DNA from: Coptis chinensis
Taxonomy: Eukaryota > Streptophyta > Magnoliopsida > Ranunculales > Ranunculaceae
Reading direction: 5' to 3'
DNA: 64,000 nucleotides
NCBI GenBank assembly: GCA_015680905.1
Contig: CM027377.1
Coordinates: 38,774,501-38,838,500, forward strand
Shown here: positions 1-64,000 of the stretch, in pieces
Position numbering within the stretch: position 1 is the stretch's first letter
Layout of the letters: each line of letters starts with the position of its first letter
The notes under the pieces: generated by a model
Told to the model about the DNA's origin: nothing
Database searches by the model: none
What the model saw: only the letters and a program-made list of their open reading frames with translations
Translations under genes and position numbers: made by a program

Positions 1-784
1 TGACCATAAGACCGTTGTATTTTTTATTAAAGAATATATTTTCTGTCGGTTTGGCATTCCTAAAGCCATCATTAGTGATGGTGGAACACATTTTTGCAAC
101 AGAATTGTTGTATCCCTAGTGAAAAAGTATGGAGTTACACACAAAGTAGCAACTCCGTAGTATGTCCACAAACTAGCGGACAAGTAAAAGTTTGTAATAG
201 GGAAATCAAAAAGATTTTAGAAACAACTGTAAACCCTGATAGGAAAGACTGGTCAAAGCGTCTATCGGATGCCTTTTGGGCGTATAGAACTGCTTTCAAA
301 ACTCCTATAGGTATGTCTCCCTTTAGATTTGTATTTGGGAAACCATGTCATTTGCCCGTTGAATTAGAGCACCGTGCTCTGTGGGCTATAAAAAGCCTTA
401 ACTTTAATATTGATGAGGCGGTGTCAAGCGAAGAGTTGCAATTGAATGAGCTTGAAGAAATCCGTGGCGATTCTTACGATCTCATGAAGGATTATAAAGC
501 GAACATGAAGCGTGTTCATGATAAGCAAATCTTAGCAAAGAGTTTGTGGTCGGTCAAAAGTTTTGCTTTACAACTCCCGTCTACATATTTTCCCAGGGAA
601 ACTAAAACCCGTTGGTGCGGTCCTTTTTACGGTTATTGAAGTCACCCCTTATGGGGCAATCACCTTGGTAAATCCCAATGACAACGGTACCTTTCAAGTT
701 AATGGTCAACGGTTAAAACATTTTCACGAACTTTTGTCCCCCGATGTAGGAAGTCCTTTACGGGACCACATCTATGAGGATTGA
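1..784 (+). pseudogene. Ty3/gypsy (Athila/Tat-like) integrase C-terminal half, broken
   Basis: Retrotransposon integrase, which joins element cDNA to host DNA; only the part after the first catalytic Asp region is in the window. The frame starting at base 2 reads an integrase core with the ISDGGTHFCN segment (second catalytic Asp) and stops at about 163. The next frame continues with TSGQVKVCNREIKK (third catalytic Glu region, here GQVKV rather than the usual GQVEV) and KTPIGMSPFRFVFGKPCHLP, a signature of plant Athila/Tat integrases. Another frame (563-784) carries the C-terminal end (LLYNSRLHIFPGKL, FQVNGQRLKHF). At least two frame changes mean it cannot be functional. The 5' part of the element lies outside the window. 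Lineage is inferred from motif resemblance. Confidence 0.88.
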
Positions 785-1103
785 CATTTGTCATTGGTGT
801 ACTTCCTTTCACTTCCATATAGTGGTAAGTGCACCATTCAGGTAACCGGCCCTCCCTATGGAATGTGTGCTGTAAGTACGGATCCTAAGTCCACGGTTAA
901 CATAATTCACGTTTTCCACTTTTGCATGTTTTCTGGATTTTTGAGTCATGTTCCTCTATGGGGTGAATTATGTATTTATTGTTTTTCGTTTTTCTTATAA
1001 TAAACTAATAAAAAATAAAAAATTCTAAATCGTAGAAATAGCAATCCAACAAGTCTTGGGAATCTGACTTTAAACGACCCACGTTAGAACAAATGTTGTG
1101 TTT

Positions 1104-1128
1104 AAAAATTTGTTTGGGGGTGGGCAGT
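1104..1128 (+). other. Polypurine-tract-like motif, first copy
   Basis: The TTTGGGGGTGGG string here resembles the TTTGGGGGTGG motif that sits just before the 3' LTR at 6,494. It lies about 320 bp after the integrase remnant. It could be an internal (central) PPT or the relic of an older terminus. Confidence 0.4.
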
Positions 1129-1795
1129 CGGTCTTTCCATCTGGATTGTTCGAACTTTCCATTTGTGTTGCTTAGGCCCATTACTTGTAGTTCAATTGGG
1201 TTGACGTTAACTAAAACTTAGATTTCCTTCGTTCGCATAACTTACGTCACACATGCACTTTGAGGCATTTTTCCACCTTCTTATACGTCACCCATGGTTG
1301 GAATTGAGTGTTTTATGGATCATTGGATTGGAAATTCTCTACTGATCATTTCCATAACTCATTCACCAAAATCGGGCCAGTAACAAAGTGGAAAATTGAA
1401 TTTGAAATTGCGCGAAAAATCGAGAAATTTCGGAATTCAAATTGGGCTTGGGCCCAAACTTCCTTGCAAGACTAGCAGGCCGCTGCCCCTTCCTTCCCAA
1501 AAATGCATAGTTCTTTCCTTTCCAATCCCGCCTGTTACCAAGTTTAAAACAAACCTTAAACACCAAAAAAAAAAAAAAAAGGAAACCTAACTACACCCAC
1601 GCCAAGCAATTCAATCCAAGTGAAATCTTCTCCAAACCATTACCACCACCAACCCCAACTCTGAAAACAGCCACCAATTCAAGTACCCACCACCGCCACC
1701 ACCGTTGTTTTTAGTTGTTTTCTTCAAACTCACCTCCCCCACAGTCTACAAAACCATTAGTTGTCGGAAACTTCAATGCTTTCTGACGAAGAATT
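1129..1795 (+). other. Retrotransposon spacer with no recognisable coding
   Basis: No convincing reading frame. It holds an A-run near 1,564-1,580 and a CCACCA-rich stretch near 1,640-1,735. It is probably untranslated spacer between pol and the env-like remnant. An ATG near 1,776 opens a short frame (MLSDEEF) that soon stops and may be the original start of the following remnant, now frameshifted. Confidence 0.4.
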
Positions 1796-2140
1796 TTGCG
1801 AGCACGCGTTTTTGTCGGCGACTTCACGCCATTTTACGACGCAGAGATGATTAGGAGGGATTGGAACGGATTGTGGTACTCGACTGAGGAGTTCTATCAC
1901 TATGATTTGGCAGAACAATTTTATAAGAAGCGAGAATTAGAGGGGGATAGGATTTTCATAAAGGTAGCAGGAACAAGGAGGGAAGTAACGAGACAGTTGT
2001 TGGCTGAACTGTTAGGAATTACGCTTGAAAACAACCTAGTAACGACAATTCAGGAATCCCAGTATACTGGAGTTCCTGCTTTGATGAAAGATACTGTCGT
2101 GGAGGGTGAATACAATCCGACATCTCATTCGTCCGCTTGA
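1796..2140 (+). pseudogene. Env-like / plant transposon ORF remnant, copy 1
   Basis: A frame of about 114 residues containing MIRRDWNGLWYSTEEFYHYD, then FYKKRELEGDRIFIKVAGTRR and LLAELLGITL. The pattern (aromatic residues, then a 'dR.f.kV.G....t...l.elLgi' block) resembles the plant retrotransposon ORF found downstream of pol in Athila-type elements (putative plant transposon protein domain). The frame has no ATG of its own; an ATG about 20 bp upstream is in another frame, so it is broken. The flanking stretch up to about 2,930 keeps only short frames. Function unknown; membership in the gypsy element is inferred from position. Confidence 0.5.
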
Positions 2141-3764
2141 TCAACCACGAGAACCAATCAACGGGTAGCTTCGGTGGATTGGTAGGAACGCCTTGGGAAA
2201 GACAAAGTCAGTGATATCGGTCTGCAATGTCTGCACGTTCTCTGGATTTTGCAAACAAATAAGTATAATTTCTGCATCATCGATTTAATGTTTAATGTGA
2301 TTAGAGGAGAGGGAAAGAGCTTGGCGCCTCTTCCCGTATTGATCACTAAGATCATGCTCTCCTTTAGAGCTGTCGCAAAATCTGCTCCTATTAAGATCAA
2401 ATTGCATTCTAATGCAAGTATCTATACCGATTGCATCCAAGAGACTTGACCGTTGTCTGAAGGAAAGGTGGTTGAGTCAGAGGATGAAAGGGAGGATATG
2501 ACATGTCTGGATGATGATGCATTAGATAGTTGTAGTTCTAATTTAGAATGCATGCAAGTGTTGCAAACTGCCTTGCGTTGCGTTTATGGTATTTGTGAAA
2601 ATATCCGAGATAGATAGATTGTAGTTCGAAATAAAGCAAACGAACCTTTGACGAGACTTGAAATGCTTTCGAAAGGGGTCGGGACGATATCTTGTCTAAC
2701 TTGGAGACTATCCACCAAAGATCACCAAGCCCGATTATGTAATACTCATGATGAGATGGAAGCCGCGGCGCTTGTTCCGAATAGAGATGCTACGACGCAT
2801 GCCACCAGTGGAGGATTCTGTTTTAGCCGAGTCCGAAAGGCATGAGCGTCGTCGCCGCCGGACGACAGATGGTTCAATCCATTCTCCATCCCGGGGCCAA
2901 TCTCCATCGGGGTCCATCTTCATCACATAACTAGGTGTTCACCATCGGTTTGTGTTATTTGTTATTTCATGATTTTGTTTTATTAGTTGGATTTTAATTC
3001 GGTTGTTCAATTTAAATATTAAGGTGTTTGTTTTATGTTGTTTGGTTTTAAATTTTAGTTTTAAGATAATTGGTTATTTTCGAGTTACGCTTTGTTTTAT
3101 CATTAAACCCACCTTCCCGACTTGTTTGGGGGTGATAATATTTATTCAGAGCATAATTCGTTATATGATCATCTGCTGTAAACTTGTCTTGGAGGAAAGG
3201 TTGAGAATTTGGATGATATTGGCATATCTATGATTTGTGTGGTGGTAGCATGAAATCTAGGAGAGTTTAGAAGTTACTATTCTAAATCCAGTATGAAAGA
3301 TACCAGGATTTTTAGAAAATCACGAAGATGGTTTGTTTCCGTTTTTGGGTTTGGAATTTTTCTATTTCCAGAAATTGCCTTAAAACAATTTGGGAACTTG
3401 CCGATTTGTTTTGGAAGCTCAGAACCTATTTAAACTCCCTTCATTCTACACTAACAAACCACACTACACCCTACCATCATCCCGCACCTTTCACTCCAAG
3501 CTTTTCCTTCTTTTTCCTCTAAACTTCTGTTTCAAAGCACTTACGAGCGCGCCTGCGCCCTGTACACTTTCAGAAAGTTTACTCAGAGCGTGACCAGCGC
3601 CCCTTGGCGCGACTTCGCTCCCAAACACTGTAATTCCAAAACCCACAAAACCCGAATCCCGCTTCAAAGCGAAGCGGCGCCGGCCTTGCCATCTGTGAAC
3701 ACGGAAATTCAAATTTTCTGAGGGTCATTCTAGGATTTTTGGAACTGTTCAAAGAGTCGTTGAG
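2141..3764 (+). other. Decayed retrotransposon interior without clear coding
   Basis: Only short frames. I see GC-richer patches at 2,760-2,900 and 3,540-3,690 and AT-rich spacer between. No recognisable protein. It lies between two env-like remnants inside the gypsy element. Confidence 0.4.
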
Positions 3765-4321
3765 ATGACATCTCCTATAGTCATACCTGAACAGTCTTTC
3801 GAAGACGTGTTGGGAACCGAGGCCTATGGATATTGGTTCCGACACATGATCCTGCAGTTAGGATGGCGTCATCTACTGGTAAGTGATGACGATTCATATT
3901 CACCACAGCTTACTGCTTATTTCTACGACCACGTTAAATTCTATTGTAATCGGGATGGAGAACAAGAATTCTCCGTCGTGAGTCGATGACACGACACATA
4001 AATTCAATAAAAATGTGGTGGCTTTAGTTTGGGATTACCGATGCGATCCTGTTCACACATGGGCATATATGGCCGATAATGCATACCTTTATGATTATAC
4101 ATATTTCCATGAGTATTATGGGGAGGGTATTTCGAGTAATGGATGTGGGGCGATATAGCATTGCCCTTGGTAGCCTTTCCCTAAACATAGGCACCACCAT
4201 GTTATTCATCCCGATGAATATTTTGGGGGAATGGCGTTCATTTACGCAAACGATGCTGGCGGTGACATTTTCCTCGCTTTATTTGAGGGATATCGCCCGA
4301 TATGACATTCCCGAGTTTTAG
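3765..4321 (+). pseudogene. Env-like / plant transposon ORF remnant, copy 2
   Basis: An ATG at 3,765 opens a 74-residue frame with VLGTEAYGYWFRHMILQLGW and LTAYFYDHVKFYCNRDGEQE, ending at 3,989. Weak coding-like text continues in shifted frames to about 4,320. It looks like the downstream accessory ORF of an Athila-type element, heavily frameshifted. I cannot assign a function; the link to copy 1 is by position and general composition only. Confidence 0.35.
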
Positions 4322-6458
4322 TCGCTAGTCTTAAGAGAGCCCAAAGCATGGGTAAAGTATCTTCTTATGCCTGTTTTGGTAAGCCGCATCATGCATAGTT
4401 GTTTACGTATTACGTGCACAATTCCACAGATGGAAAAGGGTTGAAGTCATGAGACCCACTGATTGGAGTGGTTCGCTCATTGCGAATAATGACTTGGTAG
4501 GGATGGCAGTGCGACCTCATTTGGTCGCCCGTACATCCCATCGGACATAATAACACTTAACAGGTTAGCATTAGTAGATGATAAATGGCGGCAAGCTTGG
4601 CAAGTTATAATGGGTGGCGGGATCTTGAGAAGGAACCTCATCTCTTTCTTGAGGGAGGAGGATGTTTAAGCGGGAGATAAGGTAATTTTTTAGTTTTGTT
4701 ATTGTCTGCTTATGTCCCAAGCAATTTAATTCTGTTAACCCCATAATGGGTGGATCTCTTATAGAGTTGCGTCAGTATTTTTATTTTCCCTATATTAGTA
4801 TGTTCTAACCTTGTTTTGCAGATGTTCCTGAATTTCCGCGTTTTCATGGTATTTTTTCTACCCTCTTTATTTAAATGCTTTGAGGACAAAGCATGCTTCT
4901 TGTTTGGGGGGGGGGGGGGGGGGCATAGAAACATGTGTAATTAAGGCATATGTTAGGATATAGATATGTATAACATGCATTTTTTTTCAAGTTAAATTTT
5001 TTTAAAAATATAAATAAATAAGTTTATGCTATACACTTAGGAATATTGGTATTATTTTCTTTCTCTATGCTCTTAACAATCTAGAAGTCTCACGTAGCTT
5101 TTGCATCAGAATAATTGTTAGAAACTTAGGTTAATATGTAGGTAATAATCTTTGCATCTATCTATAAATATATTACATGAGTATTTATGATTGTTAGCAG
5201 TAAGTTTCTGAAATCTAGGCTAGAGTACTTATTCTACAAATCCTGTGAGAATATAGCCTAAAGCCTTATATAAGCGAAACATTTGAGAAATGACACAAGG
5301 GAGAAGTAAAATCCGGATAGAGAAATCACACGTCCACTTGCTTGATCACTATGCCATATCCTAAGCGAGAATTTAGGCCCTCTTTGGATCGATATAGCCG
5401 AAATTCAACCCTATGAATTATTTTCGCTAGTAAGCCCCTCACGAGCCTTTCTTTAGCCTTTCATAACCCACAAATCCTTTTACCTGTTACAAAAACAAAA
5501 CAAAATAAAAAATAAAAAATCAACCTACCCAATCTAGAATAAGTCCGAGAATAGAATGAGGAAGAAAGAAGAAGAAAAACCGTGTAAACAAAAGTTAGTT
5601 AATTGCTCGAGAAAATAAAGAAAAGAAGTTTCCATCCAAAGAAAAGAAAAATAAAAAATAGAAATAAATAAAAACTTCAAAAAAATAGAATAAAAGGAGT
5701 CAAAAGCCAAAGAAAAGAAAAAGAAAAATATGGCTAAGGATGGAAACAAAGTATAGAAGCAAAAGAAAATAACAAGGTTTTCTCTAAGTTACATAATATG
5801 AAGACTCTATTATCTCGGACTTGTCCTTTTGAATATCCATTTCCTTCCTTCTTAAACCATCTCCTAATCCCATGACACCTAATAAAGACCTCTAGCTCAA
5901 TTAGGAATAGGTTAGTGTGATAGTAAGTGGCAGATGTGTTTGATCGATTCGGCTTCCTTGTTGTCATTGAGATTGTAAGGTAAAAGTGCCCATCGCATGA
6001 CTGGAGTAGCTAAACTTCGAGCGGAAAAATCAGTGGTTTTAGATCTTGACATTTATGTGAGGACCTACTTAAGGACGCTTATTCGAAGTTTTTCAGAAAC
6101 GAACCGCTAGGCATTTCATAGTATTACTCATAGTATATATATTTGTATCATAGATGATTGATTATTATGCATATATTAGTTTTGGTTTTTGACTTGGTTA
6201 TTCTTATTCAATTGCTAGTGAGATGTATAGATAGTCGAGACATGAATGAGGAAACAATAGTTTTATTTCTTAGTCGTTGTAGTATAGATGAAGTTTGTGA
6301 GTACCTTCACTGGAAAACTCTCACGAGGCTATAACTCGTCCACTAGGGAATTTCTAGTGGTTTAAGGCCTTGTTGCATATGGTCAATGCAATCGCACTCA
6401 GCGAAATGAGAGTAGATAGAACTCCATTTTGGTCACTTATTCTACTTTCTCATATTCG
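4322..6458 (+). other. Retrotransposon 3' untranslated region with poly-G tract
   Basis: No gene seen. It contains a GAGGACAAAGCATG plus TTTGGGG motif ending in an uninterrupted run of 18 G (4,906-4,923), a second copy of the PPT-like signal. An A/G-rich, purine-biased stretch spans 5,500-5,730. The rest is AT-rich spacer leading to the 3' LTR. Confidence 0.5.
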
Positions 6459-6493
6459 CTTGAGGACAAGCAAAATGTTGTTTGGGGGTGGTT
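6459..6493 (+). other. 3' polypurine tract of the gypsy element
   Basis: CTTGAGGACAAGCAAAATG followed by TTTGGGGGTGG lies directly before the LTR start TGATAAG. A GAGGACAAGCAA plus TTTGGGGGTG signal is usual before the 3' LTR in plant Athila/Tat elements and primes plus-strand DNA synthesis. Confidence 0.75.
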
Positions 6494-9058
6494 TGATAAG
6501 TGCCCAAAACTGTAGTTTTAACCCTGTAACAGTCATACTTTTAGACTAATTATGTGAGTAATAATTAAGAGTTAATACTTATTACGTGTTTTTATGCGTT
6601 TCAGGCTTCAAAGTCAATTATGTGCAGAAATATGCCACTTTGATGAGATAAAGGAGAAATGGTTGGTTGCTAAGGAGTTCTTTAATTAAAGGCCAAGATT
6701 TAAGAAGACAGAGCCTTTCTAATGCCCGGTCAAAGCTGAAAAGTCAAAGTCAACGCGGGCGGAAACAGCACTCAAAGTTAGCAGAACTTCTGAAGGCCGT
6801 ATCTTTGGACTCAGACCTCGGAATTGGGCCTACCTTATGTCAAAACGACCGTCTCGGAAAGAGCTTTACAATGGTCTAAGTCTTGACCCAATCAGAGGAG
6901 CATAAGTGAAGGAAAAAGTCTATTGAAGCCAACTGCAGCTGAAGAGGCCTTTTTGGACTGAAAGAATTGGGTTTTGGGCCTGATTCTCTGGCCCAAAACA
7001 TGGCTCCAACCCATGCACGATTTTTGGATCTGAAAGTATATAAAACAAAGCTGAACTCTTTGTTAATGGTAGCTAGTTAGACCTAAAAATATATATAATT
7101 CTAGATCTAGTTTTCAGTAAATTAATTAAGTTTAAGTTCCATTTCCAATTCTTGTTTTAGATTAAGTCTTTGAATCATTGTTCTTGATTGATTAGATAAA
7201 TAAAATAGTTATTTTGTCAATTTCGACTTTTGTTATTTCAATTTATAGATCTAGTTTTAATTCTTGTTGATTATCATTTCGTAGTTTAAGTAGATTGAAC
7301 ATTGTTACTTAAATTAGTTAAGTTAGAATTTTAATATGATGTGTAGTTATAATTCAATGGGAAATGATGGCTTGATGACTCAAGGCTAAAACCTCCATTA
7401 GAGGGGTTGATGAAGCTTTGATGAAAACTTAGTGGTATAGTGTAGAAGCGTTGTAGAATCTATTCCACTCTAGAAGGTCATGATTCGCCATGAGAATGGG
7501 TGGACGACCTCACATGCTAGTTAGTATTTGGTAGAAATGCCATGAACACTAGGGATTAGAACTTCGAAATTTTTTTGCGTAAGAGCGTAAGAATCGAGAT
7601 ACAAGAATCTATGCTAGGTTATTAAGTTGGATTCGAGGTGGATTCAATTCCCCTCTAATCCTTTATCTAGATTAAAAAACAATCATATTTCCATAGCATT
7701 CGTAGTTTAAATTCAACATAATCAATTTCATATTGTATCGTAGTATAACACCCTTCGTAAAGCTCTCATTAGACTTAAGACCGATTCATTAGACTAGAAA
7801 ACATTCCATGCTAGAGAACTAGGAGTGGAACGAACTTGTTACTCCACTCTATTTCGATAGAATTGAGAGTAGAAACTTTGATAAAATTTAGACTCTTAAG
7901 ATAGTTTTAGTTTACTTACGTTTTGAGTTCATCATTCATTTCGTAGGTAAATTATCATTTTTACATTTTATCACGCGCGAGATTGTTCTGGAGCATCAGC
8001 AGTCCAACTTTGTACAGTCTCAGTCATTTTGGGACCGGATGTCAAATCTAAGCCTAATTCCTAAGTAGTGACTCTAGAATATTAAAGAGTAAATCCGGAT
8101 TTTTACACGAGCAGCATAACCCTCCCCCTGAGGGGGGGGGGATTAGCTCATGGTCATAGAAGGAATAATAAAACTTGATGTATACATTAAGTAAATAAAT
8201 TGGGGCGAGGAATTAAACTAGAAAAGAAATGACTATTATTAAAGGGTAAAATAACTACGATTTAAAAATTTCTTTGGAATGGAAATGAGAATGTAAGTCT
8301 TGAAGAAATAAACTAACTAAAGGAAGCTAAAGCATGAAAATGTTGAAGGCAAAATAATGAAGGCGACCCCCCTATATATAGGCCGGAGGATCGAAGGCGG
8401 TTTAATTTGATGTTGTTTGTTTGCTAATTGAGTTGTTCAAAACTTTGAGAATCAAAGTTTTGTTTTTACCCATTTGTTTTGTCCTTTTCGTATTAAAGTT
8501 TTTGTCTTGTAGCTCATTTCAATTCAAACCACCGGGTTTGAATTAGTGCGATATCTTCTCTCTTATCGGTGGTACCAAATTGAAACCATCCTTTGCCACC
8601 TGCCTATCTTGACTCGTCATGCCTTCGGACCAGCAGAGTGGGTCCACTTAGTGTGTCGATGGCGCCGATTTTTGGCGTTTTTACGACTTTTCGTCGCTTG
8701 CAGAGAGTTGTCGCTGGTATTATGGCGACTTCACTAGCCAACGTCGGCATCTAGATTTATCCGATTTGAGCTTCGGAAGTTTGCTGCTTCTTTATATGTG
8801 GACCCGTTTTGCACTGGTTTTGTTCTTTTGGAAACTTCGGCTCTAGTCAGGCTTTGTTGGGCTTCACGGGGGTTGAGTGGGAAACTTCAAATATTCCCGT
8901 ATTCCCGTACTTCGATGCATGTTTTATCACTATATTTATTTTAATTGCGAAAACATGTAAAAGTACGAAAATATAATTATTACATGATTATTAAACACAT
9001 AATCGACCAAAATACTATGTCTCTCGGGGTTTAATATTACAGTTTTGGGTGCTTATCA
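6494..9058 (+). repeat. 3' LTR of the Ty3/gypsy (Athila/Tat-like) element
   Basis: Begins TGATAAGTGCCCAAAACTG and ends CAGTTTTGGGTGCTTATCA, so the two ends are an inverted repeat of about 20 bp with canonical TG...CA termini. It starts right after the PPT. A TATA-like GTATATAAAAC near 7,036 fits a U3 promoter with transcription starting near 7,065. A run of G at 8,131-8,141 lies inside the U5 side. The 5' LTR is outside the window, so neither LTR age nor target duplication can be judged; the bases after the end are GATAT. The length of 2,565 bp is long but may include nested sequence. Confidence 0.75.
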
Positions 9059-10725
9059 GATATTCTAGTTCACTTGTGTGATTATGTTGAATTGATGTTG
9101 TTATAGTTAACTTGCTTGGTTCTGTTTTAGTTATGTCTTGATGGTGGACTTGTTTTGTTAGTGAATGAGACTTGCGTTTGCTTCTGTGATGCAATGTTAT
9201 GGTTTTGCTGCTACAGTTGTGGTGTTGCTACTATAGTATATATGACAGAATTTAAAGTTTCTTTATTAGAAATACTTAAGAGGGAAGATCACCCTTACAG
9301 GACACAGATACACACACCACACTTAGAATCACTTGGGATATTCAACAACACAACAACACTCAGCCTCACACACATGACAATTGAACACAAGTTTGTTATT
9401 CATCTCTGTAGGTAACATTGGTTTAGCTGTAGTTAGTCTCTCCTTTTTACCACATCCAACCCAATCACAATGGAGCCATAATTCAACCACCTTGTCTGAT
9501 TCATTGACATGCTTTACCAAATTCATGACTCCTCTGCATGGATTAAGGTCATTATCCATAACCCTTCGACATCTCTTGTGTAGGTATGGGCATTGTAAAG
9601 CTGTGTGGCCTTCTTGGTAACATAGTTGACAAATCTATTTATAGAAAATAAAATTAGATAAGTTATAGACTTTGACACAATTCGAGTTATATATTACCTT
9701 ATCGGAATTGAGCCCTACTGTAAGTAGGTTAATTAGGTTTTAGTCCTACTTTCTGTCATTACCAATTGAATTAGCTAGTAAGGTTTGGAGAATGCACCCA
9801 TATTTGAATATTACATGCTCTAACCTCTTCTGCAGTGAAGATATGTTCTGGAGAAGTAGTGGGGAAGATGACCTCTGCCTTTCCATTTATGAAGGGAAAG
9901 AGTATGTACAATTGGGTTGTAACAGCTCTATTTTTTTGACGGTTGAATTTTTTAGATCAAGTTGGTTGCAAATTGTGACAAGTGTCCATTTATGCTCAAT
10001 TTTTATGATCGTTGGGTTTCAAGCCTAACTTATGGTTTGCACGTGAGACGCACATGTAAGGTATTCTAGGTATTAAGCAAAATACAAGATAGTCAACGAG
10101 TTTGACTACCAAAAGTTGGACTAAAGTCTAATTTCCAACTATAAATGGACCAAAGCCTAATATCGCTACTATAAATAGAACCAAAACCTAAATACCCCGT
10201 AAGGAAATATAACAAGTATTATTGTTTGAACTTTGAAGTATTTGAGTTTTTCATTCAAAATTTCCTAGTACATTAATGTTGATATGCTATTGAAAACTAT
10301 GTTTGATGCTTGAGATTAAAAAACTACAATTAACCACAAGTCGTCATAACTTTACCATCCATGCCAACTTACCTGCATGTTTTAGAGTTATGCAACACTC
10401 TTATTACCTGGCTACATAAAATGGGCTATGTAGTATTGCATACCTAAACCATCAAAGTGCACTATTGCTGCATCACTCAAGTCCTTTGGTTTTGACTATT
10501 GTTCTTGCTTGCATTATCCCTGTCTTTGAAGTTGTAGCAGCTATGATATTGATGTCAAAATCACTACTAACCAACTTCGTTGCTCCTTTGCATAACACAC
10601 TCCCAAACAAAATGATTTTCTAGACTCATCTTCTTTTCCGCATAGACAATGCCACATGTGGAAGAAATTTTGATCCCATTCTTTGGATTAGTTTCTAAGC
10701 CTAATCCCATTCTTTGGATTAGTTT
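9059..10725. other. Intergenic stretch with no recognisable gene
   Basis: Short overlapping frames at 9,155-9,620 on both strands do not match a family I know. A near-exact duplication of a unit of about 30 bp around CCATTCTTTGGATTAGTTTC occurs at 10,672-10,730, next to the broken edge of the copia LTR. Confidence 0.5.
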
Positions 10726-11067
10726 CAAGACTTGGTTTTCCAAAACCTAACTTCTGTTTTTATAGTAATTTGAAATTTTAGCTTGTCTATGAAATTTCAC
10801 GTTTACTGTAGACAAATTAGAACCTGAGATGTTAAGGCATGAGTGCAGGAGTGCTCTTGGCAAGGCCAATCTAAGCGCGTTCGTGCCCTCTTATTTTTCC
10901 ATTCCAAAACTCTAGTAGACATGTTTCATGAGAAACTGAAAAAAAAACTATCTTCTTTTTCACGGCAAGGGCGCGGGCACGCCTTGGTCACGACTGCGCG
11001 CTCAGACCTTTTCACACGAATAGTACTAGTTTATCTCCTCTTCCTCATGTGAAGGATAACTCCAACA
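10726..11067 (-). repeat. Truncated 3' LTR of Ty1/copia element
   Basis: Closely matches the U3 half of the LTR at about 16,205-16,559 (shared CAAGACTTGGTTTTCCAAAA, CATGAGAA.CTGAAAAAAA, GGCAAGGGCGCGGGCACGCC, GGATAACTCCAACA). It ends correctly in CAACA at 11,067 beside the PPT but stops matching at 10,726, so the R-U5 half (about 370 bp) is missing. Compared with the 5' LTR it also lacks about 15 bp (near 10,997) and carries scattered substitutions, so the element is not young. Confidence 0.88.
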
Positions 11068-11084
11068 ATCTCCCCCTCCTGAAC
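11068..11084 (-). other. Polypurine tract of the copia element
   Basis: On the minus strand GTTCAGGAGGGGGAGAT runs straight into the LTR start TGTTGGAG. This is the plus-strand primer site of reverse transcription and fixes the element's orientation as minus. Confidence 0.85.
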
Positions 11085-11165
11085 AGTGAGAGGGGATACC
11101 TCCATGCATTCCCAAATCAACAGGAGTGTGCTACCATTCCGGCGGTAGCACAACAAACATCAAAC

Positions 11166-11483
11166 TTACTTTTTGGTAAGACTTTGATTGGTCATCATAT
11201 CTGATTCGTTCTTGTCGGTATGGATCTTCTCAATACACAAATTCTTGTCTTTGAGAACTTTTCTAATCCAATGATAACGCACATCTATGTGCTTGGATCT
11301 AGAATAAAAACTCGGATTCTTGCTCAAATGGATGGCGCTCTGACTGTCACATAGAACTACAAATTGTTTCTGCTTTAGCCTTAGTTCATAAAAAAACCTC
11401 TTCCTCCATAACATCTCTTTGCAACACTCAGTGGCTACAATATACTTGACTTCTGTAGTGAAGATGACAACACATTTTTGCAA
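11166..11483 (-). pseudogene. Ty1/copia RNase H domain
   Basis: The C-terminal domain of the Pol polyprotein; it removes RNA from RNA:DNA hybrids during reverse transcription. The reading frame shows ATECCKEMLWRKRFFYELRL, VVLCDSQSAIHLSKNPSFYS and SKHIDVRYHWIR, the usual order of copia RNase H motifs (catalytic Asp in CDSQSA). It ends with a stop just before the PPT. It is separated from the RT frame by a stop and frame change near 11,485, so the polyprotein is broken here. Confidence 0.9.
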
Positions 11484-11492
11484 CTTAGATTG

Positions 11493-12836
11493 CTAAGAAA
11501 CTGCTCCCTCTGCAAAAGTAAATAGATAACCGGAGGTGGACTTCATCGAGTCAACATCACTTGCTATGTCTGCATCTGTGTAGCCTTCAAGCAAAGTCTT
11601 ACTCCCACCAAAACACAAACATGCTTTGGAAGTGCCCTTGAGATATCTCAATATCCACTTAACACCTTCCCAATTCCCCTTACCCGGATTTGACAGAAAA
11701 CAGCTTACAACACCAACGACGAAAGCAATATCCGGTCTTGTACACACCATTATATACATCAAGCTTCCCAATGTGGATGCATAAGAAATCTTTTCCATTT
11801 GACTCTGCTCATGCTCACCCTTTGGACACATATCTTTGTCCATGCAAAACTTGCCACCAAGCGAACAACTGACTGGCTTCGCTTGATCCATGTTGAATTT
11901 TTTCAACACTTTCTCAATATAGCTTTCTTGAGAAAGCCACAAATTTCAACTCTTTTTGTTATGAGTGATTCACATCCCAAGTATCTGTTTTGCTTTACCC
12001 AAATCCTTAATCTCAAAGGACTTACTCAAGTCTTTCTTCGGCTTGGATATCTTGTTGATGTTCTGGACAACTATCAACATATCATCCACATACAACAAGA
12101 GCACTATGAAATCCCCATCTGGAAATTTTTGGACAAACACACAATGATTGGAAGCAGACTTCTTGTATCCAAGCTTCACCATAAAGGACTCAAACTTTAT
12201 GTACCACTGTCTCGGTGCTTGCTTCAACCCATACAAGCTCTTTTTTAGCTTGCATACCAGGTGCTCCTTGCCTTTGACATCAAACCCTTCTGGCTGGTTA
12301 ATGTAGACATCTTCTTCAAGGTCTCCATGAAGAAAAGCTGTCTTCACATCTAGTTGCTCAACCTCTAGGTTCATCCTTGTGGTCAGACCTAATACCACCC
12401 TGATAGAAGTCATCTTAACTGCAAGAGAGAAAATTTCATCAATGTCAATACCTTTCCTTTGACCGAATCCCTTCACAACAAGGCGAGCTTTGTGCCTTGA
12501 ATGTGGATTATTCTCCTCATGCTTGACTTTGTAGATCCACTTATTCTTGAAAACTTTTCTTCCTTTTGGTTTCTCAATTAAGTTATAAGTGTGATTCTTA
12601 TGTAAATAATTCATCTCATCATGCATGACCTTCAACCACTTCTCTTTGTCTGAACCTTCAAGAGCCTCTTGATAGTACATATGTTCTCTACTATCAGATA
12701 GTAAAACATACGTATATGGTGGATACCTGGTTGAAGCTTGTCTCTCTCTGTTGGACCTCCTTACTCCATCTTTATGTGGCTCAGGAGGATACACTTCTGC
12801 TTGCTCAGGTGGTGTTTCATACACATTCATCTGCAT
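11493..12836 (-). pseudogene. Ty1/copia reverse transcriptase
   Basis: RNA-dependent DNA polymerase of a TNT1-type copia element. The upstream frame (12,836 to 11,970) carries NKWIYKVKHEENN, EVEQLDVKTAFLHGDLEEDV (catalytic Asp), LKKSLYGLKQAPRQWY and the LLLYVDDMLIV active site. The next frame (11,942 to 11,493) has the connection region (YIEKVLKKFNMDQAKPVS, LGSLMYIMVCTRPDIAFVVG, YTDADIASDVDSMKSTSGYL). A frame change at about 11,950-11,970 and further stops make it non-functional. Motif content and order are canonical. Confidence 0.93.
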
Positions 12837-13929
12837 CTTCTATATCAATAAGTTCTATCCCATCATGAGCAATATGATTATCATCATGAGCTTTAAACCC
12901 ATGGTTCTCTGCATTCTCAATGCCTTCTGCACCTGCATGTTCCACAGTAGGAACTTCTGGTTCTAAGTCAATAAGATCATCCATGAAATATTCTAGCTTC
13001 TCACCATTCTCAAAGTCTGCTATGGTTTGGTCTTCCAAGAACACAATATCTCGACTTTGGATTACCTTCTTGTTGATCAGATCATAAAGTTTGTAGCCAA
13101 ACTTCTCATCCCCAAAACCCAAAAAAATGCACTACTTAGCTTTGTCATCAAGCTTGGATCTCTCATCCTTGGGAATATGAACAAATGCCTTGTGCCCAAA
13201 TACCCTAAGGTATCCATAATCAACATTTCTGCCTGACCATACTCTTTCTAGATAATCACTATTCAAAGACTTCGAAGGTGATAGGTTGATCACATGTACG
13301 GCTGTGCGCATTGCTTCTACCCAGTAACTCCTTGATAACTTAGAGTGAGACAACATGCATCTCATCCTCTCTATAATAGTTCGGTTCATCCTTTCAGCTA
13401 TACTATTGTGTTGCGATGTCTTGGGAACGGTCTAGTCATGATGAATCCCATGACTCTTGCAATACTCTTCAAATGGCCCAATGTACTCTCCCCTATTATC
13501 TGAGTGAATACACTTCAAAGGCTTCCCTGTCTTTCTTTCCACCATGCTATGGAAAGTCTTGAACACACCAAGTACTTCATCCTTGGTCTTTAGACTATAT
13601 GCCTATATCTTTCTTGACGCATCATCAATGAAAGTCAAGAAGTATAAAGCTCCCCCGTGGGACTTCACTTTCATAGGACCACATAAATTTGTGTGTACTA
13701 GCTCAAGGACATTGTCCATTCTGTGAGAGGGGAATCTTTGGAAAGATGCCTTGTGTTGCTTTCCAACCAAACAATGAGTACATCTATTTAAATGCGTACC
13801 TTTTATGTTTGGCAAGGCTTTTTGCTTGGCAAGAACTTCCATGCCTTTTTCTCCCATATGACACAGTCTTTTATGCCATAGTTTGGAGGAAGTTTCTTCT
13901 TGTGCCGCATTTAACTCTACTTTACACAA
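12817..13929 (-). pseudogene. Ty1/copia integrase with GAG-pre-integrase domain
   Basis: Inserts element cDNA into the host chromosome. From the N-terminal side: the zinc-binding pre-integrase segment LWHKRLCHMGEKGMEVLAKQ ... CTHCLVGKQHKASF (His/Cys ligands visible, 13,929-13,740), the core entering LCGPMKVKSHGGALYFLTFI (catalytic Asp region), then MNRTIIERMRCMLSHSKLSR (third acidic residue region, 13,389) and the C-terminal FLGFGDEKFGYKLYD type segment (13,122-12,817). Stops and frame changes at about 13,603, 13,390 and 13,130 break the frame. Confidence 0.9.
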
Positions 13930-14001
13930 ACTAGCATGTGTCTTGTAAAGCGAGCAAGTTTTCTTTCCTTTCGCTACTACAATGGAACCTCTGCTCAGTT
14001 T

Positions 14002-14267
14002 CTATACCCCGTTACCAAACGAGTTTAAAAAGATATCATCATCTAACTTCCCAGCGGAAATTAGGCTTAGCCGAATGTCAGGGACATGTCTTATATCCTT
14101 GAGTGTCAAGGTGTAGCCGACATTGGTTTCTCCATGAACATCCCCAATGCCTATAATCTTCGAGACGCCACTATTACCCATCTTCACTTCACCAAATTCA
14201 CCACATTTGTAGGTAGTGAAGAAACTCCTGTGCGGTGTGACATGATAGGATGCTCCTGTATCTATCA
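14002..14267 (-). pseudogene. Ty1/copia aspartic protease
   Basis: Pol-encoded protease that matures Gag-Pol. It shows the active-site motif VIDTGASYHVTPHRSFF at its start and the flap-side LTLKDIRHVPDIRLSLISAGKL. The reading frame is cut at its N-terminal side by the MITE at 14,276-14,803. When the insertion is skipped, the reading resumes in frame into the Gag-Pol linker. Confidence 0.9.
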
Positions 14268-14275
14268 CCAACTCT

Positions 14276-14803
14276 TAGGGCTGTCAACGGGCCAGACTTG
14301 AACAGAACTCACCTATGTCCAAGTCTTGTCCAAATTATATTTACATTTAGAAGGTCCAAGTCCCGGTCTAGGTCTCGTTGGACATGATCGGATTCGGGCC
14401 TGGCCTAGGTCCAATATAAGATTACATGGAAATTATGTATTTTTTTTTTATTATTTCTCTAATTTTTTTTTTGGAAATAGTGTGTTTTTTTTATTATTTC
14501 TCTAAAAAAAATTGAAATAGAGTGTAGTAAGACTCGAACCCAAGCCTTATATGTGGCACTACAACACTAATCCATCAAGCTTCTTAACATTTTATGTATA
14601 CTAGTAGTTACAAATTTAATAGTACTTATTTGAAAAACTAAAAAATAACCTTAGTTTTTGGGTCGGGCCGTTATCGGGTCGGACGTGGGTATGTCCATAA
14701 CTGGCCTAATAGTCTTATCAGACAATATTTAAGTTCTAAGTCCCTATCTTATCAGTTCAGATTCAATCGGGCATCGGCCTGTCCCGGCCCATTGACAGCT
14801 CTA
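14276..14803. mobile_element. hAT-type MITE inserted in copia pol
   Basis: A 528-bp element with terminal inverted repeats TAGGGCTGTCAACGGGCC and (reverse complement of the right end) TAGAGCTGTCAATGGGCC. It is flanked by a perfect 8-bp direct repeat CCAACTCT (14,268-14,275 and 14,804-14,811). An 8-bp target duplication with short TIRs is typical of non-autonomous hAT elements. No coding capacity; internal sequence is AT-rich with repeated GGTC/GGGCC near both ends. It interrupts the copia frame just upstream of the protease motif, so it inserted after the copia element. Confidence 0.93.
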
Positions 14804-14811
14804 CCAACTCT

Positions 14812-15707
14812 GTATCCTAACATGAGGTACTAATACATCATTCACCACAATCTAACATAATTCCCACTAGACCATCGTTTACTAGTGCGGCAGTATCTCG
14901 GCCTGTGCTTCCGTTTCTCTTTACCATGTTTTCATGTACACAGTTATTCTTCTTATCCCGCTTTAGTGTTCTACACTCATACCTAAAGTGACCCTTGGTG
15001 GCACAATAATAACATTGTCTCTCTGCCTTATGAGTTCTAGTATCACCCCTAGATTTGCTTCTATCATCACCTCTAGAATGAGATGGTTTTCTGCTTTTAT
15101 CTCTCCCCTGCTTCTCTGTGACAAGGATCTCTGAGTGAGAGGAGTTGCTTCGTGAACCCCTTCTTGTCTCTTCATTCAACAATTCCCCAGTAGCCATCTC
15201 CATGGAAATGATTCCATCCTTAGCGGCTCGCCAAGAGAACCTGCTAAAGTCTCCCAACTGTCGGGTAGAGAGTTTAATAGTAACATAGCCTCAACTTCGT
15301 CACCCATATCAATCTTCATCAAATGCAACTGATTGATGGTATTCTGTACTTCATTAAGATACATACTCAGACATTGAGGAACCTTTTTTGTACCTTGTGT
15401 TAGCAAACTTCTTAATGAGCAGTACCTTGTTTCCGGCCGACTTCCTCTCATAAAGGTTTTCGAGTTTCTTCCACATGCCAAAAGCGGTAGTCTCTTGGGA
15501 TACATGGTGGAAGACATTGTCATCAATCCACTGTCGAATGTACCTAATTGTTTTTTTGTCAAGCTTGCTCCACTCAGCCGTAACAATTGCGTCTATTTTT
15601 ACTCCATTCTCAATGGGTTGTGCCAAGTCCTTGCAATAGAGCAAGTCTTCCATCTTGGCTTTTCAAATAGTGTAGTTACCTCTATTCAGACTAGTCATGC
15701 GAGTGTT
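14812..15707 (-). pseudogene. Ty1/copia gag with zinc knuckle
   Basis: Nucleocapsid/capsid protein of the copia element. The start is near 15,701 (MTSLNRGNYTI), immediately followed by a TGA where related Gags have Trp, then KAKMEDLLYCKDLAQPIENG. A frame change near 15,400 leads to LNEVQNTINQLHLMKIDMGD and LLNSLPDSWETLAGSL. A further change near 15,200 leads to the basic segment and the CCHC zinc knuckle CYYCATKGHFRYEC (CX2CX4HX4C). Three frames with at least one nonsense codon make it defunct. Confidence 0.9.
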
Positions 15708-15815
15708 TACATAATGGTCTATCTCTACAAGCTATTTTAACTCAGACCCCTCTCATAAATTTTATCAAACACCTTCTGGGCAAGATTTGGATAACAACCT
15801 TGTTGGGCTTAATCT

Positions 15816-15833
15816 AACCTGGCTCCGATACCA
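15816..15833 (-). other. Primer binding site (initiator tRNA-Met type)
   Basis: On the minus strand TGGTATCGGAGCCAGGTT lies two bases inside the 5' LTR end. It matches the usual plant copia PBS complementary to initiator methionine tRNA (TGGTATCAGAGCC) with one difference. Confidence 0.9.
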
Positions 15834-15835
15834 CT

Positions 15836-16559
15836 TGTTGGGGAAAACAATACCAATCAATCCCCACTAAAATAGCTTGCACTTGGACTATCTACTACTC
15901 CAATAAAAAATCTAATCTTTCACTGCAACTAACAACCACAACCTAAACAATGGATATACCTATCACAAACAAGCAATAGAAATATAAAGCAAGTAAAACA
16001 TATCACAACACAAAGATGTACCGTGGTTTGGCTAATGATGCCTACTTCCACAAGAGCTAATCCTTTTTATAAGTATGAGAATGAAGATTATAATCACTCC
16101 TCTCAAGTCTCTCCACCTTACTAGATCACTCCTCTCTCCTTACAAGCTTTTCTCTTTTCAAAGGGTTTCTCTCAATTTTGATTGTTCTCAAAATTGGGTT
16201 TCTATTCAAGACTTGGTTTTCCAAAACCTAACTTCTGCTTTTATAGTAATATGAAATGTTAGGGCGTCTGCGAAATTTCACGTTTATTGTAGAAAAATCT
16301 GAACCTGAGATGTTAAGGCATGAGCGCGGGCGCGCTCTTAGCAAGGCCAATTTGAACGCGTGCGCACCCTCTTATTTTTCCATCCTAAAACTCCAGTAGA
16401 CATGTTTCATGAGAAGCTGAAAAAAAAAACTTTCTTTTTCAAGGCAAGGGCGCGGGCACGCCTTGGTCACGACAAATCTGAGCGCATGCGCGCTCAGACC
16501 TTTTCACATGAATAGTACCGGTTTTTCTCCTCTTCCTCATGTGAGGGATAACTCCAACA
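15836..16559 (-). repeat. Complete 5' LTR of the Ty1/copia element
   Basis: 724 bp, with TG...CA ends (minus strand TGTTGGAGTTATCCCTC to TTTTCCCCAACA). U3 has a TATAAAAG box (minus strand) at about 16,235, placing the transcription start and the U3/R border near 16,200. GC-rich short inverted repeats occur near 16,320-16,345 and 16,470-16,500 (GAGCGCATGCGCGCTC). The match with the truncated 3' LTR covers only the U3 side. Confidence 0.92.
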
Positions 16560-17453
16560 CTTCACTTACATGGAGCAAGTCTTTGATTAGAGTTAAGGTA
16601 AAAGTTAATGATATAGGCCACATCCCACAGATTATTAACCTAGAGGAAAGGGGTTATGTCTTCCCAATTTGGGTAACGGTGGAGTTAGAAAGTAGCAGAA
16701 TAACTTTGACCGCCCAGGAGATGGAAGATGATGATAGGCCTCATGTGTCAACCACCAATCTGAATTGGATGCTCATAGTGATGTACACGTTCAGGAGGAC
16801 CATACACCTTTTTAGCGTACAACATGCATGTCAAGCTAGTGGATCGAACCATGCAGGTAACACCTTTGTTTCTAGTATGGCTCCAGTGGGTCAAGTGGTG
16901 TTGGAGGGAAATCGGTTGCATTCAAATTTCGAATTTGAAAACTTGGAAGGATCCAACTCACCTGTTGGTACACGTGAACCTTTAGGTGATCCAATAGCCT
17001 TGACAGATGCCATCGTGATCGAATGTGTGCATGCTCTTAATGCGTCACCCGAGTGGAATGGATTAGCACCAGTTGTGGCTGATGGGTTTCATCTTTTGGA
17101 AGCCATGGCAGTTGGGCCTCCAGTTGTGGGCAATATAGCTAGGATACCAGTTCAAGGCAATATGAGAATGGGCTAGAATGGATCGGGTACGTCGGTTTAG
17201 GACATGCAGCCTTTCCATGGTCCAATGGATTCCTAAGGTGGAAAGGGTGTTGTAGGCATAACAAGAAAAAAGGGAAGAAGAAATCCAAAAGTTGTAATAA
17301 ACGAAGGAGAGTAAATCCAGGTCCAGGGCCTTTTATCAATGACAACCATTCTCTCTCTCAAGTTAGCGTCTGCGCAGCGGACATTGCAAGGAGCAAGCCA
17401 CAATAGAGCCAGCCCCATAATGTGATCCTAGTACTTTATTTCTTTTTAGCGGC
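16560..17453 (+). pseudogene. LINE ORF1 C-terminal remnant
   Basis: Directly after the copia LTR an open frame runs to 17,176: SLIRVKVKVNDIGHIPQIIN, then VFPIWVTVELES, then a Pro/Val/Gly-rich tail. The first block resembles the late part of plant L1 ORF1 Gag-like proteins. No zinc knuckle is visible. The copia LTR abuts this frame, so copia probably inserted in the LINE or the LINE was truncated here. 17,177-17,453 shows only short frames. Assignment rests mainly on position upstream of ORF2. Confidence 0.45.
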
Positions 17454-17801
17454 ATGTCATCGCGGTTGTTCGCCTTCCAAGCTCGCGACACTATGGAGAA
17501 TGAGGCAGTAAGAGAAGGAAACCAACTGGTCGAAGGAGATAATGCTCATGTTTTGTCTATTGACGTGGGGTCGTTAGCATCTAGGTTGTGCAATTGTCAA
17601 AGTATTGACGATCTTTCAGATTGGATCAAGTTTATGGTAATTCTGCTTGCACGAAATTTGGGTATCACTTCAAGTTTGGGTAGAATAGGTTTGGAGAAAT
17701 TATTTAGGGAGTTGGTAAGGGACAACTGTAAGTCTTCAGATCAACATGGTGGGGATCAAGGGGTTGAACTAAGGGAAGTGGAGATTGATCATGTCGATTA
17801 A
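17454..17801 (+). CDS. Small LINE ORF upstream of and overlapping ORF2
   Basis: An ATG-started 115-residue frame (MSSRLFAFQARDTMENEAVR ... LRNGIT-like acidic tail ending DHVD). No domain that I recognise. It ends 11 bp inside ORF2: its last codons read GATCATGTCGATTAA while ORF2 starts at the embedded ATG at 17,791. Such overlap fits translation of ORF2 by re-initiation or start-stop coupling, but this is inferred. It could be the C-terminal segment of ORF1. Confidence 0.45.
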   Translation: MSSRLFAFQARDTMENEAVREGNQLVEGDNAHVLSIDVGSLASRLCNCQSIDDLSDWIKFMVILLARNLGITSSLGRIGLEKLFRELVRDNCKSSDQHGGDQGVELREVEIDHVD

Positions 17802-18432
17802 ACTTATTTCCTGGAATGTTAGGGGTCTATGCAATACAAAAACTATTAATAATGTGAAACTACTCATGAAGGAGCGCAAACCTGTAGCTAATTTACTACA
17901 GGAAACGAAAATGGGTGGTGAACCGTGTGCATTACTAGGGGATTTGAGGAGGCATCCATGGAAATACATGCATGCGCCAGCTCTCGAACTTTCAGGAGGT
18001 ATATTGATAGCTTGGGATTCTAACTGTATTGATGTGAATGATAAATTAATCGATGCATTTACCTTGTCACTTGAGTGTACCATGAAAGGCACGAGTTTCT
18101 CCTGGTTAATGACTAGCGTCTATGGCCCTAGCAAAAATGATGGTAGGGCTCACTTCATGGAAGAGTTGGAAGATGTACGGGCATTGTCTCCGTTACCATG
18201 GTGTCTAGGAGGGGATTTTAACTTCGTTCGCTTTGGGTATGAGAGAACTGGAAATAGCAGAATCACAAAAGCGATGAGATTGTTCAATGAGTTTGTATCA
18301 AGAAATGGGCTAGTCGATTACCCGCTAAATGGAGCTCTTTATACATGGTCTGATAGGAGGTGTCTTAGCCATATTGACCGTTTCTTAGCCTCTAGCGATT
18401 GGGATGATCAATTCCCAAACGCAAGGAAATAG
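17791..18432 (+). pseudogene. L1-type LINE ORF2: AP endonuclease domain
   Basis: Nicks target DNA to start target-primed reverse transcription. The frame begins MSIKLISWNVRGLCNTKTIN and contains LLQETKMGG (catalytic Glu), SVYGPSKND, CLGGDFNFVRF (catalytic GDFN) and LYTWSDRRCLSHIDRFLAS, the expected order of apurinic endonuclease motifs. The reading stops at 18,432 before the final SDH motif: the next bases read HTLNTWFDHRVILLDC in a decayed form (SDH changed to FDH). Start chosen at ATG 17,791, matching family N-termini. Confidence 0.9.
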
Positions 18433-20600
18433 CACACCCTAAATACTTGGTTTGATCATAGGGTGATTTTATTGGATTGTTCTCAACCTATTAGGGGGCC
18501 AACTCCTTTTGGATTTGAGATGATGTGGCTTGAAGACACGAATTTGATTCCCTTAATGGAAGAATGGTGGCTGTCTTTCTCCTTCGATGGTGCTCCTAGC
18601 TATGTGGTGGTGTAAAATTAAGGAACTCAAAACTAAACTGCGGGTCTGGAATAGAGAGTGCTTTGGCAAGGTCGACTTACTCATAAAGGAAAAAGCAAAT
18701 GCAATTGACGAGCTTGACAAAAAAGAAGAGTGCACTATCTTGTCTCCTGATGAAGATGTGCATAGTGCAAATTTGAAATGTGAACTCCAGGAGCTTATGA
18801 GAAAGGAAGAAATTTCGTGGAGGCAGAAGTTTAGAACTAGAGATTTTAAAGAGGGGGAGAACAATTCCAAATTTTTTCATAAAACAGCAAATGCAAGGAG
18901 TAAAGTTAACAATATCAACAACCTAGTAATTGATGGGGTTGAAGTCTGTGATAAAGCTGTTATTAGAAATCATATTGTCGATTATTATGAGGCATTTTTT
19001 TGTGAAGATCCATTGGTGAGACCTGAACTAGATGGGATTGAATTCAATACTATCTCAAAAGAACAAGTAGTGGATTTTGAAGAGGATATTACTGAGTTAG
19101 AAGTGGTGGCTGATATCAGTGAGTTAGGTGGGGATCGTGTGTCGGGACCGGATGGTTTTCAGATGGGGGTATTTAGAAAATGCTGGCACTTCTTAAAAGA
19201 CGATTTCATGAAGGTTGTTAAGGAGTTCCAAGACCTTACTTTTTGAACAGGAGGAATAATTCTACTTTTGTTACACTCATACCAAAGAAAACTGAGGCTT
19301 TCTCTTTGAAGGATTTTAGATCAATTAGTTTGGTCGGAGGCATCTACAAAGTCATCTCTAAAGTTCTTGCTACGAGATTTCGAGGCATTTTATCTTCAAT
19401 TATATCTCCTTAACAAAGTGCGTTTGTTGGTGGTAGACAAATTTTGGATGGTCCTTTGAATGCAAATGAGTGTATCGACACCCGCTTGAGCAATAAAGAG
19501 AATGAGATTCTATGTAAAGCGGATATCTCCAAGGCATACGATCATATAAATTAGGAATTTTTGGACTACTTGTTACGGAGAATGGGGATTGGCGAGAAGT
19601 ATAGAAAGTGGATTAGGTTGTGCATTTCTTCGGCTTCTTTCTCAGTACTTGTGGATGGTTCACTTGCTGGTTACTTTCGCAGCCAACGAGGTTTACGCCA
19701 GGGAGACCCAATATCCCCTTTTCTATTTAATGTGGTTATGGAACTGCTCTCCAAGTTAGTTATGGAAGTGGTAGAGTTGGGCTATATACGAGGTTTCAAG
19801 TCTGTAATTAATGGGCCTGAAGTGGCACTGCTCCAGTTTGCGAACGATACTTTATTCATGTTGGAAGCCTCATTATCACAGTGCTTGGTGGTTAAGTCGA
19901 TTCTCCTCATCTTTGAAGCGGTATCCGGTCTCAAGACAAACATGGCTAAAACTTCAATCTTTTCGATAGGCAGGTGGACAATATGGATGCCCTAGTCCAA
20001 ACCATGGGTTGTGATGCTGGTAGCCTACCTTGTTGTTATTTAGGATTGCCTCTAGGAGCAAAGTACAAGAATAAGAAGGTATGGGAGCCAATAATAGAGA
20101 CAGTGCAAAGACGACTAGGTGGTTGGAAACAGAAGCTTATGTCAAAAGGTGCCAGGCTGATTCTGATTACTAGTGTGTTGTTGAGCTTACCTATATATTC
20201 CATGTCTTTATTCACTATACCATGTGGCGTTGTTGAGTATATAGAGCGACTGATTAGAGACTTCTTATGGGGCTCCAGTGAGGAACACAGGAAATACCAT
20301 TTGGTTGGTTAGGATAAAGTATGTTGTCCTAAAAACCTTGGGGGTCTCGGCTTTCGAAAGTTGGTGGTTATGAACCAAGCGCTCTTAGGTCGCTGGCTAT
20401 GTAAATATATGATAGACGATGGCTCACTGTGGTGTGATGTTATTAAAGCGAAGTATGGATGTTATGAAAATCATCGATGGCCTATTACTACATCTCGATC
20501 CTATGGTTGTAGCCTATGGAAAGACATCCTTAACGTGTTGTGGCAGTTTAGGAATGAAAGGGATCAAATTTAGTATAGAGGGTGGCCAAAATTGTCTCTT
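18433..20600 (+). pseudogene. L1-type LINE ORF2: reverse transcriptase
   Basis: Non-LTR reverse transcriptase. The linker region (18,587-19,246) has KLRVWNRECFGKVD, NSKFFHKTANARSK and SGPDGFQMGVFRKCW. The fingers (19,250-19,560) read FVTLIPKK-type and DFRSISLVGGIYKVISKVLA text with stops. The core (19,561-19,995) has SVLVDGSLAGYFRSQRGLRQ, GDPISPFLF and LQFANDTLFM, where the usual FADD box is FAND, a substitution of a catalytic Asp. The thumb follows to 20,312 (CCYLGLPLGAKYKN). Several in-frame stops are TAG at Trp positions (for example at 19,553 and 20,310). Inactive. Confidence 0.92.
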
Positions 20601-20838
20601 TTAGCTGGATAACTAGATTGGGGATAGGCCATTGGAGGAGCAATTTCCACTTATTTTTCAGGCTACATTTCGGAAAATAGGTTGTGTAAAGGAGTTTGTG
20701 AACTTCTAGGGTGGTCAGATGGGGTGGAACTTATCCTTAAGAAGGTTTAGAACTGACTTGGAGGTCCAACAATGTGCAGCTTTGACTTTGTTGCTCGAAT
20801 AAATTGTGTTGACGGATCATGAGGACAAGTGTGTGTGG
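20601..20838 (+). pseudogene. LINE ORF2 connector remnant before the MITE
   Basis: Decayed ORF2 text. A recognisable DKCVWSWT segment just before 20,839 matches the conserved 'D.wvW..t..G.fsv.S.Y' segment preceding the zinc-binding domain. It continues on the far side of the MITE at 21,456. Confidence 0.6.
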
Positions 20839-20846
20839 AGTTGGAC

Positions 20847-21447
20847 CTGTGCAGTTTAAGCGTTAAGCGGTAGCTAATCGGTTAAGGAGTGCATAGCGAT
20901 TAGGCCTAGTAATCGGAATATATCGGGGATTAATCGGAAATTAATCGGGTGATAATTCTAAATAAGATTTTCCATTCCCATAGGTAACCTATAACACATG
21001 CCACAAATAATTATTAGCTAAATGCATATTAAAGTGAAATGAAAATGAGAAACATATCCGACAATCACCAAAATGCAATCACAGCCTCATTACATAGTTT
21101 ACTGGTCAACATAAGTCAAATAAAAAACATGTAAAATATGAAAAACACAAAGGCATCAATGACTCCGCTAAAATTATATCATGGAAAAGTTAGTTTAAGT
21201 GGGTTTTATATATTATAAGTCTTTTGTTCTATAACTTTATATATACAAACCATGTTTTGAGAAAAACATAAAGCAACAAACCCTTAGACCTATTAGTCGT
21301 CATTTTTTTAACCCGTATTTGTGCTAAATCGCCCTATTAATCAGTATAAATCGGGCTATTAATCGATCCCGCTTAGATTGGGATTTTTTATCGGTCAAGT
21401 AGCTTATAGTGCATATGCGCCTATTAATCGGCTATTAAACTACACAG
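20847..21447. mobile_element. hAT-type MITE inserted in the LINE
   Basis: A 601-bp AT-rich element with ends CTGTGCAGTTTAAGCG and (reverse complement) CTGTGTAGTTTAATAG. It is flanked by AGTTGGAC (20,839-20,846) and AGCTGGAC (21,448-21,455), an 8-bp target duplication with one mismatch. Internal AATCGG repeats occur near both ends (20,875-20,955 and 21,330-21,430). No coding. The size of the target duplication points to the hAT superfamily. Confidence 0.87.
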
Positions 21448-21455
21448 AGCTGGAC

Positions 21456-22090
21456 AAAGAATGATACTTTTTCTGTTACCTCTTTCTACAATGTATTAGC
21501 CACTGAAGATCGCAATACTAACTCTCTCTCACCGGCACCTTTCTTTACCAATTTGGTTTGGAAAATGCTTATTCCATTAAAATTGCAATTCTTCTTTTGG
21601 GAAGCTATGATTGGATCCATTTTGACGGTTGATAATCTTATCCATAGAGGTACTATGGTCTCTCCCATTTGCTCCGTGTGCAATACAATAAATGAGAGTA
21701 TAACCCATTTGTTTTTGCACTGCTCCTATGCGCTAGAACTGTGGACTTTACTGCTGCAACCAATTGTGAGGGCGTTTTCGACACTTGCACGAGCTGATTC
21801 AATACAAGACTTGTTTGCAAATTGGCCGAGAAAAGGTGCAAACTATTTTGGATCGAAGCTTTGGAGTTTACTTCCCTACGCAATCATTTGGGTGCTATAG
21901 AAGACAAGAAATGATCATATCTTTAGGGCTAAAGTACCAGAAGTACGCAAATCAATGATCGAGGTGAAAGCGTTCCTCTGGTATTGGATGTTTTCGGTGG
22001 CACACAGAAGCAATTATCATTTTAAAGACTTGGTGTTAAGCTGGCACTCGGTTATTATGGGATCCGCTCTAGGTGTTACAAACATTTGAT
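21456..22090 (+). pseudogene. LINE ORF2 C-terminal zinc-binding domain
   Basis: The zf-RVT-type domain typical of plant L1 ORF2 C-termini: NLVWKMLIPLKLQFFFWEAM, LIHRGTMVSPICSVCNTINE, SITHLFLHCSYALELW (C..C...H....C ligands visible). The frame stops at 21,900 with TAG where Trp is expected (WVL*KTRNDHIF), then continues to about 22,090. Confidence 0.88.
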
Positions 22091-22195
22091 AATGTAAACC
22101 TCTCGGTAGGCCTTGTGATGATCTCACTCACTTGTCTGTACTATGTGCTATGCACAAGTTCATCAATAAAGATTACTTATCAAAAAAATAAGCAG
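22091..22195 (+). other. LINE 3' UTR and short A-rich tail
   Basis: The sequence after ORF2 runs through ATCAATAAAGATTACTTATC into AAAAAAATAA at about 22,183-22,192. This fits a plant L1 3' end with AATAAA-like signal and tail. A target duplication cannot be checked because the LINE 5' end is not intact. Confidence 0.6.
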
Positions 22196-22658
22196 ACTTT
22201 GTTGTGAAAGCTGCATCTCTGATGGTTTTCATTCTTTGACTTTTGCACGTGGTTTCTTGAATAGTGAGAACCAAATTAAACAATTCAATGACAAAGATTA
22301 CAAAAAATGTTGCAACACCTGAAATTGACCCTTTGTTGTTTTTAATGATTTCTGATACTTTTGGGCATTTTGGATTTACATCTCCTCCATTATACATGAT
22401 CCAATCTATCAAAATATACTGCTTCTCAAACCAAGGTCCCCCACAAGTCAATGTTTTCTATGATAGAGTGCATCTAGACCACTTAGACTGCGGTACATTG
22501 AGCATTGAACCAAATGAAAAACTTGTTAGAATCCCTTAATTAGAGTCTGATCGAATTATCACAATCCATAACAAATGACATTACATGCGATTTAGATTTA
22601 TCAACGTAGCGATTGGTTTTTTAAACATAGTCTCCTCGATTAGTTATTGAAAAAGCTT
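22196..22658. other. Unassigned stretch between LINE and MITE
   Basis: An open frame of about 90 residues exists on each strand (22,264-22,539 + and 22,451-22,173 -). Neither resembles a family I recognise and both may be chance. Confidence 0.35.
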
Positions 22659-23601
22659 GGGGGCTATTTGTTTTTTTGGGTTAAGTTATAAGAGGGTCTT
22701 ATAAGATGGTCTTATAAAGTGGTTTGTTTTTTATTTTAAGTTCCTCTTATAAGCACTTGTAAAAATAGAAAAAACAAATACATGACATCTTATAGATGGT
22801 TATTTGACAAATATAACCCTACTTTACATCACATTTAATTTGAATATATTAATTTGAAACAAACGTATAGTTTGATTTTCGGTTTCAAATCAATTTTGAT
22901 AATTAGAATATCGATTTTAGGAAACTACCTTAATTGGCGGTGGTGGTGGTAGTGGTCTTAATAGCACGGTGGTGGTGGTAGTGGAGGTGATGATATTAGT
23001 TTTAATAGCACGGTGATAGTGGTGGTAGTAGAAGTGGTGGATGTCTTAATAGTACGGTGGTGGTGGTGGTGGTGATGATGATAGTTTTAATAGAACGGTG
23101 GTGGTGGTAGTGGAGGTGATGATATTGGTCTTAATAGTACGGTGGTAGTGATGGTAGTGGTGGTAGTGGTGGTTTTAATAGCACAGTGGTGGTGGTGGTG
23201 GTGGTGATAGTCTTAATAGTACAGTGGTAGTGGTGGTGGAGGTAATGATGGTGGTGGTGGTGGTAGTAGTGGCGGCAGTGGTGGTGGTGGTAGCTGGTGG
23301 TGGCTAGGGTAATAGAGTTATTTGAAAAATAAGATAATGAAAAAGGAAGAAGAGAGAAATGAGGCTAGGGGTATATGGACGGAGGTGTTTGAGTCATTTT
23401 TCAAGCTATAAGACTTATAGAATTCAAATAGATCCAATTTTGGTACTTATAGAATTAGAGCTCTTATAAGACATTTATAGTAGAATGCCTCTTATAAGAG
23501 GCAAAAAAACAAACCAAAAAAATGTCCAAAATCACTGGACCACATCTTTAAGAGGTTATAAGAACTCAAGGTATTATAAGAGGCAAAAACAAATGGCCCC
23601 T
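22659..23601. mobile_element. MITE-like element with minisatellite core
   Basis: The ends GGGGGCTATTTGTTTTTTTG (left) and, as reverse complement of the right end, AGGGGCCATTTGTTTTTGCC form an imperfect terminal inverted repeat. Further in, both arms carry mirrored copies of CTTATAAGA-type text (left 22,690-22,800; right 23,400-23,590). About 943 bp, no coding capacity. A clear target duplication was not found, so the superfamily is unassigned; the GGGGC start is hAT-like. Confidence 0.65.
22930..23310 (+). repeat. GGT/GTG-rich minisatellite
   Basis: Trinucleotide GGT/GTG/GAT runs separated by a recurring spacer (TCTTAATAG.ACGGTGGTGG or TTTTAATAGCACGGTGGTGG) about every 60-75 bp, at least six times. 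It lies wholly inside the MITE-like element. Confidence 0.85.
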
Positions 23602-23885
23602 CAGTGTACGTTATCATTGTTTACAATTAAGATCTCCCGCAATAACAAAACCAGTAGTTGAACTTCATCCCTCTGCAATGGATATCTCCAATCCAATACA
23701 CATACTTTCTATCTTTAAAATAAAGAAGCTTACATCCATCAAATTTTAACACCTTTGACTCTTTCAATTTAGATAATGAAACTAACCGGGCAGCACGTAT
23801 ACTACCAACAAAACTATCCCTCACAAAACCAAGTCAATTATCACCACAATCTTAGCCTTACCTTTCTACAAACCACCCAATTCAC

Positions 23886-23897
23886 TCTATAAGTTTC
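23886..23897 (+). promoter_or_regulatory. Possible TATA box of the AGP gene
   Basis: CTCTATAAGTTT lies about 125 bp before the AGP start codon. With transcription starting about 30 bp later, the leader would be near 95 nt. A weak single-site inference. Confidence 0.4.
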
Positions 23898-24017
23898 CTC
23901 CCCATCACATTTCTCTCCCTTCCCCTATACATAGTTACTTCTCTGCAATACTTCATTCAAATATATTGGTCCATACTTACATTTCCTCGAACTCTCTATC
24001 TAGCAGCATTGCAATCT

Positions 24018-24587
24018 ATGGCCTTCAAACGTTCCATGCTTGTTTTAACTATCTGTCTCAATCTCTTCATTATGTGCATTGCTCAATCACCTTCATCAGC
24101 ACCAACCGCATCCCCCAAGGCCAACTCTACCGCGCCACCACCTACTAAAGAAGCGGCACCACCTACTAATGCGACTGCACCTAACTCATCGACACCACCC
24201 AAGGCAGGTACGCCCCCACCAAATTCACCTTCAAAGTCACCATCAACACCACCACCCGCCACTAATAATTCAAGCCCACCACCCGAGGCCATGACCCCTC
24301 CCAAATCATCTCCAGATTCTCCATCATCTCCTACTACAAGTCCTCCAACTTTGTCCACCACAGTGACACCAACAATGTCACCTGGTCCCTCTATGAGTCC
24401 ACCTACACCACCTGCTCCTGACGCACCCACTACAGCTCCTATGTCGTCTCCACCTGTTGGTGCTCTTGGACCGACTGCAGGTTCAGAGGCTCCTACAACA
24501 GAGGCTCCTGCTAATTCAAGTCCATTCCTTCAAAGGGGTGGCATGAGCTTGCTAGCATTGTTTGGAGGAGTTGCACTTCTTGCTTAG
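24018..24587 (+). CDS. Classical arabinogalactan protein, GPI-anchored
   Basis: A single-exon 189-residue cell-surface proteoglycan core. ATG at 24,018 is chosen because it starts a clean signal peptide (residues 1-22, hydrophobic LVLTICLNLFIMCIA, cleavage before QSPSS). Residues 23 to about 165 are dominated by Pro, Ala, Ser and Thr with many SP, AP, TP and TPP dipeptides, the signals for proline hydroxylation and arabinogalactan or short arabinoside addition; several NSS/NAT sites are also present. The C-terminus (MSLLALFGGVALLA) is a hydrophobic GPI-attachment signal after a short QRGG spacer. No Lys-rich region, so a classical AGP. It acts at the plasma membrane and wall. No breaks; probably functional. 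Confidence 0.9.
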   Translation: MAFKRSMLVLTICLNLFIMCIAQSPSSAPTASPKANSTAPPPTKEAAPPTNATAPNSSTPPKAGTPPPNSPSKSPSTPPPATNNSSPPPEAMTPPKSSPDSPSSPTTSPPTLSTTVTPTMSPGPSMSPPTPPAPDAPTTAPMSSPPVGALGPTAGSEAPTTEAPANSSPFLQRGGMSLLALFGGVALLA

Positions 24588-26959
24588 GAAAATTTCACTT
24601 AAATTTGTTGTAGATTAATGAGTAATGAACTCTGTATCATTCTTTTTGGGTTTTCTCTTTTGTTGTGTGTGCATTGGAGGTCAGGAGGATGATTTGGAGA
24701 TTTATTGGTTTTACTGCTTCTGATCTGTACCATCTTTACTTAAATGAATAAGTAAATCTGTGACATACATTTGTGGAATTATTTGATTTACTGTATAAAA
24801 CAACTAAATTCAACTGCATTATATACCATATTTTTATTTTGTTTACAACAGTCCTTCTTTAGTTTTTTGGCACAATGATATGGTAACTCTTTACTCTTAT
24901 CAACACTAATTCGTCAGGACGTCCTGAAGTCTGATACACTCTGTTCCTAATCTTTTCGTGACACAATATTTGGCCTCATGATATTGGTTGCATGCACATA
25001 ACTTGATTGGACCGTGACTTGCGCTGTGCTATGGTGCATTACTCATTTGCTCCTCATAGTCAACAATTATTCACCACCATATATTATCGATCAATAGGAA
25101 AACTAAATTATGACACCAAACCTCCTCCATTCATGGATATTTGTCATATAAATCCTAAACCAAATGTGGAAAACTATTAAGAAACTCGGTCTCCTGCCTC
25201 AACTGCCCAAAGCATGACGATCTTTCTGGTTTGTCCCACTACAACAGAACAGCCAGAGAAAGATCAAAGATAGTTTACAGGCGTTGTTGAACGTGTCTTA
25301 TAATTACCAATCTGGTGTAGTGCCCTGAAACTCCAGTCTTTAAATATTGGCAAGAAAACTTCATCAAAACTTTGCAGCAAGTCAAATGTAACAAATTTTG
25401 GATGAAATGTTCCTCTAATTTGTTATAGTTACATAGAGACAATATAGCACTATTGCAAGGCACAGCAGAATACCATAGTCGTCTCTTTCTACAACTGCAA
25501 TTTCGTTAATCAGTATTTGTTTTCCGTAATTTGAAGTTCATTAGATATAGATGTAAACAACAGGTAGAATATACTTTTGATAACTGTGTGTTAAATACAT
25601 AGGTCTAGTTCCGCTGTAATTGGAGGTACAACATGAATATATATTAAAGAGATTTGGGATGAGCGAATGGGTCAAACATTTGCTTGCATCCATTGTGGAA
25701 CCTTCTTCTGAGAGTTTGATAAGGCCCAAAAGCATGTTTCGAAAGATCACCCAGCCTTGGCAAAACAATTCTTGAAAGGAAAGTTGGTGGAATGAGGTAC
25801 CTCTAGTAATGGTGTACTTAGAATAGATTTGGTGTTAGGCTTGAGGCCTTAGAACTTGTGTTTTTGTCGAATCTCCTTCTAATGACTATACTCTTAGGGA
25901 AGGTATGTATGAGGATGATGCCTCAGGAACTCCATATGTAACAAGTTGATTATCAATAAAACAGGTGGTGGTCAGCCCTTAACCCCAGCTTAACTTTTCA
26001 AAAAAAAAAAAATCTTCATAATGCACACTTAACCTTTTCATTCTCAAACGGATGCTCAGTGTCTATGCCCCATATCGCCAACTTGAACCAGATGAATTCT
26101 GAAGTAAAATTTGGTAGTTGAAGACACACTAGAAAACTAAATTCCGATAAATAATCATCATATAGATAGCAGCATTGATCACTTGATTCGACATCAATTA
26201 GGATCTTCAACATCTTCTTTAAGACTATACTTAACCATGGGGGAGTGATACTTTGGTTTCTACACTAACTGTGATTTGATAATGTATACAGTATGTGTGG
26301 TCACATTTACACCTGTAATTAGGCACAACTTAGACTATTTTTTGTCAATCTAAGTTTTTCATTGTTATTGCACGTTTTACTTCGTTACAGCAACTAGGAC
26401 GAAAAATAACAGGGAGTGTGCTAAAGGTCTCGGAAGACCTTGTTCCAATAATAGAGGCTCTGCCTTCACATGATTGACTGCTATGGAAAGTGTGTGAACC
26501 ATGTCTGTGGATGTTCAGTGGAGGCTTATAAGTAGAATGTTTATGGTATTGCTTCATAAGCTAAGTATTAGCTAGATATAAGTTCTCGTCATAGCTTTCG
26601 TAATAAGTACTAGCTATGGTATGACAGAATTGTTCTGTATTGAGATTCAATCGTAACCATTGGCTGTCAGTGTTCATGTCCTGGTTTGCTTGATTCTGTA
26701 CTGAATCTATCATTGACTAAATAATGTTAGCGCTACTGGAATCACTCTATTTTTTCCATTAAATTAAAATTGGAAATAGATTTGGTTTTTTTCACTTTAA
26801 TGCGGTTGATGTTATAGTAGATACACTATATGTCACAACACATGGGAAAAAATTGACATTAACATTAGTAAAGTTCACTAACAATAATGAATCATGCTAA
26901 ATGCTTAGTCTGGATCAAGATATGAAACACCTAAAATAGTATAGACTCTCATCACATGC
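24588..26959. other. Intergenic region between the AGP and uclacyanin genes
   Basis: The AGP 3' UTR probably extends to about 24,760 (AATGAATAAGTAAAT near 24,743 is a possible polyadenylation region). The rest is AT-rich with no gene that I can support apart from the C2H2-like fragment listed separately. Confidence 0.5.
25659..26012 (+). pseudogene. Possible retrocopy of a C2H2-like peptide
   Basis: From the ATG at 25,668 a frame reads MGQTFACIHCGTFF, then a TGA, then EFDKAQKHVSKDHPALAKQF and a stop. The Cys-X2-Cys ... His-X4-His spacing resembles a C2H2 zinc finger. About 200 bp further on is AATAAAA (25,957) and then a 13-A run (25,999-26,011), as in a processed copy. No target duplication found. 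The parent gene is unknown. Confidence 0.25.
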
Positions 26960-27635
26960 TCATATACCAAAAATAAATAGAGAAATGGAGACAGCAACAC
27001 ATGCTAGAAGAGAAGCCCATCCACCATGGATAAATCCTTTAGAAACAGGGTTGTTGTTCTTATTCGAAGGGTTGGGAAGAGATGAAGGAGTCCCCGGGGA
27101 CAAAGGTGCACTGGTAGGAGAATTTGCAGGACCTCCTTGAACATTGACTTTAACCTTCATCCCTCCTAAGCAATGTAAACCGTTCCCACAAGTAAAATAT
27201 CTTTCCCCAGGTGCTGATAATGCAATTGTCGTGTTACCGCTGTTACTTGAACTCAAAGGATTCGTCACATTGCATCCATTGAAATCCTCTTTGGTCACCT
27301 CGTCAACACTGTGAATGGATGAATATTGGAACACTGGAATTGAAAGAGTATATTAGTTGATCTTCATTAAATACTTTCATTATCTGAAAAATAGTTACTC
27401 AACTTCAAAAGTATCTGGATGCACATATGCAAAAATTAAACGGGGTTTCAAAAATATAAAAGAAATGGCCACACTTACATAGAGCATCTCCAGCCTTAAA
27501 GCTGTTGCTACTGCCCCATGAATCAAGATCACTGCTAATATCCCAGCCAGAGCTACCCCCCACAGTGTAAGTAGTTGCCCTGCATGTCAACACAAGGCCA
27601 AGACCTATAAGAATGTAAAATAGAAGCTTAACCAT
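26960..27635 (-). CDS. Uclacyanin / early-nodulin-like blue copper protein, two exons
   Basis: A secreted, membrane-anchored type I copper protein (phytocyanin). Exon 1 27,635-27,479, intron 27,478-27,334 (GTAAGT...CAG), exon 2 27,333-26,960; together 176 residues. Residues 1-20 form a signal peptide (LLFYILIGLGLVLTCRA), then the plastocyanin-like domain starts TTYTVGGSSGWD. The copper ligands are present: His60 (IHSV), Cys101 (YFTCG), His106 and Met111 (LHCLGGM), with Cys73 and Cys107 as the probable disulphide. Met as axial ligand marks uclacyanin rather than stellacyanin. A Pro/Ser/Thr-rich linker (about 118-150) and hydrophobic tail (LLACVAVSISLFIF) indicate a GPI-anchored chimeric AGP. 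The exon 1 frame continuing past 27,479 is intron. Probably functional in electron transfer or wall signalling. Confidence 0.93.
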
Positions 27636-27681
27636 GCTGAAAGGCCAAAGAGAAGACTAAAGGGTGATGTGGTGTATGGTC

Positions 27682-27692
27682 TTATAAATAGA
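27682..27692 (-). promoter_or_regulatory. TATA box of the uclacyanin gene
   Basis: Minus strand TATTTATAAG lies about 50 bp upstream of the start codon, giving a leader of roughly 20 nt. Confidence 0.6.
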
Positions 27693-28391
27693 AGGGGAGG
27701 CTTATTAGTGGATAACCTACCAATTTTCATAATCAAGACTTGGGATTTATTTGTTACTGATATTTAGTGTTGGTACCCTTCAAATTTATTTATTTAAAAT
27801 AACTTTGTGCAATTATTAAAGGTACAAGTTATTGCTTCATTGATTTTGGGATTTGTTTTTGTATGCATAATTAAGTTTAAATTGATACATACAGATATAC
27901 TTTTAACTAAACTAGATATATTTTGTGGTTGATGGGTTGGTAGAAGAGAAAGTCTGTTAGATGGGTAGTTAAACCTCTCTCAACACCACCTGATATCCCT
28001 TCTCTTGACTTCGATATGATGTGATTTTCTTTTCTTTTTCTTACTGTTTAAATTTTAAAGAATAAAATAACAACTACTTCTTAAGTTGGACGAACTACCT
28101 AAGTCATGAACACATACAAGTATGGTGGGGCTTTCCTCTTTGGAATAGCTTTGCAAATTGCTTCATGGTTTGGAGAGCTTTGGGCCTTCGTTTTGGGAGG
28201 TCTAAACTTTGTGAATGAGCTCTAGTTGAATCCAACTGTGTGTACAGAAGATATCGGGGTTGGTTGACTGTTGTTGGGTGCTAGTTTCGAGTGAATTGCC
28301 ACTAACCAAAAAATTCATGGATGCATTGTGGTTGTACTGATATTGAAACATCTCCAAATCGTCAAACACTATGGAGGAAAAAAAAAAAAAG

Positions 28392-28425
<34 letters not shown>

Positions 28426-28949
28426 AGGGATGCAATGGATTGTTGCTAGCACGATACAAACAGAGCACGATCTATGAGATCTGAAGTCATCAATGCGATC
28501 TGAAGTGAAAAGGTATGAACTTTAATTAGGAAGACATCAACTTTGCAATTTTTCCGTTTTTTTCTCAATGTGATGGCGGTGCTTGCATAAGGTGGTAGTG
28601 AAACCCAAAGTTACGGCCTTTCATAGTTTTTCCGAGTCAGCTCTTCTTTTGATAACCATGTTTCTCCATTACCGACCGATTCCAACCGTTTTTTCAGTTA
28701 TAGTCATCAACAATATTACAATACCTCCTATTTGGATAGTAGATTCAGTTCTAGAATCATCGAAAGATAGATCTGAACCGGCAAAAAACGGATTTTTCTG
28801 GCTCTCTGTGCTGTGTTGCGAAGTCTGTTTTTGGGAGGTGATTACAAGGAGACTCAGACTCTCTTCAATATCACGACGTCAATTCTGATATTGCATCAAC
28901 ACAGGAACAAATTTTATGTGTTTTTTGGTTTGATTATAGATTGTCTTTC
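27693..28949. other. AT-rich intergenic stretch with a poly-A tract
   Basis: No gene recognised. Contains an almost pure A run at 28,378-28,422 (one G near 28,391). A frame at 28,583-28,888 (+) has no recognisable domain. Confidence 0.5.
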
Positions 28950-30173
28950 TTGAGTTTTAATTGCTGCTGATAGTCCAAGGGGTTTGTGTTATTGTGTTTT
29001 TGGGTTTTGCTTTTGGCTTTAACTGTTTGAAAATTGGAGGGAGCCATGGCAGTTTTGTAGTTTCCCATTTGTGGGCTGACACGGTTAGACTATGACACTG
29101 TAATTGTTGAAGTTGTTTCAAGAGTAGTAGCACCCCCCTCAATGTCAAACCTTATGGCTATGAATTGTAGAGGAATTGGAGCTGCATCGACTGTTAAGAT
29201 TATAGAGGACTTGGTCCGTGATCATGATCCAGATATCATTTGTTTTCCATAAACAAAAGCAAGTTGCAAGAGAATGGAAGGAGTTCGAAAACGTTTAAAG
29301 TATAGTGGAAATTGTATTGCTCTAGCTGACAGCAGAAAAGGAGGTCTCACAGTCTTCTGTAAGGAAGATTTCTCAATTTATATCATGGGAGCTACTACCA
29401 ACCACATTATAGGTAAAGTTTCTAATCTTGGTATATCAAATGATTGATAGTTTACTTTTATATATGGAGAACCCTCTTCTGGCAATAGGAAGAGGGTCTG
29501 GGATGAATTGAGAGACCGCTCTCTTTATATCCCAGCACCCTAGATGATTTTTGGGGATTTCAATGCAGTAGCATCTTTAGATGAAAAAATTGGTGGCCAC
29601 CATGTTCTTAACAGAAGCATGGTTGATTTTAATGATTTTATTAATGATATTGGTTTGATAGACCTAGGTTTTAGGGGACCTAAATTCACCTGGTGCAATA
29701 ACCGATCCTATGGTAATCATATTTTAGAAAGACTAGACAGAGCCCTTGCTACTCCTAGTTGGGTAGATTTTTTCCCTGAAGCAAAAGTTTTTCATATCCC
29801 TAATGTCTCTTCTGATCACTTAGCTCTAGGCATTACTCTTAAAAATTCTGATCCATTACCAAAGAAACCATTCAGGTTTTATGAAATGTGGTTACATGAT
29901 AATACATGTAAGGATGTGATTAAAGAAGGTTGGGATTCAGTGGAGGATGATCTTACCATGGGAATAGTAGTAAAAAAACAGGAAGCCACAAAGGAGAAGT
30001 TAACAGTTTGGAACAAGAGACAATTTGGAAATATTTTTTGTGAAATAAGAAATGTGAAGAAGTTAGAGAGTTTGATGAAACATGAGATGAATGAGAGGAA
30101 TTATAAAAAAATAAAAGAGCTAAAGGAGAAATTGGTAGAGCTTTTTGAAAGAGAAGCTAACTTGTGGAGGTAG
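28950..30173 (+). pseudogene. Second L1-type LINE, ORF2 endonuclease domain
   Basis: AP endonuclease of a non-LTR element. ATG at 29,139 opens MSNLMAMNCRGIGAASTVKI. Then PDIICFP*TKAS (TAA at the Gln position), GDFNAVASLDEKIGG (catalytic), FRGPKFTWCNNRSYG, ERLDRALATPSW and VSSDHLAL (catalytic SDH) appear in order. Three nonsense codons lie before 29,544 and the frame is then open to 30,173 (209 residues). Bases 28,950-29,138 look like LINE 5' UTR; no ORF1 is seen, so the copy is probably 5'-truncated. Confidence 0.9.
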
Positions 30174-31300
30174 AGATCAGGTCAAGTATGGGTGAGAGAT
30201 TATGCAAGAAATACCAAGTTTTTTCATATATCTACCATTTATAGGAGAAGAAAAAACAGGATTGAAAAACTTCGAGAGGATGATGGTTCATGGAAAAAAG
30301 GAAGAGAAGAAGTGGGTAAACCATAAACAATTTCTTTACGAAGCTCTTTGAAACACAATACCCTCAAACCGATAATTCTATCTTAGATCTTTTCCAACCT
30401 ATTATAACCAACAGGGAAAATGAATTGTTAGGAGTTTGTCCCTCTGATGAAGAGATATGGAAAATCATAAAAAAATTGCATCCCTTGAAAGCCTCTGAAC
30501 CTGACGGCTTTCAAGGGATTTTTTATCAAAGATGTTGGGATATAGTGGGCATCACTATTATCAAAACAGTGCAGGATTTTTTCTTATACAACACCCTTCC
30601 ACTAGATCTAAATGAAACTTTCATTATCTTGATCCCGAAGATACCTAATCCAGATCAAATATCCAAATTCAGGCTAATCAGTTTGTGCAATTTCACATAC
30701 AAAATCATCTAAAAAATTCTAGCTAATAGACTAAAAACCCACCTACACAAAATTATCTCACCCTTTCAGGAAGCTTTTGTAAAGGGGAGATTTATTGGTG
30801 ACAACATAGGCTTAGCAAGTGAACTATTTCACAATATGAAAAAGATGAAAAAGAAAAAACAAGGATGGTTAGCTCTAAAGTTGGATATGAAGAAGGCTTT
30901 GATAGAGTTGAATGGTGTTTTCTGTATCAGAGTTTTGAAAAACTGGTTTTAGTAGGAAGTCGATAGATATGATTAAAGTCTGTTTGGAATCAGTATCCTT
31001 CCGAGTTCTTTTAAATGGCTCCCCTTTGAGTCATTTGTTTCCACAGCGAGGTCTAAGATAAGGAGACCCCCTGTCTCCCTACCTCTTCATTCTGGTCACA
31101 GAAGCTCTCTCTAGAATCCTCAAGCAAGCTGAGGATGAGAATAGGATTAGTGGCATCAAAGTGAGAAGAGGATCACCCCCTATCAGTCATCTGCTATATG
31201 CAGATGATCTAATCATGTTTTGCAAGGCAAATTTGAATGAAATAAACAGTGTCAAGGATATCTTATAGAAGTATTGCAATGCATCTGGTCAAGAGGTCAG
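30174..31300 (+). pseudogene. Second LINE, reverse transcriptase core
   Basis: Continues ORF2: RDYARNTKFFHISTIYRRRK, then LHPLKASEPDGFQGIFYQRC (PDG motif), NETFIILIPKIPNPDQISKF, LISLCNFTYKII, then a stop and LANRLKTHLHKIISPFQEAF, QRGLR (with a stop) GDPLSPYLF and LLYADDLIMFCKAN. The catalytic YADD is intact (31,189-31,206), unlike in the first LINE. Frame changes and stops at about 30,320, 30,711, 30,895 and 31,058 break the protein. Confidence 0.92.
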
Positions 31301-32922
31301 CTAGGAGAAGTCTAGTATTTTTTTCAGTAGGAATGTGCATAACACATCAGAAAATGATTCTTAGGAGATGGAAGGTAAGGAGGTTCACAGAAAAGGAGAA
31401 ATACTTGGGAGTACTAATCATATTGGGAAAGAAGAAGGGAGAGGACTTCGATTATCTTTTAGAAAGTTTACAAATGAAAGTCAGTGGTTGGAAAGCTAAA
31501 ATCCTTTCACAAGCTAGCAGAACCACTTTAGTCAAATCAGTAGGGCAAACAGTGCCCATCTATGCCATGGGAGTTTATGCATTACCTAGCAGAATCAATG
31601 AAAGGATAGATAGACTCAATCGGGATTTTTGGTGGAATGGAACAACAAATTCTACTGCTTGGCATACTATGAGTTGGGAGAAACTATGCAAATCAAAGGC
31701 AAATGGGGGTTTGGGTTTTAGAAAAGTCAAAGAAATGAATTTGGCCATGTTGGCTAAACACAGTTGGAGACTTATTACAGATGAGAATTCAATATGGTCT
31801 AGAACTTTCAATAGGATATATAAGTGGGATTGTTTTAATAACCAAGATGGTAAGAAGAAAAAACAACAATCTTTTTTCTGGAGAGGTGTGCAGTTAAGTA
31901 TGAAAGCAGTAAAGGAAGGATTCATGTGGTTACTTGGTAATGGCTCTAGGATTAAAACTTTTTTAGAACCTTGGTTATCTTTTCTTGATAAACCTCTTAT
32001 TTTAGGAAACCACCTAAACCCAAAAAGAGTCAACCTGAACCTCACACGTAGAGTATCTGACCAATCTAGGGAAAATGAGGAGGAATGGGACATTACTAGG
32101 TTAGGAGAATTGTTTCCTAACCTTATCTCTGATTGTATTAAAACCTTAACTATCAAACCAAATGTCATTGATAAAATCATTTGGTGGAAAGATAAGAAGG
32201 GAGTTCTTACAGTTAGGTCTGCTTACAAGTTACTTGCCAAAGAATATGAGGAGGGTGAGAGCTCTAGAATGAATAAAAAGAGTATAAGGACGATCTGGAA
32301 AATAAAAACTGATGCAACCACTCAACTCTTTACATGGAAAGCTTACATGGGAGGTCTACCCACTGGAGCAGTATTGATGCAGAAAAAGTTTAAGGGTGAT
32401 GTAAGTTGTGTTTTCTGTGAAAGGCACGTTGAAACTGATTATCACTTTTTCTTTGGTTGTGAGTGGAGTAGAACACTATGGTATGGATCAAACATAAGTT
32501 TGAAGGCAAATGCAAAAGAAGAAAAGGATATCAAATGTTGGCTTGATGATTTCATTAGCTGGGAGAGAGACAAGGATCTACAGGCTTCCAGTACCTATGG
32601 TTTATGTATGATGCATGAAATCTGGAAAGCAAGAAACAAACTCAAGTTTGAAAGAAAGAGGAGCAGTTTCCAGGAGCTCTACACAATTGTGAATCAAACA
32701 GTCAAGAGAATCACAGAAGCCTATACTGCAGAGAACAATCCATCCCCTAATGGCCAGGATCTTCGTCATGTCATAAACAATACTTTAGATTTTAGTGTGC
32801 GCCATAGGGGTTATATAGCAACAAGAACCTCATCTCCTTTGATGGTGCTTTTAACAGATGTGAGAATAAGGGGGCGTCAGCCACAATATGCAGAAGTCCA
32901 GATGGTAAATTACTTGGGGTAG
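31249..32922 (+). pseudogene. Second LINE, ORF2 thumb and zinc-binding region
   Basis: A 557-residue open frame, the longest in the window (first in-frame start is not meaningful, as it continues the RT). It contains KYLGVLIILGKKKG, VSGWKAKILSQASRTTLVKS, RINERIDRLNRDFWW, LCKSKANGGLGFRKVKEMNL, RSAYKLLAKEYEEG and the zinc-binding LMQKKFKGDVSCVFCERHVE TDYHFFFGCEWSRTLW (C..C...H....C). This order is standard for plant L1 ORF2. A frame change near 32,790 leads into the RNase H domain. Confidence 0.9.
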
Positions 32923-33281
32923 CATACATGAAATTCAATTGTCAAACAACTATACAGGCAGAATGTTATGGAGCAGAAGTCATAGCTGCTCTAATTCAGA
33001 TGCTAAAGCTAGGGCCCTCTATAGTCTTGGGAGATAATCGTCAGGGGATGGATAGGAATGAGGAAAGCTTAGGTTGGCAAGTAGAGGAACATGTGAATAA
33101 AATTTTAGATTTATTTCAAGTTTGTAATATAAATAATGAGTCCAATTCTGAGTTCTTTTGGATAAGCCGTAACACCAATGGAGATTCCCATGAACTGGCC
33201 AACTGGGCAGCAAAATATGCAGGAATTGGACCTCCTCCAAATTGGGTTTTTGAGTCTGTAACTCCTCTTATGAGATTTTAA
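32770..33281 (+). pseudogene. Second LINE, C-terminal RNase H domain
   Basis: RVT_3-type plant RNase H fused to the LINE ORF2. After a frame change the reading is FNRCENKGASATICRSPDGK, LLGVAYMKFNCQTTIQAECY (catalytic Glu in AECYGAE), LGPSIVLGDNRQ (Asp position) and WISRNTNGDSHELANWAAKY (terminal HELA). The first Asp strand is altered. Plant LINEs with this domain form a known L1 subgroup; the first LINE in the window shows no such domain. Confidence 0.85.
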
Positions 33282-35052
33282 AGAATGGAAAGAAGTGGAT
33301 TATCGAAAAAAGAAAAGAAAAAGAAAGATATTGTTGTTGTGATTTATTGTATGTATTATTCTATTTGTATCTTGTTATCGGTCTTGTAAAGATTTCAATT
33401 TCTGTCAACGCAATCATCTGATCTACTGAAAAACAGAATTTGAGCACCAGGTTACCTTGGAATAGAGACAGTGGCGGAGTTAGAAATTTGTTCTAGGGTG
33501 AGCCGCTGACCACTACAAGTTTTCAACTGAACTCAACTAGGGTACACACAAAACACGAACTTAACTAGTTTGTTATCTTTTGGTTAAACATTTGTTAATC
33601 TATATACATTATATAATTTTTTATGTAACTAACTATTCTTATTTTATTTTGTCAATATTTTTGAAAACTCAAATTATATTAATATTTTGGAGAAATAGAG
33701 ATTTCGTAATTCATAAATGTTGGATCACAACTTACATCAACAAGTTAGGTTAATTAGTTTAGCCTCTAGACTTTAGTTTATTGAATTAATTGTATAGGTT
33801 TGTTCATTATGTTATTTGGTTTATTAATTGATATAGCTTTCTCTAAAACAAGATATCAATTTTCCCTTTTTTTTTTGTTAGGTATCTATTTTTTGTTGGT
33901 CCTTGTGAAATGTCACATAATTTGTAAGAATTATATAGAAGTATTCAAACATATACTATGATCGGCTTACTATATCAGATCCTTGTTTGCTTGTATTAAT
34001 AGCAGTTCTTTGTTTGGGTTTTTACTAGAAAGTGGACTCCATGTGTTTCTAATAAATCCACCGGTCAAATCAAATAACATTGCAATTTCCCAACCAGCCC
34101 TCTATAGTTCTCTTTATTTACAACAATTAAAGCCCTTACTCAATGGTAGAGAGAGAATTCAGTGGGCAAAGTTATTTCTCTCCTTACTTTAGTTTTACAC
34201 TTTTACACTTTTAGAGCTTCTAGATTACGCATATAGATGTGGTGTGCAGTCTTCTGAGCCACATATAGTGCGAGGGTAAAATTGGAACAATTAGTGAACA
34301 AGTTGCTCAATAGGTTAACGAAAAATTCAAAAACTAAAAATAAAAAACACGAAAATTTCCACTTTAGTGCTAGTTTCGTTTAGTGTTCTCACCTTCTCAA
34401 ATCCCTAATTCCAATCCTTGAGTGTTATTGCCTCGTCAACCCACCGTCGGCTTGCAAAAGATACTCTCTCTCTCCCTCTATCTCTTTTTAACCCAAATTC
34501 TTCATGAATCAGTTGGTTTTTTTTTGTTTTGTGGCAATTAGTTAAACTTACTGTTTTGTTTAAGCATTAGTTGGTTGTTGGGATTGGGGGTTTGTTTCTG
34601 TTATGTGTGCATAATCTAGAATCATATATAGGTCTAATGTTTATAGTCCTGTTTCGTTAGTTGGTTAGTTTCCTTCATTTAGGCATTATCTCATAAGTAG
34701 GTTAGTGGTTAGTTATTAAGTAGCTAGTGCTATAAATTGTAGTGTATCTCATCTATTGGGAGGAGAGAAGAATATTATTGTAGTTTGCACTTGTGTGTGG
34801 ATTAGGAGGTCAAAGGCTCCTCAATAAGCCTTAATGTTATGTGTTTTAATTTGATAAAATCACTTCAAGATTGTATCAGTTTTCAGTGGATATTTTGTCG
34901 TAGATGTTGGTTTGCGCATTGATATAGAAGCCCTATATATTTGATTGATTGTTGGCCTTCGGTTTTAATAATTGTTGTTTATTTCTTTTTTGGTTAATAT
35001 TACTCATCATAGTTTATTGTTTTTCTAAAATCTAGAAGCTCTATTGATCTAT
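33282..35052. other. Intergenic stretch with LINE 3' end and no gene
   Basis: LINE 3' UTR at the start (A/G-rich to 33,330). A CT-rich run (34,464-34,490) and TATA-like motifs near 34,730 are compatible with an old promoter or LTR, but no coding follows. I support no gene here. Confidence 0.45.
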
Positions 35053-35055
35053 ATT
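35053..35055 (+). other. Left target-site duplication of CACTA element 1
   Basis: ATT directly before the CACTA terminus; its partner ATT is at 48,525-48,527. CACTA elements make 3-bp duplications. Confidence 0.85.
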
Positions 35056-35530
35056 CACTATACCAAAACAGGACATTCCTAACGGTCAGAAACCGTTACT
35101 AAAAATATTTGTAACGGTTTTTTTGCATCACAGTTTTGGCGTTTCTAATGCGTTATTGATATTCGTAACGGTTTAAAACCGTTACATAAATATTTATTGT
35201 AACGGTTTTTTCCGTAACTAAAAATATTTGCTAACCGTTTTATTTGTTTAATTGTATTACTCTTTTCTAACATTAGTAATGCTTTTATAGAGTTCGTAAC
35301 GCTTTTTGACCGTTACTCTTTTTTAACAACAGTAACAGTTTTATAGTATTAGTAACGCTTTTTTGTGTTACTCTTTTCCAACAACAGTAACGGTTTTAGA
35401 AAGTTAGTAACGTTTATTTATGTAATTGATTTATAGAATTTGTAACATTTTGGTAACGGTTTTGTTGTTTCGTAAGTGTTACTTATTACAAAGCTTAGTT
35501 ACGGTTTTCCACTGTTACAAAACTATTTCA
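35056..35530 (+). repeat. Left terminal and subterminal repeats of CACTA element 1
   Basis: After the terminal repeat, the motif GTAACGGTTTT or its complement AAAACCGTTAC recurs many times (for example 35,107, 35,165, 35,196, 35,384, 35,450, 35,497), including a near-perfect palindrome at 35,165-35,185. In En/Spm such motifs bind the TNPA protein, which controls excision and methylation state. Confidence 0.85.
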
Positions 35531-36651
35531 TATGTAAAAAAAATAATTTCCCCCAAAATCACTTTTTTTGGGAGACTACTAACCTGCATAAAGATGTCCC
35601 CACTTATTGGGTATTCTACAATCGTCCATAACATAAACAAGAAATCTCACAAGTACATTTAATCACATAATCTTTTATTAAAATAACATCAATAAAACGT
35701 CTTTTCATAAATAGGACTTGTTACGAATGAAATATACATTGTTTTCCAAATCAATGGGACTTGTCCCTAAACTCAAGCTCTCACGTCATTTGTACAAAAC
35801 TCTTACTTTCAATAGTTGCAAGCATCAGGGGATGACTTTGGAATGGTATCATCAGAAAAGTCCTATTTATCATATACACCAATAGAAATAAATAAAAAGG
35901 AGTCGGGCAGTAGAAAACAAATATGTATAGATATATACTTATATCATTATATCTTATTCTTAAGTAGTAGTTCCTTATACTCAAACTACAAAATTCAGAA
36001 AAGAGAGTATGGTAGTAGACTAGTAGTAATAGAAGCATAGTATTGAAAGTTTATGTAACGCCCCAAAACCCTATAACCTTGTCAGACACTTTGACGAAAG
36101 ACATAAAAATTTCGGCAAAATCTCCTTTGTATTTTCAACATTTCATAGACATAAATCCCGTTATAACTTGAAAATCAAATAATATACTTTCATAACATAT
36201 ATTAAAACCTCAGACCTCGGTCGTAAACCTAACTACTCAAATATATATTGATTCGTAGAACCAACTATTTAACCATCTCGACCAATGCCAGTTAAGTCAA
36301 ATAACTAATCCTCGAATCAAAAGGACACTATATACACTAGTATACTGCATTGCAGACTTGCAGTGGGGGCATGAGCGGAGCGGGGAAGATTTTTTTTTTT
36401 AGGGGGGAAGGGGTTTCAAGAATATAAAATGTCCATCTTACTTAGGTTTAAACGGTTTTTATGCTTTCATACATAGTTTGACTGGATGGGATTGGAATAT
36501 CAATAAACTACAAAGAAATCATGAACATACCTTAAGGGGTTATGACTTATGATGTCCAACGTCAAGGTCACTTTTCTGATTATCTGACAGTGACATTATT
36601 TTCTTTACAGAAATGCACTCATGGCTGAAAGAGACATCACATAATACAGAC
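35531..36651. other. CACTA element 1 interior, left spacer
   Basis: No gene seen. TGTAACGCCCCAAAACCCT at 36,054 followed by AAAATTTCGGCAAAATCTCC resembles the start of a plant gypsy LTR, so a nested LTR fragment is possible (low support). A T-run lies at 36,391-36,400. Confidence 0.35.
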
Positions 36652-38090
36652 CTCTATAAGCATGTGCCCTGGCTGCTCAAGGTCCTTGACGACAATTGGA
36701 CAAACTTCCAATTGACTCCCCATTTCAACAGCCCAGCTTGCACCATTTTCCTTGCCCTGATCTTCAAATAACTCTAAGTTTTTTTTGTCAACAACCTGCA
36801 AAGATTGTTGTTTTTAGATTTGGAGTTGATACGTAGTTAATAAATTACATTCCACCTAGGTGGGAAAAAAAGAAGAATGATTCTTTAGACAGACAACAAC
36901 TTACATCTCATATACACACCGCTTTAAACTTTCGGTTAGTAACACTTCTTAGAAACAGCATGTGCTTTATGGTTTGATCCAACAAAGAATCAATGCTACA
37001 CTATTTCATCACGAAGAAAAAAATGTGAATTACTTGAAAGCAAAAGGCAGAAAAGTCGGTAAAACCACGCCAGAGACGAGAGGATATACTACTATAAAAC
37101 AAGTATACACCTTTCCACCATTTGGGACAAGCTCGTGAGCTCCTTAACTTCGATCTTGGATCAACTGTCATCCCTCGGTCTTGGCTTTTGAACATCACTA
37201 TTCCCGGCCTTCTTTTGGCCAATGTGACATGGCTCGGTATCCTTCCTAGATAGAATACACCCAAAACCCATTTCTTGTTCTTCGCAATCAAATTAGCTCT
37301 CGATCTTTTCGGTGAAGATTTAGATGGACACTTTGTAAGATCTTTCCCCGTCGGAAACAAAACCAGTTCTTTACCGAGCTCCATGGACTGAATCATTTTC
37401 TCCCAACCGACCGCGATCCGAATTGACTTCATCTGCGTTTGGCAAGAAACAAAGACAATCATCTCCGAGGAGCTTGTAGGTGATCCGATACTATTGGATC
37501 TAGCGATGCAATATCCCTAGAAACATCACACATATATGAAACCATTGCATCCAATAGATTATCTGCATCTCCTTTTTTCAAAATAAATCCATTCGATACC
37601 CCCCGGTGATGGCTCCCTACTTCCAAGTGAAATCAGATTGCAAATTGAGTCGCTACGACATCATCACCGATCCATTTGGGATCCACAGATAATCATTGCA
37701 ACTTTGTTGGAGAGATGGACCAAGTGCTTTGTGTAACTCGCGACTCGTGGGAAAGTTTAAAAATCCATGCAAACTTTTCTCGATCGGTCCACCGACCGGA
37801 CTCGCTTCAAATTGGTGATCCACCATCTCATAATAAGGGGAAATGTTCATACCCATGTTAGTGAGAGCAGAAAAACTATGTTCATTGAAGTTATAGTGTG
37901 AAAAAACCTGTAGATTTTCCTCTAGACCAGCAAGGTCAGGTGCATCAAGTCCCATCATATCCAAATGGTTTTCATTCCACAACTGGTTTTGATTATACGA
38001 TACTGCAGTAGTATCCATGGTTAGATCTCCAAATCCAAATGCCATTATGCTATCAATATTGTTACTTTGAACTTGAAGATAATCTTGACC
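36652..38090 (-). pseudogene. Captured LHW-like bHLH gene fragment, intron-containing
   Basis: Fragment of a LONESOME HIGHWAY-type bHLH regulator (nuclear factor for vascular initiation in plants). Pieces in gene order on the minus strand: 38,090-37,653 with LWNENHLDMMGLDAPDLAGL and SRELHKALGPSLQQ; 37,590-37,476 with NLLDAMVSYMCDVSRDIASL; 37,230-37,090, the bHLH basic region, readable as AGNSDVQKPRPRDDS, a stop, then SKIEVKELTSLSQMVE; and a clean 144-bp exon 36,795-36,652 (acceptor CAG, donor GT) reading GASWAVEMGSQLEVCPIVV and DLEQPGHMLIE. N-terminal GAF-like region and final exon are missing. Frameshifts and a stop in the DNA-binding region abolish function. Family known; capture is inferred from location inside the transposon. 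Confidence 0.85.
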
Positions 38091-38424
38091 AATAAATTGG
38101 GTTTTCAAGTTTTTCATCCAAGACCAAACACAAGTAAGAGGTAATAAGCTAATTTGGTGAAAAAATAAAAAAACTGGAACCACAGGACATCACTTATTCA
38201 GTGACTTGCTTTTTTCTACATTTAACATCAATTTTAAAGCGGTTTCATATTTTCTAATTTTCAAATCATTTTTAAAGTGATCCCACTGTTTAGAGAGAAT
38301 TGAATGCTCCCATTGTTTACCCAAGTGGTCAACCCACAAGCTGCCATTACTGCTATTCATCAAAAGTAGGACCACAAGCTTCGGACAATTAGCTTATTAA
38401 GACTCTTAATCATCTTGGTGCACA

Positions 38425-40362
38425 CTAAACATTGGACAACATATTTAGGTGACGGAGAGTAAACAAGCCATTTGGGCCACAACAACTATTCGAGTAGATA
38501 TGGAGTGGGGACGCACCTGGTTTGTCCAGAGCTCCTTCAGAAAATGGAGGTGGATTGTGCGGTCTGCATACTGCCACTAAGATCATGAGAAGGATGACCA
38601 ATGCACCTAAAGCAATTCCTAGGATAGTTGCTTTATATATTGAGGTTGCAAAGACCACATTGGAGGAAAATAATGAAATTACCAAGAACTAGAAAAAACA
38701 ATTAAACGCAAATATAACCACATTAATTTTGGTTTTCAAGAAAATGAATGAGTTCGATGATATGGTTTTTAGAAAGTGGGGACGACTCCGAAAGGGCATG
38801 TTCATGAAGTGAATAATCTTAGACGATATAGTAGCCATTTACAGGAATAAGGAAACCATAGGTCCCGTGTGGTGCCCATTCAATTGAATTTTGACAAATT
38901 TCAGATTTCGACATGCGGCCAAAATGATATTTATGTGCACAATGACCACACAGATTTGTTAGAACGAGCAACGAATTGGAGAATAGTGACAGTAGAAAGA
39001 TCCGTCTAAGAACTTATGTGTACCTCATTCAGGAGAGTGAGAATTGTGGCAAGGAGAATCAACCCAAGGACCGCAAAGCCTAGGATTTCCAACAAAGCTG
39101 CAGAGAAGACAATCCACCCGTAGAATCTAAATCGAACCATCTATGTCAAGAAAGTGAAGTGGTAGCTCTCCCACGAGAAAAAAATGTTTACAATCACTCA
39201 CCTGCTCGGAGGAAACATTGAAAACTTTTTTCCCAAAGGAATATCACCAGCTAAGTTGTTGTATGACACATTTCTGCTTAGATGCAAATAAGATACTATG
39301 AGGACTGCAATTTTCACCTATAATCAACCTAATAATAAATTTGATAGAGTTCCCAGACAAAAAGATAACTTACAGAACATTTAGACTGAAGCAGTTGACA
39401 ATTGAAAGAAGGTATCCAATTAAAGTGAAAGAGATCCGTTGATGTTCTTTGCAATTGATTGCATCAGCTAGGGATATGTCAAAAGGTGCACTGAACACAC
39501 ATTTGTCACAGAGCCAATGTCCTAAAAGTCTAAAACCTAAGGTTCTTCCCCCGACAGGCTGAATTCGGGATTCATTCTCTAATATTAAACATCAGAAGTA
39601 TAACTCACAGTGAAAACAAATTTCAGAGTGACCGAAGTTCCCGAGGAATTTGACCATAGAGTTGATTTTCTCGACGTGTCTCTACAATATAATAGCATGG
39701 TTAGATTGGTTCGAAACATTACACATGTATGTTAATGTAATAAAATAGGAAAAACTGGAGGTTCCTTACATCTCCATAACACTTCTCGATTTCCAAACTC
39801 GGCCGGAATGTAACCAAATCAACTGTTCTTGCTAAGAATTCTAGTGGATAAACATACAAGGCATTAGCTATAACTCTATAAAGAAGAAAAATGGAGATGG
39901 AAAGGCACCGGATAATAGAACTTAACAATTTCAAAAGATGTTCCAAATCACCAATGAAAGAAGGAATGGAGCCGTAAATCTTGTTATTTGATAGATCCCT
40001 GAGGAAAAGAAACTAATGAAATAAACATTCCAGGGCTGATAAAAAAAAACTTCTTTGGTTTGATGGTACTTACAAAGTATCTAAATTGCCAATCCGTGAC
40101 AGTTCTATAGGGATAGGGCCTTTGAGATTGTTGGACGAAAGATTCCTGTGGTTCGCAAGAACAACACATACCCATAAGCTACCATACCGTCCATACGAGT
40201 ATATGACAGAACTTAGAGCAAAAAAGAGGGTACGGCTGTTAAAATGATAACATTCTGAATTATGAAAAATTATTGAATAACAGGACTCACAAAGACGTCA
40301 TGCTCTCAAGTCTTTCAAAACCAGGTGGGATACCTCCACTCAATTTGTTGCCATAGAGATTG
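38425..40362 (-). pseudogene. Captured ERECTA-like receptor kinase fragment, intron-containing
   Basis: Part of an ERECTA-type LRR receptor kinase gene (plasma-membrane receptor for EPF/EPFL peptides). Exons in order: 40,362-40,291 (NLYGNKLSGGIPPGFERLES), 40,145-40,074 (NLSSNNLKGPIPIELSRIGN), 39,998-39,927 (DLSNNKIYGSIPSFIGDLEH), each exactly 72 bp with splice sites; 39,840-39,770 (71 bp, YIPAEFGN, one stop); about 39,681-39,610 (NQLYGQIPREL); about 39,420-39,365 (weak); about 39,290-39,200 (NVSYNNLAGDIPLGKKFSMF); about 39,100-39,027 (VGNPRLCGPWVDSPCHNSH); and the transmembrane exon about 38,660-38,510 (YKATILGIALGALVILLMIL, VAVCRPHNPPPF). The first LRRs and the kinase domain are absent. 72-bp LRR exons and the RPHNPPPF juxtamembrane text identify the family. 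Stops and indels show decay. Confidence 0.9.
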
Positions 40363-41112
40363 CTGCCATTAAATCATGCTCTCTATTCGAATATTCACTT
40401 AACCAATATAGGACAAACTATTCAATTCGTAATCCAGTAAATTGGAAATGATCTTAAATGAACACTCTGAAAATATTTACGATCCACTATATTAAGAGGT
40501 AATATGATATGCTAAAAAAGAGCACCCCTACTAACCTTGCCAGCCCTTGAAAAGAATTGAAACACGTCTTTTTCATCTTCCTTCAAAGAAATCTGTCAAA
40601 CAAAGCTTAAACTCTGAGAATTGAGTAGAAAAAATGATAAAAATAAGCATAAACATGAATTGGAAAATAAACCAAAAACGATATGCAAATACAGTCCTTT
40701 GATCTCGTTTTGTATCAGCCTCTGCCCTCTGGCTCCACTTCTTCCTTCTTCTCTTTATAGCGTTTGTAGGAAATAGTCCAAGGCTCCACCATCCTCCCTC
40801 CTCCTTTATCCGGGCTTGGGACCGCGAAGGCAAAACCAATTATATTGATTTGCACAGCGGAGTTAAAATGGGTTAGTACTTTCTTCAACGCTAAGCAAAC
40901 AAGCATACATATACTGCAATCAAATTTAATAAATAGATATAGTACGAACATATTAAAGTCAATACTCATCCATACCAAAAAAAGACCATAAGTTTGTCAA
41001 GTCACTATGACATCCATATTAAATAAAAAACAAACGACATTCAAAACATAAAGTAACCAAACCATACTGAAAAATTCCAAGTTCAGAAAGTTTGCATATC
41101 CCAAACAACTTA
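40363..41112. other. CACTA element 1 spacer between captured ERECTA exons and tnpA
   Basis: No supported gene. Short minus-strand frames at 40,573-40,978 match nothing I know. The border between captured and transposon DNA lies somewhere here and cannot be fixed by eye. Confidence 0.4.
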
Positions 41113-42918
41113 TTAAGAAAACTGCATCCTTGACTCGAGCCAAATTAAATGACCTCCTGCACTAAAGCCATCCAAAAATCTAACTCCATCTTGGGGCCTA
41201 TCGTAAACAAGAGCATCACCAACCAAGACTTCCTCTATGTAGACCTTTTTTTCACCTGCGAGAACTTTTCTGCCATTGCAATCTCTCAAATTGCTCTCTG
41301 TCATGACATACCCCTTAGCAACCACTACACCATCCCTATCTAATAAAGATACATTTGGTGAAGAACCAAGCGTCCCAAAAGGAGGATTCAAATTTGCAAA
41401 CATATTCATCAAGTTTTGTTGAGTCGAGTGACGAATAGAACTGGAACCGACTTCATTTTCTGGTGTTGTTGGGCCGCACGGTGGTTGAGCAGTCGGTGTT
41501 CCATTGCTTTTGACAGCCTTAAGTACATCCTGACACAATTTATAGTAACAATTAGTTATACATAATGATATTGTATGCAATAAAGCACAAGTGCAAACTG
41601 CAAACTCACCTTTAACACGCCCATGACATTAACTAAGGAAGACTTCATCTCATTCATTTCCCCCTTCAACTCAGAATTGGATGAAGAGTTTGCTTGCTGC
41701 AATAATGCCTTGGCAATACCTGTACGTTGCAATTGCCTTCTTAGACTTGTTGGAGCTGATTCCACGAAGTTCTACTCCCCTTTGTCGGGCCCAAAGACTT
41801 CAGACAACTCATCATTATCGAAGTCTACTTCCATTACACTGCCCTCACCACCCGCGCTTCCTTCTTTTCTTCTTTTATGAGAAGCCTCCACTTGTTCCTA
41901 CAATATTAACCACCGATATGAGTAATACAATATGCAACATAGTCTATATACAATACCAACACACAGGTAAGTTCAAGCTTCAATGTTATTAGAACTTACA
42001 TAATGGGTCCGAGCACTTGCTAATATAGTTCCATCACGACGCTCATGTCCTTTTTTCCAACTATCTACCCGTCCATGTTTTTTGCTAGGATCTTCTTTAT
42101 CCTACAAAAAAAATCCTTAATAGTTGTTAGCATAACCTGATAAGAAATCGTTAGTGCAAGAATAGACACCTACCATTTTATCCAGTTTATGGGCATATGT
42201 GTCCCGCCCATTAGTATGTCGATATATATTCTTTTTGGCATTCTCTGCATTCTTTGCGTTTCTAGCTCTCACTTCAGCGGTACTCTCATTTCTAACAAAC
42301 ACAACCCAATTATTTGGGTCCTTACCATCTGGGCATGCTGCAATAGCTTCTTCCACGCTCCCGCACTTACGCAAAATTTCTTTCCGCAGGGCATACTTTG
42401 TTGATCTGAATTTTTGGGGAAAGTCTTTTTTAACTTCTCGGCGTGCCATTGCTTGGGGAACATTAGGCTCAAATTCTTCCTACATGAACAAAGTGACTTT
42501 TGTTTATTTCATATTAAGTAAATTTCCATACATAGGGCTGGACAACATGTAGATATAGGATTTGAAAAACATACTAATATTCAAGAATAATGGATGCTAT
42601 CATCGAAATTAAAGTACATGTAAATCTTACCATTAATTTATTCCAGACATTATCCTTGAAGCTTCCATCTATTTTCCTCCAATCCTTGTAATGAATTGGA
42701 ATACAAGATCGAACATAAATACCAACCTGGGTATTCCATTTGGCATGGTTAGGACCCACAGCGACGCCATCCTCATCGAACTCTATAGGTAACTTGGTAA
42801 TCGTTGGTGAGTTTCCCGAAGGCTGAGATGTGTGAGAGTTTGAAGTTGAATTATGAGATGGAAGTGGGACTGAACTCGATGGCTGGGAAGCAATCGATTG
42901 AGATTGACCTAGTGCCAT
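41113..42918 (-). pseudogene. CACTA element 1 tnpA-like (Transposase_24 type) gene
   Basis: Second CACTA protein, thought to bind subterminal repeats. In several exons on the minus strand: 42,918-42,620 (SQPSGNSPTITKLPIEFDED, NHAKWNTQVGIYVRSCIPIH, FKDNVWNKLM), 42,449-42,180 (EVKKDFPQKFRSTKYALRKE, PNNWVVFVRNESTAEVRARN, THNGRDTYAHKLDKM-like end), 41,765-41,610 (coiled stretch NSSSNSELKGEMNEMKSSLV), and 41,530-41,122 (SSPNVSLLDRDGVVVAKGYV, LVGDALVYDRPQDGVRFLDG), ending QFS stop. The middle segment is the plant Ptta/En/Spm transposase motif. Introns with GT/AG-like borders separate the parts. Coding looks less damaged here than in the TNP2 gene. Confidence 0.8.
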
Positions 42919-43315
42919 TATTAAATAGCCTACTTTATGACAAAAAAATGTTAGAACAAATAGGTAAAATTAGGATACCACAAAAAAATAACAAAGTTCA
43001 AAACTATACATTTATAGAGACTATTCTTGTTTAAAAAAAAAGATAAAAAACAACTCAAACACACCTTTCACCCAACTGCACAGACAAACTTCAAAATAGA
43101 AAGAGTTAATATATCTAAAAGTAGAAAATGAGAAGTTCGCATGCAACTAAAAATCTCACAATATGATAGTGCAACTATTACAATCAAGTTAGACTTTCCA
43201 TCAACGACTGCAAATTAGGTTGGTCCTCAAGAATAGATTGGAAGTCAGTTGGTGCATCTAGTTCATCAACTCGACTTGTCAATCGCCTAGGGTTTAATTT
43301 ATGACTACCCACCAG

Positions 43316-43804
43316 TTAGGATTTCTCAAATCCTCCGAGTAAAAAACACCGACTAGCCTCGGAAGCAAGAATCACCGGCTCATCAAAGTACTGATCAACA
43401 CTTTTTAGCCTATTGAGATTAACCATCACCAAATTAGAATCTGGACAAAGTTTACAACCATTGGTCTTGTCCTCCACCCTCACCCAATTGCAGTAAAAGA
43501 CAACATGCTGGAAGGTCGTATAGTCCAACTCTATTATCTGTTCGATAACCCCATACCACTTAGTCGATGCATCAATGAGATTTTTGTCTTTCCTACTCGA
43601 CGTAAACGTAGTGATTGCTTTCATGCAAACACCACTATCTTGTGTGGAAACTGTTTCGTCATGCGATCTAGTAGAGAACACAAAACCATTAACACGATAC
43701 TTTTTATATGTTTTAGCTTTGAACAATGGTCCTTGGACAAATCGCCATAAGTCACAATCTGTGTCTTTTGCAGCCAACAACTGTGAAGTAAAAAAAAATG
43801 ACAA
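43316..43804 (-). pseudogene. CACTA element 1 TNP2 C-terminal exon (DUF4216)
   Basis: The domain found at the end of plant TNP2-type transposases. The frame reads LWRFVQGPLFKAKTYKKYRV, NGFVFSTRSHDETVSTQDSG, KWYGVIEQIIELDYTTFQHV, VVFYCNWVRVEDKTNGCK and NLNRLKSVDQYFDEPVILAS (W/D/Y/F-rich blocks as in the family). It is followed by FLLGGFEKS and a stop. It is one continuous frame of about 160 residues preceded by an intron acceptor near 43,805. Confidence 0.85.
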
Positions 43805-44048
43805 TTAGAAAGATAAAATTAAAATACTAATTGTAATATCCTACTAAACTAAATTATATATAAAACAATACCTTGTCATATAACCACACAATAAACTCGG
43901 TCAGATTCCACTTCGCCTTTGCTACCCCTTTTTCTTCCGCACGTCGCGGTTGCTTGCAAGGCACGGTATTCACTACAATTTGTTTATACAGTTTGACACG
44001 ACTATTTATTACGACTTTTTAGACTAGTAAATGTTTGAGTCAAATCTA

Positions 44049-44975
44049 TCAAAAACAATCAAACCTCAGATCTTGTTCATCAAGCTTTTCGATGTCGAGT
44101 CGAAAAAGAACCCACCTACGGATTTGTATCCATTGTTCCTTGTCTAGGATCACAGTTTTACCCTCAAGTATAGGTCCCTCATCACTATACTCTCCATCTT
44201 CATCTAGAAACGCCTCTCGAGTAGCTTTGTGATTTCCATCCCGAGAATTTGGCATGTACTCTATAGCATACCTAATGGACTTCGAAACAATATAGGACCC
44301 CTCGCGAATGGAGCCTTCAACATAACGCTTATTGCTCGGAATATTTTACACTCCTTCATTGCCCTATTAAAATAAACAAAACCAAAATTGTACTTTGTAG
44401 TTTCGTCGATAATAATTGCCACTAAATAAGAAATAAAAGTAAAGGCATTTTACATACCGTTCAAATGGAAACATCCACCTAGGATACACAGGTCCACAAA
44501 TCAGCCCTTCATCAGCCAAATGCACCAAGAGGTGGATGCTGATATCAAAGAAAGCGGTTGGAAAATACTTTTCCAATACACACAATGCCTCTGCAACCAT
44601 GTATTTGGCATCTTGGATTTCCTTTCGGATTAAGACTTTTGAACATAGAAGATTAAAAAATAAGCTAATCTGATGAATAGCTCTATGCAAATCGCGGTGT
44701 TTTGGAAAAGCGTGTTGAAGCAAAACTGGAAGCAAGTAACACATAATCACGTGATAGTCATGTGATTTCATTGTAAGCAAACCAGGAGGACTCAAAGTGA
44801 CAATGTTTTTTAAGTTCGATGAAAAACCTGTAGGAAGCTTCAAATTCTTCAAAATTGTGCAGAACTCAAGCTTCTCATCTTTATTCAAGACAAATGAGGC
44901 CTTTGGTTTAACAGATCTCCCTGTGATTGGGTCTGTTTGCATCCATTGACCACTATGAATCCCCATTTTCTTCAA
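44049..44975 (-). pseudogene. CACTA element 1 TNP2, DUF4218 region
   Basis: The middle-to-late part of the TNP2 transposase. Reading: DLKKMGIHSGQWMQTDPITG, LKLPTGFSSNLKNIVTLSPP, LTMKSHDYHVIMCYLLPVLL, FPTAFFDISIHLLVHLADEG and VYPRWMFPFERY. Then an intron and a short exon (44,255-44,049) with MPNSRDGNHKATREAFLDED. The frame joins the upstream TNP2 core only through a frame change near 44,975, where the same bases read NTRI-stop in one frame and FEHEDLKK in the other. Confidence 0.9.
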
Positions 44976-46212
44976 ATCCTCGTGTTCGAATCTGTATCCT
45001 TTGTTTTGTCTTTCTTGTCAAGAATCACATTTATTATGTGTTCTACCACGTTCTTCTCATCGTGCATCACGTCAATAACATGTCGAATTTTATGCTTCGG
45101 CCAATATTCCAGTTCAAAGAGAATAAACCTCTTATACCATGCTTCAGTAACTTCATAATCTTCATCATCTTCATCATCTCTAATAGCAACCACATCCACA
45201 TCATCTATACTCCGTTTGGTACCTTTTAATACTTTCCCAGGTACATAATGGACACGACTTAACATTTTCTCAATTACTTCTCCCTTTAACTTTGGCGGAG
45301 GAGGGTTTAACTCTTTTGTCTTAACTCCTAAGTATTTGCCTTGCCTAAATGTGTGATCAGATTTAAGAAACATCCGGTAATTTATATAGACGATCTTCCT
45401 TGCGTTCCGAAGATGCATAGACGGAGTTTCATCACCACAAATAGGACAGGCTTTGTAACCATGTGTTACACAGCCTGATAAATTGCCATACGCTGGTAAA
45501 TCATGAATGCCCCACATCAACATAGCCCTCAAAGTAAAATGCTCCCGTTTGTGCATGTCATAAGTCACCACCCCTTCTTTCCATAACTGTTGTAACTCAT
45601 CAATTAGTGGTCTAAGGAATACATCGATGTTTTGACTCGGTGCCTTCGGCCCAGGTATTAACAACGACATCATATGGAACTCAGATTTCATGCACAAAGA
45701 CGGTGGCAGATTATAAGGCACCACGAAAATAGGCCAACAACTATAACCAGTGGATTGAATCCATCAGTTGCAATTCCAAGCCAAACATTACGCCCTTCCT
45801 TAGCAAAATCTGGCCAATCATCTTTACATGTCTTCCACTGAAGCGAGTCGATTGGATGCCTCATATAATTCCAAGAAGGTGTCGCTCTACTGTGCCACGC
45901 CATTTCACGTGCTATCCATGATATAGTGTACAACCTTTTAAGTCTAGGAATCATAGGGAAATGTCTCAATACTTTTCTCGCCTCTTTTGTTTCTTTCTTT
46001 CCCGATTTCCCCTCCTTTACTTTGTACCTAGGCGTTTCACATTGATGACACACTGTCAAATCAGCTTCAGTCTTATAATACAATTATTTTCACATGCATC
46101 TATGCACTCATCTTTCATTCCCAGATCTTTCAACATTGCCTTCATTGCAGGATACTTAGAAGGCAAAGTGTTTCCATCTGGCAACCACGTTTTCAACATA
46201 GACAAAGCGCAG
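44972..46212 (-). pseudogene. CACTA element 1 TNP2 transposase core (Transposase_21)
   Basis: Catalytic transposase of the CACTA family; cuts at the element ends. Pieces: about 46,210-46,085 (MLKTWLPDGNTLPSKYPAMK, DECIDACENNC), 46,083-45,735 (TEADLTVCHQCETPRYKVKE, LRHFPMIPRLKRLYTISWIA, HPIDSLQWKTCKDDWPDFAK, EGRNVWLGIATDGFNP) and 45,724-44,972 (NLPPSLCMKSEFHMMSLLIP, GPKAPSQNIDVFLRPLIDEL, MLMWGIHDLPAYGNLSGCVT, YKACPICGDET and HVIDVMHDEKNVVEHI). Frame changes near 46,213, 46,083, 45,735 and 44,975 break it, so no complete transposase is encoded unless introns hide at those points. Confidence 0.92.
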
Positions 46213-46746
46213 TCACACTATTTCCGACCAATTATACTGCTTCTTCAAGTTATGGAGGTCCATAGCTGCTGAAAGGGTTGTGACAGGAGCCTCACATGAG
46301 GGGTATAATTTTTCTTCTGCTTTTTTCTTATATTCATTGTACCTCTTACCCAAATCAGGTTCTAGAACAATAGGTGGTTCAACATCTTCGGCTTGACTTC
46401 CATCGCCTCCACTCAAATCACCCACTAATTCTTCATGCATTCCATAAGCAACATCAACAAAATTCCCTATCCCTAGTCCTTCCTCACTATTTTCTTCTTC
46501 AACTCGGTTTACCATTCGATCCTTATATGGGTTCTCACCATGTAAAACCCATACACGATATGTTAATTCTATACCGTTACGAATCAAATGTTTTCTAACT
46601 ATATCATACGCAAACCTTTTCCTATTTCGACATTTGTTACATGGGCAAGGACACGTGGTCGATGTTTCGTCTTTGCCACTAGCGAATAGAATAAAATCGG
46701 AAACCCCCTGCCTATACACACTCCCAAGTCTGTCATTTTCATTCAT
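46213..46746 (-). pseudogene. CACTA element 1 TNP2 N-terminal zinc-binding (Transpos_assoc) domain
   Basis: Start region of the TNP2 gene. The frame reads RQGVSDFILFASGKDETSTT, CPCPCNKCRNRKRFAYDIVR (Cys cluster), KHLIRNGIELTYRVWVLHGE, then an acidic stretch and KKAEEKLYPSCEAPVTTLSA, AMDLHNLKKQYNWSEIV. The family N-terminus begins slightly upstream, around 46,760 (RISQPIPKDWMNENDRLGSV). It stops or shifts at 46,213 before the core. Confidence 0.88.
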
Positions 46747-46769
46747 CCAATCTTTTGGAATCGGTTGAG

Positions 46770-48360
46770 ATATTCTGCAAGTAGCACATCAAGTAAACAC
46801 AAGGAACAAGTGATAGGGTCAATGTCATTTCCTACTAGCCTGGCTTTTAGCACTATCTGTTTATGAAAATTTGATGCATAACATTCTATAAATATTGAAC
46901 TATCTCAGTAAACAAGCTAAACGGTGCCTACATTTTAACCATTAAATTGCTAAACATGATCAGATGTACTTCAATTGGTAAACACAATTAGATATGAACT
47001 ACTTGGCACTGGAAGGATTAAGTGTGGACTGATTTCAAATGCTTTACTTTGAAGGCATTATAACATATAAGCACAAAATGCATGACAAAATAAAAGACTT
47101 CTCATTCCCCCCAACACGCGTACACTCTATCGGTTTGCACATATATACAAACTCATGTAGTTCATTGTAGATTTTATTCCAAAGGCTCAGCCAATAGGAT
47201 GCAGACTGTTAAATCACTTCGATACAAGTTTGAAAATTTTGAACTTGCTTCAAATATGAGTCTGAATTTCAAAAAGAGATACTTTGTGTGCCAGTTCAGA
47301 TTTTATCTATTAAAACCCACAGTTACCAGAAACAAGACATGGGTTATTCTTTGTTTAAATATTTCAACCCATTCCAGCATGAACTCTAGAAAACCTTATC
47401 TACGCTATCAAACTAAAAAAAAAAGGGAGTTAGATACTACTAACAATCTAACAATCCACAAACCAATGCTGACAATGGGTAGCTTTAATCCTGTTATGTG
47501 AGATGATAACTGGACGGTTGTTACATCGAGATGGAGTCCGCCATTTCGGTTCGAGCATACCTTGTTAATCACTCAAGACAGAGCTGAGATATTGACCCAG
47601 TGTTAGAATCATTCAACCGGTGAAGGGGAGGACACTAACAGATGATTCCCTTTTATTCAAAAATTTCTCATCAACAGGACTAGTGGTATTCATTATACAG
47701 ACCGTGTGTGTGTGTTTGCTAGCATGAATATAAATCTAACAATCCACAAACCAGGAAAAATATAAATCATAACATAACTAAAATAAGTAATTACTAATTA
47801 CATATAGAAGAGCAAAATCAAACCACAAAAATCAAATTTTTTAATGAATAACAAGTAATAAAACATAGAATAACAAGTAATAAAACATAGAATAACAAGT
47901 AATAAAAAATGCACCTTTGGTTATAACTGTAGCCAACTAACACCCAAGTTAATTTCAGTTGTGATATCACCTAGTAGTAGTGTGAAAAATTGAAAAAGAG
48001 ATATGAAATGATGAAACATAGAAAATCATAGAAGAAGAACGCGAAGGAAGTCGTTACCTAATAGCGGCAGCAGCGGCGACTGGTGCTGACTCCAAAAACT
48101 TGTTGAACGATGAACTTGAACGAGAGAGGCGATGAAAAGAGCGAAACTTGTTGAACGAGAGAGGCGATGAACAATATAAAGCTTGTTCATTAGTAATCTT
48201 AAATAGGAGAGAAGAGCGCGATAATTTTGGCCTTTCCCTCTCACCGAAAATTCTTTCCTCTCACCGAAATTTTTTATTTAGAAATCTTAAATTCTAATTT
48301 AGCTATTATTTTAATATTATATTTAATATTCACGATTTATTTAAGCTTTTTGTCCAAACA
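46770..48360. other. CACTA element 1 5' leader and right spacer
   Basis: No coding recognised. Expected to hold the transposase promoter on the minus strand and untranslated first exon. A TG microsatellite occurs near 47,705-47,714. Confidence 0.5.
47846..47909 (+). repeat. Three tandem copies of a 22-bp unit
   Basis: The unit GAATAACAAGTAATAAAACATA is present three times head to tail, the last with slight change, inside the right spacer of CACTA element 1 (unit length counted by eye; first 20 bases GAATAACAAGTAATAAAACA). Confidence 0.9.
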
Positions 48361-48524
48361 AACAATTTAAAAACGTAACAAATTGATTCTCATATTTGGC
48401 AAAATTAACGTAACACTTTATATATAATTGGAACGCTTATAAAACGTTAGGAACCTAGTTACACTTTAAAAATGTTACTAAGCAAAAAACTGGAGCGTTA
48501 CTAATATCATGTTTTGGTGTAGTG
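48360..48524 (-). repeat. Right terminal and subterminal repeats of CACTA element 1
   Basis: Contains AACGTAAC, AACGTAACACTT, GGAACGCTTATAAAACGTTA, GTTACTAAGC and GCGTTACTAAT near the end, related to the left-end GTAACGG family, then TGTTTTGGTGTAGTG. Orientation is inverted relative to the left end as expected. Confidence 0.85.
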
Positions 48525-48527
48525 ATT
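48525..48527 (+). other. Right target-site duplication of CACTA element 1
   Basis: ATT, identical to 35,053-35,055. Confidence 0.85.
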
Positions 48528-48820
48528 GTTTTCATTGAGAAAAGTAGAAAGGATTAAAAGTTACGCATATTTTTTTTTTTTTTTTTTTTTTCTTCCAGTT
48601 TTATCATCAGTTCATCACCAAATCACTATTGAGTATTAGTGAATATAACTCGAATATTACTTCTTCTAGTTCCTCAAATGATATGTCAAGTTGTGTATTT
48701 ACTTTGAAACAGTCATGATCTAGACCAATTCATAGTCTTATCTAGTTATTTTCTTGTTTTGGTCTTCAGTAGGACATAACAACGATTTAAACAAGTAGTG
48801 ATAGCTTATTAGCATGACCT

Positions 48821-49012
48821 CACTACTACAGAAAAGGCCTAAGATAGCATGCAAAAAACGCTATGGTTGGTGTCTATAGCGTTTTCCAAAACGCTATTAA
48901 TGACGGCGCTATGCTTTTATTGATAGCATTTTCGTCAAAAATGCTATTGAATTGATAGCGTTTTCTCTTAGCGCTATTAAAGATCAATAACATTTATTAT
49001 GACAAACGCTAT
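48821..49012 (+). mobile_element. CACTA-type left terminus (element 2)
   Basis: Begins CACTACTACAGAAAAGGCC and is followed by an array of GATAGCGTTTTC / AACGCTATTA motifs in both orientations over about 190 bp, the layout of a CACTA terminus with subterminal repeats, but unlike element 1 in sequence. The array ends abruptly where mitochondrial-type sequence begins. No matching right end is visible in the window. It may be the left end of the minus-strand transposase set at 53.9-61.0 kb or a separate fragment. Confidence 0.7.
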
Positions 49013-52000
49013 TATACGGCTCCGTCCCGAGCTTCCGTCCGTCGGCCCTTGTCATTAGACCACTATCTATGCATGTATTTTCCGCCTGGACTCTCGAATC
49101 TTTTGCTTCTCGGGTGGTGGCGAACAATGCTGCTTGCGTTATGGGAGATGCCCGCCCGAAAGAATCGCTCACTAGCTAGGCAGACTAGTGGGAGGGGGGC
49201 ACAACCGTAGAAAACCATGCCTTTCGAACCACCAAGGAACGTCCCGCGTGTAGCGGTAGTAGCTTGTTTCGCCCATTTTCAAAATAAAGAAAAATGGGCT
49301 TATTAGGAAGAAAGATTGAGTGCGGCCTGTAGAGCACATGTAACGCCCCTATCACGTAAGCGGGTTGCTCACGCAGCAGATCTCTCTCTATCTATAGCTA
49401 GAGAGAGAGATGTGAAAGTAATAGCCTTAGCCGCCCGATTTACGGCTTTTATGCTTAACTACTACCGTGATGTGAGCGGTTCAAATTGGTTTGATCTTTC
49501 CCAATCATCCCGACCGGAACTTGTATGCAGACTTGTATGCGGAGGTACATGCATAAAGGTTTTGAACCCTTTTCTTATCTGAATCTTAAGGACGGGACCC
49601 TACCTACCCTATTCTCGAATCCTATGCCGAGCTCTACCTTGCCCGCGATTTCCTTTTGAAGGGGCCAAAGAAATGTCTCCACCCGCCGCCAACGGTCTTT
49701 CTTCGAATTATATCTTCGAATGGGTCGATCCTCCCCTTCCCGTTTGTTTTAGCAACTTATCCTAAGGTCTCCTCGCCAAGAGCTCCCCGGTGACGACAGA
49801 GCAACCAACCCGCCTCTTTGTGGCGGTGTGGCTTTTTGTTTCACAATAAGACTGGATGATTATCCCTACCCTCGGTAGCTTATGAGTTTACGCCCATCCC
49901 TCGGTCGGGTACAGTTTCCTTTGATTTCTCCCCTTGTAGCAAATTCCATTAATTCAAGGCAAGTGTGTCCACACCACCAAAACCGACTTGACGAGGAATC
50001 CATTTCGCTGAACAAACACACCCCTACACACACCTAGGAGCACCCCTTCTTGCATATCCATACAAGACTTCGAGTAGGTGGGTCGAGGTCCCACGAGGTA
50101 CCCACTACTCGGAGTACCCTCCCAAAAAGAAAAAGATGTGTCGGGTTCGGTTCTTCTTAGTTGGGTTGGCGGTTCGACCGAAATGCTATGCTTACGCGAC
50201 AAGACTACCCCTCTTCCGAAAAGCTCGGCGGGGACTACTTTACAACGAGGGACGACCGCCGTAGGGGTTTTTATCGCACAAGGCCCTTTGCAGAGGAAAA
50301 GCTTTATCCCAATAATATAAGATACTCACTCCGCGACAACATAGGGATTGGCACGCTTTCGGGAAGAACATAGAATAGTAGAGGATCCAAAGATGCGGAA
50401 CACGGCGATCATTAGAAATTCACGAATTAGAGATGCTGTAATATACTCTTTCCCATAACATCTCATACCGCACCACCCACCCCATTGAAATGCAAATAGG
50501 GATCGAAATGTGGTCAATATCACGAAGAATAAAAGAGACCATCTATACCCATATACAAATTTATGTTTTCATAAGGAAGCCATGAAGGCTTTCCACAAAT
50601 TTAGATTTGGCGTAGAAGGATCGAATTGTATCCGAGGAACAAAAGTAATAAGAGAAGCGCACGCACCAATCAATCATTGTCGTCATTCGTATTCTTGAAT
50701 TTGGAATGAAAAGAGGAGTAATGCTTCCTAGCACGGGACACGAAATAGGACCACTTAGATCGAAATAGCATTTAGAGAAATGTTCTAACATAGAGTAGAA
50801 TCGAACATTGAATAGATAAGTTGAAAACAGTCAAAGGGCGCCTAATTCCAATACAATAAGGGTCTATCAAGTGCAAGTCGGTTTGAACGCCGTGATTGAT
50901 GAGTGGGTAGGTGGGTTAGGTGCACCTCTCGCCCAGTGGGAAGTAATGAGGCAAGCCCCCCTCCCCCTGAATGAAGAAGTAGTGCACCCCCTTCCCGCAT
51001 ATACACCTTTATTTAGATTTTATCTTTTTTTTCATTATTATATTAATTTTTCATCTTTCTAAAAAAATATCTCTGGCAAAAACGAAATTCATCGATTTTA
51101 ATCCAAGGTGCAGTGCACCTTGCCTTTTTTCAAGTAGCTTTGTTACGCCTATATTCAACTAGGGGGGCATTGGTCATAGCTAAAATTCGTTGAAGGGAGA
51201 AAAGAAGAGAAAGAAAGGGAAGTTTCGTCTTTTTTCAATCCAAATAAGAGAGAAACCACTAAAAAATGGAAGTTAGAAAAATAAGTTTAAGTAAGAACTA
51301 GCACTAGACTTCTTCCCCTTTCCGCTTTCCTCTCTCTTTTATTTCGCTTTCACCCGGGCTTTTCATTCTATTTTATAGAGACCGAGGAATTTTTCTAAGA
51401 ATTAATGTAGAAAGGTGAGGCACTTTCCCCGCATAACTGGAATCAAAAAATCCGGATGACTGCAGATCCGGGAGGGCTCTCGAAACGAAACTAGACTAGA
51501 AGGAACATGGGAATTAGCACCATTCCTATGAGTGCTTTTGTCTCGAAGAGCCAACCAAAAAGGGGCAGCCTCTCTCTCTATCTAGGTCTCGGTTTAGCAT
51601 CATATATAGATCTGGAGAAATTTTTGATTGGTTGTAGTGCAGATTAAGGAGCTGCTCCTCCATGCTGTGGCTGTGGAGGTGGGGGCAGGCGCCTTCTGAT
51701 AGAGGCAAAAGCCGGGGCCACTGGAGCTATCTGCGTCAAGTGTGTCGATTGAAAGAGGAGGGGAGACAACTCAAATGCCAGCGCAGAAATAGAAAGAGTC
51801 GTGCCGTTCAAAGTGGAATTCTTCTAAGATCCATTGCTCGATTTTGCATGCTCTGCATTGGTCAGCCCGATAGGCATGACCCTTCGATTAGAACGCCCCG
51901 TATCTCGTCACACGCGGAGTGTGGCATTTCCTTTGAAAAAGTCCGTATAACTTCTAACCAAAGATGCATTGTTTATGAAGAAAGTACCATTCTAAGAGTG

Positions 52001-53340
52001 CATTGCCTCTTTGAGTGAAGAAGAAAAGGTCTTTGTATAGACACTCTTGAGCCATGTTCACCGCCCTAGGCTCACCATTATTTCATTTCATTCATTCTAT
52101 TGATATAATTCCGTTCCGTCAGGGTTCTAGCTCCAAAGAACATATGCATGGAGCTATGTCGACTTTACGACGCCTCGTTGACCACCCGATCAGGTATACC
52201 ACGTATCATCCCCTCTTTCCATAGAGGAGAGATAAAGAAAAAGAAAAGATATAGTGATCGCGCGCAGTAGACCTTGTTTAGTTTCTACTTGACATTCATT
52301 ATTTTCCTAGGTATTTTTTACATTATAGCCCATGGTGCGGTCAGCTATGATATACTCAACTTCTTATTTAGTAGGTTCATCTACAACATCTGGTGGTGCC
52401 CTCGTGGTCACGTTCCTCTCGGGTCGGTCCGGGTCTAATCGAAGTCAACTGACTCACATGGAATACGGGCTGAGTTTGAACCGAGCTGGTCGCTTGAGTC
52501 TATAGGCTACCTTTCCTATCCACTTCTCTACAAGGTTTAGTCTACTTTCTTCTTCCTTCAGACTGGGCCAAGCCTGTGGGTTGTTTAAGTAGGTTGGGAT
52601 AGGTTTGGTTTATTTTTTGAAGCTTGGTCTAGAGTTCAGAGTTCGTCCCCATTTTTATTTCGTAGGCAATCAAGAGGCTGGAAGTGATTGACCATCTATA
52701 TTAGGAATGGGAGGTTCGAAGGTCAGGGCTCAGTTTGTTAGCGATGTCACCAAGGGCCAGAGGAAGGAAGGTAAACGTGTACTTGTTTTTTGTCGAGATT
52801 GGGTTGGTGTTCAGTGTACTCTATTTGATTTAACATTAGGCCAGAAAAAAAAAAAGAGAATATAGTAGAGCTAACTGAAGAGATCGAACAAAGCAGATGT
52901 AGGATTCAAAGTCCGAGAAGCCTAAGTCCCCTCACCATCAAACTAGGGCTATTCCTCGAAAAAAGAAATTACAAAAGTTTTTTCTATCCCAAAAAGGGCT
53001 CCAGAAGGCGTATCTTTAGGCTAAAAAACACCGAGTGTCAGGGGTATCTGGATACTTTTTGTTCCTTGGCAAAGGCGAAGGGAAAGCCCCAGCCATTCCT
53101 GTTGCCCCAAACAACAAGTGAGTGACTCTGTGCCTTCACCTGTTATGTGAGGAGAAAAAGAATTCAAATCTAGCCACGCTCCCCTTCCAGCACAACTAAC
53201 TTAGGAACGATTCAGAGAAAGGAAAGATTTTTGCCTAATGTAAGCTCCCCCATCTTCCGTTAGCCTCGTCACTCATTACACCCGCCACTCGTTGGCCTTT
53301 CTCCAGCCTATCTCACTCGCTCTGCGTTAACGAGCTAGCT
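49013..53340. other. Nuclear insert of mitochondrial DNA (NUMT)
   Basis: About 4.3 kb, GC-richer than its surroundings and of plant mitochondrial character (short palindromes such as CTCTCTATCTATAGCTAGAG, many short CG-rich blocks). Identity rests on nad4 exon 1 at 50,791-50,338 (minus strand). The part below 50,338 then corresponds to nad4 intron 1 and the part above 50,791 to nad4 upstream sequence. Borders are placed by composition: left where the GCTATTA array stops, right near CGAGCTAGCTGCTATTGG. It lies between a CACTA terminus and CACTA tnpA-like sequence. Confidence 0.85.
50338..50791 (-). pseudogene. nad4: Mitochondrial nad4 exon 1, decayed nuclear copy
   Basis: Exon 1 of NADH dehydrogenase subunit 4 (respiratory complex I, inner mitochondrial membrane). 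The start reads MLEHFSKCYFDLSGPISCPV, LGSITPLFIPNSRIR; then, after frame changes, FYAKSKFVESLHGFL, MILTTF..., GMRCYGKEYITASLIREFLM and a final ESVPIPML segment. The end of the exon is followed by GTCGCGGAGTGAG, resembling the GUGCG start of the group II intron. Length about 454 bp against the usual 461. It carries missense changes and frameshifts, and without its later exons and organellar editing and splicing it cannot be expressed. Confidence 0.93.
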
Positions 53341-53899
53341 GCTATTGGTTTTCATTTTGTTATAAGCTTGTGAAAGATTTAATAAAAATGGCCAGAGAAA
53401 TATCAGACACAATCGAAAGGTTCAGGACTGAAGTGGCAACAGAGAAAACACTGCAATTTTCTCCTTGGCAGCTCAAGAGCTATACATCCAATTAAAAATA
53501 TAAAGTAGGTATTGGTGAGTCTAGAAGTTTTTACAGAGGTAGGTTCCCTAATGGTACACAAGTAGCCATAAACTGAAAAAGGCTACCAAATATAGACCTA
53601 ATATAATCTCACCAACACCTTAAGCACACTAACTCTGATCTTACAACCCTACTGCATAATGGCCTTTTTAACTCAAAAAAAAAAATCGCGCCAGACCAAG
53701 TAAGCCAAAAGCTAGTTACCCTTGCTTGCAAAAAGAAATATTTTACTTGTGGAAGAGTAGTTTGTATCCCCTGATCACCACTGCCTATGCCTTGACCCTA
53801 ACCAAATAATCATAACCATTGGCTAGTTGTTAGTCTACTAATTAAGAATCTACAGTACTTTGCTTTAGAGATTCTAAAAAAAATACCTGCGAAAGTGAA
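53341..53899. other. Unassigned sequence between NUMT and CACTA element 2 coding
   Basis: AT-rich, no coding recognised. It may be the 3' untranslated part of the element 2 tnpA-like gene. Confidence 0.4.
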
Positions 53900-56640
53900 G
53901 TAATTGGAGCAATAGTTGACTGTATCACTTGCTCAGTCACAACTTGTTGACTTTCATCCTAGAAAAATATATTAAGATTGTCAGTTCAAGTACTCTAGCA
54001 AGACAACAAATATCAAATAAGCTATTGTACAATGCTTGTACATTTGTCACTTGCCTTTTGAATATTCAGAGAAGCAATTAAGTTTCTTATAAGTTCATTT
54101 TGAGTATTCACCAAATTGGTCATTTGAGCCATATCCTTCTCAACCGTTAGTACCTTCTCCTGAAGTTGGGTGACCAACTCTTTGTTTTGTGACACCACAC
54201 CTACTTTTGAAGGAGTTACTCCTGCTCCTTTACCTCTCACACGACCATAACGATTAGGTCCAAGTACTTGTGAAAGAGCGTCATTTTATATCGAGTGGTT
54301 ACGAGAATCTGATGCTGCCGCATTTCTAATTTCTTTTATTTTTTTCTATAGCAATCACATTTGATATGTATGTTAATAGAGAAATTAGCAAAGCTCAACA
54401 AAATCGATGATATTTATGGCTATACTTCTGGTTAGAAAATATAACTAAACATACCATTCGTTCCCCAACTCTACTATTTGATGGTTTGCCATTTTTCTTA
54501 GTGTGTCCTTTGCACCAAACATCAACTCTAGTTATAGACGAGGGATTCAGACTCTCTTTTTGCTACATGATATAACAATATCCACAATCAAGATACATAC
54601 ACAAAAACAAAGTTGCACAAATGTGATAGTTAATTACCATTTGGAACTCTAGGCGTGCATAGCCTTGTCGACTACATGTGTGAGGGAGATCTTGCTTTTC
54701 CCTAATTTCTTGAAACTTTTGACTTTTCAGCTGCAATACAAAAGAGTTAAATAACACATTTCACAATATGAGTATATTCAAAGTATCACCAAAATAACTC
54801 ACAATGAACTTTCTCTTTGACATTTGTTTAACAAACATCTCCCATTTTGCATCATCACAGTCTTCAGGCTGGAGACGTGCAATGTCCTTTTTCTTTTTTC
54901 TATAAACTCTTATCTTTCCCCTCAATCTTGATTTATGCGCCCGCCACAACCTTCCAATTTGTTGGAGGGCATAAGTTCTGCGCCCTTCATCCAAGATAAA
55001 TTTTTGCTACAAGAAATAAGAAATAATACGTGAAATGTTTTGACAACCCCACCATCAACAAATTAAACATATATAATAAGAACATCATAATAACTATATG
55101 TATTTTCTGAAAAGCAAAGTAAAAAAAAAATCGTTCTTACCAAGACTGATTGCCAATACAGATCTTTGTACCCTTTTTTGATTACTCTCCAATCACTAAA
55201 AGTTAGTGGCACCATCTGAGATGCAATATTTCCCAAATGAGAAGAAAATTGTTCTGAATTTTCTCCTACAGGCTGCCCATTCGCATTAAAGGTCACCGCT
55301 GACTTAGATCCATTATCAGTCGCCATTACCTTGGATTTACTGAGAACCTCCTAGCGTCTTGCTTGACAGGTGAGATTCTTTGGAAGAAGGATTACTACTT
55401 TCAAGTTCTGCGTCCGAGTCGATAGCATCACCTTCATCACTAGAATCTCCTTCACTCTCTTTTTCAGTCAATGGCCCCTTAAACTTGGCTCGGTTGGTAG
55501 TAGTCTTACTTCCATCCTCGTCATTACAATAATCTTCATCGTCAAGATCTTTATCACTTAAGTCGTGAGAAGAATTCCTTTTTGTCCTAGATCTTTTATC
55601 AACTTTTTTGAAACTCTGTGATAAACCCCCATTAAAGGAAAACAAAAGATTAATGAAAATTATAAACAATACTTAACTAAGGAAACACAAAAATCTAACA
55701 TATATAAACAAAAATGTTAAGCAAAACATATTTAAACAACACCTTAGACTTTGTAGAACCCCCCGTCTTTTTTGATTTGTGAGATTCATTTGAAGAAGGG
55801 TTCTCTCTATTGCCACGAGAGTAAGAATTTGGGACTATGTCGTCGTCCTCACTGAAATCATGGGCATCTTCTTCCTTGCTAAAGTCCCCATCGATTGGAA
55901 TCTGAGTCGTTAGTATCTCGGATGGGCATTTTACCCATCTTAGATCGTTTAGTTGTTGCTCCCTTTACACTCTGGAATTTAAAGAATATAACATAAAGGT
56001 TAACATAAAACACCCTTAAACTTGGGAATGAATTAGGTGAAAGGCAGCAGTTATATATTAAGATTAAAGTGCAACTACATATATTGGGAATGCTTGTGTG
56101 TGTGTGTGCTGCAAATAACCAGGTACAGAGTTACCTAAAGGCACCAGCCGGTAGGGTAAGTTAGACCTATACTAGGAGTCTCATACATACTTACGAAAGC
56201 CGACGAATATAGCAACATCTGGGGAAGCACTAACTACTAGTTAGCAGCTATTCGTGGAGACTCAGACATGTACCAAACTAACTAGGACTAGTACGGCTTC
56301 AGTGCCCAGTTGCATAAGGAAGAAAAGGAGAGGAAGATAGGTGTGCTTACCTTATTCTTCTTAGAGTTAGACTTTTCTAAGGTACACAATTTTTTCTTTG
56401 ACAAGTGGGACTCATTGGCTTGAGAGGCTGAGTGTGGTAGACTACCATCACTTCTATTTGATATGCGTATCCCAACATTTGATGTATTCCTAAGAGCAGC
56501 TATAATAGCTAGTCTTTCATTAAGTTTCCTTTTCTTAGCTTGTTTTGAATTCTGTCAACATGCCAACAAAAATTCTGTTAAATGAGAAACATGTGTATAC
56601 ACAAACATTATCAACAAAAAGTCTTACCTCCGCTTTCGAC
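53900..56640 (-). pseudogene. CACTA element 2 tnpA-like gene
   Basis: A second, divergent tnpA/Transposase_24-type gene in several exons: about 56,640-55,750 (basic Lys/Ser-rich exons with SNKKSKTKR-like text), 55,650-55,370 (acidic: SDEGDAIDSDAELESSNPSS), 55,326-55,140 (GNIASQMVPLTFSDWRVIKK, GYKDLYWQSV), 54,994-54,800 (RRTYALQQIGRLWRAHKSRL, DCDDAKWEMFVKQMSKRKF), 54,757-54,640 (QKFQEIREKQDLPHTCSRQG) and 54,240-54,040 (a coiled coil: NKELVTQLQEKVLTVEKDMA). The exon order is that of plant CACTA second proteins. Exon borders are approximate; I did not find a single intact reading. Confidence 0.72.
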
Positions 56641-57079
56641 ATTTTGTTTGAAGTGAAGTGCCTTTATGTCCTTGTCAAAATCCTGAAATGTCAACGATGC
56701 ATAATGTGGCAAAAAACATCAAGACACAAAACTGATATGAACAAGACAAGAGAGAGTACCAAAAACAAATCACAACACATATTAATAAAAACAAACAACC
56801 AATACTCATACTAAGATGAACAAACAACTGAAGTGCCAAATAAATCAGATACTAATATTAATAGGAAAAACTGCCAGAACTAAACAACCAGAACTCATAG
56901 CCGAAAATATTAATACAAAAAACGTTTTACTAAATTGCCGAAAGTACATGCACTACACATAGTCTCCCTCACAGTCCTTTCTAACATAGCTACCATCTTC
57001 ATCATCAATGTTCTTGTCAATTCTCGAAACATCTAGTGGTCCTGAGAATATATCGACATTCTCCGCATACATATCCAAG

Positions 57080-57598
57080 TCATGACGCCCTCTTTGATGG
57101 GGATTGTAATACAACATACCAATTGGAATCACTGTTGTCCCTTGAATAAAAGACTTGTTTGGCTTGTGATGCTAAAATGAATGGTTCTTTTTCGAACTGG
57201 CATTGTCCTTGATGGAGGTTAACCAAAGTAAATCCATCTTCCACCTTGACACCATTTCCTACATTTGCCCAATCACAAAAAAAAAAAAAAACAGGCACTT
57301 GGAAGCCAATGTAGTCAAGGAAAATTATATCTTTGATGACCCCATTGTAAGAAACATTGTTCATGACTTGGTTTCTGTCCTTTGAACTAGATCTACACAT
57401 AGTTGTTGACTCAAGTGAAACACCACTATTTTGGTTGGACTTCTCAGCACTTTTCTTGTGGTAACGTTGACCTTTGACAATAAATGAAGAATACGACATT
57501 GCTAGCTTCCTCGGTCCATTGGCAATCCACTTTAATATCTCAGAGATATTCTCACTAGTGTCCTCTACAATCTGTCCAAATTCATGCATAAGTATCAC
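57080..57598 (-). pseudogene. CACTA element 2 TNP2 C-terminal exon (DUF4216)
   Basis: Homologous in layout to 43,316-43,804 of element 1: LAMSYSSFIVKGQRYHKKSA, GVSLESTTMCRSSSKDRNQV, YNGVIKDIIFLDYIGFQVPV, FFCDWANVGNGVKVEDGFTL, VNLHQGQCQFEKEPFILASQ, AKQVFYSRD and SNWYVVLQSP. One long frame of about 170 residues. The sequence is clearly different from element 1, so the two elements belong to different CACTA families. Confidence 0.85.
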
Positions 57599-57861
57599 GA
57601 TTATTATCTACATATATGTAAAAAGGGTAACACAAATACACAAAAGTCACAACTGAACCTTCTCACGTAGCCATTCAGAAAACTTTTCTACATGTCTCTT
57701 CCACAGCAAATTTCTATTTCTTGAGAGTTGTTTGTTTTGCTTCCGTAGCTCATCCATATACTTCCTAACCAAAGAAAAATGGTAAAAGATAATTAAGGTA
57801 CGTCTTTTCAAAACTCTAAATTTCAATAATTATTACCATACTCACTCAAAATATGGCTCGA

Positions 57862-58800
57862 CTATTTTGTATTGAGCGAAAACACATATAGATGGGCAGC
57901 ATGTAACCTTTCTTTACTTAATCTAATCGAGACTCCTCTAGAATTCGGCCTGCCATCAAGTATTGCATCACTTGCAAAACTATCATTTTTACTTTGGCGA
58001 TTACTTATCTCAACTGTCTGTTTCATAAATTCACTACAAAATCTCATGTCCTCTTCCGCAAGATAGCACTTTGCAATGGAACCCTCAGGTCTTGCAAAGT
58101 TTCTGACATATCCTTTCAACTCTTTCATGTATCTAAAGACAAGAAATAACATCAATAGTAAATAAGAAACAAGTAGTGGAATATATTCATTAACGTTTTA
58201 TGAATGAGTATAAATTCACCTTTCAAAAGCATACATCCAACGCAAATGAACTGGTCCACCAAGCCGTGCTTCTCGTGCTAAATGAATTGTTAAATGGATC
58301 ATAATATCAAAGAAGGATGGAGGGAAGAACCTTTCTAACATGCACAAAGTCTCTGCAACGTCTCTCTCGAGCTTTTTTAGTCTCTCCGTATTAACAACTT
58401 TTTTGCATAATTCATTGTAAAAGGCATATAAGTGAAAAATTGTAGTCCTCGGTCCTTTCGGAAGAAGCCCCCTTAACGCAACAGACAACAATTGTTGCAT
58501 TAAAACATGGAAATCATGGGACTTGAGACCTGAAATCTTGAACTCATCCCCTGATATAACCCTCCCGATATTTGAGCTATAGCCATAAGGTAGCTTTAAA
58601 TCTTGTAATCTCTTGCAAAAAAACTTTTTTTCAACTTTCGATAGTGTGTGTGGTGCCGGTGGAAGATAAGTTCTGTTGCCACGAACTTCTGGATGCAATT
58701 CATGCCTAATTCCCAACTGTTGCAAATCTTGGCGAGACTTAAGATGGTCTTTTGATTTGTTCTTCACATTAAATAATGTGGCAATAATGCTTTCGCACAC
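57862..58800 (-). pseudogene. CACTA element 2 TNP2, DUF4218 region
   Basis: The exon 58,800-58,216 reads CESIIATLFNVKNKSKDHLK, HPEVRGNRTYLPPAPHTLSK, LKLPYGYSSNIGRVISGDEF, LKSHDFHVLMQQLLSVALRG, FPPSFFDIMIHLTIHLAREA and VHLRWMYAFER. After an intron, 58,155-57,862 reads YMKELKGYVRNFARPEGSIA, KCYLAEEDMRFCSEFMKQTV. This is the standard DUF4218 block. No stop inside these two exons, so this part is better preserved than element 1's. Confidence 0.9.
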
Positions 58801-59252
58801 ATTTAATCAGTGTTCATGATAATGCAAGTGTCATAAGGTCATACATTTCTAGTTAGGCCAAAATATCAGTTCATTTTAGTGAACTGAATCTGCCCATCAG
58901 CGTAACCTGTGGCCCTTACTCCCCTTAGACCATTTCCACACTAGTCAAGTCAGATTCCACCTAAATAGTATCAAACAGTGTCGCAATGTATCTTAAAATT
59001 ATTTAAAACTCCTAAGGCCTTTAGTAATTCAGCAGGAGTCTTGTTAAAAATATACTGCCCTAGGCACATAACTAGAGCATACTTGGGTTTGGTCCAACCT
59101 CAGGTAGTATGGAGTAGAGGTTTGAACACTTCATTTAATTGACAAATACAATTCTACAATGGTACATTCTAGATTTTCAGCACAAGCATGGATGGTATGT
59201 AGTGATAGAGTTGTTATATATATCTTAGGGCATAGAGTTCAGAGTGGTCAAC
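58801..59252. other. Probable intron of element 2 TNP2 gene
   Basis: Non-coding, AT-rich. It lies between the Transposase_21 core (ending FFDLLYWE) and the CESIIATLF exon, where the family has the NLDVMHIEKNV segment, which I do not find; either it is lost or hidden in a small exon. Confidence 0.5.
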
Positions 59253-60240
59253 CTAGGCTTCTAGATAATTACTTCGAAATATATGTATATATATGTTGAA
59301 AGTGTAAAACATTACCTCCCAATAAAGCAAATCAAAAAATATTGACCTCTTCTTCCACATTAGAACATGTTCTTCCCTCTTCCTCTTCTTCATTTTGTTT
59401 TCATCTTTTCCAAAGTCATTTTCTATTTTGTCCACCACAACCTTAATTTCTGAACTAGACATAACTTTAGGTTTCTCCCGATATTCATGCTTTCCATTGA
59501 ACCATCTTCTTTTCTTTCGAAATGAGTGATTTGGCGGGAGGAAACATCTATGATCCATATAAACTGTTTTACCACTAAAGGGCAACCACATTGAATTTGT
59601 ATTAACACCACAAGTAGGGCATGCAGTTTTACCCTTTGTTGTGCAACCGGCTAAGTTCCCAAGGGTGGGAAAATCATTCACAGTCCACATTAGTACTGCC
59701 TTTAGGTTGAAGATGGTCTTAGTAAATGCATCATAAACCTCCACTCCTTTATTCCACAACCCTATTAAATCATCGATAAGTGGTTGTAGATATACGTCGA
59801 TTTCATTTCCAGGTTGTTTTTTTTTCCAGGAATCAATAATGCTAGCATCAAATGTTCCTTTCTCATGCATAGCCATGGCGGGAGATTGTATGTACACAAC
59901 ATGACTGGCCAACAACTATGCGTTGAACTAAGATTACTAAATGGGTTAACTCCATCAGCAGGAAGACCAAGTCTAAGGTTGCGTGGCTCTGTTGAGAACA
60001 ATGGCCATTTCTTGTCAACTTCTTGCCATGCCTCAGAATCTACTAGGTGTTGCATGTTACCATCTGTACTCTTGTTGTTGTGATGTCACCTTAAATGTTC
60101 AGCCAACTTTGGCAATTGAAACATTATTTTAAACCTTGGTATTATAGGAAAATACCTTAACACCTTTGCGGGAACACCTTTCTTAATCTCATTGGTATTC
60201 TAATCCACAAACCATCGCGAAGAATTGCATTTTGGACACT
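59253..60240 (-). pseudogene. CACTA element 2 TNP2 transposase core (Transposase_21)
   Basis: From 60,240: DECPKCNSSRWFVD, then a stop and EIKKGVPAKVLRYFPIIPRF, EAWQEVDKKWPLFSTEPRNL, RLGLPADGVNPFSNLSSTHS, YNLPPWLCMRKEHLMLALLI, then a frame change near 59,820 and NEIDVYLQPLIDDLIGLWNK, LKAVLMWTVNDFPTLGNLAG, KTACPTCGVNTNSMWLPFSG and YMDHRCFLPPNHSFR. This is the TNP2 catalytic block in the same order as in element 1. One in-frame stop and one frame change disable it. Confidence 0.9.
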
Positions 60241-60275
60241 CGTCAATTTTCTCATCCCTAAAAAGATAACAATCG

Positions 60276-60967
60276 TTAACACAAGCGTGTATCTTTTTCT
60301 CTTCGAGTTGAAACTCTTTGATTAACGAAGTCGCCGAAAGTATGAGGAGTCGAGGAATGGTGTTCCCCTGGTAACATATCTTGCAATACCCTTAGAAGCC
60401 CATCAAAAACTATCCGAAACACCATGCGTAACTTTAAGCTTGTACAAGACAACCTGTTCTTTGCCAACTTTGTGTATTTCGTGCAACCTGGATATAGAGG
60501 GAGTTCAACATTTTCAAAGAACTCTTCAAACTCAGCACCCATTCTCTCTTCAGTAATCCCCAGTTCGAAAGCATCGTCATGCTCAAATGCAGCTTCACAT
60601 AATTCATGTGTCTCTGTGGTTTCTATACCAGATTGAACTGCATCTAGTGGCTCCTCGTGCCAAAACCAAGTAGTATACGTCATATCCATACCATTTATCA
60701 CCAAGTGTTCGACGACCTTATTATCATCTCCACGCGATTTAAAAATTGACATACTTTGCAAGGACATCTCAATTTCTTTTCTCCAGTTCTAGTTTTAGCA
60801 AGTTCCACGAAGTTCTCAGCCGCTTTTCTATACTCTACTTCATTTCTATAAAAAAAAAAAAAAAAAAAAAAAAGCAAAACAAAACCAAAACAAAACCAAA
60901 CAAAATAGAAGAAAAAAAAAGAAATTACTAAATGTGGTAAATATATGTCAAATTTTATGAAAGGCAA
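60276..60967 (-). pseudogene. CACTA element 2 TNP2 N-terminal domain
   Basis: The start is split between two frames: 60,830-60,720 reads EVEYRKAAENFVELAKTRTG, EKKLRCPCKVCQFLNR (Cys cluster), and 60,750-60,276 reads DDNKVVEHLVINGMDMTYTT, WFWHEEPLDA, then an acidic region, VELPLYPGCTKYTKLA and a decayed tail. This matches the Transpos_assoc zinc-binding region of TNP2. An A-run of about 24 at 60,849-60,873 lies just upstream. Confidence 0.85.
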
Positions 60968-61533
60968 TATAAGGACTTCTTTTCAGAACCTCTGCCAATG
61001 GACCCAAGCTTTATCCATCATTATGCTACCACTTCCTAACTTCAAATCTGATCTGACATAAGCAAAATAGTTAAGTCGCTAAACCACTTCCATAGTTATT
61101 TAACCTACACCTACATCAGCACACTAAACTACATTATTGCTGAAACTAGAACACATTATCACATAAATCAATGATCAAAACTTGAACCAACAACAATTGA
61201 ACCATAGGCTAAGTAAACATGAACCACCAATAGTACTAGTTATTAGTACAACCAAAATAAAAGAAAGCTACAATCAAAAAAATTAAAAATTGAAATTCAG
61301 TAATCATTCATATAGGCTATAAATTATTGGCAATAGAGACGAGCAATAAACATGCAGACACGACCAAACGATGAAATTTTCTATTCCTTTTCTCAAGAAA
61401 AAAAAATAAACTAGTTTAATTATGCATATTTCAGCGTGTTCTCTAATTACTAACAATTTTGGTATAAAATTACATAAACCCAATTCATAATTCACTAATT
61501 ACAAATGATTCAACATAACGTACAAACACCCCA
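60968..61533. other. AT-rich stretch without gene or CACTA right end
   Basis: I searched for a TAGTG terminus closing element 2 and found none here. No coding recognised. Confidence 0.5.
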
Positions 61534-61730
61534 CACTACCAAAAAAACGAGTTTACCCGACCGAGGCCATAAAGAATACCCAACGGATTCCGTCTGTAGG
61601 AAGTTCCCAACACATTATGTCCGTCGGGTATAATCTGACCATCTATTGGGCAATCTCAATGGGTACCCGACGATTCTACAAGAGTTGTTAACGGTAGGCA
61701 TATCTCTTCCAAATACCAAGCAGCAAACTA
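61534..61730 (+). mobile_element. CACTA-type left terminus (element 3)
   Basis: Begins CACTACCAAAAAAACGAG, followed by ACCCGACCGAGG, ACCCAACGGA, CCGTCGGGTA and TACCCGACGA motifs in both orientations over about 170 bp, the pattern of a CACTA terminus and subterminal repeats. It differs from the ends of elements 1 and 2. It is oriented as a left end, so any element would extend rightward past the window. No partner is visible. Confidence 0.65.
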
Positions 61731-61806
61731 ATGTGTGATTCCCAAGAGTATTTAGTATTTACATATGCATGGTAGTTTTCTACATTGCTTCATGTGGGAG
61801 TTTAAA

Positions 61807-63463
61807 ATGCAGGAAATATGGAACTGTCCTTATGCAAGTGATAATTTCTTAAGTTTTACCGAGGATTTTAGGGACAAAAATGCATCACCATCATTCAAGA
61901 TGCTATCGGAAGTTGCACATAATAAAGGGATCATTATAGTTGGTGGATCTATACCTGAATAGTATGGTGGGAGGTTGTATAATACCAGCTGTATATTTGG
62001 AACAGATGGAGAACTACTGGCTGAGCACAGGAAGGTATTTGAATTAATTTCGATAAGTCAGCTTAAATTATGCTACCATGGTGTCATTTAGGCCATTTGA
62101 TAGCTAGAGCATGTAGTTTGATGAATTTTAGACACTTTCATTTTTTATGATCGGCAGGTGCATCTGTTTGACATCAACGCACCTGGAGATATTTCCTTCA
62201 AGGAATTTGACAACTTCACTTCTGGTGATAGACCTACTGTTGTGGATACAGGTACTTATTATATATGTAGGAATTAACAGAAGAAACTTCATTCGATACT
62301 TTGCATCCACTTATGGTGATCTTGGCTCGACTTTTCACAGTGCGTGACCAATATATATCGATGTTTAGTCGACCTCACGGAAGATGCATAATACCATGAT
62401 CTCGGGATAATTAGACCAAGCCGATGAATTAGACATCTTCTAACCTTTTGTTTCTTGGTGTGTGCTTTTTCAGTATATGTCATTCACCAAAATCGTTTAC
62501 AGCAATGTCAGAACTATTTTTGCAGCCATCTAGTTAGTGATGCTTAATGTGGTCAGGCTTCAACTGGTTATATTTTGTGTTGGATAGTTTCTCTTTTCGC
62601 AAGATGAATGGGGGGTTTTGACCTTTTGTAGTAATACAAACTTTTGGTTGAGAGAAGTATTCTTAATTTAGTGCAAACTTGGCTCTCTGGTGCTAGTGGT
62701 TTTCTAATTGTATGTTTTCGTTTTTATTATTATCATCATCGTCATTATTATTATCATCATATTTTATTCTCGTCTTAAAACTCTCACATTATAAACGTAG
62801 ACCTTTTCTCTAATAAATGTTCTGCTTGATTGCTAATATTAAAGTTACTATGACTGGATACCAGGTGCTCATCTTATTTGCTATCCACGACCATTCAACA
62901 TGAGTACTGGTGAAGCACTGTGGGAGCTAGTACAGAGAGCAAGGCAAGAGTATATCATGAGTCATATTCTTGTCATCATCGAGCCTGTTATATGATTGAT
63001 TCTATCTGCCCATATTAAGCTTGTCCCTTATGCAATACCATGATTATAGTTCCTTCATGATACAACATACCTTCGTGTTCATTTACTAATCTTTTCTTTC
63101 CCATTCTGTTTCTAGGGCAGCTGATAATCAGGTGTTTTTCAAATCTAATTCTCCGTTATATATTTCTGAGATTGAAAATGGGTTTGTGAATTTTGTATCT
63201 ATTTTTTTTTATTTTGTTGGCAGTTGTTTGTGGCAACTTGCTCACCAGCTCGAGACTCTAGTGGCTCTTACATGATTTGGGGTCATTCAACACTTGTTGG
63301 ACCAGTAAGACGTCTTTAATCTGAAGTGTTCAGTGTTTTAATGATAGTCACCAGCATGAGCTTTTCTTCTACTTTGCTATTTCGTGAGATAATTGAAACT
63401 GCAGGTCATGAGAAGACAACTATTATTGCTGAGGTCAATTATTCCATGATTCCATTGTGAAGG
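61807..63463 (+). pseudogene. Omega-amidase / nitrilase-like gene fragment, intron-containing
   Basis: Fragment of an omega-amidase (nitrilase-superfamily enzyme that hydrolyses alpha-ketoglutaramate and alpha-ketosuccinamate). Exons: 61,807-62,034 (MQEIWNCPYASDNFL, GIIIVGGSIPE, a TAG, then YGGRLYNTSCIFGTDGELLA), 62,158-62,251 (VHLFDINAPGDISFKEFDNF), 62,865-62,943 (GAHLICYPRPFNMSTGEALW; GC donor), 63,116-63,131 (AADNQ), 63,224-63,304 ([27 protein letters not shown]) and 63,405-63,460 (TTIIAEVNYSMI). The exon with the catalytic Cys (GICYD region) between 62,251 and 62,865 is absent. With the stop codon this means no enzyme. Splice sites are kept, so it is a genomic copy, not a retrocopy. Confidence 0.9.
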
Positions 63464-64000
63464 TACTTCTTCATACTGAAAAGCATAAGGATATTAGGTG
63501 AGCTTGGTTTTGCTTATGCCAGATTCAATCCCATTGACCAATTTTATTGCCAAGTCGTCGTAAAAACACTTCCCAACATCTTGATCTCCCTTTTTTAATG
63601 TGATTCAACTTTCAAATGTGCTAAATGACGAAGTCTTACACTTTCGAATTGTATAATAGCTGTAATTTCTTTTCTCCCTTCACTTTGCTTAATACAAAAT
63701 CTAAAGAATGTTTAGATATTTAAACACTCTCTCTGTCTCCTATTAACTGTATAGGGCCATTCAATACAGAAACAGAAACAGATAATAGGGCCATTTGCTA
63801 TTGTTCATTCTTCTTTTTTTCATTTAGAATTCCACAGTAATTTGTTGCTTCCAATTTTTAGAGCTGCTTAGTCCCCTCTTTTCCTTGAAAACCTCTACAA
63901 AGTTTCATGTGGCAACATTTTCAAAAATATTAGGGATAATATTGTTGTTTCAACTCCATATCGGTAATAATATGTAATTGGTTGTCAGTTATCTATTTCT
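63464..64000. other. AT-rich end of window, nothing recognised
   Basis: May be further intron or flank of the omega-amidase fragment. A near-repeat of 'agggccatt' occurs at about 63,754 and 63,787. No coding seen. Confidence 0.4.

Follow-up and report, generated by a model that had tools for sequence, protein, structure and literature searches.

A transposase-bearing CACTA element of Coptis chinensis with ERECTA and LHW-family gene fragments, very probably gained in two steps

In the genome of Coptis chinensis, pieces of an ERECTA gene and of an LHW-family bHLH gene lie near each other between the ends of a CACTA transposon, which raises the question of how they came to be there and whether they serve the plant. 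The window, that is the whole stretch of 64,000 nucleotides that was analysed, very probably holds a transposase-bearing CACTA (En/Spm) element with host gene fragments gained in two steps. The element fills positions 35056-48524 (13.5 kb), and all coding pieces and cargo pieces lie on the minus strand. Its terminal inverted repeats, which start with CACTA as is characteristic of the superfamily, were located by motif search at 35056..35070 (CACTATACCAAAACA, plus strand) and 48510..48524 (CACTACACCAAAACA, minus strand), and agree at 14 of 15 bases. Exact matches to CACTAYACCAAAACA occur in the window only twice, at 35056-35070 (+) and 48510-48524 (-); with up to two mismatches there are three matches against 0.41 expected, a number reached in none of 100 shuffles. 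An imperfect 33-bp inverted pair has one member at each element end, and flank comparison revealed the 3-bp target-site duplication of the superfamily, ATT, at 35053..35055 and 48525..48527. Subterminal repeat arrays, a further superfamily feature, are clear on the left (TAACGG-type motif, 35073..35520, extent by eye, with tandem units of ~55 bp at 35252-35423 from repeat analysis) and weaker on the right (48380..48509, extent by eye). Scanning the window against Rfam and for tRNAs yielded no match.

The earlier note had described a complete CACTA element with matching ends and ATT on both sides, and this description was borne out. An origin of the two ends from different insertions was ruled out by a second whole copy (C9:40703715-40717215, 93-94% in two alignments), which is bounded by both ends and by a separate target-site duplication, CCT. 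The TNP2 transposase was likewise confirmed (PF02992, E 1.9e-60, above cut-off, minus strand); the Pfam scan placed DUF4216, DUF4218 and Transpos_assoc pieces with it on the same strand, in a region of several ORFs at 43316..46788 (Transpos_assoc, Transposase_21, DUF4218, DUF4216). The tnpA label given to the second gene is weaker, as the Transposase_24 match of these tnpA-like coding remains (41113..42969, minus strand) scores 17.5 bits, under its 28.7 cut-off.

One cargo piece, at 38289..40377 on the minus strand, runs from LRR exons to the transmembrane exon of an ERECTA gene with introns kept, and aligns in collinear order to a donor at C3:104024432-104027285, relative to which three internal stretches (about 170, 445 and 205 bp) are missing. 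The donor gene at C3 104.02 Mb unites LRR exons, transmembrane span and kinase exon; the kinase check there covered the first kinase exon only, which matched the presumed Arabidopsis exon sequence used as query at 87%, the next locus reaching 71% (150 of 1017 candidates scored). A PDB sequence search with the ERECTA piece gave the top total score to GSO1, via many LRR matches, and the best single stretch to ERL2 (68.9 bits, in the right register); the cargo is assigned to the ERECTA family because the donor gene settles this result. An ERECTA-like piece is thus carried, as had been claimed, but not a whole gene, since the first LRRs and the kinase are missing.

The other piece, at 36547..38100 on the minus strand, also keeps introns and derives from an LHW-family bHLH gene at C7:23533382-23534918, to which similarity in the window is restricted to 36547-38100. 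The cargo matches bHLH_LHW (PF23176) at 39.6 bits against a cut-off of 28.5. The donor at C7 23.53 Mb has an open exon of 445 codons with the last exon downstream, and its protein, IFM89_037195 (732 aa, 51% to an Aquilegia protein), contains both PF14215 (MYC_N) and PF23176. The cargo lacks MYC_N and the last exon, so that the LHW-like piece stands but the whole regulator does not. A role in vascular patterning, as the earlier note had it, does not follow either: besides the donor, three further loci outside element copies match bHLH_LHW, and the named relatives of the donor are lhw, bHLH155-like or EMB1444-like. Together, the donor-defined borders come close to the cargo span of 36.6-40.4 kb first read from the sequence. 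Between the two pieces lies a filler (38101..38288) in which genome search identified a dispersed repeat at 38097-38282.

The cargo-to-parent alignment thus found both donors, at C3:104.02 Mb and C7:23.53 Mb. Since these lie on separate contigs, the pieces were not taken together; capture of one neighbouring gene pair is ruled out, and ERECTA and LHW pieces adjacent without CACTA ends were not found. The kept introns likewise rule out a spliced RNA copy as source of the cargo. Of the proposal that two regulators moved together, the single insertion and the transposase orientation hold, whereas joint acquisition gives way to two steps. In the first, an element took up a 3.2-kb genomic ERECTA piece from C3, with the left block on one side of it and the transposase genes on the other. 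In the second, a 1.55-kb genomic LHW-family piece from C7 and the 186-bp dispersed repeat settled between left block and ERECTA, taking the place of the kinase-side end of the ERECTA piece. The left CACTA block (35056..36541) recurs in other copies, among them an ERECTA-only element at C4:25.75 Mb, and the backbone right of the cargo (40378..40776) in the ERECTA-only element L053, where ERECTA extends to donor position 3722 and LHW has no match. One ERECTA-only element was examined by sequence and the others were judged from search tables (40 of 79 candidates scored in the ERECTA genome search). Comparison at the sequence level shows these two steps, and the order read from it is ERECTA first, the LHW-family piece later and beside it. 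At least 4 bp from CG/CHG sites, the window's ERECTA piece differs from its donor at 33/1266 positions and that of the C9 copy at 35/1277; for the LHW piece the values are 8/889 and 6/888, a gap that could be inflated as the ERECTA piece is more intronic. As for mechanism, faulty gap or break repair during transposition, in which another locus is copied and rejoined at a few matching bases, may account for the capture, judging by eye from a single junction (36541/36547, with a common TAAGG and a 6-bp repeat).

In a third step the joined cargo spread, partly in 7.2-kb elements that are shortened and showed no transposase. Two such copies, on C3 and C7, have the target-site duplications TCT and CGT, and matching 3-bp flanks were present in all four elements compared at both ends. 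Neither 7.2-kb copy aligned to the TNP2 part, and the right half of the C3 copy gave no Pfam match in the 3 ORFs scanned (25 listed); L053 has a 52-aa ORF, also without Pfam match. The left end has at least 40 near-full matches, the window's own included, at 92-100% (40 of 471 candidates scored). The LHW piece gave 32 matches at 27 places: besides the window and the donor there are 25 others (a single one just 63 bp long), and 17 of these 25 have a left end within 8 kb among the matches listed, one in opposite orientation. Across the junction at 38050-38350, at least 296 of 301 bases match at 15 places, window included, and a 16th match covers 1-263. The locus at C1:24.52 Mb has the left end, LHW and full ERECTA; where its right end was predicted, a 2-kb probe gave no match. 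These comparisons show a spread of the joined cargo to at least 15 places, and the search for other copies with the ends and both cargo pieces thus succeeded, including the whole copy on C9.

The reading frames of the cargo demand caution, as differences between copies and LHW donor fall mainly at CAG/CTG/CG sites. The middle bases of CAG/CTG are changed or lost in 116/482 cells against 196/8998 outside motifs, and of 130 indels, 100 fall no more than 2 bp from a CG/CHG motif, a zone that takes up 34% of positions. Motif enrichment in pairs of TE copies is biased upwards by defining motifs in either copy, and the donor-based counts were relied on. According to the available part of PMC8172641, the assembly was made with R9.4 Nanopore reads, Albacore 2.1.3, Racon and Pilon, and the consulted text of PMC6591954 describes errors of default-model ONT callers at the Dcm sites CCAGG/CCTGG. 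Because the assembly is an early Nanopore one and the differences sit mainly at these motifs, many of the frameshifts seen may come from miscalled methylated cytosines, and the motif-linked footprint suggests methylation of the copies. Our search for literature on Nanopore errors at CHG sites found none beyond organelle assembly work. That cargo and transposase instead carry true frameshift mutations, which would make the element a dead pseudogene carrier, is rather unlikely. Genuine C-to-T decay at methylated sites would likewise cluster differences there, and at the cytosines and guanines of CWG, 91 of the changes counted in 964 cells are C>T or G>A; motif-base indels are absent from the left block in both of two comparisons, and L053 shows just 6 middle-base CWG changes. 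However, T>C and A>G changes and deletions at the middle bases are not expected from C deamination, and the indel clustering, sequencing chemistry and reported Dcm-site errors also speak for miscalls. Given the motif-linked differences, dating by raw identity was abandoned and the pN/pS of the LHW exon set aside as evidence.

The cargo probably has no present function that the plant needs; it would be a passenger, presumably methylated and able to provide exons and splice sites to chimeric transcripts. The public annotation does contain IFM89_006693, a predicted LRR-TM-LHW fusion of 482 aa with LRR Pfam matches, whose residues 253-482 are 100% identical to the window's cargo and whose region is 37656..40576 on the minus strand (start by eye, six-frame listing). 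On this basis, exon shuffling could have made a working new gene in which the LRRs and membrane span of ERECTA are joined to the middle region of LHW: the donor splice site CAG|GTGCGT is ERECTA's own, the join runs on in the LHW frame (by eye), the annotated proteins IFM89_003641 and IFM89_027939 correspond to copies on C1 and C3, and IFM89_006376, judged by eye, resembles the C5:35.68 copy. There is very little chance of this, however, as IFM89_006693 is partly out of the ERECTA frame or across a deletion (by eye), the copies compared show several different deletion structures, and the pN/pS of 0.53 against the consensus (18 rows) is hard to read given miscalls. It is highly improbable that the joint cargo amounts to a young gene, exon-shuffled and amplified, for an LRR-transmembrane-LHW fusion whose frames are truly open and seem broken only through miscalls at heavily CHG-methylated cytosines. 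If so, the error pattern of old Nanopore assemblies would be a usable readout of methylated copies, and re-examination would be due for many 'pseudogenes' in plant assemblies of this kind.

A passenger might still act in trans, small RNAs from methylated copies dampening the donor ERECTA and LHW-family genes. Of the 21-mers of the LHW middle exon, 384/1025 occur exactly in the window's copy and 932/1025 in any of 31 TE loci, and for ERECTA exons (approximate borders) the values are 226/521 and 444/521, against 0/264 and 0/258 in uncaptured donor stretches; the error footprint at motifs, in addition, suggests methylated copies. Any young transduplication would give shared 21-mers, however, and such an action seems improbable. 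The passenger reading is retained.

Captured host coding DNA between CACTA ends, with both donors located, is a feature of Pack-CACTA elements, but Pack-TYPE elements are described in the text seen of PMC8903248 as non-autonomous and without transposase. As a transposase is present (PF02992), the window element is not a strict Pack-CACTA; the label applied to it fits only the 7.2-kb derivatives, which come closer to the definition. From what could be consulted of these papers, it shares CACTA ends, target-site duplication and captured coding DNA, sometimes from several loci, with the Pack-CACTA elements of Arabidopsis and maize (PMC8903248, PMC13317346), and differs in its transposase, the 7.2-kb copies fitting better. 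Soybean Tgm-Express1, in the portion available of PMC1947982, is likewise a CACTA with exons and introns of unrelated host genes (5.7 kb, with five fragments, sitting in a host gene's intron 2; chimeric splicing was reported), whereas the Coptis element has 13.5 kb, TNP2, two located donors and a joint cargo at at least 15 places. Chenopodium CACTA elements also have gene pieces (AP2, neprosin) outside their coding sequence, as far as the accessible text of PMC8978399 goes, but belong to another plant order and have an 80-bp AP2 piece, whereas the Coptis pieces are kilobase-sized with located donors. Among the titles listed, none dealt with CACTA elements in Coptis, in a search in which the term also matches Cactaceae.

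Gene-fragment capture by CACTA elements is a known process, and the Coptis chinensis element is a clear example of it; because both donors, the capture order and an intermediate element occur in one genome, no other species is needed to follow the stepwise capture. In the public annotation the cargo now figures among the host proteins, one of which is named a bHLH protein, and in early Nanopore plant assemblies frameshifts in methylated repeats need to be checked before they are read as decay.

The CACTA element at 35056-48524 begins with CACTATACCAAAACA on the left and ends with CACTACACCAAAACA on the opposite strand at the right, the sole exact matches to the degenerate end motif within the 64-kb window, and ATT flanks it on both sides, as claimed in the earlier note. 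Of the subterminal arrays, TNP2 and tnpA also claimed there, an array was present at the left end and TNP2, shared out among several ORFs, was found together with companion domains; the tnpA-like match is weak. Together these features amount to full CACTA anatomy. About 300 bp to the right, an end of a different CACTA family (CACTACTACAGAAAAGG) was observed at 48821, and pieces of TNP2, DUF4216 and DUF4218 lie at 57.1-60.8 kb (region 48821-60788); a search of the window tolerating at most 3 mismatches did not find the partner of this end. The window further holds Copia-like polyprotein pieces (11493-15592, minus strand, by eye), LINE-type reverse transcriptase remains seen by eye with a zf-RVT domain (29544-33281), and a domain match to a plastocyanin-like piece, PF02298 (26960-27352, minus strand), which is probably a host gene.

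In the window's assembly (935.6 Mb, 116 contigs), the left 345 bases of the element gave at least 46 matches, at least 40 of them near full-length at 92-100% identity, the window's own included (best 40 of 471 candidates scored). The search for copies sharing both ends and cargo, suggested in the earlier note, yielded a second whole copy at C9:40703715-40717215, which aligns at 93-94% over 35047-48525 in two alignments and has CCT duplicated on either side. Two 7.2-kb copies, on contigs C3 and C7, are flanked by duplications of TCT and CGT; their left 3.95 kb, consisting of the LHW piece and the TM-side ERECTA end, is common with the window element, the right half is unlike it except for the final 80-90 bp, and the TNP2 region gave no alignment to either. 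The right 3.2 kb of the C3 copy is not derived from the 13.5-kb element, and no transposase was seen there.

Alignment of the cargo to its parental loci located both donors. The ERECTA piece falls into four blocks in C3:104024432-104027285, having lost about 170, 445 and 205 bp relative to this gene. The exon directly after the donor stretch matches the Arabidopsis ERECTA kinase-start exon at 87%, with a runner-up locus at 71% and the other 148 at 46% or less among the 150 matches listed. The LHW piece has 27 matching places in the genome, and C7:23533382-23534918 matches the cargo solely over 36547-38100, with a 445-codon open exon and then the last LHW exon downstream. This donor is annotated as IFM89_037195 (732 aa, MYC_N and LHW bHLH domains; 51% identity to an Aquilegia protein, 49% to a Thalictrum protein named lhw). 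A bHLH_LHW match was found at three more loci outside element copies (C5:93.13, C7:14.61 and C6:96.43 Mb).

The order of capture is indicated by L053, an element at C4:25.75 Mb with the same starting end, in which ERECTA forms one unbroken stretch reaching donor position 3722, within the kinase exon, and no LHW match was found. Because L053 retains the left block and ERECTA without LHW, ERECTA was captured first, and its kinase-side end was later replaced by LHW and a 186-bp dispersed repeat. The latter, at 38097-38282, forms the filler that separates the two pieces in the window and was also observed at seven other places at 87-90%, with five shorter partial matches. Between the left block and ERECTA of L053, about 300 bp (1604-1906, reverse complement) appear gene-like by eye, with an ORF containing ANPDYKGVIIVSLG and no Pfam match to this ORF, and are possibly a third captured piece. 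The joined cargo has itself spread: counting the window's own, 15 places matched the junction (38050-38350) in at least 296 of 301 bases, and a sixteenth matched over 1-263. The ERECTA side alone was matched at five other places, at the ERECTA donor and at C8:27.64 Mb, a place where an LHW piece lies elsewhere. At least 80 ERECTA matches were obtained, a lower bound for its spread since the best 40 of 79 candidates were scored. The proposed joint movement of two regulators thus holds for the joined cargo, at 15 or more places, but not for the initial step, ERECTA being in the element before LHW.

Divergence was counted at sites lying at least 4 bp from any CG or CHG motif. Compared with the respective donor genes, 33/1266 (window), 35/1277 (C9) and 62/2088 (L053) such sites are changed in ERECTA, and 8/889 (window) and 6/888 (C9) in LHW. 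Across 20 LHW copies the difference from the donor is 1.2%, and no column splits them all from it; the seven full copies differ among themselves by a mean of 1.3% (0.2-2.6%), and the picture is star-like. If 7e-9 substitutions accumulate per site each year, the divergences from the donors give, as a rough guide, about 1 (LHW) and 2 (ERECTA) million years, the ERECTA piece being more intronic. One exon site carries a 17- or 18-bp insert relative to the LHW donor in six of the seven full copies, and the seventh differs there by 5 and 3 bp, which is in line with a single capture or a later loss in the donor.

In the same seven copies, bases of CG/CHG motifs differ from the LHW donor in 237/1673 cells with 77 indels, and bases at least 7 positions away in 50/4185 with 25. 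Of the 130 exon-region indels, 100 are found no more than 2 bp from a motif, a distance that takes in 34% of positions. Deamination of C leaves the middle base of CAG/CTG unchanged; this base was changed or lost in 116/482 cells, and bases outside motifs in 196/8998. At Dcm sites the methylated base is the second C (5mC-W-G). Default-model ONT callers made errors at the Dcm sites CCAGG/CCTGG, according to one report (PMC6591954), and the C. chinensis assembly is described, in another, as 936.6 Mb of Nanopore sequence called with Albacore 2.1.3 (PMC8172641). From the motif-linked differences and indels, the middle-base changes, the ONT Dcm errors and the use of Albacore 2.1.3, we infer that many apparent frameshifts are base-calling errors where CHG sites are methylated, within repeats beyond the reach of short-read polishing. 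However, motif bases of the left block show no indels in either of two comparisons, their substitutions amounting to 10/155 and 18/169 vs 16/738 and 16/700 at far bases, and L053 has only six middle-base changes. True C-to-T decay probably contributes to the pattern.

The predicted protein IFM89_006693 (482 aa) derives from the window's cargo: residues 253-309 correspond to 38688-38518 and residues 309-482 to 38177-37656, each at 100% identity, preceded by ERECTA LRR exons. At the fusion join the splice donor CAG|GTGCGT is ERECTA's own and the AG is supplied by the filler; in places the model departs from the reading frame of ERECTA. IFM89_003641 and IFM89_027939, the latter publicly named BHLH domain-containing protein, likewise derive from cargo copies, and by eye IFM89_006376 apparently does too. 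The cargo copies concerned lie at C1:57.78 Mb (L017), at C3:2.45 Mb (L030/L035) and, apparently for IFM89_006376, at C5:35.68 Mb (L010). The best-supported role for the cargo is that of a passenger. It could possibly act in trans through small RNAs, as 932/1025 donor 21-mers of the LHW exon and 444/521 of the ERECTA exons occur in some element copy examined, with 0/264 and 0/258 shared by uncaptured control stretches.

Comparison establishes the 3-bp duplications, the two donors, the order and the spread. Capture itself would have proceeded by faulty repair involving a few matching bases; the single junction examined has a common TAAGG and a 6-bp repeat. That a CACTA element can hold several pieces of host genes is already known from earlier reports (PMC1947982; PMC8903248; PMC8978399). 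What is new here is a well-documented case with donors and an intermediate, and one that, in Coptis chinensis, also cautions about assembly quality.
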